DNA of 64,000 nucleotides from Carboxylicivirga caseinilyticus (GTDB taxonomy: Bacteria > Bacteroidota > Bacteroidia > Bacteroidales > Marinilabiliaceae), in NCBI GenBank assembly GCA_025499705.1, contig JAFMVE010000022.1, positions 1 to 64,000 on the forward strand, written 5' to 3'. The notes below the pieces were generated by a model, which made no database searches, was not told the DNA's origin, and saw only the letters and a program-made list of their open reading frames with translations. A program made the position numbers and the translations under genes. Below are positions 1-64,000 of this stretch, in pieces; the stretch's first letter is position 1; each line of letters begins with the position of its first letter.

Positions 1-235
1 TGGTAAAGCTTTTTTTTCATGATACAATATTTTATTAACACAAATAAAGGTAGCAAGGGCAACGGACTTTAGCTACCTTTAGGTTTAGTGCAACATCGTG
101 TCAAAAGCAATGGCTGGCGATAGCAAAAAGTTTTAAGGTGTCGACTCTCGTCTGATTCTTATATCCTTGCGGACACAGAATCACTCCGAAACCCACCACT
201 GCTCTTACGCGAACTGTTGTAGCTAATTTAAGAAT
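1..235. other. Gene-free left edge with one hairpin
   Basis: I see no credible coding region here. A perfect 10-bp inverted repeat (TAAAGGTAGC at 45-54, GCTACCTTTA at 72-81) could form a hairpin. No T-run follows it on either strand, so it is a poor intrinsic terminator. The stretch just before the first gene (about 200-225) contains one arm of the inverted repeat that flanks that gene. Confidence 0.5.
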
Positions 236-892
236 ATGAAGAACCATTATATTTTTTTTACCCTTTTTACTTTCTTAATTTCGAGTTGTATGTTCAACAA
301 TTATGAAAACGTAAAGCTGAGGAATGGTGATGTCGAATTAATAAAAACTATTCAGATAAATGATACCTTGACTCACAGTTACTTTGACAATAATAATCTT
401 TACATGGAAGTAAAAAAGCAACAAGGATTAAAAGGCCTGGAGGAGACTTTCGTATTACATTTCAAAAAGAATGGACAATTAGATAAATACTCAGTTTATA
501 TTGACGACAAATTGAAATTTTACAAATTCTATGAAGACCAACCTTCCTATGGTGGAAATCCCTTATTATATTATGACTTAGATTGTGAATATTATGACAC
601 TGTGATGTCAAAGACATACTTCAAAATTGATTATCAAATTGCTTACCCTCCTCATTGTATTCCTCATTTAATGTATGGCATTTATGTCGAGAATGATAAA
701 CTAAGGGATTTAGAAAAAGAACCAGTATATGAAATAGATATAAAAAATGGAAGAACCTTCATTCATGATAAATTTGATCTGACTGGAGATTATAAAAAAA
801 CAATTTATTGGTCAATTAGAGATACATTAATAGACCATTACTATAATGGAAAGAACATCTTAAACTTTCATGTAAAATAAACTAGCTACAAC
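216..892. repeat. 10-bp inverted repeat flanking a lipoprotein gene
   Basis: GTTGTAGCTA at 216-225 is repeated as its exact complement TAGCTACAAC at 883-892. The arms lie 10 bases before the start and 2 bases after the stop of the enclosed gene. This tight bracketing resembles an integron-like cassette or a small mobile unit. No integrase or attC consensus can be recognised, so the origin is inference. Confidence 0.45.
236..880 (+). CDS. Hypothetical lipoprotein
   Basis: This 214-residue protein is not recognised. It begins with a lysine-containing n-region, a hydrophobic stretch and a lipobox ending in Cys18 (LISSC), so it is probably a lipid-anchored envelope protein. The mature part is rich in Asp, Lys and Tyr with no transmembrane segment or known catalytic motif. 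Several short beta-type stretches resemble periplasmic or immunity-like lipoproteins, but that is only an impression. The gene stands alone, bracketed by a perfect 10-bp inverted repeat, with no partner on the same strand within 300 bases. This suggests a mobile accessory gene rather than part of a pathway. Confidence 0.6.
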   Translation: MKNHYIFFTLFTFLISSCMFNNYENVKLRNGDVELIKTIQINDTLTHSYFDNNNLYMEVKKQQGLKGLEETFVLHFKKNGQLDKYSVYIDDKLKFYKFYEDQPSYGGNPLLYYDLDCEYYDTVMSKTYFKIDYQIAYPPHCIPHLMYGIYVENDKLRDLEKEPVYEIDIKNGRTFIHDKFDLTGDYKKTIYWSIRDTLIDHYYNGKNILNFHVK

Positions 893-1181
893 CCGCTAGA
901 AATTAGGAAAAACTGGGTTTAATCGTCCCAATTTAGTATTATCATCTTACATTAGAATAAATGTATATTGCTAATGTAGTGGAATAAAACGTTGTTTAGT
1001 TGGCGGCTTATAGTAGCTTTTATAATTATAGTAAATATTGAACCAAGATTGTATATTTACTACAGTTGTCAATATGGGATACACATATTTTGATATTATC
1101 TGACCATTAATAAAACCCTGAATTGCTATATAATATGATTATAAGTTGGTGGATCCTAAACGAAATGTTAAAAAGATTATC
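893..1181. other. Gene-free spacer with two palindromes
   Basis: This spacer lies between the lipoprotein gene and the DUF2200 gene. It holds an 8-bp inverted repeat (TACATTAG at 948-955, CTAATGTA at 971-978) and a perfect 10-bp one (TAGTAAATAT at 1029-1038, ATATTTACTA at 1053-1062). Neither is followed by a T-run. They could be operators or hairpins. No gene or clear promoter is visible. Confidence 0.45.
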
Positions 1182-1547
1182 ATGAAAACAACACCTGAGC
1201 ATAATAAGAAAATAGCTGAAATGACCTTTGCTTCCGTTTATCCGCATTATCTATCAAAAGTTGAAAATAAGGGCAGAACTAAGGACGAATTACATCAGGT
1301 TATAGAATGGTTAACCGGCTTTGATAATGAGAAAATCAAGGAATTGATAGATGACAAGGTAAACTTTAAATCATTTTTTGAATCAGCAAAATTAAATACA
1401 AATGCAGGCCTTATAAAAGGTGTGATTTGTGGTTATAGAATAGAAGAGATTGAGAATCCAATTACCAAACAAGTAAGATACCTCGACAAACTAGTAGACG
1501 AATTAGCTAAAGGTAAAAAGATGGAAAAGATTCTTAGAACAGTCTAG
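1182..1547 (+). CDS. DUF2200 family protein
   Basis: This 121-residue cytoplasmic protein fits the DUF2200 family of small soluble bacterial proteins of unknown function. It has the family's typical N-terminal run (TPEHNKKIAEMTFASVYPHY), the segment EVIEWLTGF-like (HQVIEWLTGFD) and a lysine-rich C-terminus. I chose the ATG at 1182. An in-frame TTG at 1146 would add 12 residues, but the family normally starts a few residues before the TPEHN segment. It has no signal peptide or membrane segment. There is no operon partner: the next genes begin after a likely separate promoter. Function is unknown. Confidence 0.75.
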   Translation: MKTTPEHNKKIAEMTFASVYPHYLSKVENKGRTKDELHQVIEWLTGFDNEKIKELIDDKVNFKSFFESAKLNTNAGLIKGVICGYRIEEIENPITKQVRYLDKLVDELAKGKKMEKILRTV

Positions 1548-1605
1548 ATGTTAATTAAATAAATTATTGATTAAGAGAAAATATTAATTTGTTTAATAGT
1601 ATTTG

Positions 1606-1613
1606 TATATTTG
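1606..1613 (+). promoter_or_regulatory. Probable Bacteroidota -7 element for the lipoprotein trio
   Basis: TATATTTG matches the TAnnTTTG -7 consensus and lies 33 bases before the first of three tandem lipoprotein genes. A TTG at the ideal 19-base distance is missing; the nearest one upstream is 14 bases away. The call rests on the -7 box and its position. Confidence 0.45.
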
Positions 1614-1646
1614 AATTACACATCTCCTAATTGTTGAATCAATTCT

Positions 1647-2369
1647 ATGAAAAACCTTATTCTTCTGACTATTTTGTTAATTATTGCATTTTGTAGTTGT
1701 AAGAAAAATGAAATATTGCCCATTGATTTAAAGGGAACTATTCAGGGAACATGGTATACCCGAGACGAATTTGGTAATACTGTTGATGACAGAATAAAGG
1801 TTGTAATTCAATTAGAAGGAAGTGATCCTTTAATAAAAACTGAGACAGATATAGAGGGGAGATATGTATTGAATAACATTCCAACCGGCACCTATAATTT
1901 GATTATATCAAAAGATGGCTATGGAGAATTTCAAACTCAGGGATTACAAATTGTTGGCGGAGATGAGCCCCTATACAGTGGCGGATTTCTTGTGCAAAAA
2001 TCGTCAACACGAGTTAGTAATCTCTACTTGGAACTTGATGATAATGGATTATTATATTTAAAAGGAATCATACATCAAAATAATCCATGGGGAATGGTAT
2101 TTGTACGGTTTTATTTTCATAATAGTGAAGATATTTCTAGTATAAACTATTTAAAAACAATGAATTTAATAGTTTCTGAACCCAATGGTTCTGAATTTAG
2201 CTTTAGGCTTTATGATAATTATAAAACAGGTGATTTCGCAAGTAAATTGCATGCCATTGCTTATGGAGAATCAGAATGGTCAGGTGGATATTATGACATT
2301 GCATCTCAACAATATGTAATTACAACACTTGGTGAAGCATCCAATGTAGCAAAAATAGAATTTAACTAA
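1647..2369 (+). CDS. Lipoprotein with carboxypeptidase-regulatory-like domain (paralogue 1 of 3)
   Basis: This 240-residue lipoprotein has a hydrophobic leader and lipobox ending in Cys18 (FCSC). Residues about 28-105 look like a CarboxypepD_reg/PEGA-type beta sandwich, with the typical string of a short loop, DIEGRYVLNNIPTGTYNL and a closing KDGY. The C-terminal 130 residues form a second beta-rich domain without a recognised family. Two neighbours downstream share the same plan and key phrases (GTYN, KDGY or its equivalent, VGGDEP). The three read as one operon with gaps of 17 and 10 bases. Such domains usually act in adhesion or cell-envelope display. No enzyme residues are seen. Confidence 0.7.
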   Translation: MKNLILLTILLIIAFCSCKKNEILPIDLKGTIQGTWYTRDEFGNTVDDRIKVVIQLEGSDPLIKTETDIEGRYVLNNIPTGTYNLIISKDGYGEFQTQGLQIVGGDEPLYSGGFLVQKSSTRVSNLYLELDDNGLLYLKGIIHQNNPWGMVFVRFYFHNSEDISSINYLKTMNLIVSEPNGSEFSFRLYDNYKTGDFASKLHAIAYGESEWSGGYYDIASQQYVITTLGEASNVAKIEFN

Positions 2370-2386
2370 ATCTGAAAATCTCTAAA

Positions 2387-3139
2387 ATGAGAAATCTAAC
2401 ACCAAAAAATAAGTTGCAACTGTTTCTTATTATGGTTTATGTTGGTTTGTTAAGTGGATGTACAAAAGTAATCGAATATGAATTGCCCAAAGGGGCATTA
2501 TTGGTGCAGGTTAATCTAATGGATCTTGCAGGTAAAAGTATTCCCGAAAATGGTGGTGTTGAAGTTACTTTGGAAGGGAGTACTCCATTAATAAAGGTCT
2601 CAACAGATGAAAATGGAATGGTTGAGATAAGTAACCTGAATAGTGGAACATACAACATTCTTTTTAATAAGGAAGGATATACCCAATACCGTCTTATGTC
2701 TTATCAGTTTGTTGGAGGTAATGAAATAACAATGGTGAATGGTTATCTATATGAGAATTCAAATGCTCAAATTCATGATCTGACGTTGTCTGAATCTGAT
2801 TACTATTTTTATCCTAATATATTACTCGAAGCTGATATATCAGATAACGATCGGGGTAACAGTTTTATAGGTCGTTATTTTATAAGTAATTCACCTGATG
2901 TTTCTTATATGGATTATCAGGTGACAGGTGTGATCAATGAAAAATTGGATTATAATCATTTACAGTATAATTTAAGATATAATACAGAAACTTATCCTGT
3001 GGATTCAAAAGTTTATGTTATTATGTATCCTGCATCAATTAATGGCATGCAGTACATAGATATAGATTCTGGTCAACTCATATATACTGATATAAATTTA
3101 GATAATGGTTCTTCTGTAGCCAGTTATACAATCAAATAA
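2387..3139 (+). CDS. Lipoprotein with carboxypeptidase-regulatory-like domain (paralogue 2 of 3)
   Basis: This 250-residue protein is a clear paralogue of the genes on both sides. The leader ends at a lipobox Cys25 (LLSGC). The first domain carries the same elements as its neighbours: a GVEVTLEGS strand, DENGMVEISNLNSGTYNI, KEGY and then VGGNE. The rest is a diverged beta-rich region with many Tyr, Asn and Asp residues, which suits an exposed surface domain. The neighbours' order and spacing indicate co-transcription. Function is unknown. Sequence divergence between copies suggests diversification under selection rather than a recent duplication. Confidence 0.7.
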   Translation: MRNLTPKNKLQLFLIMVYVGLLSGCTKVIEYELPKGALLVQVNLMDLAGKSIPENGGVEVTLEGSTPLIKVSTDENGMVEISNLNSGTYNILFNKEGYTQYRLMSYQFVGGNEITMVNGYLYENSNAQIHDLTLSESDYYFYPNILLEADISDNDRGNSFIGRYFISNSPDVSYMDYQVTGVINEKLDYNHLQYNLRYNTETYPVDSKVYVIMYPASINGMQYIDIDSGQLIYTDINLDNGSSVASYTIK

Positions 3140-3149
3140 GCAGATAAAT

Positions 3150-3896
3150 ATGTTCGAATATTTGAAAAGCATAAATATAAAAGTGTATAAGATGGCCTTT
3201 GTGTCCATATTTATGTTGATGAATACGGCGTGCAGTAAAAAAGACTATATTTATCCTGAAGGCAGTATTGTAGGATTTATTAGGTTGATAGACACAAATG
3301 GAAAAATGCTTACAGATAATAGTGGTGTCATTGTAACCGTTGAAGGAACAAATATCAATGCTATAACCAATGAAATTGGTCGCTTTGAGTTAGTAGATGT
3401 GCCGGTAGGTACTTATAATATTGTTTGTGAAAAAAATAATTTTGGTTCTTATATATACGAGAGTTTCCAATTTATAGGTGGAGATGTACCTGCTTTTATA
3501 TATATGCCCAAAATTTACCAACAGTCTGAAGTTGAAGTGACTAATGTTGATATAGATATTACAGAGAGTGAAATAGAAATTAGAGGTGGCCTATCAGAAT
3601 CAAAGGGCCTTAGATTCTTTATTTGTATTGGTAATCAAGAAGATGTTTCTTTTTTAAACTATGATTTCGCTTACAGGGGATACTGGACCGGAGTTGGATC
3701 AGAATTTAATCTATATGACAGTAATGATGGAAAATATCACTATTCTGCCGGAGAAAGGGTTTATGTTATAATATACTCTGTAAATGCGTATGAAGAGTAT
3801 GGATTTCTCAATAAAGCTATTGATGAATACATTTATACCAGTTTAAAACAAACTTATAATCGGGTAGAAGTGGTAGTTGAGAAATCTAAATCTTAA
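3150..3896 (+). CDS. Lipoprotein with carboxypeptidase-regulatory-like domain (paralogue 3 of 3)
   Basis: This is the third member of the trio, 248 residues. The first ATG (3150) gives an unusually long charged n-region before the hydrophobic part and lipobox Cys28 (NTAC). An internal ATG at 3192 would give a short canonical SPII signal, so the true start is uncertain. The CarboxypepD_reg-like domain carries GVIVTVEGT, NEIGRFELVDVPVGTYNIV and then IGGDVP, parallel to the two genes upstream. The C-terminal half is a diverged beta-rich region. The gene ends 10 bases from the convergent pectinesterase gene. It probably has a surface role, but no substrate can be inferred. Confidence 0.68.
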   Translation: MFEYLKSINIKVYKMAFVSIFMLMNTACSKKDYIYPEGSIVGFIRLIDTNGKMLTDNSGVIVTVEGTNINAITNEIGRFELVDVPVGTYNIVCEKNNFGSYIYESFQFIGGDVPAFIYMPKIYQQSEVEVTNVDIDITESEIEIRGGLSESKGLRFFICIGNQEDVSFLNYDFAYRGYWTGVGSEFNLYDSNDGKYHYSAGERVYVIIYSVNAYEEYGFLNKAIDEYIYTSLKQTYNRVEVVVEKSKS

Positions 3897-3906
3897 TTCA
3901 ATATAT

Positions 3907-5193
3907 TTATTCTCTACAACTTAGCTCTGTTATTTGAGCATTTGATGTGAATATTGTTTCGCCAATATTGATTGAGGTATCTGTTATACGTGCTGTATTG
4001 GAACCTATCTTGCCTTGAATTATTTTGATCGATTGTTTAAAATCAGATTCCTTCAAATCAATACGGGAACTAAACTGTAAAATATTTCTTCCCGTTCCTT
4101 GCATAAAAACTAATTCAATCCCGGTTTCAGTTTGTAGTTTTAATGAATTATCTGCTCCCACAGATTCATTAAATTCAAGAAAAACATTCCGTTTATCAAC
4201 TATTTTAATTTGAGAAACATATGGCTTCTCTTTTGATTCTGGATCCCATTGTTGGATAAAAGTCCAGGCAGGAGATAAGTCAGAAGGAGAGAGGTCGACT
4301 ATGCCTTTACTGATGAAATTATCATCAAACCAATTGTAATGGAATCCATCACCTATACATCCTGAAAAGTAATAGCGGTCTTTCCAGAAATAGGGGCGGT
4401 TTTTCTCTGGTTTGTTTGGATAACTAACATAGTAGATTGGCTTGTCTGCCATGCCTTTTCCAAAAGAGCAATCAATTAAATAGAAAGCGGCTTCGTAGTG
4501 ATGACGACCTAATTGCCATCCATCCACACCAGTAAATTTGCAATTCTGAAGCACAAATTTCTTTTCTTTATCGTCCACTGCTGCATGCCATAGAGTTGCA
4601 GTATTTTTTAATTGGTGAAATTCAGAATCTTTAATAAAGCACCATCCTCGTGGACAAACAAAATCAACACATCCTTCGAAATAACAATTAGCATGGTAAT
4701 ACATACCTTGTTTGTAATTCCAAAGCGAAACGGTATCTCCTCCTTTACTTGTAATGTTGCAATTGGTCAGGATGGTTCGCGTACCATTACCTAAAATGGC
4801 AAAGGCATGCGGACCAATTTCGGGCTGTGTATTTCTTATGGTTAGATTGTCGAGAACAATATCATCCGCCTCAATATTAATGACAGCTGGTCCGATTATA
4901 TCCGGATGTTCAATCCAATCTTCACGAAGTTGGGAATATTCAATAATTGTGCTATCCCGACTCTCACCTCTGATAGTCAGGTAATCTTTTCCTATCCGAA
5001 TCTTTTCATTGTAAATACCATTCTTTACAAAAATCACCACACGTTCGTAATTATAATATGGTAGTTGATTGATGGCTTCAGTTAAGGTGTTGTAATCTCC
5101 TGTTCCGTCTGCAGCAACAACAATATCAGGCTTATTATCAGCCCATATATTAATACTGAAGAATACGCAAAGTATGCTAATGAAAAGTCTCAT
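3907..5193 (-). CDS. Pectinesterase (CE8), secreted
   Basis: This protein removes methyl esters from homogalacturonan so that lyases and polygalacturonase can act. It has 428 residues with a signal peptide (about 1-18), a right-handed beta-helix esterase domain (about 24-300) and a beta-rich C-terminal extension (about 305-428) that is not part of the usual CE8 fold. CE8 landmarks seen are Q162, the nucleophile-region D177 (GCVDF) and R230 (LGR). The Asp that normally follows the first Gln (QDTLY in plant enzymes) is Gly163 here, and the loop between Gln and the second Asp is about 7 residues shorter, so this is a divergent enzyme. It is probably co-transcribed after the CE12 gene, 5 bases away. 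Confidence 0.85.
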   Translation of the reverse strand: MRLFISILCVFFSINIWADNKPDIVVAADGTGDYNTLTEAINQLPYYNYERVVIFVKNGIYNEKIRIGKDYLTIRGESRDSTIIEYSQLREDWIEHPDIIGPAVINIEADDIVLDNLTIRNTQPEIGPHAFAILGNGTRTILTNCNITSKGGDTVSLWNYKQGMYYHANCYFEGCVDFVCPRGWCFIKDSEFHQLKNTATLWHAAVDDKEKKFVLQNCKFTGVDGWQLGRHHYEAAFYLIDCSFGKGMADKPIYYVSYPNKPEKNRPYFWKDRYYFSGCIGDGFHYNWFDDNFISKGIVDLSPSDLSPAWTFIQQWDPESKEKPYVSQIKIVDKRNVFLEFNESVGADNSLKLQTETGIELVFMQGTGRNILQFSSRIDLKESDFKQSIKIIQGKIGSNTARITDTSINIGETIFTSNAQITELSCRE

Positions 5194-5198
5194 TTTAG

Positions 5199-5975
5199 TT
5201 AATGTTGAGTGATCAGATCATTTTTAATTGCAAGGTCAGATTCTTCAATTGCTCTAACCGCAAGTTTTGCAATTTTCTTAGCACCCATGTTATTAAGGTG
5301 CGTATTGTCGTCAATACCATCGGGGTAATTTGTCCACACTGCTGAATCGGCAATTAAAAAAAGCTCTTTGGATTTTATTTCACCATAGTTCTCAATCAAT
5401 TCTTTGGTAAGTTGGTGCATATCCAACAGAACAACTTTTTTATCAGCAGCCGCTTTCCTTGTCATTTCGGGATATTCGGCATGCGTGTCATAAAACTGTC
5501 CGTTCTCATCAAATCTTCGTCTCATTATAGGCGTTAATAATACAGGTGTTGCCTTTTTTGATCTTGTATCGTCAACATAACGACAGAGATTGGTGTAAAA
5601 ATCTTCAGGAGATGAATAACGCTCTTCACTTTTAATCTTCTGATCGTTGTGTCCGAATTCAATAAATACATAATCACCCGACTTTAAAAGACTCATTATG
5701 GAATCCCATCTTCCTTCAGAGACAAAAGACTTACTGCTTCTTCCGTTTTGTGCATGATTGGCAACTGTAACATTAGCTGAAAAAAACTCCTGCAAATGTT
5801 CTCCCCAGCCTGTCTCCGGACGCTTATCTTCTTTCTTTTCTGCCATGGTCGAATCACCTGCCAGGTAGATGGTATAAGGTTCACGCTGCTTACAACTGAA
5901 AAGTCCGGTAAGTAGTATAAGAGCTACAAAATAGATTGTCTTTTGAAATGAAGTAGAATGCTTTATTTGTATCAT
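5199..5975 (-). CDS. Rhamnogalacturonan acetylesterase-like lipoprotein (CE12, SGNH)
   Basis: This SGNH-fold esterase is expected to remove acetyl groups from pectin. With the ATG at 5975 it has 258 residues; an upstream ATG at 5999 is also possible but gives a longer n-region. A lipobox ends at Cys28 (GLFSC). The SGNH blocks are clear: GDST with nucleophile Ser42, an NGRSSKSF block, GHND, and DDNTHL with Asp223 and His226 completing the triad. It is likely the first gene of a two-gene operon with the pectinesterase, and both lie beside the hybrid sensor of the pectin locus. Within CE12, homogalacturonan and rhamnogalacturonan acetylesterases cannot be told apart by eye. Confidence 0.85.
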   Translation of the reverse strand: MIQIKHSTSFQKTIYFVALILLTGLFSCKQREPYTIYLAGDSTMAEKKEDKRPETGWGEHLQEFFSANVTVANHAQNGRSSKSFVSEGRWDSIMSLLKSGDYVFIEFGHNDQKIKSEERYSSPEDFYTNLCRYVDDTRSKKATPVLLTPIMRRRFDENGQFYDTHAEYPEMTRKAAADKKVVLLDMHQLTKELIENYGEIKSKELFLIADSAVWTNYPDGIDDNTHLNNMGAKKIAKLAVRAIEESDLAIKNDLITQH

Positions 5976-6199
5976 TTGGAATTGTTTTGGCAATAACACA
6001 GGTGCTAAAATAACGAAACTATGGTTGTCATTATAAGATTCCAGCTTTTAAATCATTGTTGCAACCGCTTGGTTAATAGTTTGATGAATGAACTTCACCG
6101 TAATTGAAACGATCCGTCAACTTTCTAATAAATGTTACATAAGCTATAACGACCTCATTTGATTGAGCTTCAAAACTGAAGATTATTATTACTTACTAA

Positions 6200-9100
6200 T
6201 TAATTATCAGTTGGTTTAGGTGTTTTACTAGGCGGATAACCGTATTGTTTTTTAAACAATTTCGAAAAATATTTTATATCGTTATATCCAACTTTAAAGG
6301 CGACTTCAGAAACTGAATATCCTTTTAATAAGAGTTGATTTGCAATTTTTAATTTCATCTGTCTCACAAACTCCAGTGGGCTTAGTCCGGTCAATCCTTT
6401 CACTTTATTATACAATACTGTTCGGCTAACACAACAATGGCTCGATAGAACTTCCACACTCAAATCATCTGAGAAATTCTCCTCGATATATTCAACCAGC
6501 TTCTTTAAAAATTCCTCGTCTTTGAAATTAATTTTCAGTGTTTTGGGATCAATGGTATTATTGTTTCTGAATTTTGATATTAAAAGCTGACGCTGTTGAT
6601 TGAAGGTATCAATTACTGCTTTCAGGTATTTGATATTTAAAGGCTTGGTAATATATGCTTCAGCTCCTGTTTCGATACCTGTAATCTGATCCTGAACATC
6701 TGTTTTAGCAGTCATCATAATAACAGGAATGTGGCAGGTTGAAAAATCTTCTTTAAGTTGCTGAGTCATTTCCAAACCATCCATCTGTGGCATCATAATA
6801 TCAGTAATAATCACATCCGGATTTTCCTGTCTAGCCAACCTTATTCCTTCTACACCGTTAGCAGCAATCAAACAATTATAGTAACTGTTTAACGAAGATT
6901 TGAGATAATTGGCAATTTCCAAATTATCTTCAACAATCAATATGGTTGGATTGGGTTCATTTGATTCTTCTTTCTGCGCACGTTTATCTTCAATAATGTC
7001 AAAATCAAGATGATGATCAATTTTGTTTTCTGCTGAATATTCCTTTTTCTGTACATTAGGTAAGTTTAAGATCTTTTCCGGATCAAGAGGAAGGCTTACC
7101 CAGAATGAGCTACCCTGACTTTCAACAGAGGAAAGTTCTATATTACCCCCATGTAACTTGGCCAATTCGTAAGCCAGCGATAATCCAATACCTGTTCCGG
7201 CCTGTTCGTTACCACTCAGGATAGTGTAACGTGTAAATATTTCAGACATATCTTTATCTGATATACCCGGGCCCTGATCAATAACTTTGATTTGCGCCAT
7301 GGATGTTTGTGTGTCGACCGAAACTGAAACAACCACTTTTTTACCCTCCGGAGTGAATTTAATGGCATTCGAAATCAGGTTGTAAATAATAGAGTCGAGT
7401 TTTGATCTGTCGGCCCAAATGTCAATGGGTGTATCATTAGGTTTAAATGTATAGAAGATACCTTTGTGATTGGCTAAAGGAATAAAGCTTTCGTAAATGT
7501 CCTGTGCAAATTTATTTAACTCAACTGTTTCAACTTTTAGTGTCATTTTATTATTCTGTACCTTTCTGAAGTCGAGTAACTGATTGACAAGCTGAAGCAT
7601 TCGATTGGCGTTTTTTCTGATTATTTTTAGTTGCCTGCTTATTTCATTATCCTGAATATCCTGTTGCAGTAAATCATCAATTGGACCTAGAATTAATGTC
7701 AAAGGAGTCCTGATTTCGTGCGATATATTTGTAAAAAACTTCAACTTCAAGGTGTTAACTGTTTTTTCCAAATCAAGTTCTTTACGATACTTATTAATTC
7801 GCCAAATTATCTGTCGGATAATATAATAGGTAAGAATAGCAATAATAATATATCCTAGTAAAGCGAGATTGGTTTGCCACCAGGGTGGAGTAATCACAAT
7901 TTTTAAGTCACGATAGTTGTTATTCCATTGACCGGTATTACTGGTACATTTTACCTTAAAATTATATTCGCCCGGCTTAAGGTTTGTATATGTAGCTTTG
8001 GTTTGATGATTTACAGTTATCCATTCGGGATCAAATCCATCAAGCATATAAGCATATTGGATCTTATTTGGATCACGGAAATCTAAAGCTGAATACTCTA
8101 TACTAAAACTGCTCTGATGATGAAGTAATTTTATTTCGTTGGTATAGGAGATGTTTTGCTTTAAAGGTGATTTGGGTGCACCAACAATCACATCCTTGTT
8201 GAAAAGTTGAAAGTTCGTTAATTCTATATTATTCTGAGATTTGGATTGCTCAATTAAATCAGGACTGATTACTTCAACGCCTTTGAATCCTCCAAAAAAC
8301 AACTTACCGTCAGACAATTTGATGGAAGTACTCTCGGAAAAGTTGCTGAATGAAAGGCCATTATACTCATTAAATACTTCTATCGAATTCAGTTTTGTGT
8401 TGTAACGACTTAAGCCGTTCTCTGAACTAAACCATATAAATCCTTCATTGTCTTCTTCAATACTAAATACAACATCGTTAGATAATCCTTGTTGAGAAGA
8501 GATTGTATTAAACTGAATAGAATCACTCAATGGAAGTTGAATACTATTGACTCCACCACCAAATGTACCAAACCAGATTCGTTGTTCTGAATCTTCTTTA
8601 ATAACAACAATATCGTTATAACTAATACTTGTTTTATTGGTCGGACTGTGGTAGAATGTTGTAAAATTAATCCGGTTGTGTTGTAAGCTATCGGCAGGTA
8701 ACAGGTTTAAACCAAATGAGGTAGCCACCCAAAGGTTAGCATTACTGTCAAAAGACATGTAACGAACCAGGTCGTTGGATAAATTACTGTTATTGGTGTT
8801 GTAATTGGTAAAGCTTAATTCTTTGAAGTTATTTATGGTAGCCTTTGATATTCCGCTTTCAAAAGTTCCAATCCAAATGTCTTTACCGGCCCCTTTAGTA
8901 ATGGTGTATATTTTATTACTACATAGCGATGTGGTATCATTTTCAATATGTTTATGCTGGATAAATCGTAGGTTCTTATATTCTGATGGAGAAGCCGGGA
9001 GTGGGGTAGTACTAACCAATAAACCTTCTCCTTTAGATCCTAGCCAAATGTGTTGATCCTCATCGATATAAATACTATATATGTTTATGTTTTCCGGATT

Positions 9101-10582
9101 GTCTATTTGACCATTAAAGGTGCTGAATTTGTGAATCTTTTTATAGTTCGAATCAATTACATGTAAGTCTCCGCTTTTTGTTCCAATCCATATACAGTTA
9201 TTTTTATCTTGTACCATGGAGCGTACCACATTATCGTTTATCTGATCAGGATTCTCTTTTAAAACAAGGTGCTTAAATGCCGGATTATTCCGAATTACTT
9301 TTTCCATTCCACCTTTAAACTGTCCGGTTCCTAACCACATAATTCCTGCAGCATCTTCAATAATACTATGAACTATATTACTGGAAAGAGAATTAGGATC
9401 ATTGATATCATTGATATAACCTTTAAACTCATCTTTTTCAGCATTGTAAAGATGTAAACCGCTACCATGTAGACCTATCCATAAGTTATTGTCTTTATCT
9501 TCATAAAAAACATGTCTTTCAAGATCGGTTATGGATTGGTATGTTTTTTTAGTAAGATTATAAAAATGAGAACTCAGATCGTTGAGATCGAGTCTTGTTA
9601 AACCCAGTTCTTTGGCAGTAATCCAGGCATTGTTTCTTCTGTCGAAATAAATATCCAGAATATCTTTTCCATGGGTTTGAATAGTATGCCATTTTTGTTT
9701 GTTTGAATCATAAGCAATTACTCCGTTTTCAACCAAACTAACAATTACAATTCCTTCTTTCGAAACAAATAATTGATTGATTTCATCTTGAGGCAGATCA
9801 GAAGTGTTTTCTGTATTTAATAAAGTAAAGGTTCCGGTTGATTTTTTATATTCCAGAAGTCCTTTATCACTTCCAAACCATAGTTTGTCATTTATCTCAA
9901 TGGCTGAATTAAAAGACAGATTAATAAAGTAATGCTGAAAATGAAATGATTCAGATTTAACGTCTTCTTTGGTTAAGAGGTTTAATCCCTTATCCGTTCC
10001 AATCCATACCGATGAATCCTTTGCCGTGTATATAAAATTTACCTTCAGGTTGGAGATACTAAAACGTCCCTTGTCTGAAAAGTGTTGCTGATCATAAACG
10101 CCTTTGTCCTGATTATAATTTAACCGGTAAATACCTCCGTTTGATGTTCCAACCCAAATAACGTTTGGGTTTTCCTGCCGAAAACAGGAAGCATGATTAT
10201 ACTTACTGTTAATATGTGTAGAATATTCCGGAAGCGTTTTAAATTGTTCTGTTTTCGGATTCAGATAATGATAGTAATTGTCGTAAGTCTGAAGCCAGAT
10301 AAATTCCTTTTGATCCTGCCAAAGTGAAAGTATCCGGTTGTTTGTAAGAAGAGGGTTATCTATATTATTTTTATAAATCTTAAAGTTATAGCCATCATAT
10401 CTGTTTAGTCCGTTCATGGTTCCAATCCACAAATAACCTTTGTTATCATTTAATAAACTGGTTACGGTGTTTTGCGAAAGGCCATTAGTAGAGTTGAAGT
10501 GTTCGAATCTAAAAATATCTTGCCCTACTGATGTATAACAATAATAAATAAAGTATAAAAATATTAATGCGGATCTCTTCAT
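6200..10582 (-). CDS. Hybrid two-component system sensor/regulator of the pectin locus (HTCS)
   Basis: This 1460-residue protein fuses sensor and regulator. In order it has a signal peptide, two seven-bladed propeller halves made of Reg_prop repeats (WIGT-type motifs, about 25-790), a Y_Y_Y domain (about 800-890), one transmembrane helix (about 905-927), a HisKA domain with phospho-acceptor His near 957 (SHEIRTPL), an HATPase domain, a receiver domain with Asp near 1260 (DIMMPQMDG), and an AraC-type DNA-binding domain (about 1370-1455). Proteins of this family sense an oligosaccharide in the periplasm and activate the neighbouring polysaccharide locus. The gene diverges from the GH28-SusCD operon, which points to pectin oligosaccharides as ligand. 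All phosphorelay residues look intact. Confidence 0.95.
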   Translation of the reverse strand: MKRSALIFLYFIYYCYTSVGQDIFRFEHFNSTNGLSQNTVTSLLNDNKGYLWIGTMNGLNRYDGYNFKIYKNNIDNPLLTNNRILSLWQDQKEFIWLQTYDNYYHYLNPKTEQFKTLPEYSTHINSKYNHASCFRQENPNVIWVGTSNGGIYRLNYNQDKGVYDQQHFSDKGRFSISNLKVNFIYTAKDSSVWIGTDKGLNLLTKEDVKSESFHFQHYFINLSFNSAIEINDKLWFGSDKGLLEYKKSTGTFTLLNTENTSDLPQDEINQLFVSKEGIVIVSLVENGVIAYDSNKQKWHTIQTHGKDILDIYFDRRNNAWITAKELGLTRLDLNDLSSHFYNLTKKTYQSITDLERHVFYEDKDNNLWIGLHGSGLHLYNAEKDEFKGYINDINDPNSLSSNIVHSIIEDAAGIMWLGTGQFKGGMEKVIRNNPAFKHLVLKENPDQINDNVVRSMVQDKNNCIWIGTKSGDLHVIDSNYKKIHKFSTFNGQIDNPENINIYSIYIDEDQHIWLGSKGEGLLVSTTPLPASPSEYKNLRFIQHKHIENDTTSLCSNKIYTITKGAGKDIWIGTFESGISKATINNFKELSFTNYNTNNSNLSNDLVRYMSFDSNANLWVATSFGLNLLPADSLQHNRINFTTFYHSPTNKTSISYNDIVVIKEDSEQRIWFGTFGGGVNSIQLPLSDSIQFNTISSQQGLSNDVVFSIEEDNEGFIWFSSENGLSRYNTKLNSIEVFNEYNGLSFSNFSESTSIKLSDGKLFFGGFKGVEVISPDLIEQSKSQNNIELTNFQLFNKDVIVGAPKSPLKQNISYTNEIKLLHHQSSFSIEYSALDFRDPNKIQYAYMLDGFDPEWITVNHQTKATYTNLKPGEYNFKVKCTSNTGQWNNNYRDLKIVITPPWWQTNLALLGYIIIAILTYYIIRQIIWRINKYRKELDLEKTVNTLKLKFFTNISHEIRTPLTLILGPIDDLLQQDIQDNEISRQLKIIRKNANRMLQLVNQLLDFRKVQNNKMTLKVETVELNKFAQDIYESFIPLANHKGIFYTFKPNDTPIDIWADRSKLDSIIYNLISNAIKFTPEGKKVVVSVSVDTQTSMAQIKVIDQGPGISDKDMSEIFTRYTILSGNEQAGTGIGLSLAYELAKLHGGNIELSSVESQGSSFWVSLPLDPEKILNLPNVQKKEYSAENKIDHHLDFDIIEDKRAQKEESNEPNPTILIVEDNLEIANYLKSSLNSYYNCLIAANGVEGIRLARQENPDVIITDIMMPQMDGLEMTQQLKEDFSTCHIPVIMMTAKTDVQDQITGIETGAEAYITKPLNIKYLKAVIDTFNQQRQLLISKFRNNNTIDPKTLKINFKDEEFLKKLVEYIEENFSDDLSVEVLSSHCCVSRTVLYNKVKGLTGLSPLEFVRQMKLKIANQLLLKGYSVSEVAFKVGYNDIKYFSKLFKKQYGYPPSKTPKPTDN

Positions 10583-10599
10583 ATGAATAATATGTAATG

Positions 10600-10607
10600 C
10601 AAATATA
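10600..10607 (-). promoter_or_regulatory. Probable -7 element for the HTCS gene
   Basis: On the minus strand this reads TATATTTG, a full match to TAnnTTTG, 17 bases before the HTCS start codon. No TTG is found at the expected distance upstream, so the -33 half is weak or absent. Confidence 0.4.
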
Positions 10608-10841
10608 ACATTTTGAACCTTAATTTAACCTTTGTTTTATCGAATGTGTGATTTGGTAGGTGTTTGTGTAAGATGTTGAAATATAGAATTAAATGTATTA
10701 AAGGGTGACTTTTTTGTGATGATTTAACCCCTTTAATTGGGTAATGTGTGGCCTACATGTAGATGATGACATTAATTATATTGCAATTGTGAAATTAACA
10801 AATTTGAACACTTTCGATTGATGTCCATTTAAAATGTTAAT
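10608..10841. other. Divergent regulatory region of the pectin locus
   Basis: This intergenic region separates the HTCS gene from the GH28-SusCD operon and is the expected binding region for the HTCS AraC domain. The clearest element is an inverted repeat, AAAGGG at 10700-10705 and CCCTTT at 10729-10734. No perfect TTG-N19-TAnnTTTG promoter facing the GH28 gene is visible, which fits an activator-dependent promoter. Confidence 0.4.
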
Positions 10842-12413
10842 ATGCTGAAAAAATCCAATAAAATCCAATTGTTAATTTGGTCCATTTTCCTTTTTGTCGG
10901 TAATTCATTTGCCCAATCAGGTTATATTAATATTAAGGAAGTAGGAGGTGATTCGTCCGGAAAAAAAGTGTGTACCAAAATAATAGCAGAATCAATTGAC
11001 CAGTTAAGTAAATCAGGTGGAGGGGAAATTTTCTTTCCCGCTGGTCTGTATCTGTCTGGACCTATTGAAATGAAGAGTAATATAACTCTCAATATTGCTG
11101 AAGGTGCCATACTGAAATTTACAGATGATTTTGATGATTATTTGCCTATGATTACTTCACGTTGGGAAGGAGTAAGAGTGAAAACATTTAAATCAAATAT
11201 TTATGCCCACAATGCAAGCAATATTACTTTAAAAGGAAGAGGAGTAATTGATGGTAGTGGGAAAAAATGGTGGGATTTATGGTGGCGCATTAGTAAAGGT
11301 GAAAAAACAAACACTAAATGGGAAAACATTTTTGCCGAAGAAAATGATAGTTTGATAAAGCATAATCAATACATTCAAAAAATGGGGCGTTTTCTACGTC
11401 CGCCTCTATTTATGCCTTATGAGTGCAGCAATGTAAGAGTAGAAGGCTTGACTTTTCAAAATCCACCTTTCTGGACATTAATGCCGGTATTCTCAGAGAA
11501 TGTAACTATTGAAGGTATTACCATCTTAAATCCCGACAATTCTCCGAATACTGATGGTATTGATCCATCATCCTGTCGCAATGTTCATATCAGTAATTCT
11601 CATATCAGTGTAGGTGATGATTGTATTGTTATTAAATCCGGACGTGATGAAGATGGCAGAAATGCTGAACAACCAACCGAAAATATAACCATCACCAATT
11701 GTACAATGCTTGATGGACATGGTGGAGTTGTAATAGGAAGTGAGATGTCAGGTTCTGTGCGACGTGTTACTATTTCAAATTGTGTGTTTCAGGGTACAGA
11801 CAGGGGAATCAGGATTAAAACCATGAGAGGTCGTGGAGGTGTTGTAGAGGATATTCGTGTTTCGAATATTGTTATGTATGATATAGTAAAAGAAGGTGTA
11901 ATGCTAAATATGCATTATCACGAAACACCTGAAGAACCTGTCTCAGAACGAACTCCTGCAATTAAAAATATTTTCATCTCTAATATCAGAATTAACAAAG
12001 CAAAACAGGCTGTTAATATCCTGGGACTTACTGAACGTGATGTGAAAAATGTGACTTTTAATGATGTATTTGCCGACACTGAGAAAGGAATTTACGGCGA
12101 TCGCGCAAGTAATATTCAGTTTGTGAATTTGCAGATCGAAGCTGAAAAATCGGAACCAATACATTTCGAGAATTCAACAAACCTGCAATTCCGCAATGTG
12201 AGTATCTTAAATCCTGTTGCATCTAGAAATGGCTTTGTTTTTAATAATTGTTCCGATGTGCTAATCAAAGATTGCTTTCAAACAGAAGAGGTTGTAAATT
12301 ACATTAAAGCAACAGATTCCGATCCGGTATACATTATTAATAATGTTTTGCCGGGAGTGAAAAATATTATTGAAAATGATCAATCCAAAGTAATAAATCA
12401 GGGTAACTATTAA
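10842..12413 (+). CDS. Polygalacturonase-type glycoside hydrolase (GH28)
   Basis: This enzyme hydrolyses alpha-1,4 galacturonan (or related) linkages. It has 523 residues with a signal peptide (about 1-25, ending FAQ) and a right-handed parallel beta-helix. The four GH28 signatures occur in order: NTDG with Asp near 239, DDC near 258-260, GHGG with His near 293, and RIKT near 325. It is the first gene of the operon GH28-GH105-PL1-SusC-SusD and lies 7 bases from the next gene. Bacteroidota relatives include exo-polygalacturonases and rhamnogalacturonan hydrolases. The locus is dominated by homogalacturonan enzymes, so galacturonan is favoured. It is probably periplasmic because no lipobox or T9SS tail is seen. 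Confidence 0.92.
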   Translation: MLKKSNKIQLLIWSIFLFVGNSFAQSGYINIKEVGGDSSGKKVCTKIIAESIDQLSKSGGGEIFFPAGLYLSGPIEMKSNITLNIAEGAILKFTDDFDDYLPMITSRWEGVRVKTFKSNIYAHNASNITLKGRGVIDGSGKKWWDLWWRISKGEKTNTKWENIFAEENDSLIKHNQYIQKMGRFLRPPLFMPYECSNVRVEGLTFQNPPFWTLMPVFSENVTIEGITILNPDNSPNTDGIDPSSCRNVHISNSHISVGDDCIVIKSGRDEDGRNAEQPTENITITNCTMLDGHGGVVIGSEMSGSVRRVTISNCVFQGTDRGIRIKTMRGRGGVVEDIRVSNIVMYDIVKEGVMLNMHYHETPEEPVSERTPAIKNIFISNIRINKAKQAVNILGLTERDVKNVTFNDVFADTEKGIYGDRASNIQFVNLQIEAEKSEPIHFENSTNLQFRNVSILNPVASRNGFVFNNCSDVLIKDCFQTEEVVNYIKATDSDPVYIINNVLPGVKNIIENDQSKVINQGNY

Positions 12414-12420
12414 CACTCAT

Positions 12421-13641
12421 ATGATAATGAAATCTAACATATTCAAGTTTTCTCTTTTAGTGCTTTCTGTGCTTTTTGTGCTTTTTGTTGTGAGTGCATG
12501 TAAAACAAAAAGTTCAGGTAATACTGAAACAAATGAAACTACGCAAAAGAAATGGTCTGTAAAGATGGCTGATGCAGTAATGCACGACTATGATAGCCTG
12601 GTTTATTATTTGAATCCTTCCAAAGTAAAATGGGAGTATGATTTTGCATTTCTGGGGCAGGCAATAGATCGTTTGGGAAATATTGATCCCAAATATTCGA
12701 AGTATATGTCTGATTACATCGATTACTTTATACAGGAAGATGGTTCTGTAAATACTTATAAGCAATCTGTTTATAATATAGATCGTATTAATCCGGGTAA
12801 AAATGTAATTACATTATACAAACGTACCGGAGAAGAGAAATATAAGAAGGTGATTGATCAGTTGGTGGAGCAAATGAAGAATCATCCAAAAACGAATTCT
12901 GGTGGATTCTGGCACAAGAAAGTTTATCCCTATCAGATGTGGCTGGATGGAATTTACATGGCATCGCCTTTTTTAGCTCAATATGCCAAGGAATTTAACG
13001 AACCTCAGTGGTTTGATGAGGTAACATACCAAATCAAATTAATCTACTCTAAAACGAAAGATGAAAAAACAGGTCTGATGTATCATGCCTGGGATGAAAG
13101 CAAGGAACAACAATGGTCTGATCCGGAGACGGGTTTATCTCCTCATTTCTGGAGTAGGGCAATGGGTTGGTATACAATGGCAATTGTTGATGTGTTGGAT
13201 TATTTGCCGGTTAATCATGTTGATAGAGATAGTTTAATTCAGATTTTAAATGCCACCTGTGCCGACTTGCTGAAAGTAAGAGATGAAAATACTTCACTTT
13301 GGTATCAGGTTTTGGATATGGGAGATGCCGAAGGTAATTATCTGGAAGGTTCTGGTTCAGCAATGTTTGCATATGTCTTTGCTAAAGGAGCCAATAAAGG
13401 TTATCTGGATGCCAAATACAGAAAGTATGCTGAAGAGACTTTTGATGGTATAATTAACAACCTGATAACAGAATATCCAGATGGCAGAATTGAAATGAAA
13501 GATATCTGTGGAGGTTGTGGATTGGGTGGAAATCCATATCGTGATGGTTCATTTGAATATTATATCACCGAGAAGAAAGTTACAAATGACACAAAAGGTG
13601 TTGCTCCGTTTATTTTGGCAGCATTGGAATTAGATAAGTAA
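12421..13641 (+). CDS. Unsaturated uronyl hydrolase (GH105), lipoprotein
   Basis: GH105 enzymes remove the unsaturated uronic acid left at the non-reducing end by pectin lyases. This protein has 406 residues, and the leader ends at lipobox Cys27 (VVSAC). The (alpha/alpha)6 barrel carries QMWLDG with Asp176 and MYHAWDE with His222. Their 46-residue separation equals that of the catalytic Asp143 and His189 in the characterised YteR enzyme. SRAMGWY near 245-251 is another family signature. It overlaps functionally with the two PL1 lyases and the PL9 nearby, whose products it would trim. The family acts on unsaturated rhamnogalacturonan or galacturonan oligomers; which one is not decided by sequence alone. 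Confidence 0.9.
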   Translation: MIMKSNIFKFSLLVLSVLFVLFVVSACKTKSSGNTETNETTQKKWSVKMADAVMHDYDSLVYYLNPSKVKWEYDFAFLGQAIDRLGNIDPKYSKYMSDYIDYFIQEDGSVNTYKQSVYNIDRINPGKNVITLYKRTGEEKYKKVIDQLVEQMKNHPKTNSGGFWHKKVYPYQMWLDGIYMASPFLAQYAKEFNEPQWFDEVTYQIKLIYSKTKDEKTGLMYHAWDESKEQQWSDPETGLSPHFWSRAMGWYTMAIVDVLDYLPVNHVDRDSLIQILNATCADLLKVRDENTSLWYQVLDMGDAEGNYLEGSGSAMFAYVFAKGANKGYLDAKYRKYAEETFDGIINNLITEYPDGRIEMKDICGGCGLGGNPYRDGSFEYYITEKKVTNDTKGVAPFILAALELDK

Positions 13642-13643
13642 GA

Positions 13644-14987
13644 ATGGATTTTAAAATGAAGAAATTACTAATCATATCACTTGTACTGGCCGGATCGATG
13701 GCTTTTGCATGCAATAACAATAAAAAAGTTCTTGCTTTTCCGGGAGCTGATGGAGCAGGTAAATATACAACGGGTGGAAGAGGTGGATATGTTTATACTG
13801 TAACCAATTTGAATGATGAGGGTCCTGGTAGTTTACGAAAAGGTATTCGTAAAAAGGGTCCAAGAACTATTGTATTTGCTGTTGCAGGATACATTGATTT
13901 AAAATCTCAACTGGTAATCAATAACGGTGATCTTACAATAGCCGGACAAACAGCACCCGGAAAAGGAGTCAGCTTAAAAGGCGAAGGTTTGCGCATAAAT
14001 GCTGATAATGTAATTATTAGATATTTACGAGTTCGTCCGGGAGATATAGCTCATGTTGAGTTAGATGCTTTAACAGGAATTGGTAATAAAGATATCATAA
14101 TTGATCATTGTAGTTTTAGTTGGGCAACCGATGAGGTTTGCTCATTGTACGATAACGAGAATCTGACATTGCAATGGTGTATCATAAGCGAAAGTCTGAA
14201 TCAGAGTTATCACCATAAAGGAGAACATGGTTATGGAGGTATATGGGGAGGACAGAAATCTACTTTCCATCATAATTTATTAGCTCATCACAAAAGCCGC
14301 AATCCACGTCTACAAGGTAGCAGAAGACATAAAAATCCGGATAGTGAAAAGGTGGAGATTGTTAATAATGTAATTTATAACTGGAAATCGAAGTGTATTT
14401 ATGCCGGAGAAGAAGGAAATTACTCGATTCTTTCAAATTATTTTAAACCAGGACCAGCAACCGGCGATAAGGCTGGCAAGCAGATTCTGGAGCCGTATTC
14501 ACCCTATGCCAATTTTAATTTCAATGATAATGTAGTTGATCAGCATATTTCTATCACTGAGAATAATCTGCTTGGAGTGGATATGCCTCAGGATTCTGTT
14601 TCAAAATACTTTGTTTCAAAACGATTGTATGATTCAGAGATCAAAATTGAAAAGCCAGAAAAAGCTTACGAGGAAGTGTTGGAATCAGCCGGAGCTAACC
14701 TTTATCGTGATAAGATTGATCAAAGTGTTATTGAGGATGTGATGAATGGATCGGGCAGGGGCGAACAAAAAGGTATTATCAATTCACAGGAAGAAGTTGG
14801 TGGTTGGCCGGTGATTGAATCTGTATCGGGTTTACCTGATTCCGATGGAGATGGAATGCCGGATGAATGGGAACGACAAAACGGATTAAACGCCGAAGAT
14901 AGCAGCGATGGTTCAAGTTACAAATTAGATAAATCGTATACCAATTTAGAAATGTATTTAAATAGTTTACTAAAGCAAGTTTTATGA
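13644..14987 (+). CDS. Pectate lyase (PL1), lipoprotein
   Basis: This enzyme cleaves de-esterified homogalacturonan by beta-elimination, giving unsaturated oligogalacturonides. The first ATG gives 447 residues; an ATG 12 bases later (13656) gives a cleaner signal. A lipobox-like AFAC follows the hydrophobic stretch, and the mature protein starts with the FPGADGAGKYTTGGRGG block common in Bacteroidota PL1 enzymes. The SRNPR motif at about 218-222 holds the catalytic-arginine region. A C-terminal DSDGDGMPDEWE stretch resembles a calcium-binding loop. It starts 2 bases after the GH105 stop and overlaps SusC by 4 bases (ATGA), so translation of the two is coupled. Confidence 0.92.
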   Translation: MDFKMKKLLIISLVLAGSMAFACNNNKKVLAFPGADGAGKYTTGGRGGYVYTVTNLNDEGPGSLRKGIRKKGPRTIVFAVAGYIDLKSQLVINNGDLTIAGQTAPGKGVSLKGEGLRINADNVIIRYLRVRPGDIAHVELDALTGIGNKDIIIDHCSFSWATDEVCSLYDNENLTLQWCIISESLNQSYHHKGEHGYGGIWGGQKSTFHHNLLAHHKSRNPRLQGSRRHKNPDSEKVEIVNNVIYNWKSKCIYAGEEGNYSILSNYFKPGPATGDKAGKQILEPYSPYANFNFNDNVVDQHISITENNLLGVDMPQDSVSKYFVSKRLYDSEIKIEKPEKAYEEVLESAGANLYRDKIDQSVIEDVMNGSGRGEQKGIINSQEEVGGWPVIESVSGLPDSDGDGMPDEWERQNGLNAEDSSDGSSYKLDKSYTNLEMYLNSLLKQVL

Positions 14988-17900
14988 AAAAAGAAAATCG
15001 TCAGCTCAACAGGTTTATGTTGCTGAGTCTGTTACTGCTTTTTTTATGCAGCACAACAGGTTGGGCGCAAAAAGTAAGTGGTAAAGTTACTGATACAGGT
15101 CGTCAGCCTTTACCAGGTGTGACTGTATTGGTAAAAGGTACTACTGATTTGGGTACAATTACTGATATGGATGGTAATTATTCATTAACGGTTAATGATG
15201 CTCAGACAGATGTTCTTGTTGTTTCATTCATTGGAATGGTTACACAGGAAATTCCGGTTCAGGGAAAAACAACCATTAATGTTGTATTAGAAGATGAATT
15301 CACACAATTAGATGAAGTAGTTGCCATTGGATATGGAACGGTAAAGAAAAAAGATATTACAGGTTCGGTAGCTTCTGTTAAAGGAGAGGACTTACAAGCC
15401 ATACCTGTTACATCTGCTGCTGAAGCAATGACTGGTCGTATGTCGGGTGTTCAGGTTATTACAACAGAAGGTTCTCCCGATGCTGAGGTTACCATCCGCG
15501 TTCGGGGTGGAGGTTCTATCACCCAGGATAATTCACCAATGTACATTGTGGATGGATTCCCTGTAAGAAGCATCTCAGATATTCCAGCTTCAGAAATTCA
15601 GTCTATTGATGTACTTAAAGATGCTTCTTCAACTGCTATTTACGGAGCACGTGGTGCAAATGGTGTTGTTATCATCACAACAAAAAGTGGTAAAGAAGGA
15701 AAAGTCTCAGTAAGCTACAATGCTTTTACAGGAATCAAGAATATTGCTAATAAATTAAAAACGTTAAGTGTTGAAGATTATGTGCATTGGCAATATGAAT
15801 ATGCTGTTCTTGATGACGAAATTGATTCGTATAATAAGTATTTTGGTGAATATCAGGATATTGACATGTATAATGGGCAAGCTGGCAATGACTGGTTGGA
15901 TCAGGTGTATGGTCGTACAGGAAAAGTTTTTAGTCAGGACTTAAGTATTAGAGGAGGATCAGAGAAATTTTCTTACAATTTTAGTTATGCTGGAATTAAC
16001 AACAGGGAGATAATGTTAGGTTCTGATTTCAAGCGAACCAATTTAGCTTTAAAATTAGATCATAAACCCAATGATAAGATTAAAATTTCATATTCGGTAA
16101 GGTATTCTGATGCAGAGATTAACGGTGGTGGAGCTATTGAACAAACAACTGCTACACCTAGTGATGCACGCGTTAGACATACAATGTTATATTCGCCAAT
16201 TCCATTAAATGGTTTAGATGATGTTGATGAAGAAGAAGTATCGAGTAACAGAGTTTATCCTTTAACAGCTGTTGCAGATAATGATCAACAACAAACCAGA
16301 ACTACCTTAAACATGGGGGCTAGTTTTGAATGGGAAGTTATTCATAACTTAAAATTGAAAACAGAGGTTGGTTTTCAGACCTATAATTATGAACGTGATC
16401 GTTTCTATGGTCAAAGTACGTATTATGTGAAGAATAATCTGCCTGCTGATACACAGGGCTTACCTGCTGCAGAAATGGAAGACAGGAAAAGAGGAGGAGT
16501 TCGTAATACAAATACTTTAAATTATAGTTTTGATCAAATTATTCAGAACGAAAATCATAATCTAAACTTCCTGGTTGGTCAGGAATTGATTTATGGGTAC
16601 GAAAGTACCTTAACCACAAATATGCATGGTTACCCTTCGTTTTTTACATCTGACGAAGTATTTCGATTAACAACTCAGGGAGATCCTCTTAGCATAGAGA
16701 ATGAGATAGAAGCAGATAATAAATTGCTTTCATTTTTTAGCCGCGCAAACTATGATTTTAAAGGTAAGTATTTGGCTTCTGCTACTTTTAGAGCTGATGG
16801 ATCCAGTAAATTTGCAGAAGGTAATCGTTGGGGATATTTCCCATCAGCTGCTGTTGCATGGAGAATCTCTGAAGAAGGATTCATGGATGGTATCAGTACC
16901 ACTCTTAGTAATTTGAAATTAAGATTGAGTTATGGTACTGCAGGTAATAATAATATACCTTCAGGTCAGTTGATTCAGTCTTTTCAATCAGGCAGTACTA
17001 CTTATATAAATGACGTTAGCAGTTATTGGGCTGTTAACAGCCGTATGGCAAATCCTGATTTGGTATGGGAAACAACAGTAACCCGTAACATTGGATTGGA
17101 TTTTGGATTATTTAATAACAGACTTAACGGATCATTTGAAGTGTATAAAAACACAACCACTGATCTTTTAATTGATTTCCCAACCCCAGGTACCGGTTAT
17201 ACATCTCAATACAGAAATATGGGTGAGACAGAAAACCAGGGTTTTGAAGGTACTGTAAACTGGGTTATTTTAGATAAACCTAATTTCGGGTTGAATTTCG
17301 GATTTAATATTGGAATGAATAAGAACAATATTAATTCATTAGGTATAATGGAAGACTTTGGTGCAGCTTCAAGCTGGGCATCAACAGAAATTGGTACAGA
17401 TTATTGGATTGCTGTAGGAAGCCCTGTAGGTCAGATTAGAGGATATGTTTCTGATGGCAGATACGAAGTTTCTGATTTTGAAGGATATGATGAAGCCAGT
17501 GGAAAATGGATTTTAAAAGAAGGTGTTGCTGACGGTTCAAAAGTTGTTGGTACTGTTAGACCTGGTTCAATGAAGATTAAAAATGTAAATGTTGGAGTAG
17601 ACGATCCAAGTACACCTGATATTGATGAGTCAAAATTGATTGATGAGAACGATATTACTGTAATTGGAGATGTGAACCCATTGGCTACTGGTGGTTTTAA
17701 TATTTCGGCCCGAGCTTATGGATTTGATCTGTCTGCAGTATTTAGCTATAGTTATGGTAATGATGTTTATAATGCCAATAAAATTGAGTTCACTACTGCA
17801 ACTCAGAATGGTCAGTATTATAATATGATTGATATTATGGCAGAGGGACAGCGTTGGACAAATATTGATGCCAATGGTCAGTTAGTAAATGATCCTGCTC

Positions 17901-18229
17901 AATTAACGGCTATGAATGCCAATACAACCATGTGGTCGCCATATATGACCAGAAGAGTTCTGACAGATTGGGCGATAGAAGATGGTTCATTCCTGAGAAT
18001 GAATACGCTTACACTAGGTTATACCATTCCTAAATCATTAACAGAAAAAGTACGAATTAGTAACTTAAGGTTTTATGCAACTGCTAATAATCTGTTCATC
18101 TTGACTAATTATAGTGGATTTGATCCTGAAGTTTCTACAAGAAGAAAGACACCGTTAACTCCTGGAGTTGATTACTCAGCTTATCCAAAGAGTAGACAGT
18201 TTATATTTGGTTTAAACCTGAATTTTTAA
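14984..18229 (+). CDS. SusC-like TonB-dependent outer-membrane transporter
   Basis: This 1081-residue protein is the outer-membrane importer for pectin oligosaccharides. It has a signal peptide (ending GWAQ), an N-terminal carboxypeptidase-regulatory domain (about 30-105), a TonB-box-like region, a plug domain (motifs PMYIVDGFPV and DVLKDASSTAIYGARGANGV at about 185-232) and a large beta-barrel ending in the terminal aromatic residue typical of outer-membrane proteins (LNLNF). It overlaps the upstream PL1 gene by 4 bases and is followed directly by SusD. The substrate is inferred from neighbouring enzymes, not from the transporter itself. Confidence 0.97.
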   Translation: MKKENRQLNRFMLLSLLLLFLCSTTGWAQKVSGKVTDTGRQPLPGVTVLVKGTTDLGTITDMDGNYSLTVNDAQTDVLVVSFIGMVTQEIPVQGKTTINVVLEDEFTQLDEVVAIGYGTVKKKDITGSVASVKGEDLQAIPVTSAAEAMTGRMSGVQVITTEGSPDAEVTIRVRGGGSITQDNSPMYIVDGFPVRSISDIPASEIQSIDVLKDASSTAIYGARGANGVVIITTKSGKEGKVSVSYNAFTGIKNIANKLKTLSVEDYVHWQYEYAVLDDEIDSYNKYFGEYQDIDMYNGQAGNDWLDQVYGRTGKVFSQDLSIRGGSEKFSYNFSYAGINNREIMLGSDFKRTNLALKLDHKPNDKIKISYSVRYSDAEINGGGAIEQTTATPSDARVRHTMLYSPIPLNGLDDVDEEEVSSNRVYPLTAVADNDQQQTRTTLNMGASFEWEVIHNLKLKTEVGFQTYNYERDRFYGQSTYYVKNNLPADTQGLPAAEMEDRKRGGVRNTNTLNYSFDQIIQNENHNLNFLVGQELIYGYESTLTTNMHGYPSFFTSDEVFRLTTQGDPLSIENEIEADNKLLSFFSRANYDFKGKYLASATFRADGSSKFAEGNRWGYFPSAAVAWRISEEGFMDGISTTLSNLKLRLSYGTAGNNNIPSGQLIQSFQSGSTTYINDVSSYWAVNSRMANPDLVWETTVTRNIGLDFGLFNNRLNGSFEVYKNTTTDLLIDFPTPGTGYTSQYRNMGETENQGFEGTVNWVILDKPNFGLNFGFNIGMNKNNINSLGIMEDFGAASSWASTEIGTDYWIAVGSPVGQIRGYVSDGRYEVSDFEGYDEASGKWILKEGVADGSKVVGTVRPGSMKIKNVNVGVDDPSTPDIDESKLIDENDITVIGDVNPLATGGFNISARAYGFDLSAVFSYSYGNDVYNANKIEFTTATQNGQYYNMIDIMAEGQRWTNIDANGQLVNDPAQLTAMNANTTMWSPYMTRRVLTDWAIEDGSFLRMNTLTLGYTIPKSLTEKVRISNLRFYATANNLFILTNYSGFDPEVSTRRKTPLTPGVDYSAYPKSRQFIFGLNLNF

Positions 18230-18247
18230 TTGAAGCATTTTCTAGTT

Positions 18248-20062
18248 ATGAAAAGAATAATATATATACTAATCATATTTTTTGCAGGTGTTCTAACATC
18301 ATGTGAAGATTATTTGGATGCTCCAACTCAATCTACGATGGATGAGTCTTTGATTTTTTCAAAGTTTGAATTAGCAAAGGGAGCTATTGATGGAATTAAA
18401 GAGCCTATGGGGCAGACCAACTCTTATCGTGGTCGTTTTTTAACCCACTATGGATCAAATACTGATATTGAATGGATTAATTCAACAAGTGCGAGTGCTC
18501 GTGGTGATTTATCCAGATATATAAATTCGACTACCAATACAGATATGAATCGCGATAATGTGTATTGGGCGATGTTATATAGAGGTATTGAACGAGCTAA
18601 TATTTGTATTCGTGGATTAAGAGCCTATGGAAGCCCTGAACCAGGTAATGAGATGGGACAATTATTAGGTGAAGCACTTACTTTAAGAGCTATTTATTAC
18701 TCTGACTTATTGAAAGCTCATGGTGATGTTGTGGCTCGTTTTGAACCTATAAGTACTGAGACGCTTTATCTGCCTAAATCAAACAGAGACGTTATTTATA
18801 AACAATTAATAGACGATTTGGAAGAAGCTGCTACATTAGTAGCCTGGCCAAATGAAACACAATTGACAGCAACTACAGAGAACGTAAATAAGGTTTTTGT
18901 AAAAGCTTTTCGTGCCCGTTTATGTTTGTGGGCTGCCGGATACTCTCAAAGAGGTGCAACTATCAGTCGTAGCTCAGATCCTGAATTATCTGTATCAACA
19001 TTATATCCGATTGCATTACAAGAGTGTAAAGAAATAATGGATCATGACGGAGATTATGTTTCTCTGGAATCTGACTTTGAAACGGTTTGGAGAAAAAACT
19101 GTGAAGAAGATATTTCAGCAGGAAATGAATCTTTATGGGAAGTTCCATTCTCTGAAGGTCGTGGTCGTCATTTATTTACTTATGGTGTGCTACATGATGA
19201 AGCTGATGGTTATACAGCTCAGCCAAGAGGCGGAACATATGGTCCACTTCCTACAGTTTTCTATGATTACGATGCTAAAGATACCCGCAGAGATGTAACC
19301 TGCGTTCCTTACGGATGGTATCGTTATGACAATGATAATGGTACAGTTCAACAATTGGAAGGTGTTAATACATGGTACTTTGGCAAGTGGAGATATGAAT
19401 GGATGAACAGAAGGGTGACATCTACCAATGATGATGGATTAAATAAAATCTATATGCGCTATGCTGAAGTGGTTTTGATGAGAGCTGAATTGGAGAATGA
19501 AATTAATGGTCCAACTGCCGCAGCTCCTTATTTAAAGAAAATCAGACAACGTGCATTTGAATCATCAGATTGGTCTTCAAAAGTTGATGACTATGTGAAT
19601 GCTCTTACTACTAAAGAAACAATGTTTGATGCCATTGTAAAAGAACACGGATATGAGTTTTGTGGTGAAATGGAACGTAAAATGGCATTAATTCGTTGGG
19701 GATTATTGAAATCTAAAATGGCCGAAGCTAAAGACAAAATGGATAATCTTCGAAATCAGACAGGTGAGTATGCTGATGTTCCTTCTGTAGTATATTACAA
19801 TGAAAATGTAATAGATAAGAATGTTTTTGGTTTGTCATTTAAATCAGTTGAATTGGATTGGTACGGATTGGAAAGAGGTGAAACAGATGATAAATCATCT
19901 GAATATACTTTCCAGGAAACATGGGTAAGTCCAACTAAGATAGATGATGATAAAATTGCTTCTTTATATACTAATGATCCGGATCAAAATCAATTCTGGC
20001 CTATCTGGCAGGTGTTTATTGATGCAAGTAATGGAATGTTAACAAATGATCCTCTTGAATAA
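18248..20062 (+). CDS. SusD-like surface glycan-binding lipoprotein
   Basis: This lipoprotein is the lid partner of SusC and captures oligosaccharide at the cell surface. The ATG at 18248 gives 604 residues with a canonical leader and lipobox (LTSCEDYLD). A TTG six codons upstream is less likely. The alpha-helical TPR-like core with loops such as RAIYYSDLLKAHGDV is typical of the SusD/RagB family, as is the C-terminal region with RMALIRWG-like text (KMALIRWG). The gene starts 18 bases after the SusC stop and is clearly in the same operon. Substrate is inferred to be pectic oligosaccharide from context. Confidence 0.95.
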   Translation: MKRIIYILIIFFAGVLTSCEDYLDAPTQSTMDESLIFSKFELAKGAIDGIKEPMGQTNSYRGRFLTHYGSNTDIEWINSTSASARGDLSRYINSTTNTDMNRDNVYWAMLYRGIERANICIRGLRAYGSPEPGNEMGQLLGEALTLRAIYYSDLLKAHGDVVARFEPISTETLYLPKSNRDVIYKQLIDDLEEAATLVAWPNETQLTATTENVNKVFVKAFRARLCLWAAGYSQRGATISRSSDPELSVSTLYPIALQECKEIMDHDGDYVSLESDFETVWRKNCEEDISAGNESLWEVPFSEGRGRHLFTYGVLHDEADGYTAQPRGGTYGPLPTVFYDYDAKDTRRDVTCVPYGWYRYDNDNGTVQQLEGVNTWYFGKWRYEWMNRRVTSTNDDGLNKIYMRYAEVVLMRAELENEINGPTAAAPYLKKIRQRAFESSDWSSKVDDYVNALTTKETMFDAIVKEHGYEFCGEMERKMALIRWGLLKSKMAEAKDKMDNLRNQTGEYADVPSVVYYNENVIDKNVFGLSFKSVELDWYGLERGETDDKSSEYTFQETWVSPTKIDDDKIASLYTNDPDQNQFWPIWQVFIDASNGMLTNDPLE

Positions 20063-20097
20063 GATTGTTTTATTAGAGAAAATTAAAAATGATACAC

Positions 20098-21684
20098 ATG
20101 AATAAAGCATTTAAATATATAGGATTGATGGGGATTGCTGCATTATTTGCACTCAATGCCTGTGATGATAATATTGATCCGGTGATTGAAGAATTAGAGT
20201 ACGAAAGGATTTTTACACCACTGGATCTGGAAGCACGCATAAGTAATCAAACCACTGTTTCGTTAAGTTGGATTGACAATAAAGGTGTTGATTCTTATGT
20301 GCTAGAGATTAGCGATGATAGTCTTGAATACAGTAATATTATTCATACTGCTGAAATTTTACCTGAAGAAATACCATATGTATATGATTTACCTGCAGGT
20401 GATAGTCAATATTCTGCTCGAGTAAAAGGTATTAGTAGTACAAATACCGATTCGAAATGGGCAACATTAGCATTTAAATCTTTGCCTGAAAACCTGTTTA
20501 ATAATTACGATATTGTAATGACAGGACTAGGTGAATTAACAATTAGCTGGACTCCAGGTAAAGCGGTTACTTCATTAGTATTTTATACCAGAGCTGGTGT
20601 AGAAGTATTTAGTGAAGATATTACTGCTGAGGAAATAGCGGCCGGATCTAAAAGTTTAACAGATGTTGCAAATGGAGATTATACTATTCAATTAATGAAT
20701 GGTGTAAAAACCAGGGGATTTCAGGATTATGTTTTAGAAGGTACTGTTTTGATTGATTCAGGTGCTGATCTCACTGCTGCAATTACCGCAGCATCGCCTG
20801 GCGATGTTATTATGCTTCAGGCAGGTGGACAGTATGGTTTTATTGGTGATTTTACAATTGATAAGAGTATCAAAATAAAAGGACTTGATGGAGATTTGCC
20901 AGTGTTATATTTAACATCAGGTGATCGTATGTTTTATGTTGGGTCAAGCCTAACGCCATCTGATTCATTGGTTTTTGAAAAACTGCATATGAATGGGTAT
21001 GTCGACTATATTGATGGTGGAAGTCAGATACGAGGGGTTTTTGATATGGAATCGGAAGCCTGTAATATTGGAGCAGTTAAATTCTTAAGCTGTGAGCTAC
21101 GAAACATGGGACGCCAAGTTATGCGTTTAAGAGGTGGATCAGACCAATATGTTGGTGAATTTGTTATTGACGATTGTATCATTAATGATTTAGGACGTAG
21201 CAGTGGAAGTTATGGTGTATTCTGTGCAACAGAAACAAATACAAATGCCGGAGTTGTTAAAATAACCAATTCTACATTAAGTAATTTTGTTTGCCATTTT
21301 ATTCGTTATGATGATGCTACTTTAGGCAAGAGTATTATAGTTGAGGACTGTACATTTAATAAAGTGCCATTTGCCTCTGGCAGGTACTTAATGGATGTTA
21401 GAAATGCTGTACTATCAGAAGGAATTGAAGTAACAAACTGTATTTTCGGTAATACATCATATGGTGATGAGCCATCAATATCCGGAATCAGAGCCGCTGA
21501 CGGAGTAACCGTTTCTGTTTCAAATAGCTTTGCTACAACAGATTTTGTTAATTCTGGATATTCAATAGTTGAAATGTGCTCTTCTACTGGAGGAACATCA
21601 ACAGAATTATGGGTAAATCCTGATAATGAAGATTTCTCTTTTATTACAGAAGGAATTGAAGCAGGTGACCCTCGCTGGTATTAA
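20098..21684 (+). CDS. DUF4957/DUF5123-type surface lipoprotein, probable pectin-binding protein
   Basis: The 528-residue protein (ATG at 20098; an ATG three codons earlier is also possible) has a lipobox (LNAC), one or two fibronectin-III-like domains (about 30-225) and a C-terminal right-handed beta-helix (about 235-528). The helix and the closing AGDPRWY resemble the DUF4957/DUF5123 proteins often found directly after SusD in pectin loci. By position it is the third surface component and probably binds glycan. A beta-helix could also hide a lyase, but no PL1, PL9 or GH28 catalytic motif is seen. An intrinsic terminator follows, ending the first transcription block. Confidence 0.8.
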   Translation: MNKAFKYIGLMGIAALFALNACDDNIDPVIEELEYERIFTPLDLEARISNQTTVSLSWIDNKGVDSYVLEISDDSLEYSNIIHTAEILPEEIPYVYDLPAGDSQYSARVKGISSTNTDSKWATLAFKSLPENLFNNYDIVMTGLGELTISWTPGKAVTSLVFYTRAGVEVFSEDITAEEIAAGSKSLTDVANGDYTIQLMNGVKTRGFQDYVLEGTVLIDSGADLTAAITAASPGDVIMLQAGGQYGFIGDFTIDKSIKIKGLDGDLPVLYLTSGDRMFYVGSSLTPSDSLVFEKLHMNGYVDYIDGGSQIRGVFDMESEACNIGAVKFLSCELRNMGRQVMRLRGGSDQYVGEFVIDDCIINDLGRSSGSYGVFCATETNTNAGVVKITNSTLSNFVCHFIRYDDATLGKSIIVEDCTFNKVPFASGRYLMDVRNAVLSEGIEVTNCIFGNTSYGDEPSISGIRAADGVTVSVSNSFATTDFVNSGYSIVEMCSSTGGTSTELWVNPDNEDFSFITEGIEAGDPRWY

Positions 21685-21703
21685 ATTGTATTTATAATTT
21701 ATT

Positions 21704-21734
21704 GGGCGCATCCGATTTGGATGTGCCCATTTTT
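21704..21734 (+). terminator. Rho-independent terminator after the SusCD block
   Basis: A 10-bp stem (GGGCGCATCC at 21704-21713, GGATGTGCCC at 21719-21728, one G-U pair) with a 5-base loop is followed by a run of five T. It lies 20 bases after the DUF5123-type gene and separates it from the second PL1 gene. Confidence 0.8.
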
Positions 21735-21774
21735 ACTATTCATCTATTATTGAAGTAATTTTACATTGTATTTT

Positions 21775-23487
21775 ATGAAAAGGTATCTTTCAAAGGTTCT
21801 ATTGTGTTGTTTGATTGTTTTTAGTGCGTGTTCAGATAAAAAGGATTCTAATGAAGAACCTTCTACAATCAAAATAGAGTTTACTAATCCAAACCCGCTA
21901 TCAGTTGATATTTCAACTTATAAGCCTGTTATATCAGGTGTTATTACATCCGAAAATGCATTGGTAAGTATCAAAGCATTCAAATTAAATGGTACAACAG
22001 AAACTGTTTTAGAAGAAAGTTCTATAAATGATGGTAGTTTGGTATACAATTTCAGTTATACAATGTCATATCAAAGCACTACAACCGGTGTCAGGGTTGA
22101 GGCATATGATGAAATGGGCCAGAAAAAAACAGAAACGTTAGTCATTAATGTTGAAAGCTCAACAGCTGTTGATCCGCAACCTATTGGAACCGTAGATGCT
22201 TTCCCCGGAGCTGAAGGCTTTGGGCGATATACAACCGGAGGAAGGGGAGGTAGAATTTTCTTTGTTGAAAATTTACTGGATGATAATCAACCCGGATGTT
22301 TGCGTTATGCAATAAATCAGTCTGGTGCCCGAACCATTATTTTTAGGGTTTCAGGAACTATACATTTAAACTCACCTTTAGTAATTAGTCAGAATAATTT
22401 AACCATTGCAGGGCAGTCTGCGCCTGGTGATGGTATTTGCATTGCAGGTGATTATATGCAGATTAAAGACAATTTAGAAAATGTAATTATAAGATATATT
22501 CGTTTCAGAGCAGCCAAAGGAACTGGTGAATATGATTCGGCCTGGGGACGTAACTGCAAAAATATTATCATTGATCACTGTTCTTTCAGTTGGGGTAATG
22601 ATGAGGTTGCCAGTTTCTATGATAATACTGATTTTACAATGCAATGGTGTATTATAAGTGAAAGCTTTTATCGGTCAACTCATCCCAAAGGAGATCATGG
22701 ATATGGAGGTATCTGGGGTGGTATGGGAGCTACTTTTCATCATAATCTGATTGCTCATCATACCAGTAGAAATCCAAGATTTTGTGGAGCCAGGTATCAC
22801 ATTGATACAAGAGATACAGAAATAGTGGATTTTCGAAATAATGTGATTTATAATTGGGGATACAACAGTAGTTATGGTGGAGAAATGGGCCAGCATAATA
22901 TGGTGAACAACTATTATAAATCAGGACCGGCTAATGAAAAATATCCAAACAGAATTGTTGAAATAACAGATATTAGTACTGATTATCCATATTACAGTAA
23001 ATGGTATATTGATGGTAATTATGTCGATGGTTATCCTGATATCACAGCCGATAACTGGGCTGGAGGAGTTCAGGGACTGAACGGTACTGTTGTGAAAGCT
23101 TACACACCTTTTGATTTTGGTGTTATTAAAACTGATACACCTGAGGATGCTTTTGTTAAAGTATTGGCAGATGCAGGTGCTAGTTTAGCAAGAGATGTTG
23201 TGGATTCGCGCATTGTACATGAAACAGAAATGGGCATAACCACGTATCAAGGAGTTTACGGACCTGGAATTATTGATTCGGAAAATGATACTGAAGGATA
23301 TCCGGTTTTGGAGCAATATAATGAAATAACAGACAATGATAATGATGGGATGAATGATGAATGGGAGTCTGCAAATGGTCTGGATCCAACAGATCCATCT
23401 GATCAAAAAGGGAAAACATTAGATGATAATTTCACTAACCTGGAGGTTTATCTGAATTATTTAATTGAGCAAAAGAATAGTAACTAA
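21775..23487 (+). CDS. Pectate lyase (PL1) with extra N-terminal beta domain, lipoprotein
   Basis: This is the second PL1 lyase of the locus. From the ATG at 21775 it has 570 residues: lipobox (VFSAC), an Ig-like beta domain (about 30-140), then the catalytic beta-helix beginning FPGAEGFGRYTTGGRGG. The SRNPR motif is at about 331-335, and a C-terminal NDNDGMNDEWE calcium-loop-like stretch is present. The extra N-terminal domain, absent from the first PL1, may position the enzyme away from the membrane or bind glycan. It lies after a terminator and before uxaB. Its stop codon lies inside a strong hairpin. Confidence 0.92.
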   Translation: MKRYLSKVLLCCLIVFSACSDKKDSNEEPSTIKIEFTNPNPLSVDISTYKPVISGVITSENALVSIKAFKLNGTTETVLEESSINDGSLVYNFSYTMSYQSTTTGVRVEAYDEMGQKKTETLVINVESSTAVDPQPIGTVDAFPGAEGFGRYTTGGRGGRIFFVENLLDDNQPGCLRYAINQSGARTIIFRVSGTIHLNSPLVISQNNLTIAGQSAPGDGICIAGDYMQIKDNLENVIIRYIRFRAAKGTGEYDSAWGRNCKNIIIDHCSFSWGNDEVASFYDNTDFTMQWCIISESFYRSTHPKGDHGYGGIWGGMGATFHHNLIAHHTSRNPRFCGARYHIDTRDTEIVDFRNNVIYNWGYNSSYGGEMGQHNMVNNYYKSGPANEKYPNRIVEITDISTDYPYYSKWYIDGNYVDGYPDITADNWAGGVQGLNGTVVKAYTPFDFGVIKTDTPEDAFVKVLADAGASLARDVVDSRIVHETEMGITTYQGVYGPGIIDSENDTEGYPVLEQYNEITDNDNDGMNDEWESANGLDPTDPSDQKGKTLDDNFTNLEVYLNYLIEQKNSN

Positions 23488-23500
23488 ATAGTTACTATTC
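23475..23500 (+). terminator. Perfect 11-bp hairpin overlapping the PL1 stop codon
   Basis: GAATAGTAACT at 23475-23485 pairs perfectly with AGTTACTATTC at 23490-23500 across a 4-base loop. The stop codon lies in the stem and loop. No T-run follows, so it may be a transcript 3' end stabiliser or weak terminator rather than a classical terminator. Confidence 0.5.
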
Positions 23501-23509
23501 GCTAATCAT

Positions 23510-23531
23510 GTGTTCTGATTAAAATGAACAC
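23510..23531. promoter_or_regulatory. Inverted repeat upstream of uxaB (possible operator 1)
   Basis: GTGTTC at 23510-23515 and GAACAC at 23526-23531 are perfect complements separated by 10 bases, in the 194-base gap before uxaB. This could be a binding site for a dimeric regulator. Confidence 0.35.
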
Positions 23532-23576
23532 GATAATAAGGGAAAACAACACTTCGTAATCAATTTTTATCTGTGG

Positions 23577-23595
23577 CAGAATACCAATTATTCTG
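23577..23595. promoter_or_regulatory. Palindrome upstream of uxaB (possible operator 2)
   Basis: CAGAATA at 23577-23583 and TATTCTG at 23589-23595 form a perfect 7-bp inverted repeat with a 5-base centre, about 86 bases before uxaB. It is a candidate operator. The regulator is unknown, and I did not find the same sequence elsewhere in the window. Confidence 0.4.
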
Positions 23596-23681
23596 TACGC
23601 AATTCCATATTTTTTATCTGAAAAGGGTATTTATTTGCACTTCGATCCTAATAGGCTAGTGACAAACAAACAAAACTAGAT

Positions 23682-25118
23682 ATGCAGAAATTAAGTAACG
23701 AAACATTAAAACGTGAAGAGTATCCCGTAAAAATTTTACAATTCGGGGAGGGTAATTTTTTAAGGGCTTTTGTTGATTGGATGATCAATAAAGCAAACAA
23801 AGAGATTGGTTTTAACAGAGGAGTAGCAATAGTGCAGCCATTAGAGAATGGTTTGGTGCCAATGCTGAAAGAACAGGATTGTCTTTACCATGTAAAGCTC
23901 GAAGGGATGAAAGATGGTAACCCCATTACACAAACAGAGTTGGTCGATGCTGTTCAGGATGCATTAAATCCATATAGCGAATACGAAAAGTACCAGCAAT
24001 ATTTTTTAAGTCCTGAACTGGAACTGGTTGTTTCAAACACTACAGAGGCTGGTATCTCAAGAGTGGAGAATGAGGATATTTATGCTAAGCCTCCAAAATC
24101 ATTTCCGGGCAAGGTATGTCAGTTGTTGTATCAACGATATGAACATTTTAACGGAGCAGCTGATAAAGGCATTACTTTCTTTTGCTGTGAGCTGATTGAT
24201 AAAAATGCTACAGTACTGAAGGAAATTGTATTTGAATTAGCTGAACAAAATAACCTGGGAGAAGGGTTCATTAACTGGTTAAACGAAAGCTGTAATTTCT
24301 GCAGTACGCTGGTTGACCGCATTGTTACAGGTTTTCCAAAAGATAATATCAAAGAGATTCAGGCTGAATTAGGTTACGAAGATAACCTGGTTGTGGTAGG
24401 TGAATATTTTCATTTATGGGCTATTGAGGCACCGGATCATGTAAGGGAACAATTTCCGTTCGACAAAGCAGGTTTAAATGTTGTTTGGTTGAATGACATG
24501 ACCAAATTCCGAGATAAGAAAGTGCGCATTTTAAATGGTTCACATTCTGCAATGGTTGCCTTAAGTATGCTAAGCGGATATCAAACTGTAATGGAGGCTT
24601 TTAATGATGAGACCATTTCAGAATTCATCCAAAACATGGTAAGTGAAGAGGTGAGTCCTAATATCGCAGGAGACAAAGAGGCGCTCAAAGTTTTTGCAGA
24701 CGAAATTCTGGAACGTTTCTATAATCCATACATTAAGCATTACCTTAAGGATATTTCATTAAACTCTATATCAAAATGGGTAACCCGCGATTATCCTTCA
24801 TTAATCGATTCATTTAATCGGACAGGAGAATTGCCAAAGCGATTAACTTTATCATTAGCAGCCTTGATTACTTTGTATAAAGGTGAATACAACGGTTTGT
24901 CATTTAGTATTACAGACACTCCCGAATATGTTCAATTTATTCAGAACGAATGGAGTAGTGCTAAAAGTGTGAATGAGAAAGTGGAAACTATTTTATCAAA
25001 TAAGGAAGTCTGGGGTGTAGATTTTACAGCTATTGATGACCTTATTGCTGAAGTAGCAACATATGTTAATGCCATCTTAGCAGAAGGTATTGCAACTGTA
25101 TTGAAAAAAGTAGCATAA
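23682..25118 (+). CDS. uxaB: Tagaturonate reductase (altronate oxidoreductase)
   Basis: UxaB reduces D-tagaturonate to D-altronate with NADH in the cytoplasm, the second step of the classical galacturonate route. The 478-residue protein shows the long-chain mannitol dehydrogenase family plan: a nucleotide-binding start with GEGNFLRAFVDWMI (about 21-35) and the catalytic block KVRILNGSHSAM (about 281-292). It is followed 3 bases later by uxaA, so the two successive enzymes are co-expressed. Within the family, fructuronate reductase (UxuB) is the main alternative, but an SDR in the minus-strand operon already fits that role and pairing with altronate dehydratase favours UxaB. Confidence 0.93.
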   Translation: MQKLSNETLKREEYPVKILQFGEGNFLRAFVDWMINKANKEIGFNRGVAIVQPLENGLVPMLKEQDCLYHVKLEGMKDGNPITQTELVDAVQDALNPYSEYEKYQQYFLSPELELVVSNTTEAGISRVENEDIYAKPPKSFPGKVCQLLYQRYEHFNGAADKGITFFCCELIDKNATVLKEIVFELAEQNNLGEGFINWLNESCNFCSTLVDRIVTGFPKDNIKEIQAELGYEDNLVVVGEYFHLWAIEAPDHVREQFPFDKAGLNVVWLNDMTKFRDKKVRILNGSHSAMVALSMLSGYQTVMEAFNDETISEFIQNMVSEEVSPNIAGDKEALKVFADEILERFYNPYIKHYLKDISLNSISKWVTRDYPSLIDSFNRTGELPKRLTLSLAALITLYKGEYNGLSFSITDTPEYVQFIQNEWSSAKSVNEKVETILSNKEVWGVDFTAIDDLIAEVATYVNAILAEGIATVLKKVA

Positions 25119-25121
25119 ATA

Positions 25122-26609
25122 ATGAAGAACAGTATTAAAATTCACCCTGATGACAGTGTAGTGATTGCTTTGGAAGCAATCAGTAAAGGGGATTTGATTT
25201 TAGTTGAAGGGAATGAAATTGTGGTGAATGATGATGTTCCACAAGGGCATAAAATAGCGATAAAATCAATCAATAAAGGCGAGCATATATTAAAATATGC
25301 TGCCTCAATTGGTATCGCTCAGGCCGATATAAAAGTGGGTGATCATATTCATGTTCATAATTTACGTACCGGTTTAGGTGATAACCTGGCATACTGTTAC
25401 AATCCAAACGGGAAAGAAATACAAAGTTCTGCTGAAGGATTAACATTCAATGGATATCAAAGAGCAAACGGAGATGTTGGTATTAGAAATGAGTTATGGA
25501 TAGTACCAACCGTTGGATGTGTAAATGGTCAGGCTCGCTTAATAGCCAATCAGTTAAAACAAGAAGCTGATTTATCACACATCGATGATGTGGTGGTTTT
25601 AGGTCATCAGTATGGTTGTTCGCAGTTAGGAGATGATCATAGTAATACCCAAAGAGCCTTGTCGCAATTAATCAAGCATCCTAACGCAGGAGCAGTTCTG
25701 GTATTAGGACTTGGGTGTGAGAATAATCAGATCTCATCATTAAAAGAGGTGATTGGCGATTACAACGAAAGTCGTATTCGATTTTTGATTGCGCAAGAAG
25801 TAGAAGATGAGGTAGAGGTTGGTCTTGAAATGGTTAAGGAACTTGCTGAATTAATGAAGCAGGATAGCCGTACAGCCCAACCTGTGTCTAAACTACGTAT
25901 TGGTTTAAAATGCGGTGGCAGCGATGGTTTCTCTGGTATTACTGCAAATCCTTTATTGGGACGTTTCTCAGATTGGTTGGTAGGTCAGGGTGGTACAACT
26001 GTTCTGACTGAAGTGCCCGAAATGTTTGGTGCTGAAACCTTATTGATGGACAGGGCCGATTCGGAAAGTGTTTTTGATAAGACTGTTTCGATGATTAATG
26101 GCTTTAAGGATTATTTTCGTCGTCACGATCAACCAATTTACGAAAATCCTTCTCCTGGAAATAAGAATGGTGGAATTACTACTCTGGAAGAGAAATCTTT
26201 GGGGTGTGTTCAGAAAGGTGGTACAGCCATTGTAACCGATGTACTTGATTATGCTGATCCGATTGTCAAGAATGGATTGAATTTACTTTGGTCACCTGGT
26301 AATGATTTGGTTGCAGCTTCTGCACTGGGATTCTCAGGTTGCCAAATGGTACTATTTACTACCGGAAGAGGAACTCCGTTCGGAAGCTTTGTGCCAACAG
26401 TAAAAGTAGCCACCAATACCCAACTATTCGAGCATAAATCGAAATGGATGGACTTTAATGCAGGTGTGCTGGTTGAAGGTGCAGATATGAATGAAGTTCG
26501 TAAAGACTTTACAAATTATCTGATTGAAGTTGCCAACGGAAAGAAATTAAATCACGAAATAACAGATTTTAAGGAAATAGCCATTTTTAAGAGTGGTGTT
26601 ACATTATAA
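25122..26609 (+). CDS. uxaA: Altronate dehydratase
   Basis: UxaA dehydrates D-altronate to 2-keto-3-deoxygluconate. The 495-residue protein contains both parts of the family in one chain: an N-terminal SAF domain (about 1-95, with DHIHVHNL) and the large C-terminal domain with GCVNGQAR, GHQYGCSQLGDD and KCGGSDGFSGITANP. The conserved Cys and His residues suit a metal-dependent dehydratase. It follows uxaB by 3 bases and precedes a pectate lyase gene, so this short block joins intracellular galacturonate catabolism to pectin depolymerisation. Confidence 0.95.
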   Translation: MKNSIKIHPDDSVVIALEAISKGDLILVEGNEIVVNDDVPQGHKIAIKSINKGEHILKYAASIGIAQADIKVGDHIHVHNLRTGLGDNLAYCYNPNGKEIQSSAEGLTFNGYQRANGDVGIRNELWIVPTVGCVNGQARLIANQLKQEADLSHIDDVVVLGHQYGCSQLGDDHSNTQRALSQLIKHPNAGAVLVLGLGCENNQISSLKEVIGDYNESRIRFLIAQEVEDEVEVGLEMVKELAELMKQDSRTAQPVSKLRIGLKCGGSDGFSGITANPLLGRFSDWLVGQGGTTVLTEVPEMFGAETLLMDRADSESVFDKTVSMINGFKDYFRRHDQPIYENPSPGNKNGGITTLEEKSLGCVQKGGTAIVTDVLDYADPIVKNGLNLLWSPGNDLVAASALGFSGCQMVLFTTGRGTPFGSFVPTVKVATNTQLFEHKSKWMDFNAGVLVEGADMNEVRKDFTNYLIEVANGKKLNHEITDFKEIAIFKSGVTL

Positions 26610-26656
26610 GCGCAATTACAACAACCTGCTTAAATTGTAAATAATACCTGATTGTT

Positions 26657-28171
26657 ATGAAAAAAATAATTCTGACAGCATTTATGGTTTTGCTGACAAT
26701 GGGAATGGTTAAGGCCACAGACTATTATGTAGCAAAAACAGGCAGCGATTCCAATACAGGAACATCGTTGGATTCACCTCTTGCTAATGTTACAACAGCC
26801 ATTAGTAAGGCAGTAGCAGGTGATGTAATTTATATTCGTGAAGGAGAGTATAAATACTCGACTAAAATAAGCCTGAGTCGGAGTGGAACTGCAGCTAATC
26901 CAATTCAGATGATGGCTTATCAGAACGAAAAAGTGATCATCGATTTCTCGCAAATGGCACTTGATAGTGGTAACCGGGGATTTAGTTTGAGTGGTCAGTA
27001 TTGGATCATTAAAGGTTTGACCATCCGCAGAGCAGGTGATAACGGAATGTTTATTTCCGGAAGTTACAACACCGTTGAAAACTGTATTTTTTACGAGCAT
27101 CAGGATACGGGTCTTCAACTGGGAAATGGTGCTTCTGAAAATAATATTATCAACTGCGATAGCTACGGAAATGCTGATCCAACAGATTATGGTGATGCTG
27201 ATGGATTCGCCTGTAAAATGGATGTTGGAAACAATAACTATTTCTATGGATGTCGTTCATGGCTGAATGTAGATGATGGCTGGGACGGTTATTTGCGTGG
27301 GACAGATGATGTTTATACTGTTTTGGAGAACTGCTGGACATGGCGAAATGGATATTTCCTGAACGGAACAGATGCAGGAGCAAGTGCTAATGGAAATGGA
27401 TTTAAAGTTGGTGGAAGTGATGATAAAACGTTGATGCATAATTTTACCCTAATCAATTGTGTTGCTTTCGATAATAAAGCAAAGGGATTTGATCAGAATA
27501 ACAATAAGGGTGATATGTATTTCTATAACGGAACATCGTATCGGAATAAAGGAAATAATTATTCTATTCCTTCAGCAGTTAATTCAGCCAAAGAAGCTGA
27601 GGTTGTCAATTGTATTTCAGTAGAAGGAAGCAATAAAGTAAGCTTGACTTCAAGTGTATTGCAACAAACCAATAGCTGGAATGGGTTCACCTGTAATTCG
27701 GCTGATTTTGTTAGCCTCGATACGACGGGTGTTACCGGTCCGCGACAAGCAGATGGTAGCCTTCCTGATCTGGATGTTTTTAAACTGGTCCAGGGAAGCG
27801 ATCTGATTGATGGTGGCACTGATTTAGGTTATGATTTTTATGATGATGCTCCGGATTTAGGAGCCTTTGAAACCAACTACAATCAAACCGGGATATTTAG
27901 TCCTGTAAACGAGATTGATTACGAACTGTTTTTACATGGTAATCCTGTTACATCCAAAGTAAGATTTAGTTATCAGGCAGGTGAATTACCTTTAAAAGTA
28001 ACGGTTAATGTGGTATCACTTAATGGAAGCGTTATAGAATCTGTTAATTTGCCTGCTAAAGCATCAAGATGTTATGGCGAAGTTGATATAAATGCATGTT
28101 CGAATGGTATGTATATTCTTCAATTAGTATCGTCTAAAGGAATGCAGAGCAAATTGTTTGTTAAGCAATAA
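26657..28171 (+). CDS. Pectate lyase (PL9) with T9SS sorting tail
   Basis: This secreted lyase cleaves homogalacturonan. The 504-residue protein has a signal peptide (about 1-21), a right-handed beta-helix (about 25-405) and a C-terminal T9SS type A tail (about 420-504, ending GMYILQLVSSKGMQSKLFVKQ-like text). The PL9 residues line up well with the characterised Pel9A enzyme: calcium ligands Asp182, Asp206, Asp207 and Asp210, and the likely base Lys250 in NGFKVGG. The 24-residue gap from 182 to 206 and the DDxxD pattern match that family. The T9SS tail means it is exported by a route different from the lipoprotein PL1 enzymes. A terminator follows. Confidence 0.93.
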   Translation: MKKIILTAFMVLLTMGMVKATDYYVAKTGSDSNTGTSLDSPLANVTTAISKAVAGDVIYIREGEYKYSTKISLSRSGTAANPIQMMAYQNEKVIIDFSQMALDSGNRGFSLSGQYWIIKGLTIRRAGDNGMFISGSYNTVENCIFYEHQDTGLQLGNGASENNIINCDSYGNADPTDYGDADGFACKMDVGNNNYFYGCRSWLNVDDGWDGYLRGTDDVYTVLENCWTWRNGYFLNGTDAGASANGNGFKVGGSDDKTLMHNFTLINCVAFDNKAKGFDQNNNKGDMYFYNGTSYRNKGNNYSIPSAVNSAKEAEVVNCISVEGSNKVSLTSSVLQQTNSWNGFTCNSADFVSLDTTGVTGPRQADGSLPDLDVFKLVQGSDLIDGGTDLGYDFYDDAPDLGAFETNYNQTGIFSPVNEIDYELFLHGNPVTSKVRFSYQAGELPLKVTVNVVSLNGSVIESVNLPAKASRCYGEVDINACSNGMYILQLVSSKGMQSKLFVKQ

Positions 28172-28197
28172 TTACCCATAATTAATAATAGAGAAAT

Positions 28198-28228
28198 GCC
28201 TGTGGATTTAATATCTGCAGGCTTTTTT
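28198..28228 (+). terminator. Rho-independent terminator after the PL9 gene
   Basis: GCCTGTGGAT-type left arm (28198 on) pairs with ATCTGCAGGC (ending 28222), with wobble pairs in the middle, followed by six T. It ends the plus-strand part of the pectin locus. Confidence 0.7.
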
Positions 28229-28451
28229 ATTGATTATTTAATGTCAGATGATATTGGTGATAGATAGAATATGAGACGTGTTTAAAGCTTGAGCTTAAAT
28301 ACTTCTTTTCGTTTAATAAACAGTTAATCATTTTAATAAGTAGTCTTCTCCGTATTGATAGTCTATTGCATCAGTTATTTGAAATGTATTAGCTTCTGTA
28401 TTAATGGACAAGGTTCTGGTGTAAAATGGTTTAATTTAAGAGTTTTAAAAC
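28229..28451. other. Gene-free convergent spacer
   Basis: Together with its two flanking terminators this makes a gap of 331 bases between convergent genes. I see no coding region, promoter or repeat in it. Confidence 0.5.
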
Positions 28452-28478
28452 AAAAAAAAGCTGCCCAAACGGACAGCC
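28452..28478 (-). terminator. Rho-independent terminator (minus strand)
   Basis: On the minus strand GCTGTCC (28477-28471) pairs with GGGCAGC (28466-28460), one wobble, loop GTTT, followed by eight T. It lies 25 bases after the stop of the secreted T9SS protein gene. Confidence 0.8.
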
Positions 28479-28502
28479 TTAAATCTTTATTCGGAAACTT
28501 GA

Positions 28503-29342
28503 TTATTTAATTACCTGTATCTTACTTACCTTAGAAACCCCATTGCTGTAGGTTTGTTTTTGGATATAAATACCTGTTTTAAGAGAGTTTTGTTCATCAC
28601 CAACATAAACTCCGCCCAAGTTATAAAGTTCAGTTTTAACAACTGTACCATTAAAATCAATTCTGTTTATTGAAGTTGACACACCATCAACAACAACTCC
28701 TGTTGGTACAGCTGTTCCAGGTTCAAACTCTCCTGATGTATCCCATGCAATCCAATCCAGGTAACCATCGGTATCATTTGAACCACCATCACCAAATTTA
28801 ACAACTCTTGACTGAGTACCTTGGTTTGAGGTACCAGTCGCAATTGGTGTTGCATCTTCATCCATATATGCTTTCCATGCAGTACCATTCATTGTAATAC
28901 GGTAGGTGTGCCAGGTATTTACATCAATATCAGATGCATATGCTGAGGAACCTAAATCATCACTGAATTTGACTCTAGAATTATCATATTCTAAGTAAAT
29001 TTTTAAACGACCATCAATAGTATTGATTTCAAATTCAAGACCATCAGTTCTGGTAACACCTGTTTTTGTTCTAAACATTACAGTAATGGCAGTACTTTTA
29101 TCACCATCCATTTTAAAAGAACCTTTTGAACTATTGTCACCATCAACACCTAATCCGTGAATCACGGATAAAGCATCCACTGTTTCAAGAGTATAGACAG
29201 TTGCATTACTGCTTGCATCTGATTCAGCCCAGGCTGGATCAGCACTAAGAGGCATAACATCACACGTATAGATTGTCCAGGTTTGAGCATTAACCATTCC
29301 TATAAAAAAGCAGCCTAATAAGATTGTAAAGATTTTTTTCAT
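28503..29342 (-). CDS. Secreted protein with LamG/concanavalin-like domain and T9SS-type tail
   Basis: The product is not recognised with confidence. It has 279 residues: a signal peptide (about 1-19, ending VNAQ), a beta-sandwich (about 22-205) with features of the LamG/concanavalin A fold (ITVMFRTKTG, LKIYLEYDNSRVKF, WHTYRITMNGTAWKAYMDE) and a short T9SS-like C-terminal region (about 215-279, with TGIYIQK). Such folds serve as carbohydrate-binding modules or small lyases. It is monocistronic, with its own terminator, between the PL9 gene and uxaE, so a role in pectin binding or cleavage is plausible but unproven. No known lyase motif was identified. Confidence 0.65.
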   Translation of the reverse strand: MKKIFTILLGCFFIGMVNAQTWTIYTCDVMPLSADPAWAESDASSNATVYTLETVDALSVIHGLGVDGDNSSKGSFKMDGDKSTAITVMFRTKTGVTRTDGLEFEINTIDGRLKIYLEYDNSRVKFSDDLGSSAYASDIDVNTWHTYRITMNGTAWKAYMDEDATPIATGTSNQGTQSRVVKFGDGGSNDTDGYLDWIAWDTSGEFEPGTAVPTGVVVDGVSTSINRIDFNGTVVKTELYNLGGVYVGDEQNSLKTGIYIQKQTYSNGVSKVSKIQVIK

Positions 29343-29525
29343 ACTGATTTAATTTTAAAAGTTATTATCATAAAATTAAAGCTTATGAATGGTTACAAGG
29401 GTGTATGTTTAATCGTAAAAAGGGGGGCAAATATCAGAATGATTGTATGAGTATTGCTCTTATAGCCTTGATTGTAAAGGATTCCTTTTTTCTAATTGAA
29501 ATTGCTATTACAAATGTCGGAATAC

Positions 29526-29553
29526 AAAAAGAGGCAACCGAAAGGCTACCTCT
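29526..29553 (-). terminator. Rho-independent terminator after uxaE (minus strand)
   Basis: On the minus strand AGAGGTAGCC and GGTTGCCTCT form a 10-bp stem with two wobble pairs and a TTTC loop, followed by five T. It lies 22 bases past the uxaE stop. Confidence 0.75.
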
Positions 29554-29574
29554 TTATAGTAAAATATAAATCTA

Positions 29575-30825
29575 TTAAAGATCAAAAAGACGTTTTAGAT
29601 GTCGGTCGTAAATGTTTTCGTAAACGCACTCACCAATTATATCGGCATGTTTTTTCAAAAGTGGTAAGTAAACATCCGATTGTAGGGCAGCAAGTTTATA
29701 TGCCACATGAACTAACTGACGCATGTTGGGGTTGTACTGCGGATGGTCCGGAATATGACGAATAGCGTTTGCCATATCATCTGCACTCCAGTCGGCAATA
29801 GCTTCTTTCGATGGTAATTCATCTGTTTTAATATCAATTACATCAGCGTATGGCGCACATAGTTCATCGATTTTTGCTAAAGCCTTGCCATAAAGATCTT
29901 TAATAAACTGCAAAGCATCACCACCCGCCATTGACAAGCCAATAACTTCTTCTAACCATGTTGTGCCGGCTGTTTTTACATGGATTCCTTTATCCAGTTT
30001 TTTCAGGATGTTACCGATGTAAGGATAAATAGAAAATTTATCAGAGCCAGAGTGGACACTTAATTTAATTTCAGCAGGTAAGCCAAACTCAGCCACACAT
30101 TGATCCAATACATGCAGATCTTGTTCAAATTCTTTCGCAAAATCAAGTGGATTACCTGTGTAATCTACTCCTTTGTTGAATCGACCAGAGAATTTAGGGG
30201 CGATGGTCTGAACAGGAATTTTTTCAGCAGCCAGCATCTTTAATATAAAGAATAATTCAATTGGAGTCTGTGGTTTAGGAACTTCATCCATGGATACTTC
30301 AGTGATGAAATTTCCTTTTCCCTTGGCATCTTCTATAATTTTATAGATTGCTCCGGCTTTTTGTGCTGCAAATAGATACTGACCTGCCAGTTTCTTCAAG
30401 TCATCGCGTTTTACCTCAAAAGGTTCATCTATACCTGTAATCGAAACTTTTCCAATATAGATTTCACAACTGTTGATAAACGCATCGATGTCAGCGTCAG
30501 AGGCTGGTTTGCCAATATATCCGGCTACATCAATGGTGAAAAAGTCAGATGAAGGTAAAAAACGATCAACTGTATCCAGATTAATATGATCTGCATCTAC
30601 AAAGTATTGATTATCCCAACCCAACGCTTTAACGCTGGCATCAGCTTCCACACGAACGTCATCAGGATGAGTTCCTATAGTTGTATGTTCGCGGTTAGAT
30701 TTGTTCCAGACAGGGCAAATATCATAACCCATGTCACGAACTTTTATTACAGCCTTTAGCTGGGCATTGCCCTGGTGACCAAAACGGTCGCCTACACCAA
30801 AGGAGTACTTCGATAATTTTTTCAT
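29575..30825 (-). CDS. uxaE: Tagaturonate 3-epimerase family protein (UxaE)
   Basis: UxaE interconverts D-tagaturonate and D-fructuronate, letting galacturonate enter the glucuronate branch. The activity was described for a Thermotoga homologue. The 416-residue protein has family-like blocks: YSFGVGDRFGHQGNAQLKA at the start, QTIAPKFSGRFNKGVDYTG (about 218-236), SVHSGSDKFSIYP (about 265-277) and a His/Asp-rich end (RHIPDHPQYNPNMRQLVHVAYK region). It is soluble, with no signal peptide. It lies downstream of a LacI regulator in a hexuronate locus that holds UxaC, UxaB and an SDR fructuronate reductase, which makes the assignment sensible. The assignment is from memory of the family, not from a search. 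Confidence 0.8.
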   Translation of the reverse strand: MKKLSKYSFGVGDRFGHQGNAQLKAVIKVRDMGYDICPVWNKSNREHTTIGTHPDDVRVEADASVKALGWDNQYFVDADHINLDTVDRFLPSSDFFTIDVAGYIGKPASDADIDAFINSCEIYIGKVSITGIDEPFEVKRDDLKKLAGQYLFAAQKAGAIYKIIEDAKGKGNFITEVSMDEVPKPQTPIELFFILKMLAAEKIPVQTIAPKFSGRFNKGVDYTGNPLDFAKEFEQDLHVLDQCVAEFGLPAEIKLSVHSGSDKFSIYPYIGNILKKLDKGIHVKTAGTTWLEEVIGLSMAGGDALQFIKDLYGKALAKIDELCAPYADVIDIKTDELPSKEAIADWSADDMANAIRHIPDHPQYNPNMRQLVHVAYKLAALQSDVYLPLLKKHADIIGECVYENIYDRHLKRLFDL

Positions 30826-30928
30826 AACTGTTGATTTTATTTAGTTTAACTAATATGCCCAAGGCATCAGGATTTTTCTTAGTTTGTAATAACCTTGTCT
30901 GGAGGTTATTTTTTCTTTTCCCTTATTT

Positions 30929-31981
30929 TTAAAACAATCCCATGTTTTCAGCATTGACAATGTCAATGGGTTGAAATTCTTTCTTTTCAGGAATTGTATT
31001 TAAAGTCAGATAATCAAACAGCTTTTTAAATGCTTTCTCAGCTTGTTCAACAGGTCGTTGTCCAATTAAAAATTGAATAACTCTTCGTTGAAGGTAGGTT
31101 ACATTTTTCCCAAATAATTCATAACCTACCAGAAATATGTCACGTTTACCCTTATTATATAAATATTCGGCAACCGAATATGTTCTTGAACTTGAAACAA
31201 GAATGGCCCCGATATTATTTTCTTTATCAAAAATTGGATCCAGCACTTCTGACACTACATTAGGCTGGGCACTCGGTATTTCAATGCTTATTTTCTCACC
31301 TGTATTAATTCCGGCGTCCATAAAATAGCTCAGAAATCCTTTGTTACGACTGTTCAGATGCTGCGTATTTTCCAAATCGAGCGACATATTCACAATCAAT
31401 ACATCTTTATCTTTTGTTATGCCCATGTCAATAAGGCTGGCAGCAACACGTCCACTTTGATATGCATCTTCTCCTAAAAATGTCAGGCAATTGGTGTTAT
31501 TAATGAAAGTATCAATAAAAACATAGGGAATATTTTCATCATCCAGTAAATGACAAAAAGTATCCGATTCCTTTTTCATTATAGGAGCAAAAATAACTCC
31601 GTGAGGCTGCCAATTCAGAATAGACTTTGTTTTGTCTTCAAAGTCAGAAGTATTATACATCTCATAACGGTAAAACTGTGTCTGAACCGTAAATGGCTGA
31701 ACAGCCTCAACTCCATTTAATATGCCCTGTGGATGTTTATCCCAGAAGAGGTTGTCGCCATAACTTTGAGGTATTAAAACGGCAATGCGATAGGCTGTTG
31801 AAGATTTTAATACACGAGCCGCAATATTGGGTTGATATTTCAACTCTTTTGCAATCTCTAAAATACGGGTTTTAGTTTCAGCTTTAACCTCGCCACGATT
31901 GTGTAATACTCTGTCAACTGTACCAATAGAAACACCTGCTTTTTCAGCAATGTCCTTTATTCGGGTCTTTCTGCCGTTCAT
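30929..31981 (-). CDS. LacI-family transcriptional regulator
   Basis: The 350-residue regulator has an N-terminal LacI helix-turn-helix (about 4-26, TRIKDIAEKAGVSIGTVDRVL) and a periplasmic-binding-protein-like sensor domain (about 62-340). It lies between exuT and uxaE on the same strand, 103 bases before uxaE, after a hairpin that may end the exuT operon. It is therefore a likely local regulator of uxaE and perhaps of the whole hexuronate operon, with a sugar acid as effector. The second LacI protein of the window (41951) is clearly different in sequence, so the two probably answer to different signals. Confidence 0.9.
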   Translation of the reverse strand: MNGRKTRIKDIAEKAGVSIGTVDRVLHNRGEVKAETKTRILEIAKELKYQPNIAARVLKSSTAYRIAVLIPQSYGDNLFWDKHPQGILNGVEAVQPFTVQTQFYRYEMYNTSDFEDKTKSILNWQPHGVIFAPIMKKESDTFCHLLDDENIPYVFIDTFINNTNCLTFLGEDAYQSGRVAASLIDMGITKDKDVLIVNMSLDLENTQHLNSRNKGFLSYFMDAGINTGEKISIEIPSAQPNVVSEVLDPIFDKENNIGAILVSSSRTYSVAEYLYNKGKRDIFLVGYELFGKNVTYLQRRVIQFLIGQRPVEQAEKAFKKLFDYLTLNTIPEKKEFQPIDIVNAENMGLF

Positions 31982-31994
31982 AGATTCTGAGTGG

Positions 31995-32023
31995 AAACCG
32001 GGAGTATTAACATCTCCCGGTTT
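31995..32023 (-). terminator. Hairpin after exuT, probable terminator
   Basis: AAACCGGGAG (31995-32004) and CTCCCGGTTT (32014-32023) form a perfect 10-bp stem with a 9-base loop. It is placed to end the long hexuronate operon on the minus strand, but the T-run on that strand is only three bases. On the plus strand it is better but follows no gene. Some read-through into lacI-uxaE is possible. Confidence 0.55.
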
Positions 32024-32059
32024 TTATAAATTGAAATAATATTGAATGATCAAAGAAGA

Positions 32060-33511
32060 TTATTCAACAACGATTGGCTTATATTGAGGAACTAATGATT
32101 TCATAATGATCCATCCAATAAGGTAAGCAACCGCACAAATTGAGAAGATAATCAGATAACCAGAAGGTTTTCCTTCAAATCCGAATAATCTCATTTTTGA
32201 TTCATCTGCAAAATCAAATAAAAGACCAGATCCTTTATTAATCATTGCAGAACCGATACCTCCAGCCATACCACCGATACCTGTAATAGTTGCAATAGAT
32301 GATTTAGGGAACATATCTCCAATGGTAGAGAAGATGTTAGCCGACCAGGCCTGATGAGCTGCACCGGCAATACCGATAATGATGATAGGGAACCAATATG
32401 AATATGCTCCTAATGGTTGAGCCAATAAAGCAAGTAGTGGGAAGAAGGCAAAAATTAACATTGACTTCATTCGACCTGCATATGGGTTCATTCCTTTTTT
32501 ATCTACAAAATAAGTTGGTAACCAACCGCCAATGATTGATAATAAAGTAATGGCATACAACACAAATAATAAGACCTGAGCCATGGTAGTATCAGAAGTT
32601 AATCCATACACATCACTGATATACGCTGGTGTCCAGAATAAATAGAACCACCAAACACCGTCAGTCATAAACTTACCTACGATAAAAGCCCATGTTTGCT
32701 TATACTTAAAACTATTCCAGAAACCAATTTTATTTCCGGCTTTTTCAGTATCAACAGAATGCTCTTTAATAACTTCATCATCCTGGTTGATATAAGCTAA
32801 CTCAGCTGCATTTACTTTTGGATGCTCATTAGGTTTTTTATACATAAATACCCAGAATCCCATCCAGATAAAACCAAGCACACCAATTACTATAAATGCC
32901 ATTTCCCATCCAAAATAATGAGCTATGACAGGTACAGAAATAGGAGCTGCTAAAGCACCTACAGTAGCACCGGCATTAAAAATACTGGTTGCATAAGCAC
33001 GGTCTTTTTTAGGAAAGAATTCTGCAGTAGCTTTAATAGCTGCCGGAAAGTTACCTGCTTCACCAATGGCCAGTACAAAACGTGCAAAAATAAAGAGGGT
33101 CACACTTACACTGACAATGAGTCCAACATCTTTTACCTTTTCAATTGCATGCAGCGCCCCTTCGAAACCTACAAACCATTCACCTGCTACGATACCTGAA
33201 GTAGCAATGCCACAGAATGCATGTAATACGGCACCTACAGACCATACTCCAATAGCCCAAAGGAATCCTTTTCTAGTATCCATCCAGTCGACAAATCGAC
33301 CGGCTACTAAAAGTCCGATAGCATAAAATATGGAGAACAATGCGGTAATATTACCATAGTCTGAATCTGTCCAGTGGAATTCAGGTGCAATAAAGTCCTT
33401 CCATGTCAACGACAGAACCTGCCTGTCTAAGTAATTGATTGTTGTTGCAAAGAACAACAGTGCACAGATTGCCCATCTGTAGTTTGTCATTTTGTTTTGG
33501 TTACTAGCCAT
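32060..33511 (-). CDS. exuT: Hexuronate transporter, major facilitator superfamily
   Basis: This inner-membrane proton symporter is predicted to import galacturonate and glucuronate. The 483-residue protein has about 12 transmembrane helices and the ACS-family start (RWAICALLFFATTINYLDRQVLS, in part at about 12-34), as well as ARFVLAIGEAGNFPAAIKA near 140-158, typical of ExuT-like members. A polar insertion between helices 2 and 4 makes it slightly longer than the enterobacterial proteins. It is the last gene of the operon that encodes UxaC, KdgK, the KDPG aldolase, the fructuronate reductase, the LarA-like protein and Gnd. It is the only inner-membrane uronate carrier seen here. Confidence 0.9.
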   Translation of the reverse strand: MASNQNKMTNYRWAICALLFFATTINYLDRQVLSLTWKDFIAPEFHWTDSDYGNITALFSIFYAIGLLVAGRFVDWMDTRKGFLWAIGVWSVGAVLHAFCGIATSGIVAGEWFVGFEGALHAIEKVKDVGLIVSVSVTLFIFARFVLAIGEAGNFPAAIKATAEFFPKKDRAYATSIFNAGATVGALAAPISVPVIAHYFGWEMAFIVIGVLGFIWMGFWVFMYKKPNEHPKVNAAELAYINQDDEVIKEHSVDTEKAGNKIGFWNSFKYKQTWAFIVGKFMTDGVWWFYLFWTPAYISDVYGLTSDTTMAQVLLFVLYAITLLSIIGGWLPTYFVDKKGMNPYAGRMKSMLIFAFFPLLALLAQPLGAYSYWFPIIIIGIAGAAHQAWSANIFSTIGDMFPKSSIATITGIGGMAGGIGSAMINKGSGLLFDFADESKMRLFGFEGKPSGYLIIFSICAVAYLIGWIIMKSLVPQYKPIVVE

Positions 33512-33529
33512 TTAGTTAGTTATTTAAGT

Positions 33530-34984
33530 TTATACATTATAAGTCGTCGATGCCGTATCACCACCTCTTCCTGTCCAGTTGGTATGGAAGAATTCGCCAC
33601 GAGGCTTGTCAATTCTTTCATAGGTATGTGCGCCAAAATAGTCGCGCTGAGCCTGTAACAGGTTGGCAGGTAAACGTTCACATCTGTATCCGTCAAAATA
33701 ATTTAAGGCAGTTGTTAAAGCAGGAGCCGGAATACCGTTAGTCAAGGCAGCAGCAGCTACTCTTCTCCAACCAGCCTGCGCTTTTTCAACTTTTTCTTTG
33801 AAGTAAGGATCCAGTAACAAGTTGGAAAGTTCGTTGTTATTATCGAATGCTTCCTTAATCTTACCTAAGAAAACAGAGCGAATAATACATCCGCCTCTCC
33901 ACATCAAAGCAATGCCTCCGTAATTTAGTTCCCATCCGTATTCTTCAGCAGCAGCACGCATCAAGGCATAACCTTGTGCATACGAAACAATTTTAGATGC
34001 AAAAAGAGCATCGCGTAGATCGTCAATTAATTGTTTTTTATCGCCAGTGAATGATGGTGTTGGTCCGCTTAATATTTTTGATGCTGCAACTCTTTCTTCT
34101 TTAATAGCTGATAAACAGCGAGAGAATACAGCTTCTCCAATCAAGGTTAATGGAATACCAAGATCTAGGGCTGCAACGCCAGTCCATTTACCGGTTCCTT
34201 TTTGACCTGCAGTATCCAGAATTTTATCTACTAACGGAGATCCATCTTCATCTTTAAAAGCAAGAATGTCGCGGGTGATTTCAGTCAGATAACTATCCAG
34301 GTCACCAGTGTTCCACTCTTTAAAAACTTCGTGCATTTCATCAGCCGACATACCCAACAGATCTTTCATAATCTGGTAAGCTTCGGTTATCAACTGCATA
34401 TCACCATATTCGATACCGTTATGAACCATTTTTACAAAGTGACCGGCTCCGTCTTCACCTACCCAGTCGCAACAAGGTGAGCCATCCTCAACTTTAGCTG
34501 CAATAGCCTGGAAAATAGGTTTCACCAAAGGCCATGCTTCTTTTGAACCACCAGGCATGATGGAAGGGCCTAATAATGCTCCTTCTTCACCACCTGACAC
34601 CCCGGTTCCGATATAAAGAATACCTTTTTCCTGAAGGTATTTAGTGCGTCGGTTGGTATCAGGGAAATGAGTGTTACCACCATCAATTAAAACATCTCCT
34701 TTTTCAAGATATGGAAGAATCGATTCAATGGTAGTATCAACTGCCGGACCTGCTTTGATCATCAACATGATTTTGCGTGGACGCTCAATTGAGGCAACAA
34801 ATTCTTCAAGGGAATGTGCTCCCCTGATATTTTTATCTTTTCCACGGTTGGCTAAAAAGTTATCTACTTTTTCGGTTGAACGGTTGAAAACACTTACAGT
34901 AAATCCTTTGCTTTCCATGTTTAGAACCAGGTTTTCGCCCATTACAGCCAATCCAACTAATCCTATGTCTGATAAATTTTTCAT
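33530..34984 (-). CDS. gnd: 6-phosphogluconate dehydrogenase, decarboxylating
   Basis: Gnd oxidises 6-phosphogluconate to ribulose 5-phosphate and CO2 and reduces NADP. The 484-residue protein has the full long-form architecture: an N-terminal dinucleotide fold (GLVGLAVMGENLVLNM), the catalytic region GAGHFVKMVHNGIEYGDMQL with the active Lys, and a complete C-terminal helical domain ending in FHTNWTGRGG. Finding it inside a hexuronate operon is unusual, since KDG routes do not pass through 6-phosphogluconate. It lies 24 bases after the LarA-like gene and 18 bases before exuT. With a LarA-type epimerase and a second sugar kinase upstream, it could complete a mannonate-to-gluconate shunt (see findings). 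Confidence 0.96.
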   Translation of the reverse strand: MKNLSDIGLVGLAVMGENLVLNMESKGFTVSVFNRSTEKVDNFLANRGKDKNIRGAHSLEEFVASIERPRKIMLMIKAGPAVDTTIESILPYLEKGDVLIDGGNTHFPDTNRRTKYLQEKGILYIGTGVSGGEEGALLGPSIMPGGSKEAWPLVKPIFQAIAAKVEDGSPCCDWVGEDGAGHFVKMVHNGIEYGDMQLITEAYQIMKDLLGMSADEMHEVFKEWNTGDLDSYLTEITRDILAFKDEDGSPLVDKILDTAGQKGTGKWTGVAALDLGIPLTLIGEAVFSRCLSAIKEERVAASKILSGPTPSFTGDKKQLIDDLRDALFASKIVSYAQGYALMRAAAEEYGWELNYGGIALMWRGGCIIRSVFLGKIKEAFDNNNELSNLLLDPYFKEKVEKAQAGWRRVAAAALTNGIPAPALTTALNYFDGYRCERLPANLLQAQRDYFGAHTYERIDKPRGEFFHTNWTGRGGDTASTTYNV

Positions 34985-35008
34985 TTTCTTGAAGGTTATT
35001 TTTATTTA

Positions 35009-36283
35009 TTAATCTTTAAATCGATCTGGGTGAGCCCAAAGACCCATAGCCGGATTGGAAATATAATAAATTTCTTCTCCATCGGGTAGTGTATTGAATC
35101 CATCAACTAACTTTTCTGGATTATAACGAGCTATCATCTCGTCCAGAGGAGCATATTTAAAGTTTACAGATTCAATCTCATCTTTTGTCAAATGACCTGG
35201 ACAGTAGGTGATTGAAAAACGTCCTTCGCTACTTCCGTGCATTAAATGAGCGGCAGCGCCAAGGTTGCTTTTTAAATCATCATTTTCTTCAATGGCTTTT
35301 AAAGTTGCAGGAGTTCCGCAGTAGCCATATTTGCGAATTAACTGGTCGATGGTAGCATCTTCACCAAATTCTTTTAGTGCGGGTGCCAGTACAATTAATT
35401 CGGCATTGTCTGCCAGGGCCATTCTGGTTCGATACACACTTTTATTACCTAGCCATGTGCTTTTAAACTCAGACGGATCTAAGTAAACAACCACTTTTTT
35501 AAGCGGTTGTTCAACCATTTTAAAATTAACCTTTAACGATAATGCTGCAGCCAATTCAAATACTTCAACATTATCTCCTATAAATAATCCACGAGTGACT
35601 GATTTGCCACTGTCGTCTTTACCTATTACTGTTAAAACATAGATGATAGGCAGGTGATTGGTGAAATTATCTGAAGCGTAGTTCAGCAATTGCCGAACCG
35701 GAGATTGAGTACGACCCATAATCCGTTCCATACCGTAAGCTGCACCCACAAAATGACTTTTGTTGATGCCTTCAGAACCTCCTGTACCAACAAATATGTT
35801 TTTGTTATAATTAGCCATACCTATTACTTCGTGTGGGACCACCTGACCAATGGATAGGATCAGATCATGTTCGCCATCAAGTAATAATTTATTTACCTGT
35901 GCTGGCCAGGTATAGTTTACCAGTCCTTCTGTTGCTTCAGATACATATTCGGCCGGAATCTCTCCAACTGTTACAATGTCGTTTCGCCAGTCATGCACTC
36001 TGAAAAGAGATGTCGGAACACCCTGAAACATATGGTTGATTTCTTCTGCAGTCATTGCTGCATGTGTTCCAAGAGCAGGTAAAACATCTTTTAGCTTATC
36101 GCCAAAATACTCATAGGTGAATGTTGTTAGCTCACCAGCCTTGGAATGAAATCTTGTATAATCGGGAGGAATTGCCAGTACTTTTTCCTTGTTACCCAGT
36201 TTTGTCAAAGCTTCAAACAAGCCTTTTTTCAAATCTGTATCACTGAGTACTGTATTTTCCGATCCTTTTTGATAGTAAATCAT
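35009..36283 (-). CDS. LarA-family nickel-dependent 2-hydroxyacid racemase/epimerase homologue
   Basis: The LarA superfamily racemises or epimerises 2-hydroxyacids with a nickel-pincer nucleotide cofactor. I use the ATG at 36283 (424 residues), 23 bases after the kinase stop; a longer frame would overlap that gene. Residues matching lactate racemase of Lactobacillus plantarum are visible: Asp41-Tyr-Thr-Arg44 (D72/R75), His74 (H108), His151 (H174), Lys161 (K184, cofactor attachment) and His177 (H200). The 10- and 16-residue spacings between the last three are identical. In this operon the natural substrate would be a sugar acid. D-gluconate 2-epimerases exist in this superfamily, and mannonate/gluconate fits best. 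It needs LarB, LarC and LarE-type maturation proteins, which are not in the window. Confidence 0.85.
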   Translation of the reverse strand: MIYYQKGSENTVLSDTDLKKGLFEALTKLGNKEKVLAIPPDYTRFHSKAGELTTFTYEYFGDKLKDVLPALGTHAAMTAEEINHMFQGVPTSLFRVHDWRNDIVTVGEIPAEYVSEATEGLVNYTWPAQVNKLLLDGEHDLILSIGQVVPHEVIGMANYNKNIFVGTGGSEGINKSHFVGAAYGMERIMGRTQSPVRQLLNYASDNFTNHLPIIYVLTVIGKDDSGKSVTRGLFIGDNVEVFELAAALSLKVNFKMVEQPLKKVVVYLDPSEFKSTWLGNKSVYRTRMALADNAELIVLAPALKEFGEDATIDQLIRKYGYCGTPATLKAIEENDDLKSNLGAAAHLMHGSSEGRFSITYCPGHLTKDEIESVNFKYAPLDEMIARYNPEKLVDGFNTLPDGEEIYYISNPAMGLWAHPDRFKD

Positions 36284-36306
36284 TGCTGTTGTTTTAAGAG
36301 TGCTGA

Positions 36307-37386
36307 TTAACGTTGAACTCTTGCGTTTCCTTCCCAGACACTCCAAACCATCGCTTCATCAGCTGGTTGGGCATAATCGGTAAGGAAGGTAGTTGCCAGG
36401 GCTCCTGAGGCCCATCCGAACTGCATGGCTTTTTCAGCCGGCATTTCTTTTAAAACACCATAAAGCAATCCACCCACAAAACCATCTCCGCCACCGATAC
36501 GATCCAAAACCGTAATCTGACGTGGTTCAATTACATGCCAGTTGGTATCTTGCAGCATTATTGCACCCCAAAGATGTTGGTTGGTGCTGATTACTTCGCG
36601 TAATGTGGTGGCAAAAATAGATGCTCCCGGATAAGTTGCTTTAACTCGGGTGATCATCTCTTTGAAACTATCAATTTTTGATTGCAAGCCTTCTCCACCT
36701 GCTTCGGGTCCTTCAATACCCAGGCATAACTGGAAATCTTCTTCGTTACCCACTAAAATATCGGAAACAGATGCTATCTCTGAAAATATTTCTCCTAATT
36801 CCTTTTCGCGACCTTTCCAGAATGTTGCTCTGTAATTTAAGTCAAAAGCAATTCGTGTACCATGTTTTTTTGCTGCTCTGGCCAATTCAAGGCAAAATTC
36901 ACTGGTCTCAGGCGAAAGGGCAGCTATCAAGCCTGAAAGATGTACAATCTGTACTCCATCCTGACCAAATAATTTTTCAATATCAAAATCCTTCACACTT
37001 AAAGTGCGACCTACTTCACCGGCACGGTCGTTTTGTACACGTGGTCCACGTGAACCATAACCGCTATCAGCAATATTAAACTGATGACGGTATCCCCATG
37101 GTCCTCCCTGAGGCACTTCCGGACCTTCAAAGTCCATATGACGGCCTTTAAGATTGCTTTTAATAAACTCGGCAATGGGGCTTCCCTGAACAAATTTTGT
37201 TAATACTTTTACCGGTAAACCCAGGTATGAAGCAATGCTTGCGACATTGGTTTCGGCACTTGTGGCATACATGGTAAATTGATCGCTGCTGTAAACGGGC
37301 TGGCCGTTTGGTGGCGTAATGCGAACACCCATACTGGTGGGTACTACCAGAGCATATTTGCAGTTGTTTTTCAATTGAATACTCAT
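36307..37386 (-). CDS. Second PfkB-family sugar kinase, substrate uncertain (proposed gluconate kinase)
   Basis: This 359-residue PfkB-fold kinase is related to the KdgK-type kinase of the same operon but is clearly divergent. It keeps the phosphate-binding and catalytic motif DRIGGGDGF with Asp301 and an AETNVA stretch near the sugar-binding lid. It lacks the FGGGEANVA form of KdgK and has a different N-terminus and a 60-90 region rewritten for another ligand. A second, different kinase in one operon implies a second substrate. Gluconate is the candidate, because the product would be 6-phosphogluconate for Gnd. Alternatives are another 2-keto sugar acid or redundant KDG phosphorylation. Position: 115 bases after the SDR gene and 23 before the LarA-like gene. 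Confidence 0.8.
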   Translation of the reverse strand: MSIQLKNNCKYALVVPTSMGVRITPPNGQPVYSSDQFTMYATSAETNVASIASYLGLPVKVLTKFVQGSPIAEFIKSNLKGRHMDFEGPEVPQGGPWGYRHQFNIADSGYGSRGPRVQNDRAGEVGRTLSVKDFDIEKLFGQDGVQIVHLSGLIAALSPETSEFCLELARAAKKHGTRIAFDLNYRATFWKGREKELGEIFSEIASVSDILVGNEEDFQLCLGIEGPEAGGEGLQSKIDSFKEMITRVKATYPGASIFATTLREVISTNQHLWGAIMLQDTNWHVIEPRQITVLDRIGGGDGFVGGLLYGVLKEMPAEKAMQFGWASGALATTFLTDYAQPADEAMVWSVWEGNARVQR

Positions 37387-37437
37387 TGTTATTTTGATCT
37401 AAGGGTTTTCAAGTATTTTACATTTGCTGGGAAGATA

Positions 37438-37466
37438 GCAGTAAATGGCATTTCACCATCTACTGC
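37438..37466 (-). other. Intercistronic hairpin between SDR and second kinase
   Basis: On the minus strand GCAGTAGATGG pairs with CCATTTACTGC over 11 bp (one wobble) with a 7-base loop. It sits in the 115-base gap between two operon genes and has no T-run, so it is more likely an mRNA processing or stabilising element than a terminator. It could mark the boundary between the classical and the proposed shunt modules. Confidence 0.5.
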
Positions 37467-37501
37467 CAAGAGTTTACTTCAATAATTGCAATTTATTTTG
37501 T

Positions 37502-38341
37502 TTAAACACCACTAAAGGCGCTAAAACCTCCATCAACAGGAACAACAACACCGGTAACGAATTTTGACCAGTCGGAAACCAAATATAATAAGGTTCCGGC
37601 CAGTTCTTCTGCGTCGCCGTAGCGTCCCATCGGTGTGTTATTTATAATTTTCTGTCCGCGAGGTGTTGGCGATTGAGTTTGCTCATCAACCAACAAAAAG
37701 CGATTTTGGTTAGTTAAGAAAAAACCAGGGGCAATGGCATTTACTCTGATTCCTGTTTGAGCAAAGTGTACTGCCATCCACTGCGTGAAATTGTTAATAG
37801 CAGCCTTAGCTGCCGAATATGCCGGAATCTTAGTGAGTGGCGTATAACTGTTCATCGAAGAAATATTGATGACAACACCGTTTCTTTTCTCCAGCATGTC
37901 TTTTGTAAAAATCAAAGAGGGTAGGAGTGTCCCTTTAAAATTAAGATCGAATACATTATCAAAACCTTCCATCTGCAAACCATAAAAGGTTTTTTCAAGG
38001 TCAGAAATGTTTTCTTCTGTAATCATCTCAACCTGTGTCGTGGCTGAAGCAGAGTTTCCTCCTGCACCGTTTATCAGATAGTCGATGGTACCTAATTCGT
38101 TGTGGATGATTTCCAATGCTTTTACAAGAGATTCCTTGTTTAAAACATCGGCAGAGATACCAATTGATTTAGAACCGGTTGCATCTTCAATTTCTTTGGC
38201 AACCTTATCAGCTGACTCCTGATTACGATTTAAAATGGCTGTTTTAACTCCTTTAGTGGCTAAACCATGAGCCATGGCAGAACAGAGTATTCCTGAACCG
38301 CCAGTAATTACCGCTACTTTGTTTTTTACATTTAATTCCAT
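37502..38341 (-). CDS. uxuB: SDR-family D-fructuronate reductase (mannonate oxidoreductase)
   Basis: This enzyme is predicted to reduce D-fructuronate to D-mannonate. The 279-residue classical SDR has the cofactor loop TGGSGILC (13-20), NGAGG (91-95), Ser162 and the YxxxK pair Tyr175/Lys179. The blocks NAIAPGFFLTNQNRFLL and the long insertion near 100-130 resemble the SDR-type fructuronate reductases of Firmicutes (Bacillus YjmF/UxuB) rather than KduD. It starts 3 bases after the aldolase gene and precedes the second kinase. It makes mannonate in a locus that has no mannonate dehydratase, which is the key to the shunt hypothesis. Confidence 0.82.
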   Translation of the reverse strand: MELNVKNKVAVITGGSGILCSAMAHGLATKGVKTAILNRNQESADKVAKEIEDATGSKSIGISADVLNKESLVKALEIIHNELGTIDYLINGAGGNSASATTQVEMITEENISDLEKTFYGLQMEGFDNVFDLNFKGTLLPSLIFTKDMLEKRNGVVINISSMNSYTPLTKIPAYSAAKAAINNFTQWMAVHFAQTGIRVNAIAPGFFLTNQNRFLLVDEQTQSPTPRGQKIINNTPMGRYGDAEELAGTLLYLVSDWSKFVTGVVVPVDGGFSAFSGV

Positions 38342-38344
38342 GGA

Positions 38345-39016
38345 TTAATTCTTTACTTCTTGGATATTAGCTATCAATTCTTTCACTTTATCAGCAAGGG
38401 CAGAATAGTTTTTAGCGTCCATAATATCCTTTGGAAATAAGTTTGATCCCATTCCCACACAGGTTACTCCTGCATCAAACCATTTTTTAAGGTTATCTTT
38501 TTCAGTGGTAACACCTCCTGTTGGCATTATATCAGTCCAAGGCATTGGAGCCTTAACTGCTTTTACAAAAGATGGTCCTCCAACTTCCGACGCAGGGAAT
38601 ACTTTAACTACTTCTGCACCTAATTCTTGTGCTTTATTAATTTCTGAAATGGTTCCGCAACCTGGCGACCACATTATTTTTCTGCGGTTACAGATGCGGG
38701 CCATGTTTTCATTCAATAATGGTGAAACAATAAAGTTAGCACCCGACTGAATGTATAAGGCAGTGGTTGCTTCTTCAACAATTGATCCGGCACCTAAAAT
38801 CATACCGGGCAATTCTTTTAAAGCATACTTGTTTAGTTCGCTGAATAGTTCGTGCGCAAAATCACCACGGTTAACGAATTCAAAAACACGAATTCCACCA
38901 TCATAACATGCTTTTACAACATTTTTACACACATCTAAATCGGCATGAAAAAACACAGGTACAACACCGGTTTCTTTCATCGCCATAAATACTTCTGTTC
39001 TGGAATATTTTGCCAT
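38345..39016 (-). CDS. eda: 2-keto-3-deoxy-6-phosphogluconate aldolase (bifunctional Eda family)
   Basis: This enzyme cleaves 2-keto-3-deoxy-6-phosphogluconate to pyruvate and glyceraldehyde 3-phosphate, the end of the KDG branch. The 223-residue TIM-barrel protein carries the Schiff-base lysine Lys138 in KVFPASEVGG and the phosphate-binding end MPTGGVTTEKDN. The usual Glu region reads EFVNRGDFA (about 46-54). It follows KdgK in the operon, after a 173-base gap with a strong hairpin and short repeats, and is 3 bases from the SDR gene. The family also cleaves 2-keto-4-hydroxyglutarate, but the context settles the role. Confidence 0.92.
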   Translation of the reverse strand: MAKYSRTEVFMAMKETGVVPVFFHADLDVCKNVVKACYDGGIRVFEFVNRGDFAHELFSELNKYALKELPGMILGAGSIVEEATTALYIQSGANFIVSPLLNENMARICNRRKIMWSPGCGTISEINKAQELGAEVVKVFPASEVGGPSFVKAVKAPMPWTDIMPTGGVTTEKDNLKKWFDAGVTCVGMGSNLFPKDIMDAKNYSALADKVKELIANIQEVKN

Positions 39017-39032
39017 TTTTTATCAAAATAAA

Positions 39033-39144
39033 ACAAGCCGGAGCAAGTATATGTTAACAAGCTCCTCCAAGAAATTACTGTACTCCGACTTGTTGTAATC
39101 AAGCATTTTTTATCTAAAGTCCGAAGTTATAAGTCTGAAGTCCG
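39033..39144 (-). repeat. Large hairpin and short repeats between kdgK and eda
   Basis: On the minus strand ACAAGTCGGAG (39093-39083) can pair with CTCCGGCTTGT (39043-39033), 11 bp with one wobble, followed by TTTTATTTT. Closer to kdgK, AGTCCGAAGT (39118-39127) and AGTCTGAAGTCCG (39132-39144) form imperfect direct repeats. Such short GC-richer repeats are seen in Bacteroidota intergenic regions. The hairpin may be a partial terminator that lowers expression of the downstream genes. Confidence 0.45.
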
Positions 39145-39189
39145 TTTGTTAAATGTACTTCTTTCTATAAAAACTTCTGCTTTTATTAC

Positions 39190-40227
39190 TTATCGTGAAA
39201 CTCTTCCTGAAGCGTCGCCACCCATCAATTTCTCTACCTCTTCAACAGATACCTGGTTGAAATCACCCGGGATGGTATGTTTCAAACAAGATGCTGCTGT
39301 AGCAAAGTTGATGGCTTTCTGATCATCGCCTTCATAAGCAATTAAACCGTAGATTAAACCACCCATAAAAGAGTCTCCACCACCTACACGGTCAACAATG
39401 TGTGTAATTTGATAGGTAGGTGCCTGAAATAGGTTTTCACCATCGTAGATTACACCCGACCAGCTGTTGTGATTAGCACTTACCGATCCACGAAGGGTAG
39501 TAATTACTTTCTTGACGCGTGGGTATAATTTCATTATCTGTTGAGATACGCTACGATAAGCTTCTGCTTCAACGTGTCCACCAGTAATATCAACACCTTC
39601 AGGTTTGATACCCAATACCATTTCAGCATCTTCTTCGTTACCTAAAACAATGTCACAACCTGCAACGAGTTCCGGCATAACTTCAGAAGCTTTTTTGCCG
39701 TACTTCCATAGGTTTTTGCGATAGTTTAAGTCACATGTAACAGTAACTCCCATTTTATTAGCAACCTGAATGGCTTCCAGACATGCATCTGCAGCTCCCT
39801 GAGAAACAGCAGGTGTAATTCCTGTCCAGTGGAAGTAATCTGCATCCTTCAATATTTCTTCCCAGTTAAACATTCCTTTTCCAACTTCAGAGAAGGCTGA
39901 GTTTGCACGGTCGTATACCACTTTACTGGCACGTGCCACAGCTCCTGTTTCAAGGAAATAAATACCTAATCGATCTCCACCGTGAAGAATTTTGTCGGTA
40001 TTAACACCGTACTTTTGAAGATCCATCTGGCACGATTTACCAATGTCGTTGTTTGGTAATCGGGTAACAAATGAAACATCTACGCCATAGTTGGCAAGTG
40101 ATACAGCTACGTTAGCCTCGCCACCGCCAAAGGTAGCTTCAAATGATGTAGCTTGAGTAAAGCGCTGGTAACCAGGGGTGGCCAGACGTAACATGATTTC
40201 TCCAAAAGAGACTACTTTCTTTGACAT
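39190..40227 (-). CDS. kdgK: 2-keto-3-deoxygluconate kinase
   Basis: KdgK phosphorylates KDG, the common product of the altronate and unsaturated-uronate routes. The 345-residue PfkB-family protein has the KdgK-like lid region FGGGEANVAVSLANYG (about 33-48), CDLNYRKNLW (about 165-174) and the catalytic motif DRVGGGDSFMGG with Asp285. It follows uxaC by 5 bases. The better match to canonical KdgK text, compared with the second kinase downstream, is why it gets this name. Confidence 0.9.
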   Translation of the reverse strand: MSKKVVSFGEIMLRLATPGYQRFTQATSFEATFGGGEANVAVSLANYGVDVSFVTRLPNNDIGKSCQMDLQKYGVNTDKILHGGDRLGIYFLETGAVARASKVVYDRANSAFSEVGKGMFNWEEILKDADYFHWTGITPAVSQGAADACLEAIQVANKMGVTVTCDLNYRKNLWKYGKKASEVMPELVAGCDIVLGNEEDAEMVLGIKPEGVDITGGHVEAEAYRSVSQQIMKLYPRVKKVITTLRGSVSANHNSWSGVIYDGENLFQAPTYQITHIVDRVGGGDSFMGGLIYGLIAYEGDDQKAINFATAASCLKHTIPGDFNQVSVEEVEKLMGGDASGRVSR

Positions 40228-40232
40228 TTCTA

Positions 40233-41636
40233 TTAAAAATTAAAGTATGTTTTTGCGTTTTTATAGGAAACTCCTTCAACCATTTGTTTTAAGATAGATT
40301 CATCATTAGGAATCATACCTTTTTCAACTTCTTTACCCAGATGATTACAAACAATTCGACGGAAATACTCGTGACGAGGGTATGATAAGAAGCTACGGCT
40401 GTCGGTTACCATACCAACAAAGCGACTCAATAATCCCAAAGCAGAAAGGTCTAACAGATGTTTTTCCATTCCTGTTTTTTGATCAAGGAACCACCATGCT
40501 GCTCCATATTGTACTTTACCAACAGTAGAGCCATCGTTGAAATTACCACACATGGTAACCATCATCTCATTATCAGCTGGATTTAAGTTGTAAAGAATGG
40601 TTTTTGCCAACTGATCTGTGGTATCCAATAAGTTCAGGAATTGCGACATTTTAAGCGCATTCTGAGAATTGTTGATTGAATCCCAACCTGTGTCAGCTCC
40701 CATAATATTGAATTTACGGGTATTGTTGTTACGTAAAGCTCCAACGTGGAATTGTTGTGTCCATCCGCGTTTGTGATTTAACTTGGCCAATTCTGCCATT
40801 ACACAACAACGGTATTTTTCAGTTTCTTCTTCGTCAATTGTTTTACCAGCCATTAATTTTAGGAAGATTGCATTAACTTCCTCTTGAGTATAAGCAGCAA
40901 AGAAGAAGCGGTCTGGTCCACTATCAGAAGCTCGGGCACCTAATTCATGAAAATATGCATGGCGACGATCCAATGCTTCAATCAAATCAGTTAAAGATGA
41001 GATGGACACATCAGCAACTTCTCCTAATTTCTCAATGTATGCTTTGAATTGAACAGGATCTTCTGTTTTAATAACATTATCGGCACGATAGGTTGGCACG
41101 ACTTTAATATGATAACCTTCTTCTTTTAATTGCTTGTGATAGCGAAGATCGTCAGCAGGATCATCTGTAGTACCAACTACTTCTACATTTATCATCTCCA
41201 AAAGTTTTCTGGTACTGTAGTCTGGAGTTTGAATCATTGCTTTGGTAGTCTCAAAGATTTTTTCAGCTGTAACAGGAGAAAGTAAATCTGTGATGTTAAA
41301 ATAACGGGCAAGTTCCAGATGGGTCCAATGGTAAAGAGGATTACCAGCTGTGTAAGGAACTGTCTCAGCATATTTCATGAATTTCTCCTTGCCAGAAGCT
41401 TTGCCGTTACAATAGTGTTCGTCTACGCCGTTAATGCGCATTGCACGCCACTTGTAATGATCACCTTCCAGCCATATTTGTCCCAGACTCTCGAATTGAC
41501 GATCCTCGGCAATAAACTGTGGATTTAAATGACAATGGAAGTCAATGATTGGTTGGTTCTCTGAATACTCGTGGTATAATTTTTTTGAAGTCTCGGTTTC
41601 CAAAAGGAAATCCTTGTGTATAAATGGTTGCATCAT
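40233..41636 (-). CDS. uxaC: Uronate isomerase (glucuronate/galacturonate isomerase)
   Basis: UxaC converts D-galacturonate to D-tagaturonate and D-glucuronate to D-fructuronate, the entry step of both routes. The 467-residue amidohydrolase-fold protein carries the metal-binding start IDFHCHLNP (about 31-39), EVVGTTDDPADDL (about 155-167) and RFVGMVTDSRSFLSYPRHEYFRR near the C-terminus. It is the first gene of the eight-gene minus-strand operon and lies divergent to lacI-kduI. An adjacent second Met does not change the reading. Confidence 0.97.
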   Translation of the reverse strand: MMQPFIHKDFLLETETSKKLYHEYSENQPIIDFHCHLNPQFIAEDRQFESLGQIWLEGDHYKWRAMRINGVDEHYCNGKASGKEKFMKYAETVPYTAGNPLYHWTHLELARYFNITDLLSPVTAEKIFETTKAMIQTPDYSTRKLLEMINVEVVGTTDDPADDLRYHKQLKEEGYHIKVVPTYRADNVIKTEDPVQFKAYIEKLGEVADVSISSLTDLIEALDRRHAYFHELGARASDSGPDRFFFAAYTQEEVNAIFLKLMAGKTIDEEETEKYRCCVMAELAKLNHKRGWTQQFHVGALRNNNTRKFNIMGADTGWDSINNSQNALKMSQFLNLLDTTDQLAKTILYNLNPADNEMMVTMCGNFNDGSTVGKVQYGAAWWFLDQKTGMEKHLLDLSALGLLSRFVGMVTDSRSFLSYPRHEYFRRIVCNHLGKEVEKGMIPNDESILKQMVEGVSYKNAKTYFNF

Positions 41637-41855
41637 CTAAAAAGATTTGAATTGTCATTAGCCGTTAACGAACACGAAGATGCAACGCAAAATTTATTTT
41701 TGCAATATTTACGATGAAAATTTTTTTAGTTAATATATTTAAATAGCAGAAAATGAGAAAGATAAAATTTTAATTTAAAATGAATTTTATTTAGCTGTAA
41801 ATCACTCGAATGAATTATTCAAATGTTTTAAGTTGAAAAAATATTGAGATAAAAC
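41637..41855. promoter_or_regulatory. Divergent control region between uxaC and lacI
   Basis: The whole gap spans 41637-41950 and holds no gene. On the uxaC side are CGTTAACG at 41663-41670, an 8-bp palindrome with features of a LacI-type half-site, and a perfect inverted repeat GCAAAA (41687-41692) / TTTTGC (41698-41703). These are candidate operators for the uxaC operon. A clean TAnnTTTG facing uxaC was not found. Confidence 0.4.
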
Positions 41856-41885
41856 TTGTTTTGTGTGCAAACGATTGTATTTTTG
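41856..41885 (+). promoter_or_regulatory. Bacteroidota promoter for lacI-kduI-kdgF-kduD with LacI-type operator
   Basis: TTG at 41856-41858, exactly 19 bases, then TATTTTTG at 41878-41885 is a full match to the Bacteroidota promoter. Within the spacer lies TGCAAACGATTGTA (41866-41879), a near-palindrome with the central CG typical of LacI-family operators. A repressor bound there would block the polymerase. The most likely binder is the LacI protein encoded 66 bases downstream, giving autoregulation. Confidence 0.75.
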
Positions 41886-41950
41886 TATTGCTTTAATGTG
41901 AATAGTATTTATTAAGGCAGAAATTAATTGCTGATTATAGTATATGACTA

Positions 41951-42961
41951 ATGAAAAAAGTAACCATAAGTGATATTGCCAGGAAATTAAATATGACAGC
42001 CTCTACTGTTTCGAGGGCTTTGGCAAATAATACACGGGTTAGTGAAAGTACACGGGCAAAAGTGCAGGTGACAGCCAGGGAGATGGGATATCAGCCGAAT
42101 GTTATGGCAGCTTCGTTGCGCAAAGGAACAAGTGATTCCATTGGTATGATTGTACCACGAATCAATCGTCATTTCTTTAGCAATGTAATCAGTGGAGTTG
42201 AGGAAATATTAAATCCGGCCGGATATAATCTGGTTATCATTCAAAGCGGTGAGATGTTAAGCCGGGAGGTGAAGGCTGTAGAGTCGCTGTTGCAGAACAG
42301 GGTTGGAGGGATTATTATTTCTTTGTCGCTTCAAACCAACAGTTTTGAACATCTGCAGGAAGTAATTAAGCACAATGTGCCGTTGGTTCAATTCGACCGG
42401 GTAACAAAAAGTCTGCCCGGATCAAAAATAACAAACGATAATTATACCGGAGGTTATCTGGCGACACGTCATCTGATTAAATGTGGATTTAAGCATATTG
42501 CTCATTTTAGTGGAAGTTATAAGCTAAGAGCTTATCGCGAAAGAAAGGCGGGTTATATAGCTGCTTTGGAAGAGGCAGGTATGAAAGTGGATGAGAAATT
42601 GATAGTGGATGATGTAATTACCCGTGATGCCGGTTATTCTCACATTCATAAACTAGTAATGCGTACCAGTGCTGATGCTGTTTTTTGTGCGGGTGATTAT
42701 AGTGCTCTTGGGGCCATGGAAGGGTTGAAGTCTCTAGGTTATCATATTCCGGATCAATTTGGGATTGTGGGTTTTGCCAATGAGCCATTTTCCGAATTAA
42801 TGGATCCAGCTTTGTCTTCAGTGGAGCAAAATGCTTTGGAGATGGGAAATAAGGTAGCCGCAGCTATGATAAAAGCTATTCAAAAGGAAGAAGTGCCGGA
42901 AGAAGAAGTTATACCTGTTCGGTTTATAGGTAGAAGTTCTTCATGGAAAGATTATAGATAA
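41951..42961 (+). CDS. LacI-family transcriptional regulator of the kdu operon
   Basis: The 336-residue regulator has a canonical LacI helix-turn-helix (about 3-24, with TISDIARKLNMTASTVSRAL), hinge region (YQPNVMAASLRKG) and an effector-binding domain with DAVFCAGDYSALGAMEGLKS and GIVGFANEPF. It is the first gene of an operon with kduI, kdgF, kduD and a DUF4861 gene; kduI starts 17 bases later. A LacI-type operator overlaps its own promoter. A KDG-pathway intermediate is the probable effector, by analogy with KdgR-type LacI regulators. Confidence 0.93.
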   Translation: MKKVTISDIARKLNMTASTVSRALANNTRVSESTRAKVQVTAREMGYQPNVMAASLRKGTSDSIGMIVPRINRHFFSNVISGVEEILNPAGYNLVIIQSGEMLSREVKAVESLLQNRVGGIIISLSLQTNSFEHLQEVIKHNVPLVQFDRVTKSLPGSKITNDNYTGGYLATRHLIKCGFKHIAHFSGSYKLRAYRERKAGYIAALEEAGMKVDEKLIVDDVITRDAGYSHIHKLVMRTSADAVFCAGDYSALGAMEGLKSLGYHIPDQFGIVGFANEPFSELMDPALSSVEQNALEMGNKVAAAMIKAIQKEEVPEEEVIPVRFIGRSSSWKDYR

Positions 42962-42977
42962 CTAAAAATAAAATATT

Positions 42978-43814
42978 ATGAGTTTAGAACTTCGTTATGC
43001 AGTACATCCTCAGGATGCTAAATCTTATGATACAGAACGTATCAGAAAAGAATTTTTGATTGAAAAAGTAATGGTTCCCGGCGAAATTAGTCTGGTTTAT
43101 TCGATGTATGATCGTTATATGGTTGGAGGTGTAGTGCCTTTAGAAAAGCCAATTAACCTGGGAACCTATGATGAGTTGAAGTCTGAATATTTTCTTAACC
43201 GTCGAGAAATGGGAATTATCAACGTTGGAGGTAGTGGAACAGTTACTGCTGACGGTGTTGAATATAAATTAGAATATAAAGAGGCTTTGTACTTGGGTAG
43301 TGGCATTAAAGATGTTGTTTTTACCTCAGCTGATGCTTCAAAACCAGCTCATTTTTACGTTAATTCAGCTCCTGCTCATAAGTCTTTACCGTCTAAGCAT
43401 GTTACTTTGAAAGATGCTAATGTTTTGCAACTGGGTGCATTGGAGACTTCAAATGAGCGTCAGATCAATCAGCTTTTGGTTAAAGAAGTTGTTGAGACTT
43501 GTCAGCTTCAAATGGGTATGACGGAGTTGAAACCTGGTAGTGTTTGGAATACTATGCCAGCTCATACACACAATCGTCGTATGGAAGCTTATTTCTATTT
43601 TGAGGTACCTGAAAAACAAGCGATCTGTCACTTCATGGGTCAACCAGATGAAACACGTCATATCTGGATGCAGAATGAACAGGCGGTGTTATCGCCATCA
43701 TGGAGTATTCATAGTGCTGCAGGTACATCCAACTATATCTTTATTTGGGGTATGGCAGGTGAGAATCTTGATTATGGAGATATGGATGTACGTCAGCCAA
43801 ACGAATTAAAATAA
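42978..43814 (+). CDS. kduI: 5-keto-4-deoxyuronate isomerase
   Basis: KduI isomerises 5-keto-4-deoxyuronate, from unsaturated galacturonate, to 2,5-diketo-3-deoxygluconate. The 278-residue cupin protein shows all four zinc ligands at the positions known for the E. coli enzyme: His196 and His198 in [13 protein letters not shown], Glu203 and His245. The length equals the usual length of the family. It is followed 9 bases later by kdgF. Its presence shows that unsaturated uronates made by the lyases and GH105 are used. Confidence 0.97.
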
Positions 43815-43823
43815 TATTATTAG

Positions 43824-44162
43824 ATGAAATATGTGGGTAAATACGACGAGTTGCCGGTTACAAAAGTAGCTGATGGCATTGAGCGGAGAATTTTAAAAAC
43901 AGATCATCTGATGATGGTTAATGTTGAATTTACTGACGGACCAACGGAAAATCCGGATCCATTTCATTCGCATCCTCATGAACAGGTTTCCTATATGATC
44001 GAAGGTGAAATTTACTTGTTGGTAGGCGATGATGAAAAGGTATACCTTAAGGCAGGTGACCATTTTGCGATACCATCAGGTGTTCCTCATACTATTCAAC
44101 GATTAACTCCGATTGTTAGACTCATTGATTGTTTTACCCCTTTACGACAGGATTTTTTATAA
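43824..44162 (+). CDS. kdgF: KdgF-type cupin, unsaturated uronate linearisation
   Basis: KdgF speeds the conversion of 4,5-unsaturated galacturonate into the linear ketone that KduI uses. This 112-residue single-domain cupin has the motif PFHSHPHEQVSYMIEGE with His48, His50 and Gln54, plus His89 in PSGVPHT, the expected metal set of KdgF. Size and location, exactly between kduI and kduD, support the name. Other small cupins share the fold, so the assignment leans on both motif and operon. Confidence 0.85.
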   Translation: MKYVGKYDELPVTKVADGIERRILKTDHLMMVNVEFTDGPTENPDPFHSHPHEQVSYMIEGEIYLLVGDDEKVYLKAGDHFAIPSGVPHTIQRLTPIVRLIDCFTPLRQDFL

Positions 44163-44177
44163 AACTTATTGCATAAA

Positions 44178-44978
44178 ATGATACAAGAATTATTTGACTT
44201 ATCAGGAAAAGTAGCCCTTATTACCGGTGGAACACATGGTATTGGTATGGCTATCGGTAAAGTGTTAGGAAAAGCAGGTGCTAAAATCTGTGTAAATGAC
44301 CTGGCTGAAGATAAACTGGAAGCTTGTAAAGCGGCATATGCCAAGGATGGTATTGATGTTTACACATTGGTTTTTAATGTTACCAACGAGGCTGATGTTG
44401 ACAAAGGAATTACTCAAATCGAGAATGAAGTTGGACCTGTTGATATCCTTGTAAATAATGCCGGAATTATTAAGCGTATTCCTATTTTGGATATGCCAAT
44501 TTCAGATTTTCAACAAGTGATTGATGTTGACCTGGTTGCTCCATTGATTGTTGCTAAGCGTGTTGCTCCAAAGATGATTGAGAGAAAAGGAGGTAAAATC
44601 ATCAATATGTGTTCGATGATGAGTGTTTATGGACGTAATTCTGTTTCGGCTTATGCTGCTGCAAAAGGTGGACTAAAGTTGTTGACAGCCAATATGTGCT
44701 GCGAATGGGCTAAGCATGGTTTGCAAATAAATGGAATTGGTCCTGGTTATATCGCAACCTCTCAAACGGCTCCAATTCGAGAAAATGGTCATCCTTTTAA
44801 TGATTTGGTAATGACTCGTACTCCTGCTGCACGTTGGGGTGAGCCTGAAGATATAGGGAATGCTGCATTGTTCTTGGCATCAAAGGCAAGTGAATTCGTA
44901 AATGGTCATGTGTTGTATGTTGATGGAGGTATTTTGGCCAATTTTGGTTATGTAAAAGGCGAAAATGATCTTGACTAA
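44178..44978 (+). CDS. kduD: 2-deoxy-D-gluconate 3-dehydrogenase type SDR (KduD)
   Basis: KduD reduces 2,5-diketo-3-deoxygluconate to KDG. I use the ATG at 44178 (266 residues); a TTG three codons earlier is weaker. The SDR motifs are TGGTHGIG (16-23), NNAG (93-96), Ser146 and Tyr159/Lys163. Sequence style (a WGEPEDIGNAALFLASKAS end) also resembles proteins labelled gluconate 5-dehydrogenase in Bacteroidota, a common label for the KduD of kdu operons. The kduI-kdgF context settles the role. It lies 1 base from the DUF4861 gene. Confidence 0.85.
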   Translation: MIQELFDLSGKVALITGGTHGIGMAIGKVLGKAGAKICVNDLAEDKLEACKAAYAKDGIDVYTLVFNVTNEADVDKGITQIENEVGPVDILVNNAGIIKRIPILDMPISDFQQVIDVDLVAPLIVAKRVAPKMIERKGGKIINMCSMMSVYGRNSVSAYAAAKGGLKLLTANMCCEWAKHGLQINGIGPGYIATSQTAPIRENGHPFNDLVMTRTPAARWGEPEDIGNAALFLASKASEFVNGHVLYVDGGILANFGYVKGENDLD

Positions 44979-44979
44979 G

Positions 44980-46140
44980 ATGAAGAAATTTCTTCCAATT
45001 TCTGCAATGGTATTGGTGTTTGTATTTTCAAGATGCAGTGCACCAGTGCCTACAGTTACAGTGACGAATCCTGCTGATTTCAATCGTGTAATTGAAACAG
45101 TGGAAGTGAAGCTGGCTGATGTTAATATTCAAAATGGAAAAGCGATTGTAATCGATCAGGAGTCAGATAAAGAAGTTTTAAGTCAGTTGATTGATACAGA
45201 TGGAGATGAAGTCTCAGATGTTATTCTGTTTCAGGTGGAGTTGAAGGCAAATGAATCAAAAAACTTTTGGGTAAAAGAAGGTGAGAGTTCTATAGAACCT
45301 ACTGAAGTGAAAACATTTGCTCGCTTTGTACCTGAGCGTACCGATGATTATACCTGGGAAAATGATCGTGTTGCATTTCGTACGTATGGTCCAGAGGCGC
45401 AAAGGATGGTTGAAGAGAATATTCCGGGTGGAACCTTAAGTAGTGGAGTGGATTGCTGGTTGAAGAAAGTAGATTATTCAATTATAGATAAATGGTACGC
45501 TGGTTATCAGAATGACCACATGTATTATCATAGTGATCATGGTGAAGGTTTGGATAATTATCACGTTGGATCCAGTCGTGGTTGTGGAGGTACAGGAGTT
45601 TATAAAAATGGAGTGTTGTATACATCAAAAAACTTTGTAGCGCACAAGAGCTTTTTTAACGGTCCTGTTTCAACAGAATTTGAATTGGATTATATGCCTT
45701 ATGATGTGGATGGTGCAATGGTGAAAGAGCGAAAAGTTATCTCCATAGATCTGGGTAGTAACATGACTAAATTTGTAGTGTATGTTGAAGGTACTGATAC
45801 GCTTACATCTGGTGTTACATTTCACGATCGTAAAGGCACTTTTTCGAACAATGATGAATTAGGATGGATTAACTGGTATGCTCCTCATTTTGGCGAAGAG
45901 ATCAGTAATGCTATTGTTGCTTCTTCTGATTATTATGCGGGCCATTCAAAAATTGAAACAGATGTGCCTGATGCGAGTCAAGGTCTGTTGCATTTAAAAG
46001 TTGTTGATGGTAAAGTTGAGTTTTATTCCGGATTTTTCTGGAGCGGAAGTAAACAATTTGAAGGTAATGAGCAGTGGGAAGCTTATTTAAATGTATTTGC
46101 TAAATGTTTGAATACACCTTTAAAAGTTGAAGTGAAATAA
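44980..46140 (+). CDS. DUF4861 lipoprotein of the kdu operon
   Basis: This is a 386-residue protein of the DUF4861 family, function unknown to me. The ATG at 44980, one base after the kduD stop, gives a good leader and lipobox (FSRC). The mature part is a beta-rich domain with a conserved-looking centre (GPEAQRM, GVDCWLKKVDYSII, YHSDHGEGLDNYHVG, SRGCGGTG) rich in His, Asp and Cys, like an active site. It is the last gene before a strong terminator, so a periplasmic protein is co-expressed with three cytoplasmic enzymes for unsaturated uronate. A periplasmic uronate-processing step, such as trimming or epimerising an oligouronide, would explain it. Confidence 0.8.
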   Translation: MKKFLPISAMVLVFVFSRCSAPVPTVTVTNPADFNRVIETVEVKLADVNIQNGKAIVIDQESDKEVLSQLIDTDGDEVSDVILFQVELKANESKNFWVKEGESSIEPTEVKTFARFVPERTDDYTWENDRVAFRTYGPEAQRMVEENIPGGTLSSGVDCWLKKVDYSIIDKWYAGYQNDHMYYHSDHGEGLDNYHVGSSRGCGGTGVYKNGVLYTSKNFVAHKSFFNGPVSTEFELDYMPYDVDGAMVKERKVISIDLGSNMTKFVVYVEGTDTLTSGVTFHDRKGTFSNNDELGWINWYAPHFGEEISNAIVASSDYYAGHSKIETDVPDASQGLLHLKVVDGKVEFYSGFFWSGSKQFEGNEQWEAYLNVFAKCLNTPLKVEVK

Positions 46141-46163
46141 TTCAAAATTGAAATAATGATAAG

Positions 46164-46193
46164 ACCCGATTCTGATACAGGATCGGGTTTTTT
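46164..46193 (+). terminator. Rho-independent terminator of the kdu operon
   Basis: ACCCGAT (46164-46170) and ATCGGGT (46182-46188) form a 7-bp stem that can be extended by an inner CTG-ATA-CAG helix, followed by six T. It lies 24 bases after the DUF4861 gene. Confidence 0.9.
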
Positions 46194-46249
46194 ATGTTTT
46201 AATAAAATAATTTTCTTAAAGAAAAGATGCTTCTTTTATAAATAAAGTT

Positions 46250-46277
46250 TACCTTTGACCATACCAGAACAGAACAC
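46250..46277 (+). promoter_or_regulatory. Promoter -7 box and operator-like element of the GntR regulator gene
   Basis: TACCTTTG at 46250-46257 matches the -7 consensus. It runs into GACCATACCAGAACAGAAC (46257-46275), an element repeated with one change upstream of xylB. The -33 position reads ATG rather than TTG. Repeated GAAC units at 5-base spacing follow. Binding by the GntR protein at this site would mean autoregulation. Confidence 0.65.
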
Positions 46278-46298
46278 GTAAAAATTAAAGTTTAGAAG

Positions 46299-47285
46299 AT
46301 GGAGTTTAGTATTAATCCGGCAAGTGATATTCCCAAATTTCAACAATTGGTTGATCAGGTAATAAATGCACTTGCAGAGAATAAATTGTTTGAAGGGGAT
46401 CAGTTGCCGTCGGTAAATCAGATTTGCCAGACTTATAAATTGTCGCGTGATACGGTTTTTAAGGCGTATGGGATTCTTAAAGAACAAGGTGTGATAGAAT
46501 CGGTGCCCAATAAAGGTTACTTTGTTGCTAAAGAGGGGCGTAAGGTGTTTTTGTTTCTGGATACATTGAAAGCTTATAAAGAGGTTTTGTACGGTAGTTT
46601 TGTTAAAAATCTTGACAAGGATACTATTGCGGACGTACATTTTCATCATTATAATATTGATGTTTTTAAAAAGTTAATAACCGAAAGTCGGGGGAGGTAC
46701 AGTAAATATATTATTATGCCATTTGCGCATAAGGGAGTGGAAGAGGTGGTAAGCATGTTGCCTGCTGATAAGACCCTTATTATTGACTGGGATACAAATA
46801 TTAAAAGTATTACCAATAAGTTATATCAGGATTTTGGACAGGCTGTTATTGAAGCTTTATCGGAAGCAGAGCATTTGCTAAGGAGGTATAATAAACTGAT
46901 AATGGTGTATCCTGAATTTACTAATCATCCCAAAATAACGGTAGACTATTTTAAGCAGTATTGCAATAAAAAGAAATTTGATTACAGTGTTTTAGTGGAT
47001 TCAGGTACATTAAATGTGAAGGCTGGGGAGATGTATTTTAGTGTAAGTGATCGAATGCTTGGTGAGATACTGGAACAATGTAGGGAAAAGAAACTGGAGC
47101 CGGGTGTTGATGTTGGAATTTTATCGTATAACGAAACGCCGATGAAGAAATTTATTTATAAGGGTATATCTGTTATCTCAACTGATTTTAAGCTAATGGG
47201 ACAAAAAGCTGCAGCTTTTGCTTCGGAAGATATGAAGCTGGATTTTTGTGTGCCAACAAAAATATTTTTCAGAGAATCATTGTAG
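46299..47285 (+). CDS. GntR-family regulator of the xylose operon
   Basis: The 328-residue protein has an N-terminal GntR winged helix (about 10-75; FEGDQLPSVNQICQTYKLSR, then VIESVPNKGYFV) and a C-terminal LacI/periplasmic-binding-like sensor domain (about 80-325), the architecture of sugar-responsive AraR-type regulators. It lies directly upstream of xylB. Both the regulator gene and xylB carry the same operator-like element just after their -7 boxes, so it probably represses both and is released by xylose or a derivative. This replaces the Nudix-type regulator known for xylose genes in some Bacteroides. Confidence 0.85.
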   Translation: MEFSINPASDIPKFQQLVDQVINALAENKLFEGDQLPSVNQICQTYKLSRDTVFKAYGILKEQGVIESVPNKGYFVAKEGRKVFLFLDTLKAYKEVLYGSFVKNLDKDTIADVHFHHYNIDVFKKLITESRGRYSKYIIMPFAHKGVEEVVSMLPADKTLIIDWDTNIKSITNKLYQDFGQAVIEALSEAEHLLRRYNKLIMVYPEFTNHPKITVDYFKQYCNKKKFDYSVLVDSGTLNVKAGEMYFSVSDRMLGEILEQCREKKLEPGVDVGILSYNETPMKKFIYKGISVISTDFKLMGQKAAAFASEDMKLDFCVPTKIFFRESL

Positions 47286-47328
47286 TAATGAATCTTTTTT
47301 ATAGCTTTGGACCATACCACAACAGAAC
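47280..47328 (+). promoter_or_regulatory. xylB promoter with operator-like element
   Basis: TTG at 47280-47282, exactly 19 bases, and TAGCTTTG at 47302-47309 form a full Bacteroidota promoter, partly inside the end of the regulator gene. GACCATACCACAACAGAAC follows at 47310-47328 and matches the upstream copy at 18 of 19 bases. The position just downstream of the -7 box suits repression by blocking initiation. Confidence 0.8.
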
Positions 47329-47349
47329 GGAACACTAATAAAGCGCAAT

Positions 47350-48822
47350 ATGTATTCACTAGGTTTTGACATAGGAAGTTCTTCAGTAAAAGTTGCTTTG
47401 CTGGATGTAAATACCGGTAAGGCAGTTGATTCAGCTTTCTATCCGAAAGAGGAAATGGCTATTTCTTCACCTCAGCCCGATTGGGCAGAACAGCATCCGA
47501 ATGATTGGTGGGCTAATTTAAAATTAGCTTTAAAGGATGTGCTAGGTAACTCAAAAGTAGAGGTTACTCAAATCAAATCGATTGGTATCTCATACCAGAT
47601 GCACGGATTGGTAGTGGTGGATAAAGAAGGGGAGGTTTTACGTCCTGCAATTATCTGGTGCGACAGTCGTGCCATTAAATATGGTAACGATGCCTTTGAT
47701 AAATTAGGTGAGGAACACTGTTTATCACATATGTTGAATTCGCCAGGTAATTTCACAGCTTCAAAATTGAAGTGGGTTAAAGAAAATGAACCTGAGGTTT
47801 TTAATAAAATTGATAAGATCATGTTACCTGGCGATTACATTGCGTATCGTTTAACCGGTGATATTGTTACTACTAAAAGTGGTTTGTCGGAAGGAATCTT
47901 CTGGGATTTTCAAACACAAAGTGTGTCAAAAGAACTTTTGGAATACTATGGTTTTGAGGCAAGTGTAATACCAACTATAAAAGAAACTTTTGAAGTTCAG
48001 GGAACATTAACCGAAGAAGTTGCAAAAGAGTTGAATCTGGCAGCAGGAATAGCAGTTTCTTACAGGGCTGGAGATCAGCCTAATAATGCTTTAAGCTTAA
48101 ATGTATTGAAACCTGGAGAAGTGGCTGCTACTGCAGGAACTTCCGGTGTTGTTTATGGTGTTAGTGACCAGTTGAAATACGATCCCAAGGGCCGTGTTAA
48201 TACATTTGCTCATGTTAATCATAGCAATGTCGATCCACGTTTGGGTGTTTTATTGTGTATCAACGGAACAGGGATCCTGAACTCCTGGTTACGAAAAAAT
48301 ATTGCTTCAGAATTGGACTATGTACAGATGAATGAAGAAGCATCTGCAGTTGCACCTGGTAGCAATGGCTTATTGTTCTTCCCGTTTGGTAATGGTGCAG
48401 AACGGGTACTTCAAAATCAGAATCCGGGTTCAAGTTTGGTTAATCTTAATTTCAATCATCATACAAGAGCACATATGTTACGTGCTGCTCAGGAGGGCAT
48501 TGCATTCAGTTTTAAATTTGGAATGGATGTAATGGAACTGACAGGTATTGAAACAAAAGTTATCAAAGCCGGAAAGGCAAATATGTTTCTGAGTCCGATA
48601 TTTCGTCAAACATTGGCAGATGTTACCGGCTCAACCATCGAATTGTATGAAACAGATGGAGCATTAGGAGCTGCCAGAGGAGCGGCTTATGGTGCAGGTT
48701 TATTCGACTCGTTGGATGTGGCATTTGAATCTTTAGCCAAGGTTGAGGTTATCGAACCGAATAAAGACAATGAGTCTGTTTTGAAAGCAGCATATGAATT
48801 ATGGAAATCACAATTAAAATAA
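47350..48822 (+). CDS. xylB: Xylulokinase
   Basis: XylB phosphorylates D-xylulose to xylulose 5-phosphate. The 490-residue FGGY-family kinase has the ATP-fold start FDIGSSSVKVALLD, GISYQMHGLVVVD (about 80-92), IIWCDSRA (about 99-106), and the C-terminal FGGY segment region GAARGAAYGAGL. Length is standard. It begins the xylB-xylA-xylE operon with its own promoter and operator; xylA starts 27 bases after its stop. Confidence 0.96.
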   Translation: MYSLGFDIGSSSVKVALLDVNTGKAVDSAFYPKEEMAISSPQPDWAEQHPNDWWANLKLALKDVLGNSKVEVTQIKSIGISYQMHGLVVVDKEGEVLRPAIIWCDSRAIKYGNDAFDKLGEEHCLSHMLNSPGNFTASKLKWVKENEPEVFNKIDKIMLPGDYIAYRLTGDIVTTKSGLSEGIFWDFQTQSVSKELLEYYGFEASVIPTIKETFEVQGTLTEEVAKELNLAAGIAVSYRAGDQPNNALSLNVLKPGEVAATAGTSGVVYGVSDQLKYDPKGRVNTFAHVNHSNVDPRLGVLLCINGTGILNSWLRKNIASELDYVQMNEEASAVAPGSNGLLFFPFGNGAERVLQNQNPGSSLVNLNFNHHTRAHMLRAAQEGIAFSFKFGMDVMELTGIETKVIKAGKANMFLSPIFRQTLADVTGSTIELYETDGALGAARGAAYGAGLFDSLDVAFESLAKVEVIEPNKDNESVLKAAYELWKSQLK

Positions 48823-48849
48823 AAAACTTACAATCTAATAGTTACAGTT

Positions 48850-50163
48850 ATGGCAACAAATGAATATTTTCCTGGAATAGGAAAGATTGGGTACGAGGGT
48901 AGAGATTCAAAAAATCCATTGGCATTTAAATGGTACAATCCTGAGCAGGTGATTGCAGGAAAAACAATGAAAGAGCATATGCGTTTTGCAATCGCTTACT
49001 GGCACTCTTTCTGCGCTAAAGGAGGTGATCCTTTCGGTGGTGATACAATGAACTTTCCATGGGACAAAGGTACTGATGCTATGGATCGTGCAAAATATAA
49101 AATGGAAGCTGCATTTGAATTCTTTTCTAAGATTGGTGCTCCTTTCTATTGTTTTCACGATACTGATGTAGTTGGTGACGGATCTGTTTTTGAAATCGAA
49201 GATCGTTTACAGAAGATTATACCTATTGCTCAACAATATCAAAAAGAAACCGGTGTTAACTTGCTTTGGGGTACAGCAAACGTATTCTCGAATGCTCGTT
49301 ACATGAACGGAGCTTCCACAAATCCTGATTTCAATGCCTTGGCTCATGCCGGTACTCAGGTAAAAAATGCAATTGATGCCACTATTGCTTTAGGAGGTCA
49401 AAATTATGTATTCTGGGGAGGACGTGAAGGTTATATGTCATTGTTGAATACAAACATGAAGCGCGAAAAAGATCACATGGCTCAGTTTTTAACTATGGCC
49501 CGTGATTATGCTCGTAGCAATGGTTTTAAAGGTAATTTCTTTATTGAACCTAAACCAATGGAGCCATCTAAACATCAGTATGATGTTGATGCTGAAACTG
49601 TTATAGGATTCTTAAGAAATTATGGATTAGATAAAGATTTTAAATTAAACATTGAAGTAAACCACGCTACTTTGGCTCAACACACATTCGAACACGAATT
49701 GCAATGTGCAGCTGATGCAGGAATGTTAGGTAGTATGGATGCCAACAAAGGAGACTATCAAAACGGTTGGGATACAGATGAATTCCCTACAAACATCACT
49801 GAAACAGTACAGGCTATGATGGTGGTACTGCAGGCAGGTGGTTTACAAGGTGGTGGTATTAACTTTGATGCCAAAATCCGTCGTAATTCAACTGATACGG
49901 AAGATATCTTTATAGCTCACGTTTCAGGTATGGATACATTTGCACGTGCATTGGTTATTGCTGATGATATCCTTACAAATAGTGAATATCTGAAATTAAA
50001 AACAAATCGTTATGCATCATTTGATAGTGGTAAAGGTGCTGACTTCGAAGCTGGTAAATTATCTTTAGAAGATTTAAGAACCATTGCTAAAGAAGTGGGT
50101 GAGCCTAATCAGATCAGTGGCAAGCAAGAGCGTTATGAGCAATTGATCAACATGTATATCTAA
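48850..50163 (+). CDS. xylA: Xylose isomerase
   Basis: XylA isomerises D-xylose to D-xylulose. The 437-residue length and text put it in the longer (class II) group common in Bacteroidota. Visible active-site blocks are [13 protein letters not shown] (near 97-109, catalytic His), [31 protein letters not shown] (metal and lysine ligands near 227-243) and [17 protein letters not shown]. It lies between xylB and the transporter. The spacer after it holds a nested inverted-repeat structure. Confidence 0.97.
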
Positions 50164-50171
50164 TCATATTT

Positions 50172-50278
50172 TCCCGAAAGATATAAATACCGAACATAAA
50201 TGCACTAATCGTTTTGGTTAGTGCATTTCTTAAGAGTACATTCAGGTAGGTCAACTTCAAACCAACTATCTTTCGGGA
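50172..50278 (+). promoter_or_regulatory. Nested inverted repeats between xylA and xylE
   Basis: Perfect 12-bp arms TCCCGAAAGATA (50172-50183) and TATCTTTCGGGA (50267-50278) enclose a second perfect 11-bp hairpin, AAATGCACTAA (50198-50208) and TTAGTGCATTT (50218-50227). The outer right arm is followed by five T and then by the xylE start 20 bases later. The structure fills most of the 135-base spacer. It may act as an attenuator, a terminator with leaky read-through, or an mRNA stabiliser setting the transporter level. Confidence 0.7.
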
Positions 50279-50298
50279 TTTTTATAAATCCAGGTTTT

Positions 50299-51693
50299 AT
50301 GAATAAAGAACAAAATATTGGCTATATCATTCTGTTAACATTGGTGGCAACCTTAGGAGGGTTGCTTTTTGGTTATGATACAGCTGTAATCTCAGGTGCT
50401 GAAAAATCCATTCAGACCTTCTTAATTGACGGACTTAATTTGAGTTCGTTTGCCCATGGAGCAACTGTATCCAGTGCATTGATTGGGTGTATTATTGGTG
50501 GTGCAATTTCTGGTATTCTAGCCTCCCGATTAGGGCGTAAAAAATCCTTGATGGTTGCTGCGGTTTTATTTTTTATTTCTGCATTGGGTTCAGGGAAGCC
50601 TGAATTTATGTTTTTTGAAGAAGGTGAGCCAACTATGGGGTTGCTTTATATGTTTAATTTCTATCGAATTATTGGTGGTATTGGTGTTGGATTGGCTTCT
50701 GCAATTAGTCCAATGTATATCAGTGAAATTGCTCCGGCGCATATTCGGGGTCGTTTAATTTCGTTTAACCAGTTTGCCATTATATTTGGTATGTTGGTTG
50801 TTTATTTTGTCAACTGGTCTATAGCCAAAGGACAAAATATTGAATGGATAAATAATGTAGGCTGGCGATATATGTTTATATCTGAGGCTATTCCTGCGGG
50901 TTTATTTGGTGTTCTGTTGTTTTTTGTGCCAGAGACACCCAGATATCTTGCATTGCAAGGTCAGGACGAAAAAGCATTATCTATTCTCGAAAAAATTAAT
51001 GGTATAAATGCTGCAAAAAATATCCTTAATGAAATTAAGGAAACAGTGAAGAAGTCTGTTGGTTCTTCAACTGTTCTGGCTTATGGAAAAACAGTCATTG
51101 TAATTGGAATTCTGCTTTCTGTTTTTCAGCAATTTGTAGGAATTAATGTAGCCTTATATTATGCTCCCCGTATCTTCGAAAGTATGGGTGCGGCAAAAGA
51201 TGCCTCTATGCTTCAAACCATAGTAATGGGACTAGTGAATGTAGTTTTTACAGTTGTGGCTATTGCTACAGTCGATCACTGGGGGCGTAAACCATTATTA
51301 ATTACTGGATCGATTGGTATGGCAATAGGAATGATTGCTATTGGTATGTTGGCTTTCTTTAAAGTTATTGGTATCAGTACGTTGGTATTTATAATTATAT
51401 ATACTGCTTCGTTTATGATGAGTTGGGGACCTATATGTTGGGTATTAATTGGAGAGATCTTTCCAAATAAAATCAGGGGTAAGGCTATTGCAATAGCCGT
51501 TGCTGCTCAATGGGCGGCCAACTATTTCATCTCATCTACCTATCCTGCAATGATGGAGTTTAGTGGTGGAGCAACTTATATGTTCTATGGTATTATGAGT
51601 ATTTTATCTGCCATCTTTGTTTGGAAAATGGTTCCTGAAACTAAAGGAAAATCATTGGAAGAGATGGAAGATGTGATAAAGAATATGAAATAA
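50299..51693 (+). CDS. xylE: Xylose/proton symporter, sugar porter family
   Basis: This major facilitator protein imports xylose with a proton. With the ATG at 50299 it has 464 residues; an upstream GTG at 50221 would read through the nested hairpins and is rejected. About 12 transmembrane helices and the sugar-porter motifs are visible: GGLLFGYDTAVISGAE (about 17-32), ASRLGRKKSL, PETPRYL, QQFVGINVALYYAPRIFE and VPETKGKSLEEME at the end. It is the last gene of the xylose operon and is followed by a strong terminator. Related sugar porters carry other pentoses or glucose, but the operon points to xylose. Confidence 0.9.
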   Translation: MNKEQNIGYIILLTLVATLGGLLFGYDTAVISGAEKSIQTFLIDGLNLSSFAHGATVSSALIGCIIGGAISGILASRLGRKKSLMVAAVLFFISALGSGKPEFMFFEEGEPTMGLLYMFNFYRIIGGIGVGLASAISPMYISEIAPAHIRGRLISFNQFAIIFGMLVVYFVNWSIAKGQNIEWINNVGWRYMFISEAIPAGLFGVLLFFVPETPRYLALQGQDEKALSILEKINGINAAKNILNEIKETVKKSVGSSTVLAYGKTVIVIGILLSVFQQFVGINVALYYAPRIFESMGAAKDASMLQTIVMGLVNVVFTVVAIATVDHWGRKPLLITGSIGMAIGMIAIGMLAFFKVIGISTLVFIIIYTASFMMSWGPICWVLIGEIFPNKIRGKAIAIAVAAQWAANYFISSTYPAMMEFSGGATYMFYGIMSILSAIFVWKMVPETKGKSLEEMEDVIKNMK

Positions 51694-51714
51694 AGTTTGA
51701 GTTAATATAGTGCA

Positions 51715-51746
51715 AAGGATGTCAGAACGATGGCATCCTTTTTTTT
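51715..51746 (+). terminator. Rho-independent terminator of the xylose operon
   Basis: AAGGATGTCA (51715-51724) pairs with TGGCATCCTT (51731-51740) over 10 bp with one wobble and a 6-base loop, and a run of eight T follows. Confidence 0.9.
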
Positions 51747-51871
51747 GTTGGTTCCAATACTTCACTTCTTGGAATAAGTAACGAAAACTTTGAGCCAACA
51801 TTAACAGGAGAACTTACTTTTAAGCTGATTAACGTTTTATTTTGATATATCTACGTTATTATAATTTCAAT

Positions 51872-51896
51872 AAAAAAGCCGTCGTTTGACGGCTTT
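51872..51896 (-). terminator. Rho-independent terminator of the LytTR gene
   Basis: A perfect stem GCCGTC/GACGGC extended by flanking A-T pairs, loop of 4, gives a six-T run on the minus strand just after the LytTR regulator. With the plus-strand terminator at 51715 it insulates the convergent genes. Confidence 0.85.
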
Positions 51897-51902
51897 CGAA
51901 TC

Positions 51903-52616
51903 TTATTTAGTAATTAAATTAATATCATCCATTAGCTTATCCTTATAGGATTTTCCGATTGGAATTATTTTCGATCCTCCGTCATGCATGATAATAACTG
52001 AATTATCTTCAATTACTTTAATTTTAGTGATATTAACAATAAATGAACGGTGAACACGCACAAATCTATCGGTTGGCATCTTTTCAGAAATTGCCTTCAT
52101 TGTGAAATGAATGGTATACTTATCTTTAAATGTGTTGAGAACAACATAGTTTTCAAGTGCTTCAATCCAAAGAATGTCGTCGTATTTCACTCTTACTAAA
52201 GAACTATTGTTCTTAATAAATATCTCACTACTTTCTCTTGATACAGTATCGCTCTCTTCAAATCGTTCTTTAGCCCGATTAACTGCCTTGATAAACCTTC
52301 CGTATTGTACAGGCTTTAACAGATAATCAGTTACATCATATTCGTATGATTCAATAGCATATTTTTCCTGAGAAGAGTATACAATAACCTGAGGCAACTT
52401 ACTTAAAGATTTAAGAAAATCAATACCACTCATCTCTGGCATCTCAATATCAAGAAAAATTAAATCAATAGGATTGGTGTCCGGTTTGGACAGGTAATTA
52501 ATTGCAGTCACAGCACTATCAAAGCTTCCGGCATGCGTTAATCCATCGGTTTTCTCGATAAATTCTTTTATGATTTTCGTTGAAAGCTTATCATCATCAA
52601 TAATAATGCAATTCAT
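51903..52616 (-). CDS. LytTR-family response regulator
   Basis: The 237-residue protein has an N-terminal receiver domain (about 1-118; phospho-acceptor Asp in FLDIEMPEMSG near 56, Asp cluster IIDDD at the start, conserved Lys in YLLKPV) and a C-terminal LytTR DNA-binding domain (about 135-235; with RFVRVHRSFIVN). It has its own promoter and terminator and no sensor kinase beside it, so the partner histidine kinase must be elsewhere. In Bacteroidota such regulators often control envelope or motility genes, but no target is visible here. Confidence 0.93.
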   Translation of the reverse strand: MNCIIIDDDKLSTKIIKEFIEKTDGLTHAGSFDSAVTAINYLSKPDTNPIDLIFLDIEMPEMSGIDFLKSLSKLPQVIVYSSQEKYAIESYEYDVTDYLLKPVQYGRFIKAVNRAKERFEESDTVSRESSEIFIKNNSSLVRVKYDDILWIEALENYVVLNTFKDKYTIHFTMKAISEKMPTDRFVRVHRSFIVNITKIKVIEDNSVIIMHDGGSKIIPIGKSYKDKLMDDINLITK

Positions 52617-52632
52617 AGATTCTGTTTTTTGT

Positions 52633-52661
52633 CAAATTTAAAAAAATATCACCACTATCAA
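52633..52661 (-). promoter_or_regulatory. Probable promoter of the LytTR gene
   Basis: On the minus strand TTG (52661-52659), 18 bases, then TAAATTTG (52640-52633) matches the Bacteroidota promoter with a spacer one base shorter than ideal. It ends 16 bases before the start codon. Confidence 0.6.
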
Positions 52662-52686
52662 ACTGTAGATGTTAAAAAATGTATGA

Positions 52687-53367
52687 TTATTTCTGATTGG
52701 TGTATCTTTCTTCGAACTCTTGAATTAATAAATCACTTTTCTTGATCGATTTCTTCATCCAGTCGATATATAAATCGTCCCTTTCTTCAGGGGCTAGTTG
52801 CCAATTAATATTACTTTGTCTTAGTTTGTAAGTTAAGTGATGAAGCGAAATGGCTGCAGCAACTGAAATATTCAGACTTTCAGCAAATCCGTGCATCGGT
52901 ATTTTCAGAAAGTCATCAGCTTCTTCTTTTACAATGTCAGAAATTCCGGTAAGCTCAGTTCCAAAAACCAGAGCTGTTTTCCCTAAATTTAGATCATATT
53001 CCTCCAGATTAATATCATTATGATGAGGTGATGTGGCTACAATACGATAGCCTTGTTTTTTTAGATCTTTTAATGCTTTGCGAGTATTGTTTTCCTGTTC
53101 TTTATATCGGTAAATATCCAACCACTTGGTGGTACCAACAACAACCTTGGGATTTATATTAAATGAATTTCTGTTTTCAATTATATGAACATCCTGCACT
53201 CCAAAACAATCGCAAGATCGAAGTACAGCACTGGCATTCTGCGTTTGAAATATATCTTCTAAAACAACGGTTAGGTATCTGGTTCTGTCATTAATTATAT
53301 TTATCATAGTTTCTCTACGATCCTCAGTCATCACTTTTCCCAGAAACTCTATAAGCGCTTGTTTCAT
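52687..53367 (-). CDS. trmH: TrmH-family RNA 2'-O-methyltransferase
   Basis: This SPOUT methyltransferase probably modifies guanosine 18 in tRNA. The 226-residue protein has the three TrmH motifs: NASAVLRSCDCFGV (about 43-56, catalytic Arg), LVFGTELTGIS (about 135-145) and IPMHGFAESLNISVAAAI (about 156-173). The C-terminal extension (residues about 180-226) is typical of TrmH rather than RlmB. It is monocistronic and not functionally linked to its neighbours. The exact target RNA cannot be proven from sequence. Confidence 0.88.
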   Translation of the reverse strand: MKQALIEFLGKVMTEDRRETMINIINDRTRYLTVVLEDIFQTQNASAVLRSCDCFGVQDVHIIENRNSFNINPKVVVGTTKWLDIYRYKEQENNTRKALKDLKKQGYRIVATSPHHNDINLEEYDLNLGKTALVFGTELTGISDIVKEEADDFLKIPMHGFAESLNISVAAAISLHHLTYKLRQSNINWQLAPEERDDLYIDWMKKSIKKSDLLIQEFEERYTNQK

Positions 53368-53402
53368 TCGATAAGTCTAATTTTAAAGTTAAAATTTTAT
53401 GC

Positions 53403-53429
53403 AAAAAAAGAGAGCACCTTGGTGCTCTC
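53403..53429 (-). terminator. Rho-independent terminator of the HU gene
   Basis: A perfect 9-bp stem GAGAGCACC/GGTGCTCTC with a 2-base loop (probably opened to 4) is followed on the minus strand by seven T. It lies 27 bases after the HU stop. Confidence 0.9.
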
Positions 53430-53455
53430 CGAATATTTTTTTGTTGCTTTCTTAA

Positions 53456-53728
53456 TTAGTTGATAGCATCGCTTAATTCGCTACCAGCTTTGAATTTCAC
53501 AACTTTTTTAGCAGGAATTTCAATTTCTTTACCTGTTTGAGGGTTTCTACCTGTGCGAGCACTTCTTTCAGAAACACCAAAAGAACCAAATCCTACTAGC
53601 GCAACACGACCACCAGTTTTCAATGAATCACTAGTTACTTTAATAAAAGCGTCTAGAGCTTTTTTTGCGTCAGCTTTTGTAATTTCCGCTTCACCAGCGA
53701 TTGCATCGATTAATTGAGCCTTGTTCAT
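53456..53728 (-). CDS. hup: HU family DNA-binding protein
   Basis: The 90-residue histone-like protein has the standard HU fold: helical start ([20 protein letters not shown]), [20 protein letters not shown] with the signature near 46-65, and the DNA-binding arm region with [12 protein letters not shown]. It dimerises and bends DNA in the nucleoid. It has a perfect promoter and a strong terminator, as expected for an abundant protein. Confidence 0.98.
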
Positions 53729-54121
53729 AATACTCCTTAATTATAGGGTTAAATACTAATAATTCTTAAACTTTCCTCTACAAATATATAGTATTTCCAG
53801 TGTTTACCAAATCTGGAGCAAAAAAAATGCAAAAAAATGTTTTAAAAGTTCATTTTGTGTTAAGGATGTATTTAGTGTTTATTTGTGAATATAAGTATCA
53901 GATATATAGTGTGATAATAGATATTTTTGATTTGTGATGACACATTTGTTTAAAAATATCAGTATTTAAATTGAAATTGAAAATTAATCTTACTTAACAA
54001 AATTGATTATTGTATGTTTTTTGATTACTATGAAAATTGATTATTAAGAAGTTTGAAAGATGTGAAGATAATCAGATACTTAAGTAATCAGGGTTGGGAT
54101 AAGTAAAAATAGATAAGATAT
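53729..54121. other. Gene-free AT-rich region with the HU promoter
   Basis: This 393-base divergent spacer holds the HU promoter (separate entry). The remainder, 53811-54121, is very AT-rich and I see no gene, clear palindrome or perfect promoter for the reductase gene. Confidence 0.6.
53781..53810 (-). promoter_or_regulatory. HU gene promoter
   Basis: On the minus strand TTG (53810-53808), exactly 19 bases, TATATTTG (53788-53781) is a perfect Bacteroidota promoter, 52 bases before the HU start codon. Confidence 0.85.
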
Positions 54122-54655
54122 ATGGCTAAAATAGTATTGTATTCAGCTGTATCAGTTGATGGATATATTGCGGATAAAAATGGAGATGTTGATTGGTTAC
54201 ATGGTTTTGAAGAGGAGGGTGAAGATTATGGTTATTCAGATTTTTATCAATCAGTTAAATTTACATTAATGGGAAGAAATACATATAATCAAATTCTATC
54301 ATTTGATGTACCTTTTCCATATGCTGATAAAAAGAATTTCGTTTTTAGTGAATCATTAAAGAGTTCTAATTCAATCAATACTGAAATTATTAATGAAGAT
54401 TATATCTCGAAAGTAGAAGAGATTAAAAATAGTAATGAAGGTTTAGTTTGGTTAGTTGGTGGTGGGCAGTTAAATAGTCTGCTACTAAAAAATGGATTAA
54501 TCGACGAATTAATTTTATCTCTTATACCTGTAGTTTTAGGAGAAGGAATACCTTTGTTTAATATCGATAGTAAATTGGTGAAACTTATATTGCAAAAATC
54601 TAAAACTTATAAAACAGGAATTATTCAGCAATATTATCAAGTTGTTAAAGAATGA
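54122..54655 (+). CDS. Dihydrofolate reductase-like (RibD_C) protein
   Basis: The 177-residue protein belongs to the RibD C-terminal/dihydrofolate reductase-like family of NADPH-dependent reductases with mostly unknown substrates. Landmarks are the N-terminal strand IVLYSAVSVDGYIAD, LMGRNTY (about 60-66), VWLVGGGQLNSLLL (about 112-125) and LSLIPVVLGEGIPLF (about 135-149). It overlaps the next gene by 4 bases (ATGA), so the two are translationally coupled. It may be a stand-alone oxidoreductase; it lacks the deaminase half needed for riboflavin synthesis. Confidence 0.85.
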   Translation: MAKIVLYSAVSVDGYIADKNGDVDWLHGFEEEGEDYGYSDFYQSVKFTLMGRNTYNQILSFDVPFPYADKKNFVFSESLKSSNSINTEIINEDYISKVEEIKNSNEGLVWLVGGGQLNSLLLKNGLIDELILSLIPVVLGEGIPLFNIDSKLVKLILQKSKTYKTGIIQQYYQVVKE

Positions 54656-55203
54656 AAGAAACAGATTTATCCAAATACAACAATTCATGGTTTGATGAAG
54701 GTGCAGGTATTATTAAGCGCACTATTTGGTTTTTTATAAACGGAATTTGTCTGATGAATCCGCTAAATCCATTCTCTGGATTAAAAGTCAGAACACTTCG
54801 TTTGTTTGGTGCTAAAATAGGGAAGGGAGTTGTAATTAAACCATCGGTTAATATTAAATACCCCTGGAATCTGGAAATTGGAGATTTTACCTGGATAGGA
54901 GAGAAAGTGTGGATTGATAATCTGGATAAGACAGTAATTGGTAAAAATTGTTGCCTTTCGCAAGGGGCTATGTTGTTAATTGGTAACCACGATTATAAAA
55001 GCACAACATTTGATTTAATGGTTGCACCAATAACTCTTGAAGATGGAGTATGGATAGGTGCAAATAGTATGGTAATTGGTGGTGTCACCTGTAAAAGTCA
55101 TTCTGTTTTGTCTGTAAATAGTGTTGCTTCAAGTAACTTGGCTGAATACAGTATTTATCGGGGTAATCCTGCTACTAAAGTAAAGGAGAGATACATACAT
55201 TAA
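54652..55203 (+). CDS. WcaF-like hexapeptide-repeat acetyltransferase
   Basis: The 183-residue protein is a left-handed beta-helix acyltransferase of the WcaF/NodL group. Hexapeptide repeats cover about 45-170, with the catalytic-His region LLIGNHDYKS and the closing VYRGNPATKV-like end (IYRGNPATKVK). Such enzymes acetylate sugars of surface polysaccharides. No polysaccharide gene cluster is nearby; it is instead coupled to a RibD_C reductase and ends one base from the convergent YigZ gene. Substrate unknown. Confidence 0.85.
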   Translation: MKETDLSKYNNSWFDEGAGIIKRTIWFFINGICLMNPLNPFSGLKVRTLRLFGAKIGKGVVIKPSVNIKYPWNLEIGDFTWIGEKVWIDNLDKTVIGKNCCLSQGAMLLIGNHDYKSTTFDLMVAPITLEDGVWIGANSMVIGGVTCKSHSVLSVNSVASSNLAEYSIYRGNPATKVKERYIH

Positions 55204-55204
55204 A

Positions 55205-55819
55205 TCAGGCTGTATGTAAAAATTCTATTTCAACAGATTCAATTTTACTTAACCGGGATGTAATTTTTTCAACCTCTGATTGACGTGTATTCCATTTAAT
55301 TGAACAACGTAAATTAAAATCCTGTGCTGTAATATTCGGATTTTCTTCTTTCATGATTCGCATGACATCATTCATTACCCCGTAATCAAAGTCGATTTGG
55401 TAAAAGTCATTGACTGTTCGTTCCTCTATAATACCATTATTAATCGCGTCAATTGTGGCTTCTTTATAGGCATGAATTAAACCACTTGTTCCAAGTTTGG
55501 TGCCACCAAAGTAGCGAATGACCACAACCAGCAGATTAGTTAATTCAAAGGAGCGAATTTGTCCCAGAATAGGTTTGCCTGCTGTTCCGGATGGTTCGCC
55601 ATCATCATTAGCTCTGAATCGGTCTCCTTCTGTACCTAATTGCCAGGCGAAGCAGTGATGGCGTGCATCGTAATATTGCTTTTTAAGTTCGTCAATAATA
55701 GGTTTAACTTCCTCTTCGGTATAAATCGGATAAGCATAGGTAATAAATTTACTTCCCTTTTCTTTATAAATTCCTTCCGAAGGCTCTTTTAATGTTTTGT
55801 ACTGATCGGTAATAGACAT
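55205..55819 (-). CDS. YigZ/IMPACT family protein
   Basis: With the ATG at 55819 the protein has 204 residues; an ATG 17 codons upstream adds a tail not seen in the family. The N-terminal IMPACT domain has KGSKFITYAYPI (about 19-30), ARHHCFAWQLG and DDGEPSGTAGKPIL (about 75-88), the signature of the family. A C-terminal DUF1949-like ferredoxin fold follows. Members are linked to translation control or ribosome interaction, but the precise role is unknown. It is monocistronic and convergent with the acetyltransferase. Confidence 0.88.
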   Translation of the reverse strand: MSITDQYKTLKEPSEGIYKEKGSKFITYAYPIYTEEEVKPIIDELKKQYYDARHHCFAWQLGTEGDRFRANDDGEPSGTAGKPILGQIRSFELTNLLVVVIRYFGGTKLGTSGLIHAYKEATIDAINNGIIEERTVNDFYQIDFDYGVMNDVMRIMKEENPNITAQDFNLRCSIKWNTRQSEVEKITSRLSKIESVEIEFLHTA

Positions 55820-56062
55820 GCAGAATATTGACTTTGACGACGAAATTACTAAAAAGCGATAGAGCATCAAATAATTTTACCTAATCAAACATGCGTTGAG
55901 TAATACCAAACAAACGATAAGTGTTGAAATTCAACTCACATATACAAGAGAATAAGTTGTGGAAAACTGTAATAACTGTTATAGCCAGAAACATAATAAT
56001 CTTAAAAAGGGCTCATGAAAAGGAGGCATTTTTGCTTATCTTCGCCATAAATAAATACTGGA

Positions 56063-56578
56063 ATGAGCAATTTTAAAGAAGATTTAATGAAGGTGAAAGC
56101 CTTTGCTTTTGATATTGACGGTGTATTATCGTTACAAACAATACCTATGCACACAAGTGGAGTCCCAATGCGTACAGCAAATATTAAGGATGGATTTGCC
56201 ATTCAGTTAGCTGTAAAGCTGGGATATCCGGTTGCTATTATCAGTGGAGGTAATACAGAGGCTGTATTGAAACGATATAATGGCTTAGGAGTGAAAGATG
56301 TATATCTTGGTGTTTCTGATAAGTTGCCCGTATTTGAAAAATGGATCGAAGAAAAAGGATTAAGTGCTGATGAAGTATTATATATGGGTGACGATTTGCC
56401 TGATTATCCTGTAATGAAAAGAGTTGGTGTTCCAACCTGTCCTGCTGATGCGGTTGAAGAAATTAAGTCGCTTTGTAAGTATATATCTGATCGTAAAGGT
56501 GGAGAAGCAGCAGGTCGCGATGTGATTGAACAAGTTCTAAGAGCTCATGGTAAGTGGGCCCTGGATTATGTGTGGTAG
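56063..56578 (+). CDS. kdsC: HAD-family phosphatase, KdsC type
   Basis: The 171-residue protein matches the small HAD phosphatases that release 3-deoxy-D-manno-octulosonate from its 8-phosphate in lipopolysaccharide synthesis. Motifs are FDIDGVLS (nucleophile Asp near 17), IISGG (motif II), SDK and MGDDLPDYPVM (motif IV). No cap domain is present, as in KdsC. It begins a run of same-strand genes (UbiA, Maf, DPP11). The related sugar-acid phosphatases make the exact substrate likely but not certain. Confidence 0.85.
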   Translation: MSNFKEDLMKVKAFAFDIDGVLSLQTIPMHTSGVPMRTANIKDGFAIQLAVKLGYPVAIISGGNTEAVLKRYNGLGVKDVYLGVSDKLPVFEKWIEEKGLSADEVLYMGDDLPDYPVMKRVGVPTCPADAVEEIKSLCKYISDRKGGEAAGRDVIEQVLRAHGKWALDYVW

Positions 56579-56624
56579 TTTAATGTAATTTGAAAACAAG
56601 TATATTTATTAAGTCAGACAATAT

Positions 56625-57572
56625 TTGAACATGGCATATCTTAGATTGATTCGATACAAGAATTTAATAATCATTGCCTTATTGCAGATTTTGCTAAGGT
56701 ATGGACTTATATTACCTATTCTTGACTCGTTTAAGATTTCTCCTGTTTTATCTGACTTCAGATTTATACTTGTAGTTATTTCTACTGTTTTACTGGCAGC
56801 ATCCGGCTATATCATTAATGATTATTTTGATATACGAATTGATCGGATTAACAGGCCAGATTCAGTTGTGGTAGGTAAAAAAATCAGTCGCAGATCTACA
56901 TTGTTTTTGCATGTTCTTGTTACCATCACGGGTATGTTAATTGGATTGTTTATTTCGTACGTTACACGAAAAGAAAACTATGCATTATTCTTTATTGGCA
57001 TTCCTGTAATTTTATGGTATTACAGTACTACTTTTAAACGACATATTCTCATTGGTAATCTTATTATTGCCATGTTTACAGCCATTGTGGCATTATTGGT
57101 GGTTTCTGTTGAATTCGCGGCATTAGCCAGAGTAAATGGACCACAAATTCTGGAAACAGAGGCATGTTCAACAGCCTGGTTCTGGACAGGAGGATTTGCC
57201 TTTTTTGCCTTTATTACGAATCTGGTTAGAGAAATTATTAAAGATGCAGAAGACATAAAAGGAGATAAAGCGGTTGGCTGTAAAACATTACCACTAGCTA
57301 TGGGGATGAAGCTTACAAAACTTTTTGTATTATTACTTGAGATAACATCCTTAGCAATACTCTGGCTGATTTATTTTTTAATTCCGGAAATTACCCATAT
57401 CCCATATGCTTTTGTGTATTTTATAGTTGGTTTTACCATTCCACACTTACTGCTCATTTATTTTTGGATGAAAGCCAGTGAATCGAAACATTTTCATGGA
57501 GTTAGTGTTTTGGGTAAAATAATCATGCTGTCAGGTATACTGTTTATCCTTTTAGCCGGCCAGGCTTTTTAA
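56625..57572 (+). CDS. UbiA-family prenyltransferase
   Basis: The 315-residue integral membrane protein has about eight transmembrane helices. The two Asp-rich motifs of the UbiA family are NDYFDIRIDRINRPD (about 66-80) and REIIKDAEDIKGDK (about 204-217). It transfers a prenyl group to an aromatic or glycerol-phosphate acceptor. In Bacteroidota, members next to KdsC and Maf genes are often labelled geranylgeranylglycerol-phosphate geranylgeranyltransferase. The substrate cannot be decided from sequence. Confidence 0.88.
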   Translation: MNMAYLRLIRYKNLIIIALLQILLRYGLILPILDSFKISPVLSDFRFILVVISTVLLAASGYIINDYFDIRIDRINRPDSVVVGKKISRRSTLFLHVLVTITGMLIGLFISYVTRKENYALFFIGIPVILWYYSTTFKRHILIGNLIIAMFTAIVALLVVSVEFAALARVNGPQILETEACSTAWFWTGGFAFFAFITNLVREIIKDAEDIKGDKAVGCKTLPLAMGMKLTKLFVLLLEITSLAILWLIYFLIPEITHIPYAFVYFIVGFTIPHLLLIYFWMKASESKHFHGVSVLGKIIMLSGILFILLAGQAF

Positions 57573-57681
57573 TAAAAGGTATTATTTACTGTATTTGATT
57601 GAATTGATTGAAGCTGAATCAAAACAGATATCATTTTCTGTTGATGACAATTTATATACTTTTGAGTTTTAAGGAATAAAA

Positions 57682-58269
57682 ATGCTTAATAAAAAATTAA
57701 AAGATTTTAAACTTATTCTGGCTTCCCAATCACCAAGAAGACAGGAATTAGTCAAACATCTGGATATCCCTTTTGAGGTAGTTATAAAGGAAGATGTGGA
57801 AGAAGTATATCCGTTAGATCTCAAACCACATGATGTGCCGGTATTTCTTGCTGAATTAAAAGCCAAACCTTATGAAGATGATATCAATAATTATCCATGG
57901 ATTTTAGTAACGGCTGATACAATTGTGTTGTGTGAAAATGAAATTCTCGGTAAGCCAACTGATAAAGCTGATGCAATTCGTATGTTGCAAATGCTTTCAG
58001 GTAAATCGCATGAGGTGATAACAGGAGTTTGTTTATCATCAAATACAAGAAAACACACTTTTTCGGTTTCCACAAAGGTGTTTTTTAAACAATTGACTGA
58101 GGAAGAAATAACCTATTATATAGATACCTATAAGCCCTATGATAAAGCTGGAGCTTATGGTATTCAGGAATGGATTGGCATGGTGGGAATAGAAAAAATT
58201 GAAGGATCGTATTTTAATGTTGTGGGATTGCCTGTTCAGGCTTTATACAACGAATTATTGAAATTTTAA
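57682..58269 (+). CDS. maf: Maf-like nucleotide pyrophosphatase
   Basis: This protein hydrolyses non-canonical or pyrimidine nucleoside triphosphates (dTTP/UTP type). The 195-residue protein has the phosphate-binding start LILASQSPRRQELV (about 10-23), TADTIV (about 75-80), GKPTDKADAIRML, SGKSHEVITGV and the DKAGAYGIQ block (about 153-161), all family signatures. It is followed after 14 bases by the DPP11 gene. The specificity class is judged from the overall style only. Confidence 0.93.
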   Translation: MLNKKLKDFKLILASQSPRRQELVKHLDIPFEVVIKEDVEEVYPLDLKPHDVPVFLAELKAKPYEDDINNYPWILVTADTIVLCENEILGKPTDKADAIRMLQMLSGKSHEVITGVCLSSNTRKHTFSVSTKVFFKQLTEEEITYYIDTYKPYDKAGAYGIQEWIGMVGIEKIEGSYFNVVGLPVQALYNELLKF

Positions 58270-58283
58270 ACCATAAATATATA

Positions 58284-60464
58284 ATGAGAAGAATTCTGTT
58301 TGGATTAATGGTCTTGGCCTTTCTACTGCCACAGGCAAAGGCTGATGAGGGAATGTGGATTCCAATGCTTTTAAAGAAATACAACATTGAACAAATGCAG
58401 GAAATGGGCTTTAAACTTACTGCCGAAGATATTTACAGTGTAAATGAAGCAAGCTTAAAGGATGCTGTTGTGATATTTGGTGGAGGTTGTACGGGTGAGT
58501 TAATCTCTGATAAAGGTTTGTTAATTACTAATCACCACTGTGGTTATAGTAAAATACAATATCATAGTTCAGTGGAACATGATTACCTGACCAACGGTTT
58601 TTGGGCAATGTCGCAGGAAGAGGAGTTGGTGAATCCGGGATTGACTGTTACTTTTCTCAAAAGAATGGAAGATGTAACTGAACAGGTTATGCACGGTGTT
58701 ACTGATGAAATGAGTGAGTTGGATCAGTCAAAGCTAATTCAAAAAAACATCAGTGCAATTAAAAAGGATGCTGTGAAAGATACACATTATCAGGCTGTAT
58801 TAAAGCCCTTCTTTAATGGCAATCAGTACTTCTTGTTTATAAACGAGGTTTTTAAAGATGTGCGTTTGGTGGGAGCTCCTCCTTCAGCCATTGGTAAGTT
58901 TGGCGGAGATACCGATAACTGGATGTGGCCACGCCACACCGGAGATTTTTCAATGTTCAGAATATATGCTGATAAAAATAATCAGCCTGCTGAATATTCG
59001 AAAGACAATGTTCCTTACCAACCTCAAAAACATTTTTCGGTATCAATGAAAGGTGTTGAAGAAGGTGATTTTACTATGGTTTTTGGTTATCCCGGATCTA
59101 CGTATGAGTACGTTCCATCGTATCATCTTAAAATGCTAACCGAAACGGTAAATCCTAAGTTAATTGACGTTAGAACAGAAAAACTGAATATACTTAACAG
59201 ATATCAGGCTGCAGATCCAAAAGTACGAATACAGTATGCAGCAAAAAATGCCCGTATTTCAAATAGCTGGAAACGATGGATAGGTGAGAACAGAGGTTTG
59301 GAGATTTTAGATGCCTTTGCAAAAAAGCAAGTTTACGAAAAATCTTTCAATCAATGGGCTACAGCTGATGAATCACGTGCTGAAATATATGGTAACTTAC
59401 TTTCGAATTATAAGAAGCTTTATGAAGAATATACTCCGTATCGACTGGCTAAAGATTATATTTTAGAAATTAGTTATCGTAATGGTATTGAAATAGCTTC
59501 TTTAGCAAATAAATTGAGTCCATTAGCAACACTATATTATTCGGCTAAAGATTCAGGTATAGAAGCTGATAAAGAAAAAATTTCCAGTTTAAAGGAACAG
59601 ATTAAATCAGATGTTGAATTGTTCTTCAAAGATTATTATCAACCTATCGATAAAGAAATAAGTGTGAAATTGTTGGCAATGTATCTGGCAAACATTCCTG
59701 AAGAGTTTCATCCTGATATTTATTCTAAAATAGATAAAAAATTCAAAGGAGATATTAATAAATATGTCGAAAACTTGTTTAATAAATCAATCTTCGATAA
59801 CAAAGAATCTGTATTGACTTTTGTTGATGAGTTTTCAGAAAAATCCTTGTCGAAACTGGAGAAAGATCCTGCTTATGAGTTGTATAATAGCTTTATGAAC
59901 CTTTATAATGACAAAGTTTCGGTGAAGGATAAAGCCATGCAGCTAGAATTAAATAAGTTGAACAAAGCATATATGTCAGCTCAAATGGCATTTGAATCGG
60001 ATAAGGTTTTCTATCCTGATGCTAATTTTACTTTGCGTGTTGCCTATGGTAAAGTGGCCAGTTATAAGGCACGTGATGCTGTTCGCTACGAATATTATAC
60101 TACTTTGGATGGTATCATGGAGAAAGATAATCCGGATATTTACGATTATCGTGTTCCTGAAAAACTTAAAGAACTTCATAGAAATAAAGACTTTGGCAAA
60201 TATGAAGTGAATGGAACAGTTCCTGTTTGTTTTATCGCAACCAATCATACCACGGGTGGAAACTCAGGAAGTCCTGTATTAAATGCCGAAGGGCAACTGA
60301 TTGGTGTTAATTTTGATCGTGCCTGGGAAGGAGTAATGAGTGATTTGATGTTTAATCCTGATCAGTGCAGAAATATCTCACTTGATATCAGGTATGTGTT
60401 ATTCCTGATTGATAAGTTTGCAGGTGCAGGTTACCTTTTAGATGAAATGACGATAGTTGAATAA
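58284..60464 (+). CDS. dpp11: S46 dipeptidyl-peptidase, DPP11 type (Asp/Glu-specific)
   Basis: This periplasmic serine exopeptidase releases dipeptides from peptides. The 726-residue protein has a signal peptide (about 1-20) and the S46 catalytic set: His85 in TNHHCGY, matching His85 of the Porphyromonas gingivalis enzyme, and Ser661 in TGGNSGSP. Arg679 in NFDRAWEG is the residue that gives preference for acidic P1 residues in DPP11; DPP7 has Gly there. The length equals the family. It supplies amino acids in asaccharolytic relatives. Here it is simply next to Maf and ends at a strong terminator. Confidence 0.92.
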   Translation: MRRILFGLMVLAFLLPQAKADEGMWIPMLLKKYNIEQMQEMGFKLTAEDIYSVNEASLKDAVVIFGGGCTGELISDKGLLITNHHCGYSKIQYHSSVEHDYLTNGFWAMSQEEELVNPGLTVTFLKRMEDVTEQVMHGVTDEMSELDQSKLIQKNISAIKKDAVKDTHYQAVLKPFFNGNQYFLFINEVFKDVRLVGAPPSAIGKFGGDTDNWMWPRHTGDFSMFRIYADKNNQPAEYSKDNVPYQPQKHFSVSMKGVEEGDFTMVFGYPGSTYEYVPSYHLKMLTETVNPKLIDVRTEKLNILNRYQAADPKVRIQYAAKNARISNSWKRWIGENRGLEILDAFAKKQVYEKSFNQWATADESRAEIYGNLLSNYKKLYEEYTPYRLAKDYILEISYRNGIEIASLANKLSPLATLYYSAKDSGIEADKEKISSLKEQIKSDVELFFKDYYQPIDKEISVKLLAMYLANIPEEFHPDIYSKIDKKFKGDINKYVENLFNKSIFDNKESVLTFVDEFSEKSLSKLEKDPAYELYNSFMNLYNDKVSVKDKAMQLELNKLNKAYMSAQMAFESDKVFYPDANFTLRVAYGKVASYKARDAVRYEYYTTLDGIMEKDNPDIYDYRVPEKLKELHRNKDFGKYEVNGTVPVCFIATNHTTGGNSGSPVLNAEGQLIGVNFDRAWEGVMSDLMFNPDQCRNISLDIRYVLFLIDKFAGAGYLLDEMTIVE

Positions 60465-60486
60465 TCAGCGATAATTAAATGAATAA

Positions 60487-60513
60487 AGCGATTTCTTACG
60501 GAGTCGCTTTTTT
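60487..60513 (+). terminator. Rho-independent terminator after dpp11
   Basis: AGCGATTTC (60487-60495) pairs with GGAGTCGCT (60500-60508), 9 bp with two wobbles and a 4-base loop, followed by six T. Confidence 0.85.
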
Positions 60514-60687
60514 ATTCTTTACCGTTGAATAAATTTTGTTTGTTTCAATTATGTATCATATAATCAAGCTGATGTGAGTTATTCTAACTTGTATTTGATT
60601 ACATTATCAGTATTATATAAGTTTGATTTGCAGAGTTTCTTTTAGTATTTCGACTAATTAGTGACCCTAAAGATTCGTTTCTCAAGT
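60514..60687. other. Gene-free spacer after the dpp11 terminator
   Basis: This is part of the 307-base gap 60465-60771. It is AT-rich and I see no gene, repeat or clear promoter here; the regulatory elements lie in the second half (next entry). Confidence 0.5.
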
Positions 60688-60754
60688 TAACTTTGTTGCT
60701 GTTTAATCGTATTTATTTGCGATTACTTAAATCAGAAATTTGCAATTGCAAATT
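60688..60754 (+). promoter_or_regulatory. Probable promoter and palindromes before the ricin/LamG protein gene
   Basis: TAACTTTG (60688-60695) matches the -7 consensus, though no TTG lies at the right distance. Downstream are TAATCG (60704-60709)/CGATTA (60720-60725) and a perfect 18-bp palindrome, AATTTGCAATTGCAAATT (60737-60754), ending 17 bases before the start codon. The palindrome could be an operator or a 5' leader hairpin near the ribosome-binding site. Confidence 0.55.
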
Positions 60755-60771
60755 CAAGGAAAGAAAGTTTT

Positions 60772-63561
60772 ATGAAAAAGGAATTACTTACTTTATTGTT
60801 CCTGTTGACAGGAATCAGCTTACAGATAGCAAATGCTCAATCTTCAAATGAAGTCGCCAGTACCAGTGATTATATAGTTCCTCAGGTTTCTGCTGATCGA
60901 ACAGTTTATTATAACATGTCAGACGAAGGTGTTTCTCTTCCTATTTTATGGGGCTTGGATCTGGCATGGTTGGATGCCAATAATATTATACGAGGTAGCA
61001 GATTTATGGGGCCAGATAATGTTGATGTAGTGCGTTCATCATTTATGCCAACAAATGCGATAGTGGATGGAGCTTTAACAGGTGATGCATTGACTAATAC
61101 CAACCTTAGGATTAATATTATTAATAATTATCTGCCTTCTTCAACAAAAGTGGTTTTGAATTCGGATCATCCTTCGATCGCCGATGATTTTAGTCCGACT
61201 AATCCAGATAGAGCAGCTAATTGGGCACAATTGATTGATATAACACGTCAGATGCATGTTGAAGCAGGACGAGAGGTTATAACTGTTTCACCATTTAACG
61301 AACCAGATTACTCGGCAACAGGACAAGGTACTATCGATGATTTTTATGCTGTAGCAGGAGAATTAAAGAATAACTCCAATTTCGAAACGATCCGTATATC
61401 AGGTGGTAATACTCTGAATTGTGATGAGGCTTTACCATGGTATACTTACTTAAAGGCTCGTTTGGATGAAGGAAATACACATCAATTGGCTGGTGTTTTT
61501 GATAATTATGCTGCTTTTTATGAGGCTGTAAGAGCCAATGGACATCATGCAACTAACGACGAGCTTCATAATGTTATGGAAGCCATGGTGGGAGTTGAAT
61601 ATGGTATGCAGACTGGTATCTGGTGGGGATGGGCCGAATATGCCCGTGGTGAGTTTTGTAAAGCCAGTGATGGAGTACGTCTGGGTTATGCCGAACATAG
61701 AGCAAACTGGACTGCTGCTTCAGTTTATCGAGCTCCGAATGGAAATGTTCAGGCGTTTGGAGGAACTTCAGAACGTCAGGCTGTAAATACATCTTATCGT
61801 TTCGTGGCAGAAGACAGAGATGTTTATTACAACGGCTATGGACCACAGCGTGAGTATGTAATGGATTTGCCTGGAGGAACCGGATATCAGGTGGGACAGA
61901 CCAATGCTGAAACAGTTGTTAATATCACCACTGGAGATGATATTCAACCAATTATTGATGGTAAATATGTACTGGTAAATCGAAATAGTGGAAGAGTGAT
62001 GGAGGTAGCCAGTGGTTCGTATACTTCAGGCGCCAATATTCAGCAGGGAACCTATAATGGCGGAACCTACCAGCAATGGAATGTAATTCCGGTTGATATT
62101 CGTATTGGGGGTGATTTTAGTTATTTTACCATTACTGCTGTTCATAGCGGAAAATCCCCAGATATTTTGAATTGGTCGTTGGATAATGGTGGTAATATCA
62201 TTAGCTGGGACGATGCAAAAGGTGCCAATCAACAGTGGTACCTTGATTATGCAGGTGATGGTTGGTTTTATATTCGAAGCAGACATAGTTCATTGTGTTT
62301 AGATGTATTTAATTCTGCCACCTATGCAGGAGCAAATATTGATCAGTGGGAAAAAACAGGAGGAGCTAATCAGCAATGGCGGTTTTTACCGGTTGATGCA
62401 CCTATTGAATTTGTAGCGCCTGCAGCACCTACTGAGTTGACGGCAATTAATAACGGATCATCAATACGTTTAGATTGGACTGCCAGTACAGATGATGATG
62501 TTACAGAATATGTAGTTTTGCGCTCATTAAATTCAGGAGGAGACTATCAAACAATTGCTCGTAATGTAACAGCTACTGCTTTTGTTGATAATACGGTTGA
62601 AATAGGTGTTCAGTATTATTACGTGGTTCGTGCTGTAGACTATTCTTTAAATCGTTCTGAATATTCAAGTGAAGTAAATGCCAGTGCTCTTGGAGATGAT
62701 ACTTTAATAGCTCAGTTAACTTTTGAAAATAATACGAAGGATCAAAGTTTGAATTTACATCATGCACAATCATATAACGAAGCAGTATATGTTGACGGGA
62801 AAAGTGGTTCAGCTATATCATTGAATGGAACGGATGATTTCATGCAGTTATCATCAACAATAGCTAACCAATCAGAAATAACTGTTGCAACCTGGGTATA
62901 CTGGAATGGTGGTGCCCGCTGGCAGCCTATTTTTGAGTTTGGTATGAATGATAAACAGTTTATGACTTTAACACCTCGTTTACGTTTCTCAATTATGAAT
63001 GAAGGAACTGAACAACGTTTGGATGCCTCTGTGATTCCGCAGGCCGAATGGGTTCATTTAGCCGTTACCTTAAATGCTGATGGAGCAAGTATGTATATGA
63101 ATGGAGTATTGGTAGCCGAATCAACTGATGTTACCGTTAGACCAGGAGACTTTAAACCTGCATTAAATTATATTGGTCGAAGCCATCAAACAACAGCATT
63201 ATTTAATGGATATGTAGATGATTTCAGGGTTTATAATTATGCCTTATCAGCGACTGAAATAAACGAAGTTATAGATCAGGCAACAGATATTGATACTCCT
63301 TCTACTGGAAGTGAAACTTCAATAGATGTATTTCCTGTACCTGCAGATGATGTGATAAATGTTCGTTTAGTAAGTAACGGGTTGAAGAATTTGGGCTCAA
63401 TGGCATTGTATGGTATAAATGGAGCAATGGTTAAAAGTCAGACAATTCAAGATTCGATGAACGGAATTGTAAATGTATCTGATGTTCCGGAAGGAATTTA
63501 CATCTTAAAAGTGTTTTCTGATTCAGAGACTTATATGAAAAAGATAATAATTAGACATTAG
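60772..63561 (+). CDS. Multidomain secreted protein: probable clan-A glycoside hydrolase, ricin, FN3, LamG and T9SS tail
   Basis: The 929-residue protein has a signal peptide (about 1-23), a putative catalytic domain (about 40-390), a ricin-type beta-trefoil (about 393-545, with repeated QQW motifs), a fibronectin-III domain (about 549-640), a LamG/concanavalin domain (about 643-840) and a T9SS tail (about 845-929). The catalytic domain holds TVSPFNEPDYS, with Asn-Glu178 like the acid/base of clan GH-A, and HNVMEAMVGVEYG, with Glu269 or Glu276 as nucleophile candidate. I cannot name a family. Three non-catalytic binding modules suggest an insoluble polysaccharide target. It is monocistronic with its own terminator. 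Confidence 0.7.
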   Translation: MKKELLTLLFLLTGISLQIANAQSSNEVASTSDYIVPQVSADRTVYYNMSDEGVSLPILWGLDLAWLDANNIIRGSRFMGPDNVDVVRSSFMPTNAIVDGALTGDALTNTNLRINIINNYLPSSTKVVLNSDHPSIADDFSPTNPDRAANWAQLIDITRQMHVEAGREVITVSPFNEPDYSATGQGTIDDFYAVAGELKNNSNFETIRISGGNTLNCDEALPWYTYLKARLDEGNTHQLAGVFDNYAAFYEAVRANGHHATNDELHNVMEAMVGVEYGMQTGIWWGWAEYARGEFCKASDGVRLGYAEHRANWTAASVYRAPNGNVQAFGGTSERQAVNTSYRFVAEDRDVYYNGYGPQREYVMDLPGGTGYQVGQTNAETVVNITTGDDIQPIIDGKYVLVNRNSGRVMEVASGSYTSGANIQQGTYNGGTYQQWNVIPVDIRIGGDFSYFTITAVHSGKSPDILNWSLDNGGNIISWDDAKGANQQWYLDYAGDGWFYIRSRHSSLCLDVFNSATYAGANIDQWEKTGGANQQWRFLPVDAPIEFVAPAAPTELTAINNGSSIRLDWTASTDDDVTEYVVLRSLNSGGDYQTIARNVTATAFVDNTVEIGVQYYYVVRAVDYSLNRSEYSSEVNASALGDDTLIAQLTFENNTKDQSLNLHHAQSYNEAVYVDGKSGSAISLNGTDDFMQLSSTIANQSEITVATWVYWNGGARWQPIFEFGMNDKQFMTLTPRLRFSIMNEGTEQRLDASVIPQAEWVHLAVTLNADGASMYMNGVLVAESTDVTVRPGDFKPALNYIGRSHQTTALFNGYVDDFRVYNYALSATEINEVIDQATDIDTPSTGSETSIDVFPVPADDVINVRLVSNGLKNLGSMALYGINGAMVKSQTIQDSMNGIVNVSDVPEGIYILKVFSDSETYMKKIIIRH

Positions 63562-63583
63562 TTTTTTAATACTTCGGATGAAG

Positions 63584-63611
63584 GGCGGCCTAAAACGGGT
63601 CGCCTTTTTTT
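63584..63611 (+). terminator. Rho-independent terminator
   Basis: GGCGGCC (63584-63590) pairs with GGTCGCC (63598-63604), with one wobble and a 7-base loop, followed by seven T. It ends the transcript of the ricin/LamG protein. Confidence 0.85.
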
Positions 63612-64000
63612 AGTGACTTTTGTAATCACAAGAACTAACTAAAGTCGACATAAAATTATTATTCGAAAAATTAACCATTTTATGTCGTAAAATTCAGTTC
63701 TAAAATGAATACAATACCCAGCAAGTCTCCAAAATCATATAATATCTTTTCTAAGATGAATGATCATTAATTTAATAAAAGTTGACAGGTTTATTTAATT
63801 TAGAATTGGATAGTCATCTCAACAGAAACAGGGTTTATTATTAAAAATATCCGGTAAAAATAAACATTGTAAATATGTGATGTCAAAAATAGTAGCTTAG
63901 TGTTTTATCATTTTTAGATATTCAATTAGTATAAAATGAGTTTGTTAATTGATAATTGTTAGCAAAAAAATTAACCGTTTTTACTTATTTCTTCAAGCTT
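63612..64000. other. Gene-free right edge with one inverted repeat
   Basis: No gene is seen in the last 389 bases. A perfect 11-bp inverted repeat, CGACATAAAAT (63646-63656) and ATTTTATGTCG (63677-63687), has a 20-base spacer. The rest is AT-rich without recognisable signals. It may contain the promoter of a gene beyond the window. Confidence 0.5.

Follow-up and report, generated by a model that had tools for sequence, protein, structure and literature searches.

A hexuronate operon in Carboxylicivirga caseinilyticus with a possible second exit through a group 18 LarA homologue, a PfkB-type kinase and 6-phosphogluconate dehydrogenase

Why does a gene for 6-phosphogluconate dehydrogenase (Gnd) lie among genes of hexuronate catabolism, next to a LarA homologue and a second kinase of the PfkB type? 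The window in which this arrangement occurs comprises 64,000 nt (1 to 64,000, forward) of contig JAFMVE010000022.1 in the Carboxylicivirga caseinilyticus assembly GCA_025499705.1. A run of ten minus-strand genes extends from 41636 to 29575 with intergenic gaps of 3-173 bases, and within it the genes for a short-chain reductase (SDR), the kinase PfkB2, LarA and Gnd follow one another in the company of UxaC, KdgK, Eda, a transporter, a LacI-type regulator and UxaE. The first-pass annotation had placed these four genes together in one operon, and their positions, strand and families are confirmed. The features are as follows.

40233..41636, minus: UxaC, glucuronate/galacturonate isomerase (PF02614; NF002794, 610 bits)
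39190..40227, minus: KdgK, 2-keto-3-deoxygluconate (KDG) kinase (best PDB match the Thermotoga KDG kinase 2afb, E 3e-103)
38345..39016, minus: Eda, KDPG aldolase (NF005499, 363 bits, cut-off 275)
37502..38341, minus: SDR, fructuronate reductase (D-mannonate oxidoreductase; NF006132, 401 bits, cut-off 281)
36307..37386, minus: PfkB2, a divergent kinase of the PfkB type, proposed to act on gluconate or mannonate (PF00294)
35009..36283, minus: LarA homologue of group 18, putative hexonate C2-epimerase (NF052594, 668 bits, cut-off 500)
33530..34984, minus: Gnd, 6-phosphogluconate dehydrogenase (decarboxylating; TIGR00873, 785 bits, cut-off 427)
32060..33511, minus: MFS transporter, with hexuronates or hexonates as possible substrates (PF07690; TIGR00893, 164 bits, below the cut-off of 395)
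30929..31981, minus: LacI-type regulator (assigned by reading the sequence, without a family search)
29575..30825, minus: UxaE, tagaturonate epimerase (PF16257, 184.5 bits)
29528..29555, minus: terminator-like hairpin closing the run just past UxaE (12 pairs, the longest in the scan)
23682..25118, plus: UxaB, tagaturonate reductase, in a separate run (NF002969, 608 bits, cut-off 359)
25122..26609, plus: UxaA, altronate dehydratase, in a separate run (PF20629, PF04295, PF08666)

We favour, at a probability of about 0.5, reading this locus as an operon for hexuronate catabolism that has two exits, one through KDG and one through a LarA-PfkB2-Gnd branch into the pentose phosphate pathway. Judging from their families, UxaC and UxaE would convert glucuronate and galacturonate to fructuronate, which the SDR would reduce to D-mannonate. 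The group 18 LarA may then epimerise D-mannonate at C2 to D-gluconate, PfkB2 would phosphorylate this to 6-phosphogluconate, and Gnd, whose family assignment is firm, would yield ribulose 5-phosphate, CO2 and NADPH. KdgK and Eda would form the KDG exit, which would be fed from UxaA, encoded in the window, and from a mannonate dehydratase (UxuA) encoded elsewhere in the genome. An earlier scheme for this DNA had drawn the same branch; its passage from mannonate through 6-phosphogluconate to ribulose 5-phosphate is supported by the gene set, but its order of epimerase before kinase is less secure, as the kinase may act first.

That the SDR forms mannonate, as had been suggested, is backed both by its NF006132 score and by gene linkage in relatives. 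In 9 of 80 loci the matched gene that directly follows the SDR relative is UxuA, at distances of 36-277 bases, and the SDRs of these nine loci are 56-70% identical to that of the window in six cases and 44-45% in three, so mannonate is likely to be the branch metabolite. Because fructuronate corresponds to 5-keto-mannonate, there is some ground for an alternative in which LarA converts fructuronate to 5-keto-gluconate and the SDR reduces this to gluconate; in a variant of it, the substrate of LarA is altronate or another hexonate. In keeping with it, the SDR scores 139-163 bits on three gluconate 5-dehydrogenase models; however, these scores fall far under the respective cut-offs (279-408), whereas the D-mannonate oxidoreductase model is matched well above its own, and the linkage to UxuA also speaks against this alternative, which appears improbable. 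As noted at first pass, UxuA is absent from the window, with none among the 11 window proteins searched. Its absence from the organism is ruled out by a single UxuA on another contig (C79; the window's own contig is C60), and the genome also holds a second SDR. The mannonate branch would therefore be an addition in this genome rather than the replacement for the UxuA route that had been envisaged.

The LarA gene had been listed from a TTG at 36346, but an ATG at 36283 matches the relatives and gives a protein of 424 aa. By its curated cut-off this protein belongs to NF052594, the NCBIfam "putative hexonate epimerase" (LarAH group 18, nickel-dependent), which bears out the earlier assignment to a hexonate epimerase family. 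A lactate or malate racemase was considered and rejected, since malate models reach just 21-32 bits and no lactate racemase model was among those listed. The closest solved structure, by sequence (123 bits) and by fold, is 4nar, which we take to be TM0442 (GntE2). Equivalents of the catalytic and cofactor residues D72, R75, H108, H174, K184, H200 and K298 are all found in the window LarA, and these seven are invariant across 102 aligned group 18 sequences (101/101 distinct). The positions follow the LarA numbering given in the available part of PMC7583248; L. plantarum LarA itself lay outside the alignments, and equivalence is judged from the 4nar alignment and matching spacing. The signature described for gluconate 2-epimerases (GntE) comprises the residues E, V, A and H at positions 175, 176, 358 and 359 of LarA, together with a W in helix 11 (PMC11770544 and PMC7583248, in the portions available). 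Of this, E,V and the helix 11 W are clear in the window LarA. The A,H pair aligns with that of 4nar in phmmer and lies two residues off in the profile alignment, and nine other LarA proteins lack it in the alignment made here; the result for A,H depends on the alignment used. In the accessible parts of the literature on these epimerases, no report of activity was found for a group 18 LarA.

PfkB2 carries a PF00294 domain but falls below every NCBIfam cut-off, and none of the 16 families that it matches is a gluconokinase family. Its model finds KDG kinases as best matches, and on the best-scoring KDG kinase family model (cut-off 440) it reaches 105 bits, with the neighbouring KdgK, at 222, also below. 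In the substrate site of PfkB2 both tyrosines of KdgK, which are presumably KDG contacts, are replaced by Asn, while two arginines and the catalytic Asp are retained. The KdgK of the run has Tyr at both positions; three KdgK-like kinases of other loci likewise have Asn at the first of the two. Together, these scores and residues make a second KDG kinase the less likely identity of PfkB2.

PfkB2 could instead be a mannonate kinase and the group 18 LarA a 6-phosphomannonate 2-epimerase that forms 6-phosphogluconate directly, an arrangement that we consider unlikely, although it has more to recommend it than the other alternatives. A pathway starting with mannonate phosphorylation has been measured in extracts of Lactobacillus suebicus (PMC6978723, as far as the available text goes), and of the 80 loci, 48 combine a kinase match with an SDR upstream, the kinase gene separating SDR from LarA in 45 of these; however, the order of reactions need not mirror that of genes. 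The Km of known epimerases for free mannonate is high, at about 4-120 mM (PMC7583248 and PMC11770544, both in part), yet the three characterised LarA gluconate epimerases described there work on the free acids. Every aligned group 18 member has Arg at positions 285 and 287, where nine other LarA proteins have Lys and Glu, and from the alignment these arginines could aid phosphate binding. Another conserved arginine, Arg 355, is common to group 18 and the nine other LarA proteins; it is thus no distinguishing mark of group 18.

The two-exit reading, in which mannonate is epimerised first, is supported by the position of Gnd. Exactly one Gnd above cut-off is present in each of 22 group 18 genomes and it lies within this cluster in 21 of them (in G176 it lies outside). 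In two genomes (G039, G377) a second Gnd relative below cut-off (233-242 bits) adjoins Zwf. Alternatively, Gnd might be the housekeeping enzyme of the oxidative pentose phosphate pathway, found here by accident, with LarA and the kinase serving external gluconate or mannonate. Indeed, the window's genome has no gnd above cut-off besides the cluster copy, and Zwf is present elsewhere in it, so this sole Gnd may double as the housekeeping enzyme. However, Gnd occurs without Zwf in 7 of the 22 genomes and in different families alike the set is linked to uronate genes, and we give an accidental placement little credence. UxuA is lacking in 15 of the same 22 genomes, Zwf in 7 and both in 6. The UxuA and Gnd counts refer to group 18 genomes alone, whereas Zwf was also counted in a comparison set of 20 other Bacteroidota, where it occurs in 10/20 as against 15/22, and is thus not rarer in the group 18 genomes.

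Conservation of the gene set, which the first-pass annotation had also raised, is evident in the relatives. Eighty loci were fetched, 46 of them well flanked, and in these group 18 loci an SDR is present in 44/46 and Gnd in 42/46, while no kinase of three types was found within 5 kb in 10/46. The same set surrounds group 18 LarA in other families and phyla, and this recurrence indicates a grouping beyond chance. Four of nine loci with a LarA outside group 18 (L055, L053, L054 and L060) also have it beside SDR and Gnd; the LarA of L055 is nearer to Thermotoga GntE2, with 229 bits to 4nar against 123 for the window protein. In one locus (L032) a transketolase gene comes after Gnd.

The earlier proposal of a nickel-dependent enzyme is weakened by the distribution of the Lar maturation genes. 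The window's genome encodes LarB (179.8 bits, cut-off 175) and LarE (262, cut-off 150), but its LarC is a short form of 271 aa that scores 85.3 against a cut-off of 90 on TIGR00299 and exceeds that of PF01969 in two pieces. An assembly error was rejected as the cause, because three other genomes carry a LarC shortened in the same way, with open frames of 268-284 aa. LarC is missing in 34 of 71 distinct genomes tested, about half (G093, the genome of locus L133, was counted once), and LarB, LarC and LarE are all missing in 14 of the 22 group 18 genomes, which makes the nickel dependence of group 18 uncertain. Genomes with and without LarC show no difference in LarA at the catalytic or cofactor positions. 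Since the cofactor-site residues remain invariant where the Lar genes are missing, the nickel-pincer cofactor (NPN) might be acquired or another hydride carrier might occupy the site. From the sequences we tentatively suggest, as something doubtful, that group 18 LarA is active in bacteria unable to make NPN, which would be scavenged and shared in the manner of a vitamin, or replaced by such a carrier. A PdxB-like gene is commoner in genomes without LarC (14/21 versus 9/29, p 0.02), an association that is given no weight because the statistic ignores relatedness.

The Thermotoga gluconokinase belongs to a class other than the PfkB type. In the Thermotoga maritima network, as proposed for the window, a LarA homologue turns mannonate into gluconate and the route continues through 6-phosphogluconate and Gnd, and UxaE was described in Thermotoga; judged by gene content alone, the set of a Thermotoga-type route (fructuronate reductase, LarA-type epimerase, kinase, Gnd and uronate genes) is present here. 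The two differ in that the window LarA belongs to group 18 and Thermotoga GntE2 to group 20, and in the PfkB-type kinase of the window. The scheme itself is not novel: a route from mannonate through gluconate to the pentose phosphates was proposed for Thermotoga by Rodionova in 2012, according to the available parts of PMC7583248 and PMC6978723, and action of the Thermotoga epimerase on mannonate was shown in 2020 (Desguin 2020, PMC7583248). Mannonate/gluconate activity is described for Thermotoga GntE2, GntE1 and LarAH15 (PMC7583248, PMC11770544, in part). For group 18 (NF052594), of which the window LarA is a member, a hexonate epimerase function has been suggested, as putative, in the literature so far as available.

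Among other known systems, the L. suebicus pathway likewise starts from mannonate and leads through 6-phosphogluconate to Gnd, but with the kinase first and a phosphoketolase below Gnd, and in the part of PMC6978723 available it is known from extracts without assigned genes. The classical UxuB-UxuA-KdgK-Eda route has its SDR, KdgK and Eda in the run and its UxuA, with the second SDR, elsewhere in the genome; unlike the pentose phosphate branch it ends in KDPG cleavage. The fungal glucuronate route through 5-keto-gluconate also carries uronate carbon to gluconate, although its enzymes and intermediates differ and the accessible parts of PMC4870679 and PMC5814732 name no LarA. If the two-exit reading is right, a LarA-type route from plant and algal uronates to pentose phosphate would be widespread in Bacteroidota, beyond Thermotoga, and would also occur in Ignavibacteria, Verrucomicrobia and Planctomycetota. 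LarAH group 18 would gain a function, a PfkB-type gluconate or mannonate kinase would be indicated, and the cluster could be a source of genes for the pathway seen in L. suebicus. The genomes with group 18 LarA that lack the cofactor genes would offer a clear test case for NPN acquisition or replacement.

Some further observations concern the limits and control of the run. The hairpin scan of the window returned 14 sites against 9.9 (sd 2.6) in shuffles, a count so near chance that the hairpin at 29555-29528 is weak evidence for the end of the run. In 24 of the 46 well-flanked loci, LarA has a LacI relative no more than 5 kb away. When a shared operator was sought by motif, a strict pattern gave 0 matches and a loose one 18, none of the latter upstream of uxaB and one, at 41866, within the uxaC-lacI2 intergenic region.

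The short-chain fructuronate reductase (SDR), divergent PfkB kinase (PfkB2), LarA homologue and 6-phosphogluconate dehydrogenase (Gnd), which the first-pass annotation placed in one operon, are all confirmed inside a ten-gene minus-strand run.

41636 to 29575, minus strand: one ten-gene run, in the order UxaC, KdgK, Eda, SDR, PfkB2, LarA, Gnd, MFS transporter, LacI regulator, UxaE
23682-26609, plus strand: UxaB and UxaA, a run separate from the ten-gene operon

The window LarA scores 668 bits against NCBIfam NF052594, 'nickel-dependent putative hexonate epimerase' (cut-off 500), a membership that we take as equivalent to LarAH group 18 of Desguin 2020 (PMC7583248). That paper suggested a hexonate epimerase function for group 18 on the basis of signature features shared with groups 19 and 20, which epimerise mannonate and gluconate. 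By alignment, the window LarA has equivalents of all seven examined catalytic and cofactor residues, along with the signature residues E, V and W; the A,H pair varies with the alignment used. The predicted fold (mean pLDDT 87.7) best matches 4nar (TM 0.78), a Thermotoga LarA homologue and the only sequence relative with a solved structure. For Thermotoga, a route from mannonate via gluconate to pentose phosphate was already proposed by Rodionova 2012 (as reported in PMC7583248 and PMC6978723), and its epimerase step was shown by Desguin 2020 (PMC7583248). A version with the kinase acting first was shown in L. suebicus extracts by Valk 2020 (PMC6978723), with no genes assigned to it. Among the matches listed in the literature, mainly open-access main text, we recognised no assay of group 18, of a PfkB gluconokinase, or of LarA without maturation genes. 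The putative branch from mannonate to ribulose-5-phosphate is thus a variant of a known route.

The gene set is conserved in other Bacteroidota. Among 395 evenly sampled Bacteroidota genomes, including that of the window, 41 match the NF052594 model, 22 of them over its cut-off; neighbourhoods were fetched for the 21 others over cut-off and for nine weaker matches. SDR was nearby in 20 and Gnd in 21 of the 22 group-18 loci (window included). A scan of named genomes found at least 577 relatives; only the 80 highest-ranking ones were used, so that this sample is biased toward close relatives; the 46 loci with at least 4 kb on either side were counted and 34 with shorter flanks left out. Within 5 kb of LarA, 44 of the 46 have an SDR match and 42 have Gnd. 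For L130 and L164, the SDR match shows only 36-39% identity and is located elsewhere. Of all 80 loci, 48 carry both an SDR upstream and a kinase match, and 45 of these have the kinase gene between SDR and LarA. The closest LarA among fetched loci, from Carboxylicivirga linearis (91% identity), sits in a cluster of identical order. UxuA (mannonate dehydratase) is the next matched gene after SDR in 9 of the 80 named loci, and mannonate is therefore the likely branch metabolite there. Four loci (L053, L054, L055 and L060) have a LarA outside group 18 accompanied by SDR and Gnd.

The kinase slot is more varied: among the 46 loci, 25 have the window-type kinase within 5 kb of LarA, six a second type, five a PFK-type (PF00365) kinase and ten none of these. 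PfkB2 passes no NCBIfam cut-off, and the neighbouring KdgK also falls short of that for KDG kinase. The PfkB2 model (mean pLDDT 88.2) has KDG kinases as its best structural matches and keeps two Arg and the catalytic Asp. It has Asn at both positions where KdgK and the Thermus enzyme hold Tyr, residues that we take to contact KDG. Across 23 aligned kinases, the pair is Asn/Asn in six (window included), Val/Tyr in 11, Tyr/Tyr in three (KdgK type) and Asn/Tyr in three (KdgK-like). Family search identified a PF00365 kinase in the slot at L040 and L042, and the latter passes the diphosphate-fructose-6-phosphate phosphotransferase subfamily model. At L042 this kinase (6638-7918) and a 296-aa HAD hydrolase (7939-8829) replace the PfkB kinase between SDR and LarA; L040, L160, L173, L174 and L180 are arranged likewise, the family search having covered L040 and L042.

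Exactly one Gnd over cut-off occurs in each of the 22 group-18 genomes, to which the Gnd and UxuA counts are confined, and it lies in the LarA cluster in all except G176 (21/22). UxuA was found in seven of the 22. The first-pass annotation proposed the branch as an alternative to the UxuA route; in the window's own genome, UxuA adjoins a second NF006132 SDR on contig C79 (366 bits; 44% identity to the window SDR), so the branch is additional there. Zwf is present in 15 of the 22 (own genome included) vs 10 of 20 other Bacteroidota, the comparison genomes serving for Zwf, so its absence is common anyway; in the seven genomes with Gnd and without Zwf, 6-phosphogluconate must come from another source.

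The nickel-pincer cofactor maturation genes, relevant to the proposed nickel dependence, were found in part in the own genome, with LarB and LarE present and LarC in short form only (C101, L065:8959-9774; 271 aa, without the C-terminal part), a form shared by three related genomes. LarB is paired with a below-cut-off LarE on a different contig (C72, L099:2778-4343), and a second LarE lies on C44. The three genes were sought in 36 genomes. Among the 22 with group 18, seven have all three and 14 have none over cut-off, the latter at a stated completeness of 98-100%. Nine genomes with other LarA comprise five with all three and four with none (G167, G179, G207, G270), so genomes lacking these genes occur outside group 18 as well; five added genomes without a LarA match have none. 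The genomes of L054, L055 and L060 contain all three, with one stop in the LarC match of L055's genome, while none was found in that of L053. LarC is enriched alongside group 18, being over cut-off in 8 of 22 group-18 genomes vs 16 of 373 others (Fisher p 1e-5, genomes treated as independent of kinship). In 50 named group-18 genomes, many of them metagenome assemblies and tested for LarC alone, 29 have LarC (in short form in three, split into two pieces in one) and 21 lack it; with both sets pooled (one genome common to both), 34 of 71 distinct genomes are without it.

A PdxB-like 2-hydroxyacid dehydrogenase recurs near LarA and Gnd (L033:6683-7903, L055:6119-7279, L117 near 11429 and others), with matches in 36 of the 80 named loci, and a HAD hydrolase in eight; one or the other occurs in 36 of the 61 named loci with Gnd. 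Against the NCBIfam PdxB cut-off of 434, one of two such proteins passes (450) and one is just short (426). Since 6-phosphogluconate dehydrogenase is inhibited by 4-phosphoerythronate (PMC6449344), the dehydrogenase may guard Gnd by clearing this inhibitor. Also recurrent beside LarA is a Gfo/Idh/MocA oxidoreductase, mostly of about 330 aa (L114:10266-11261, L117:10383-11396 and 27 similar ORFs; 2 of the 29 were tested by Pfam). In the window, a LacI-type operator-like near-palindrome, TGCAAACGATTGTA, lies at 41866, between the divergently oriented uxaC and second LacI genes. The gene directly 3' of UxaA (26657-28171) encodes a protein of 504 aa that has a signal-like N-terminus and, on visual inspection, resembles a polysaccharide enzyme of the parallel beta-helix type.
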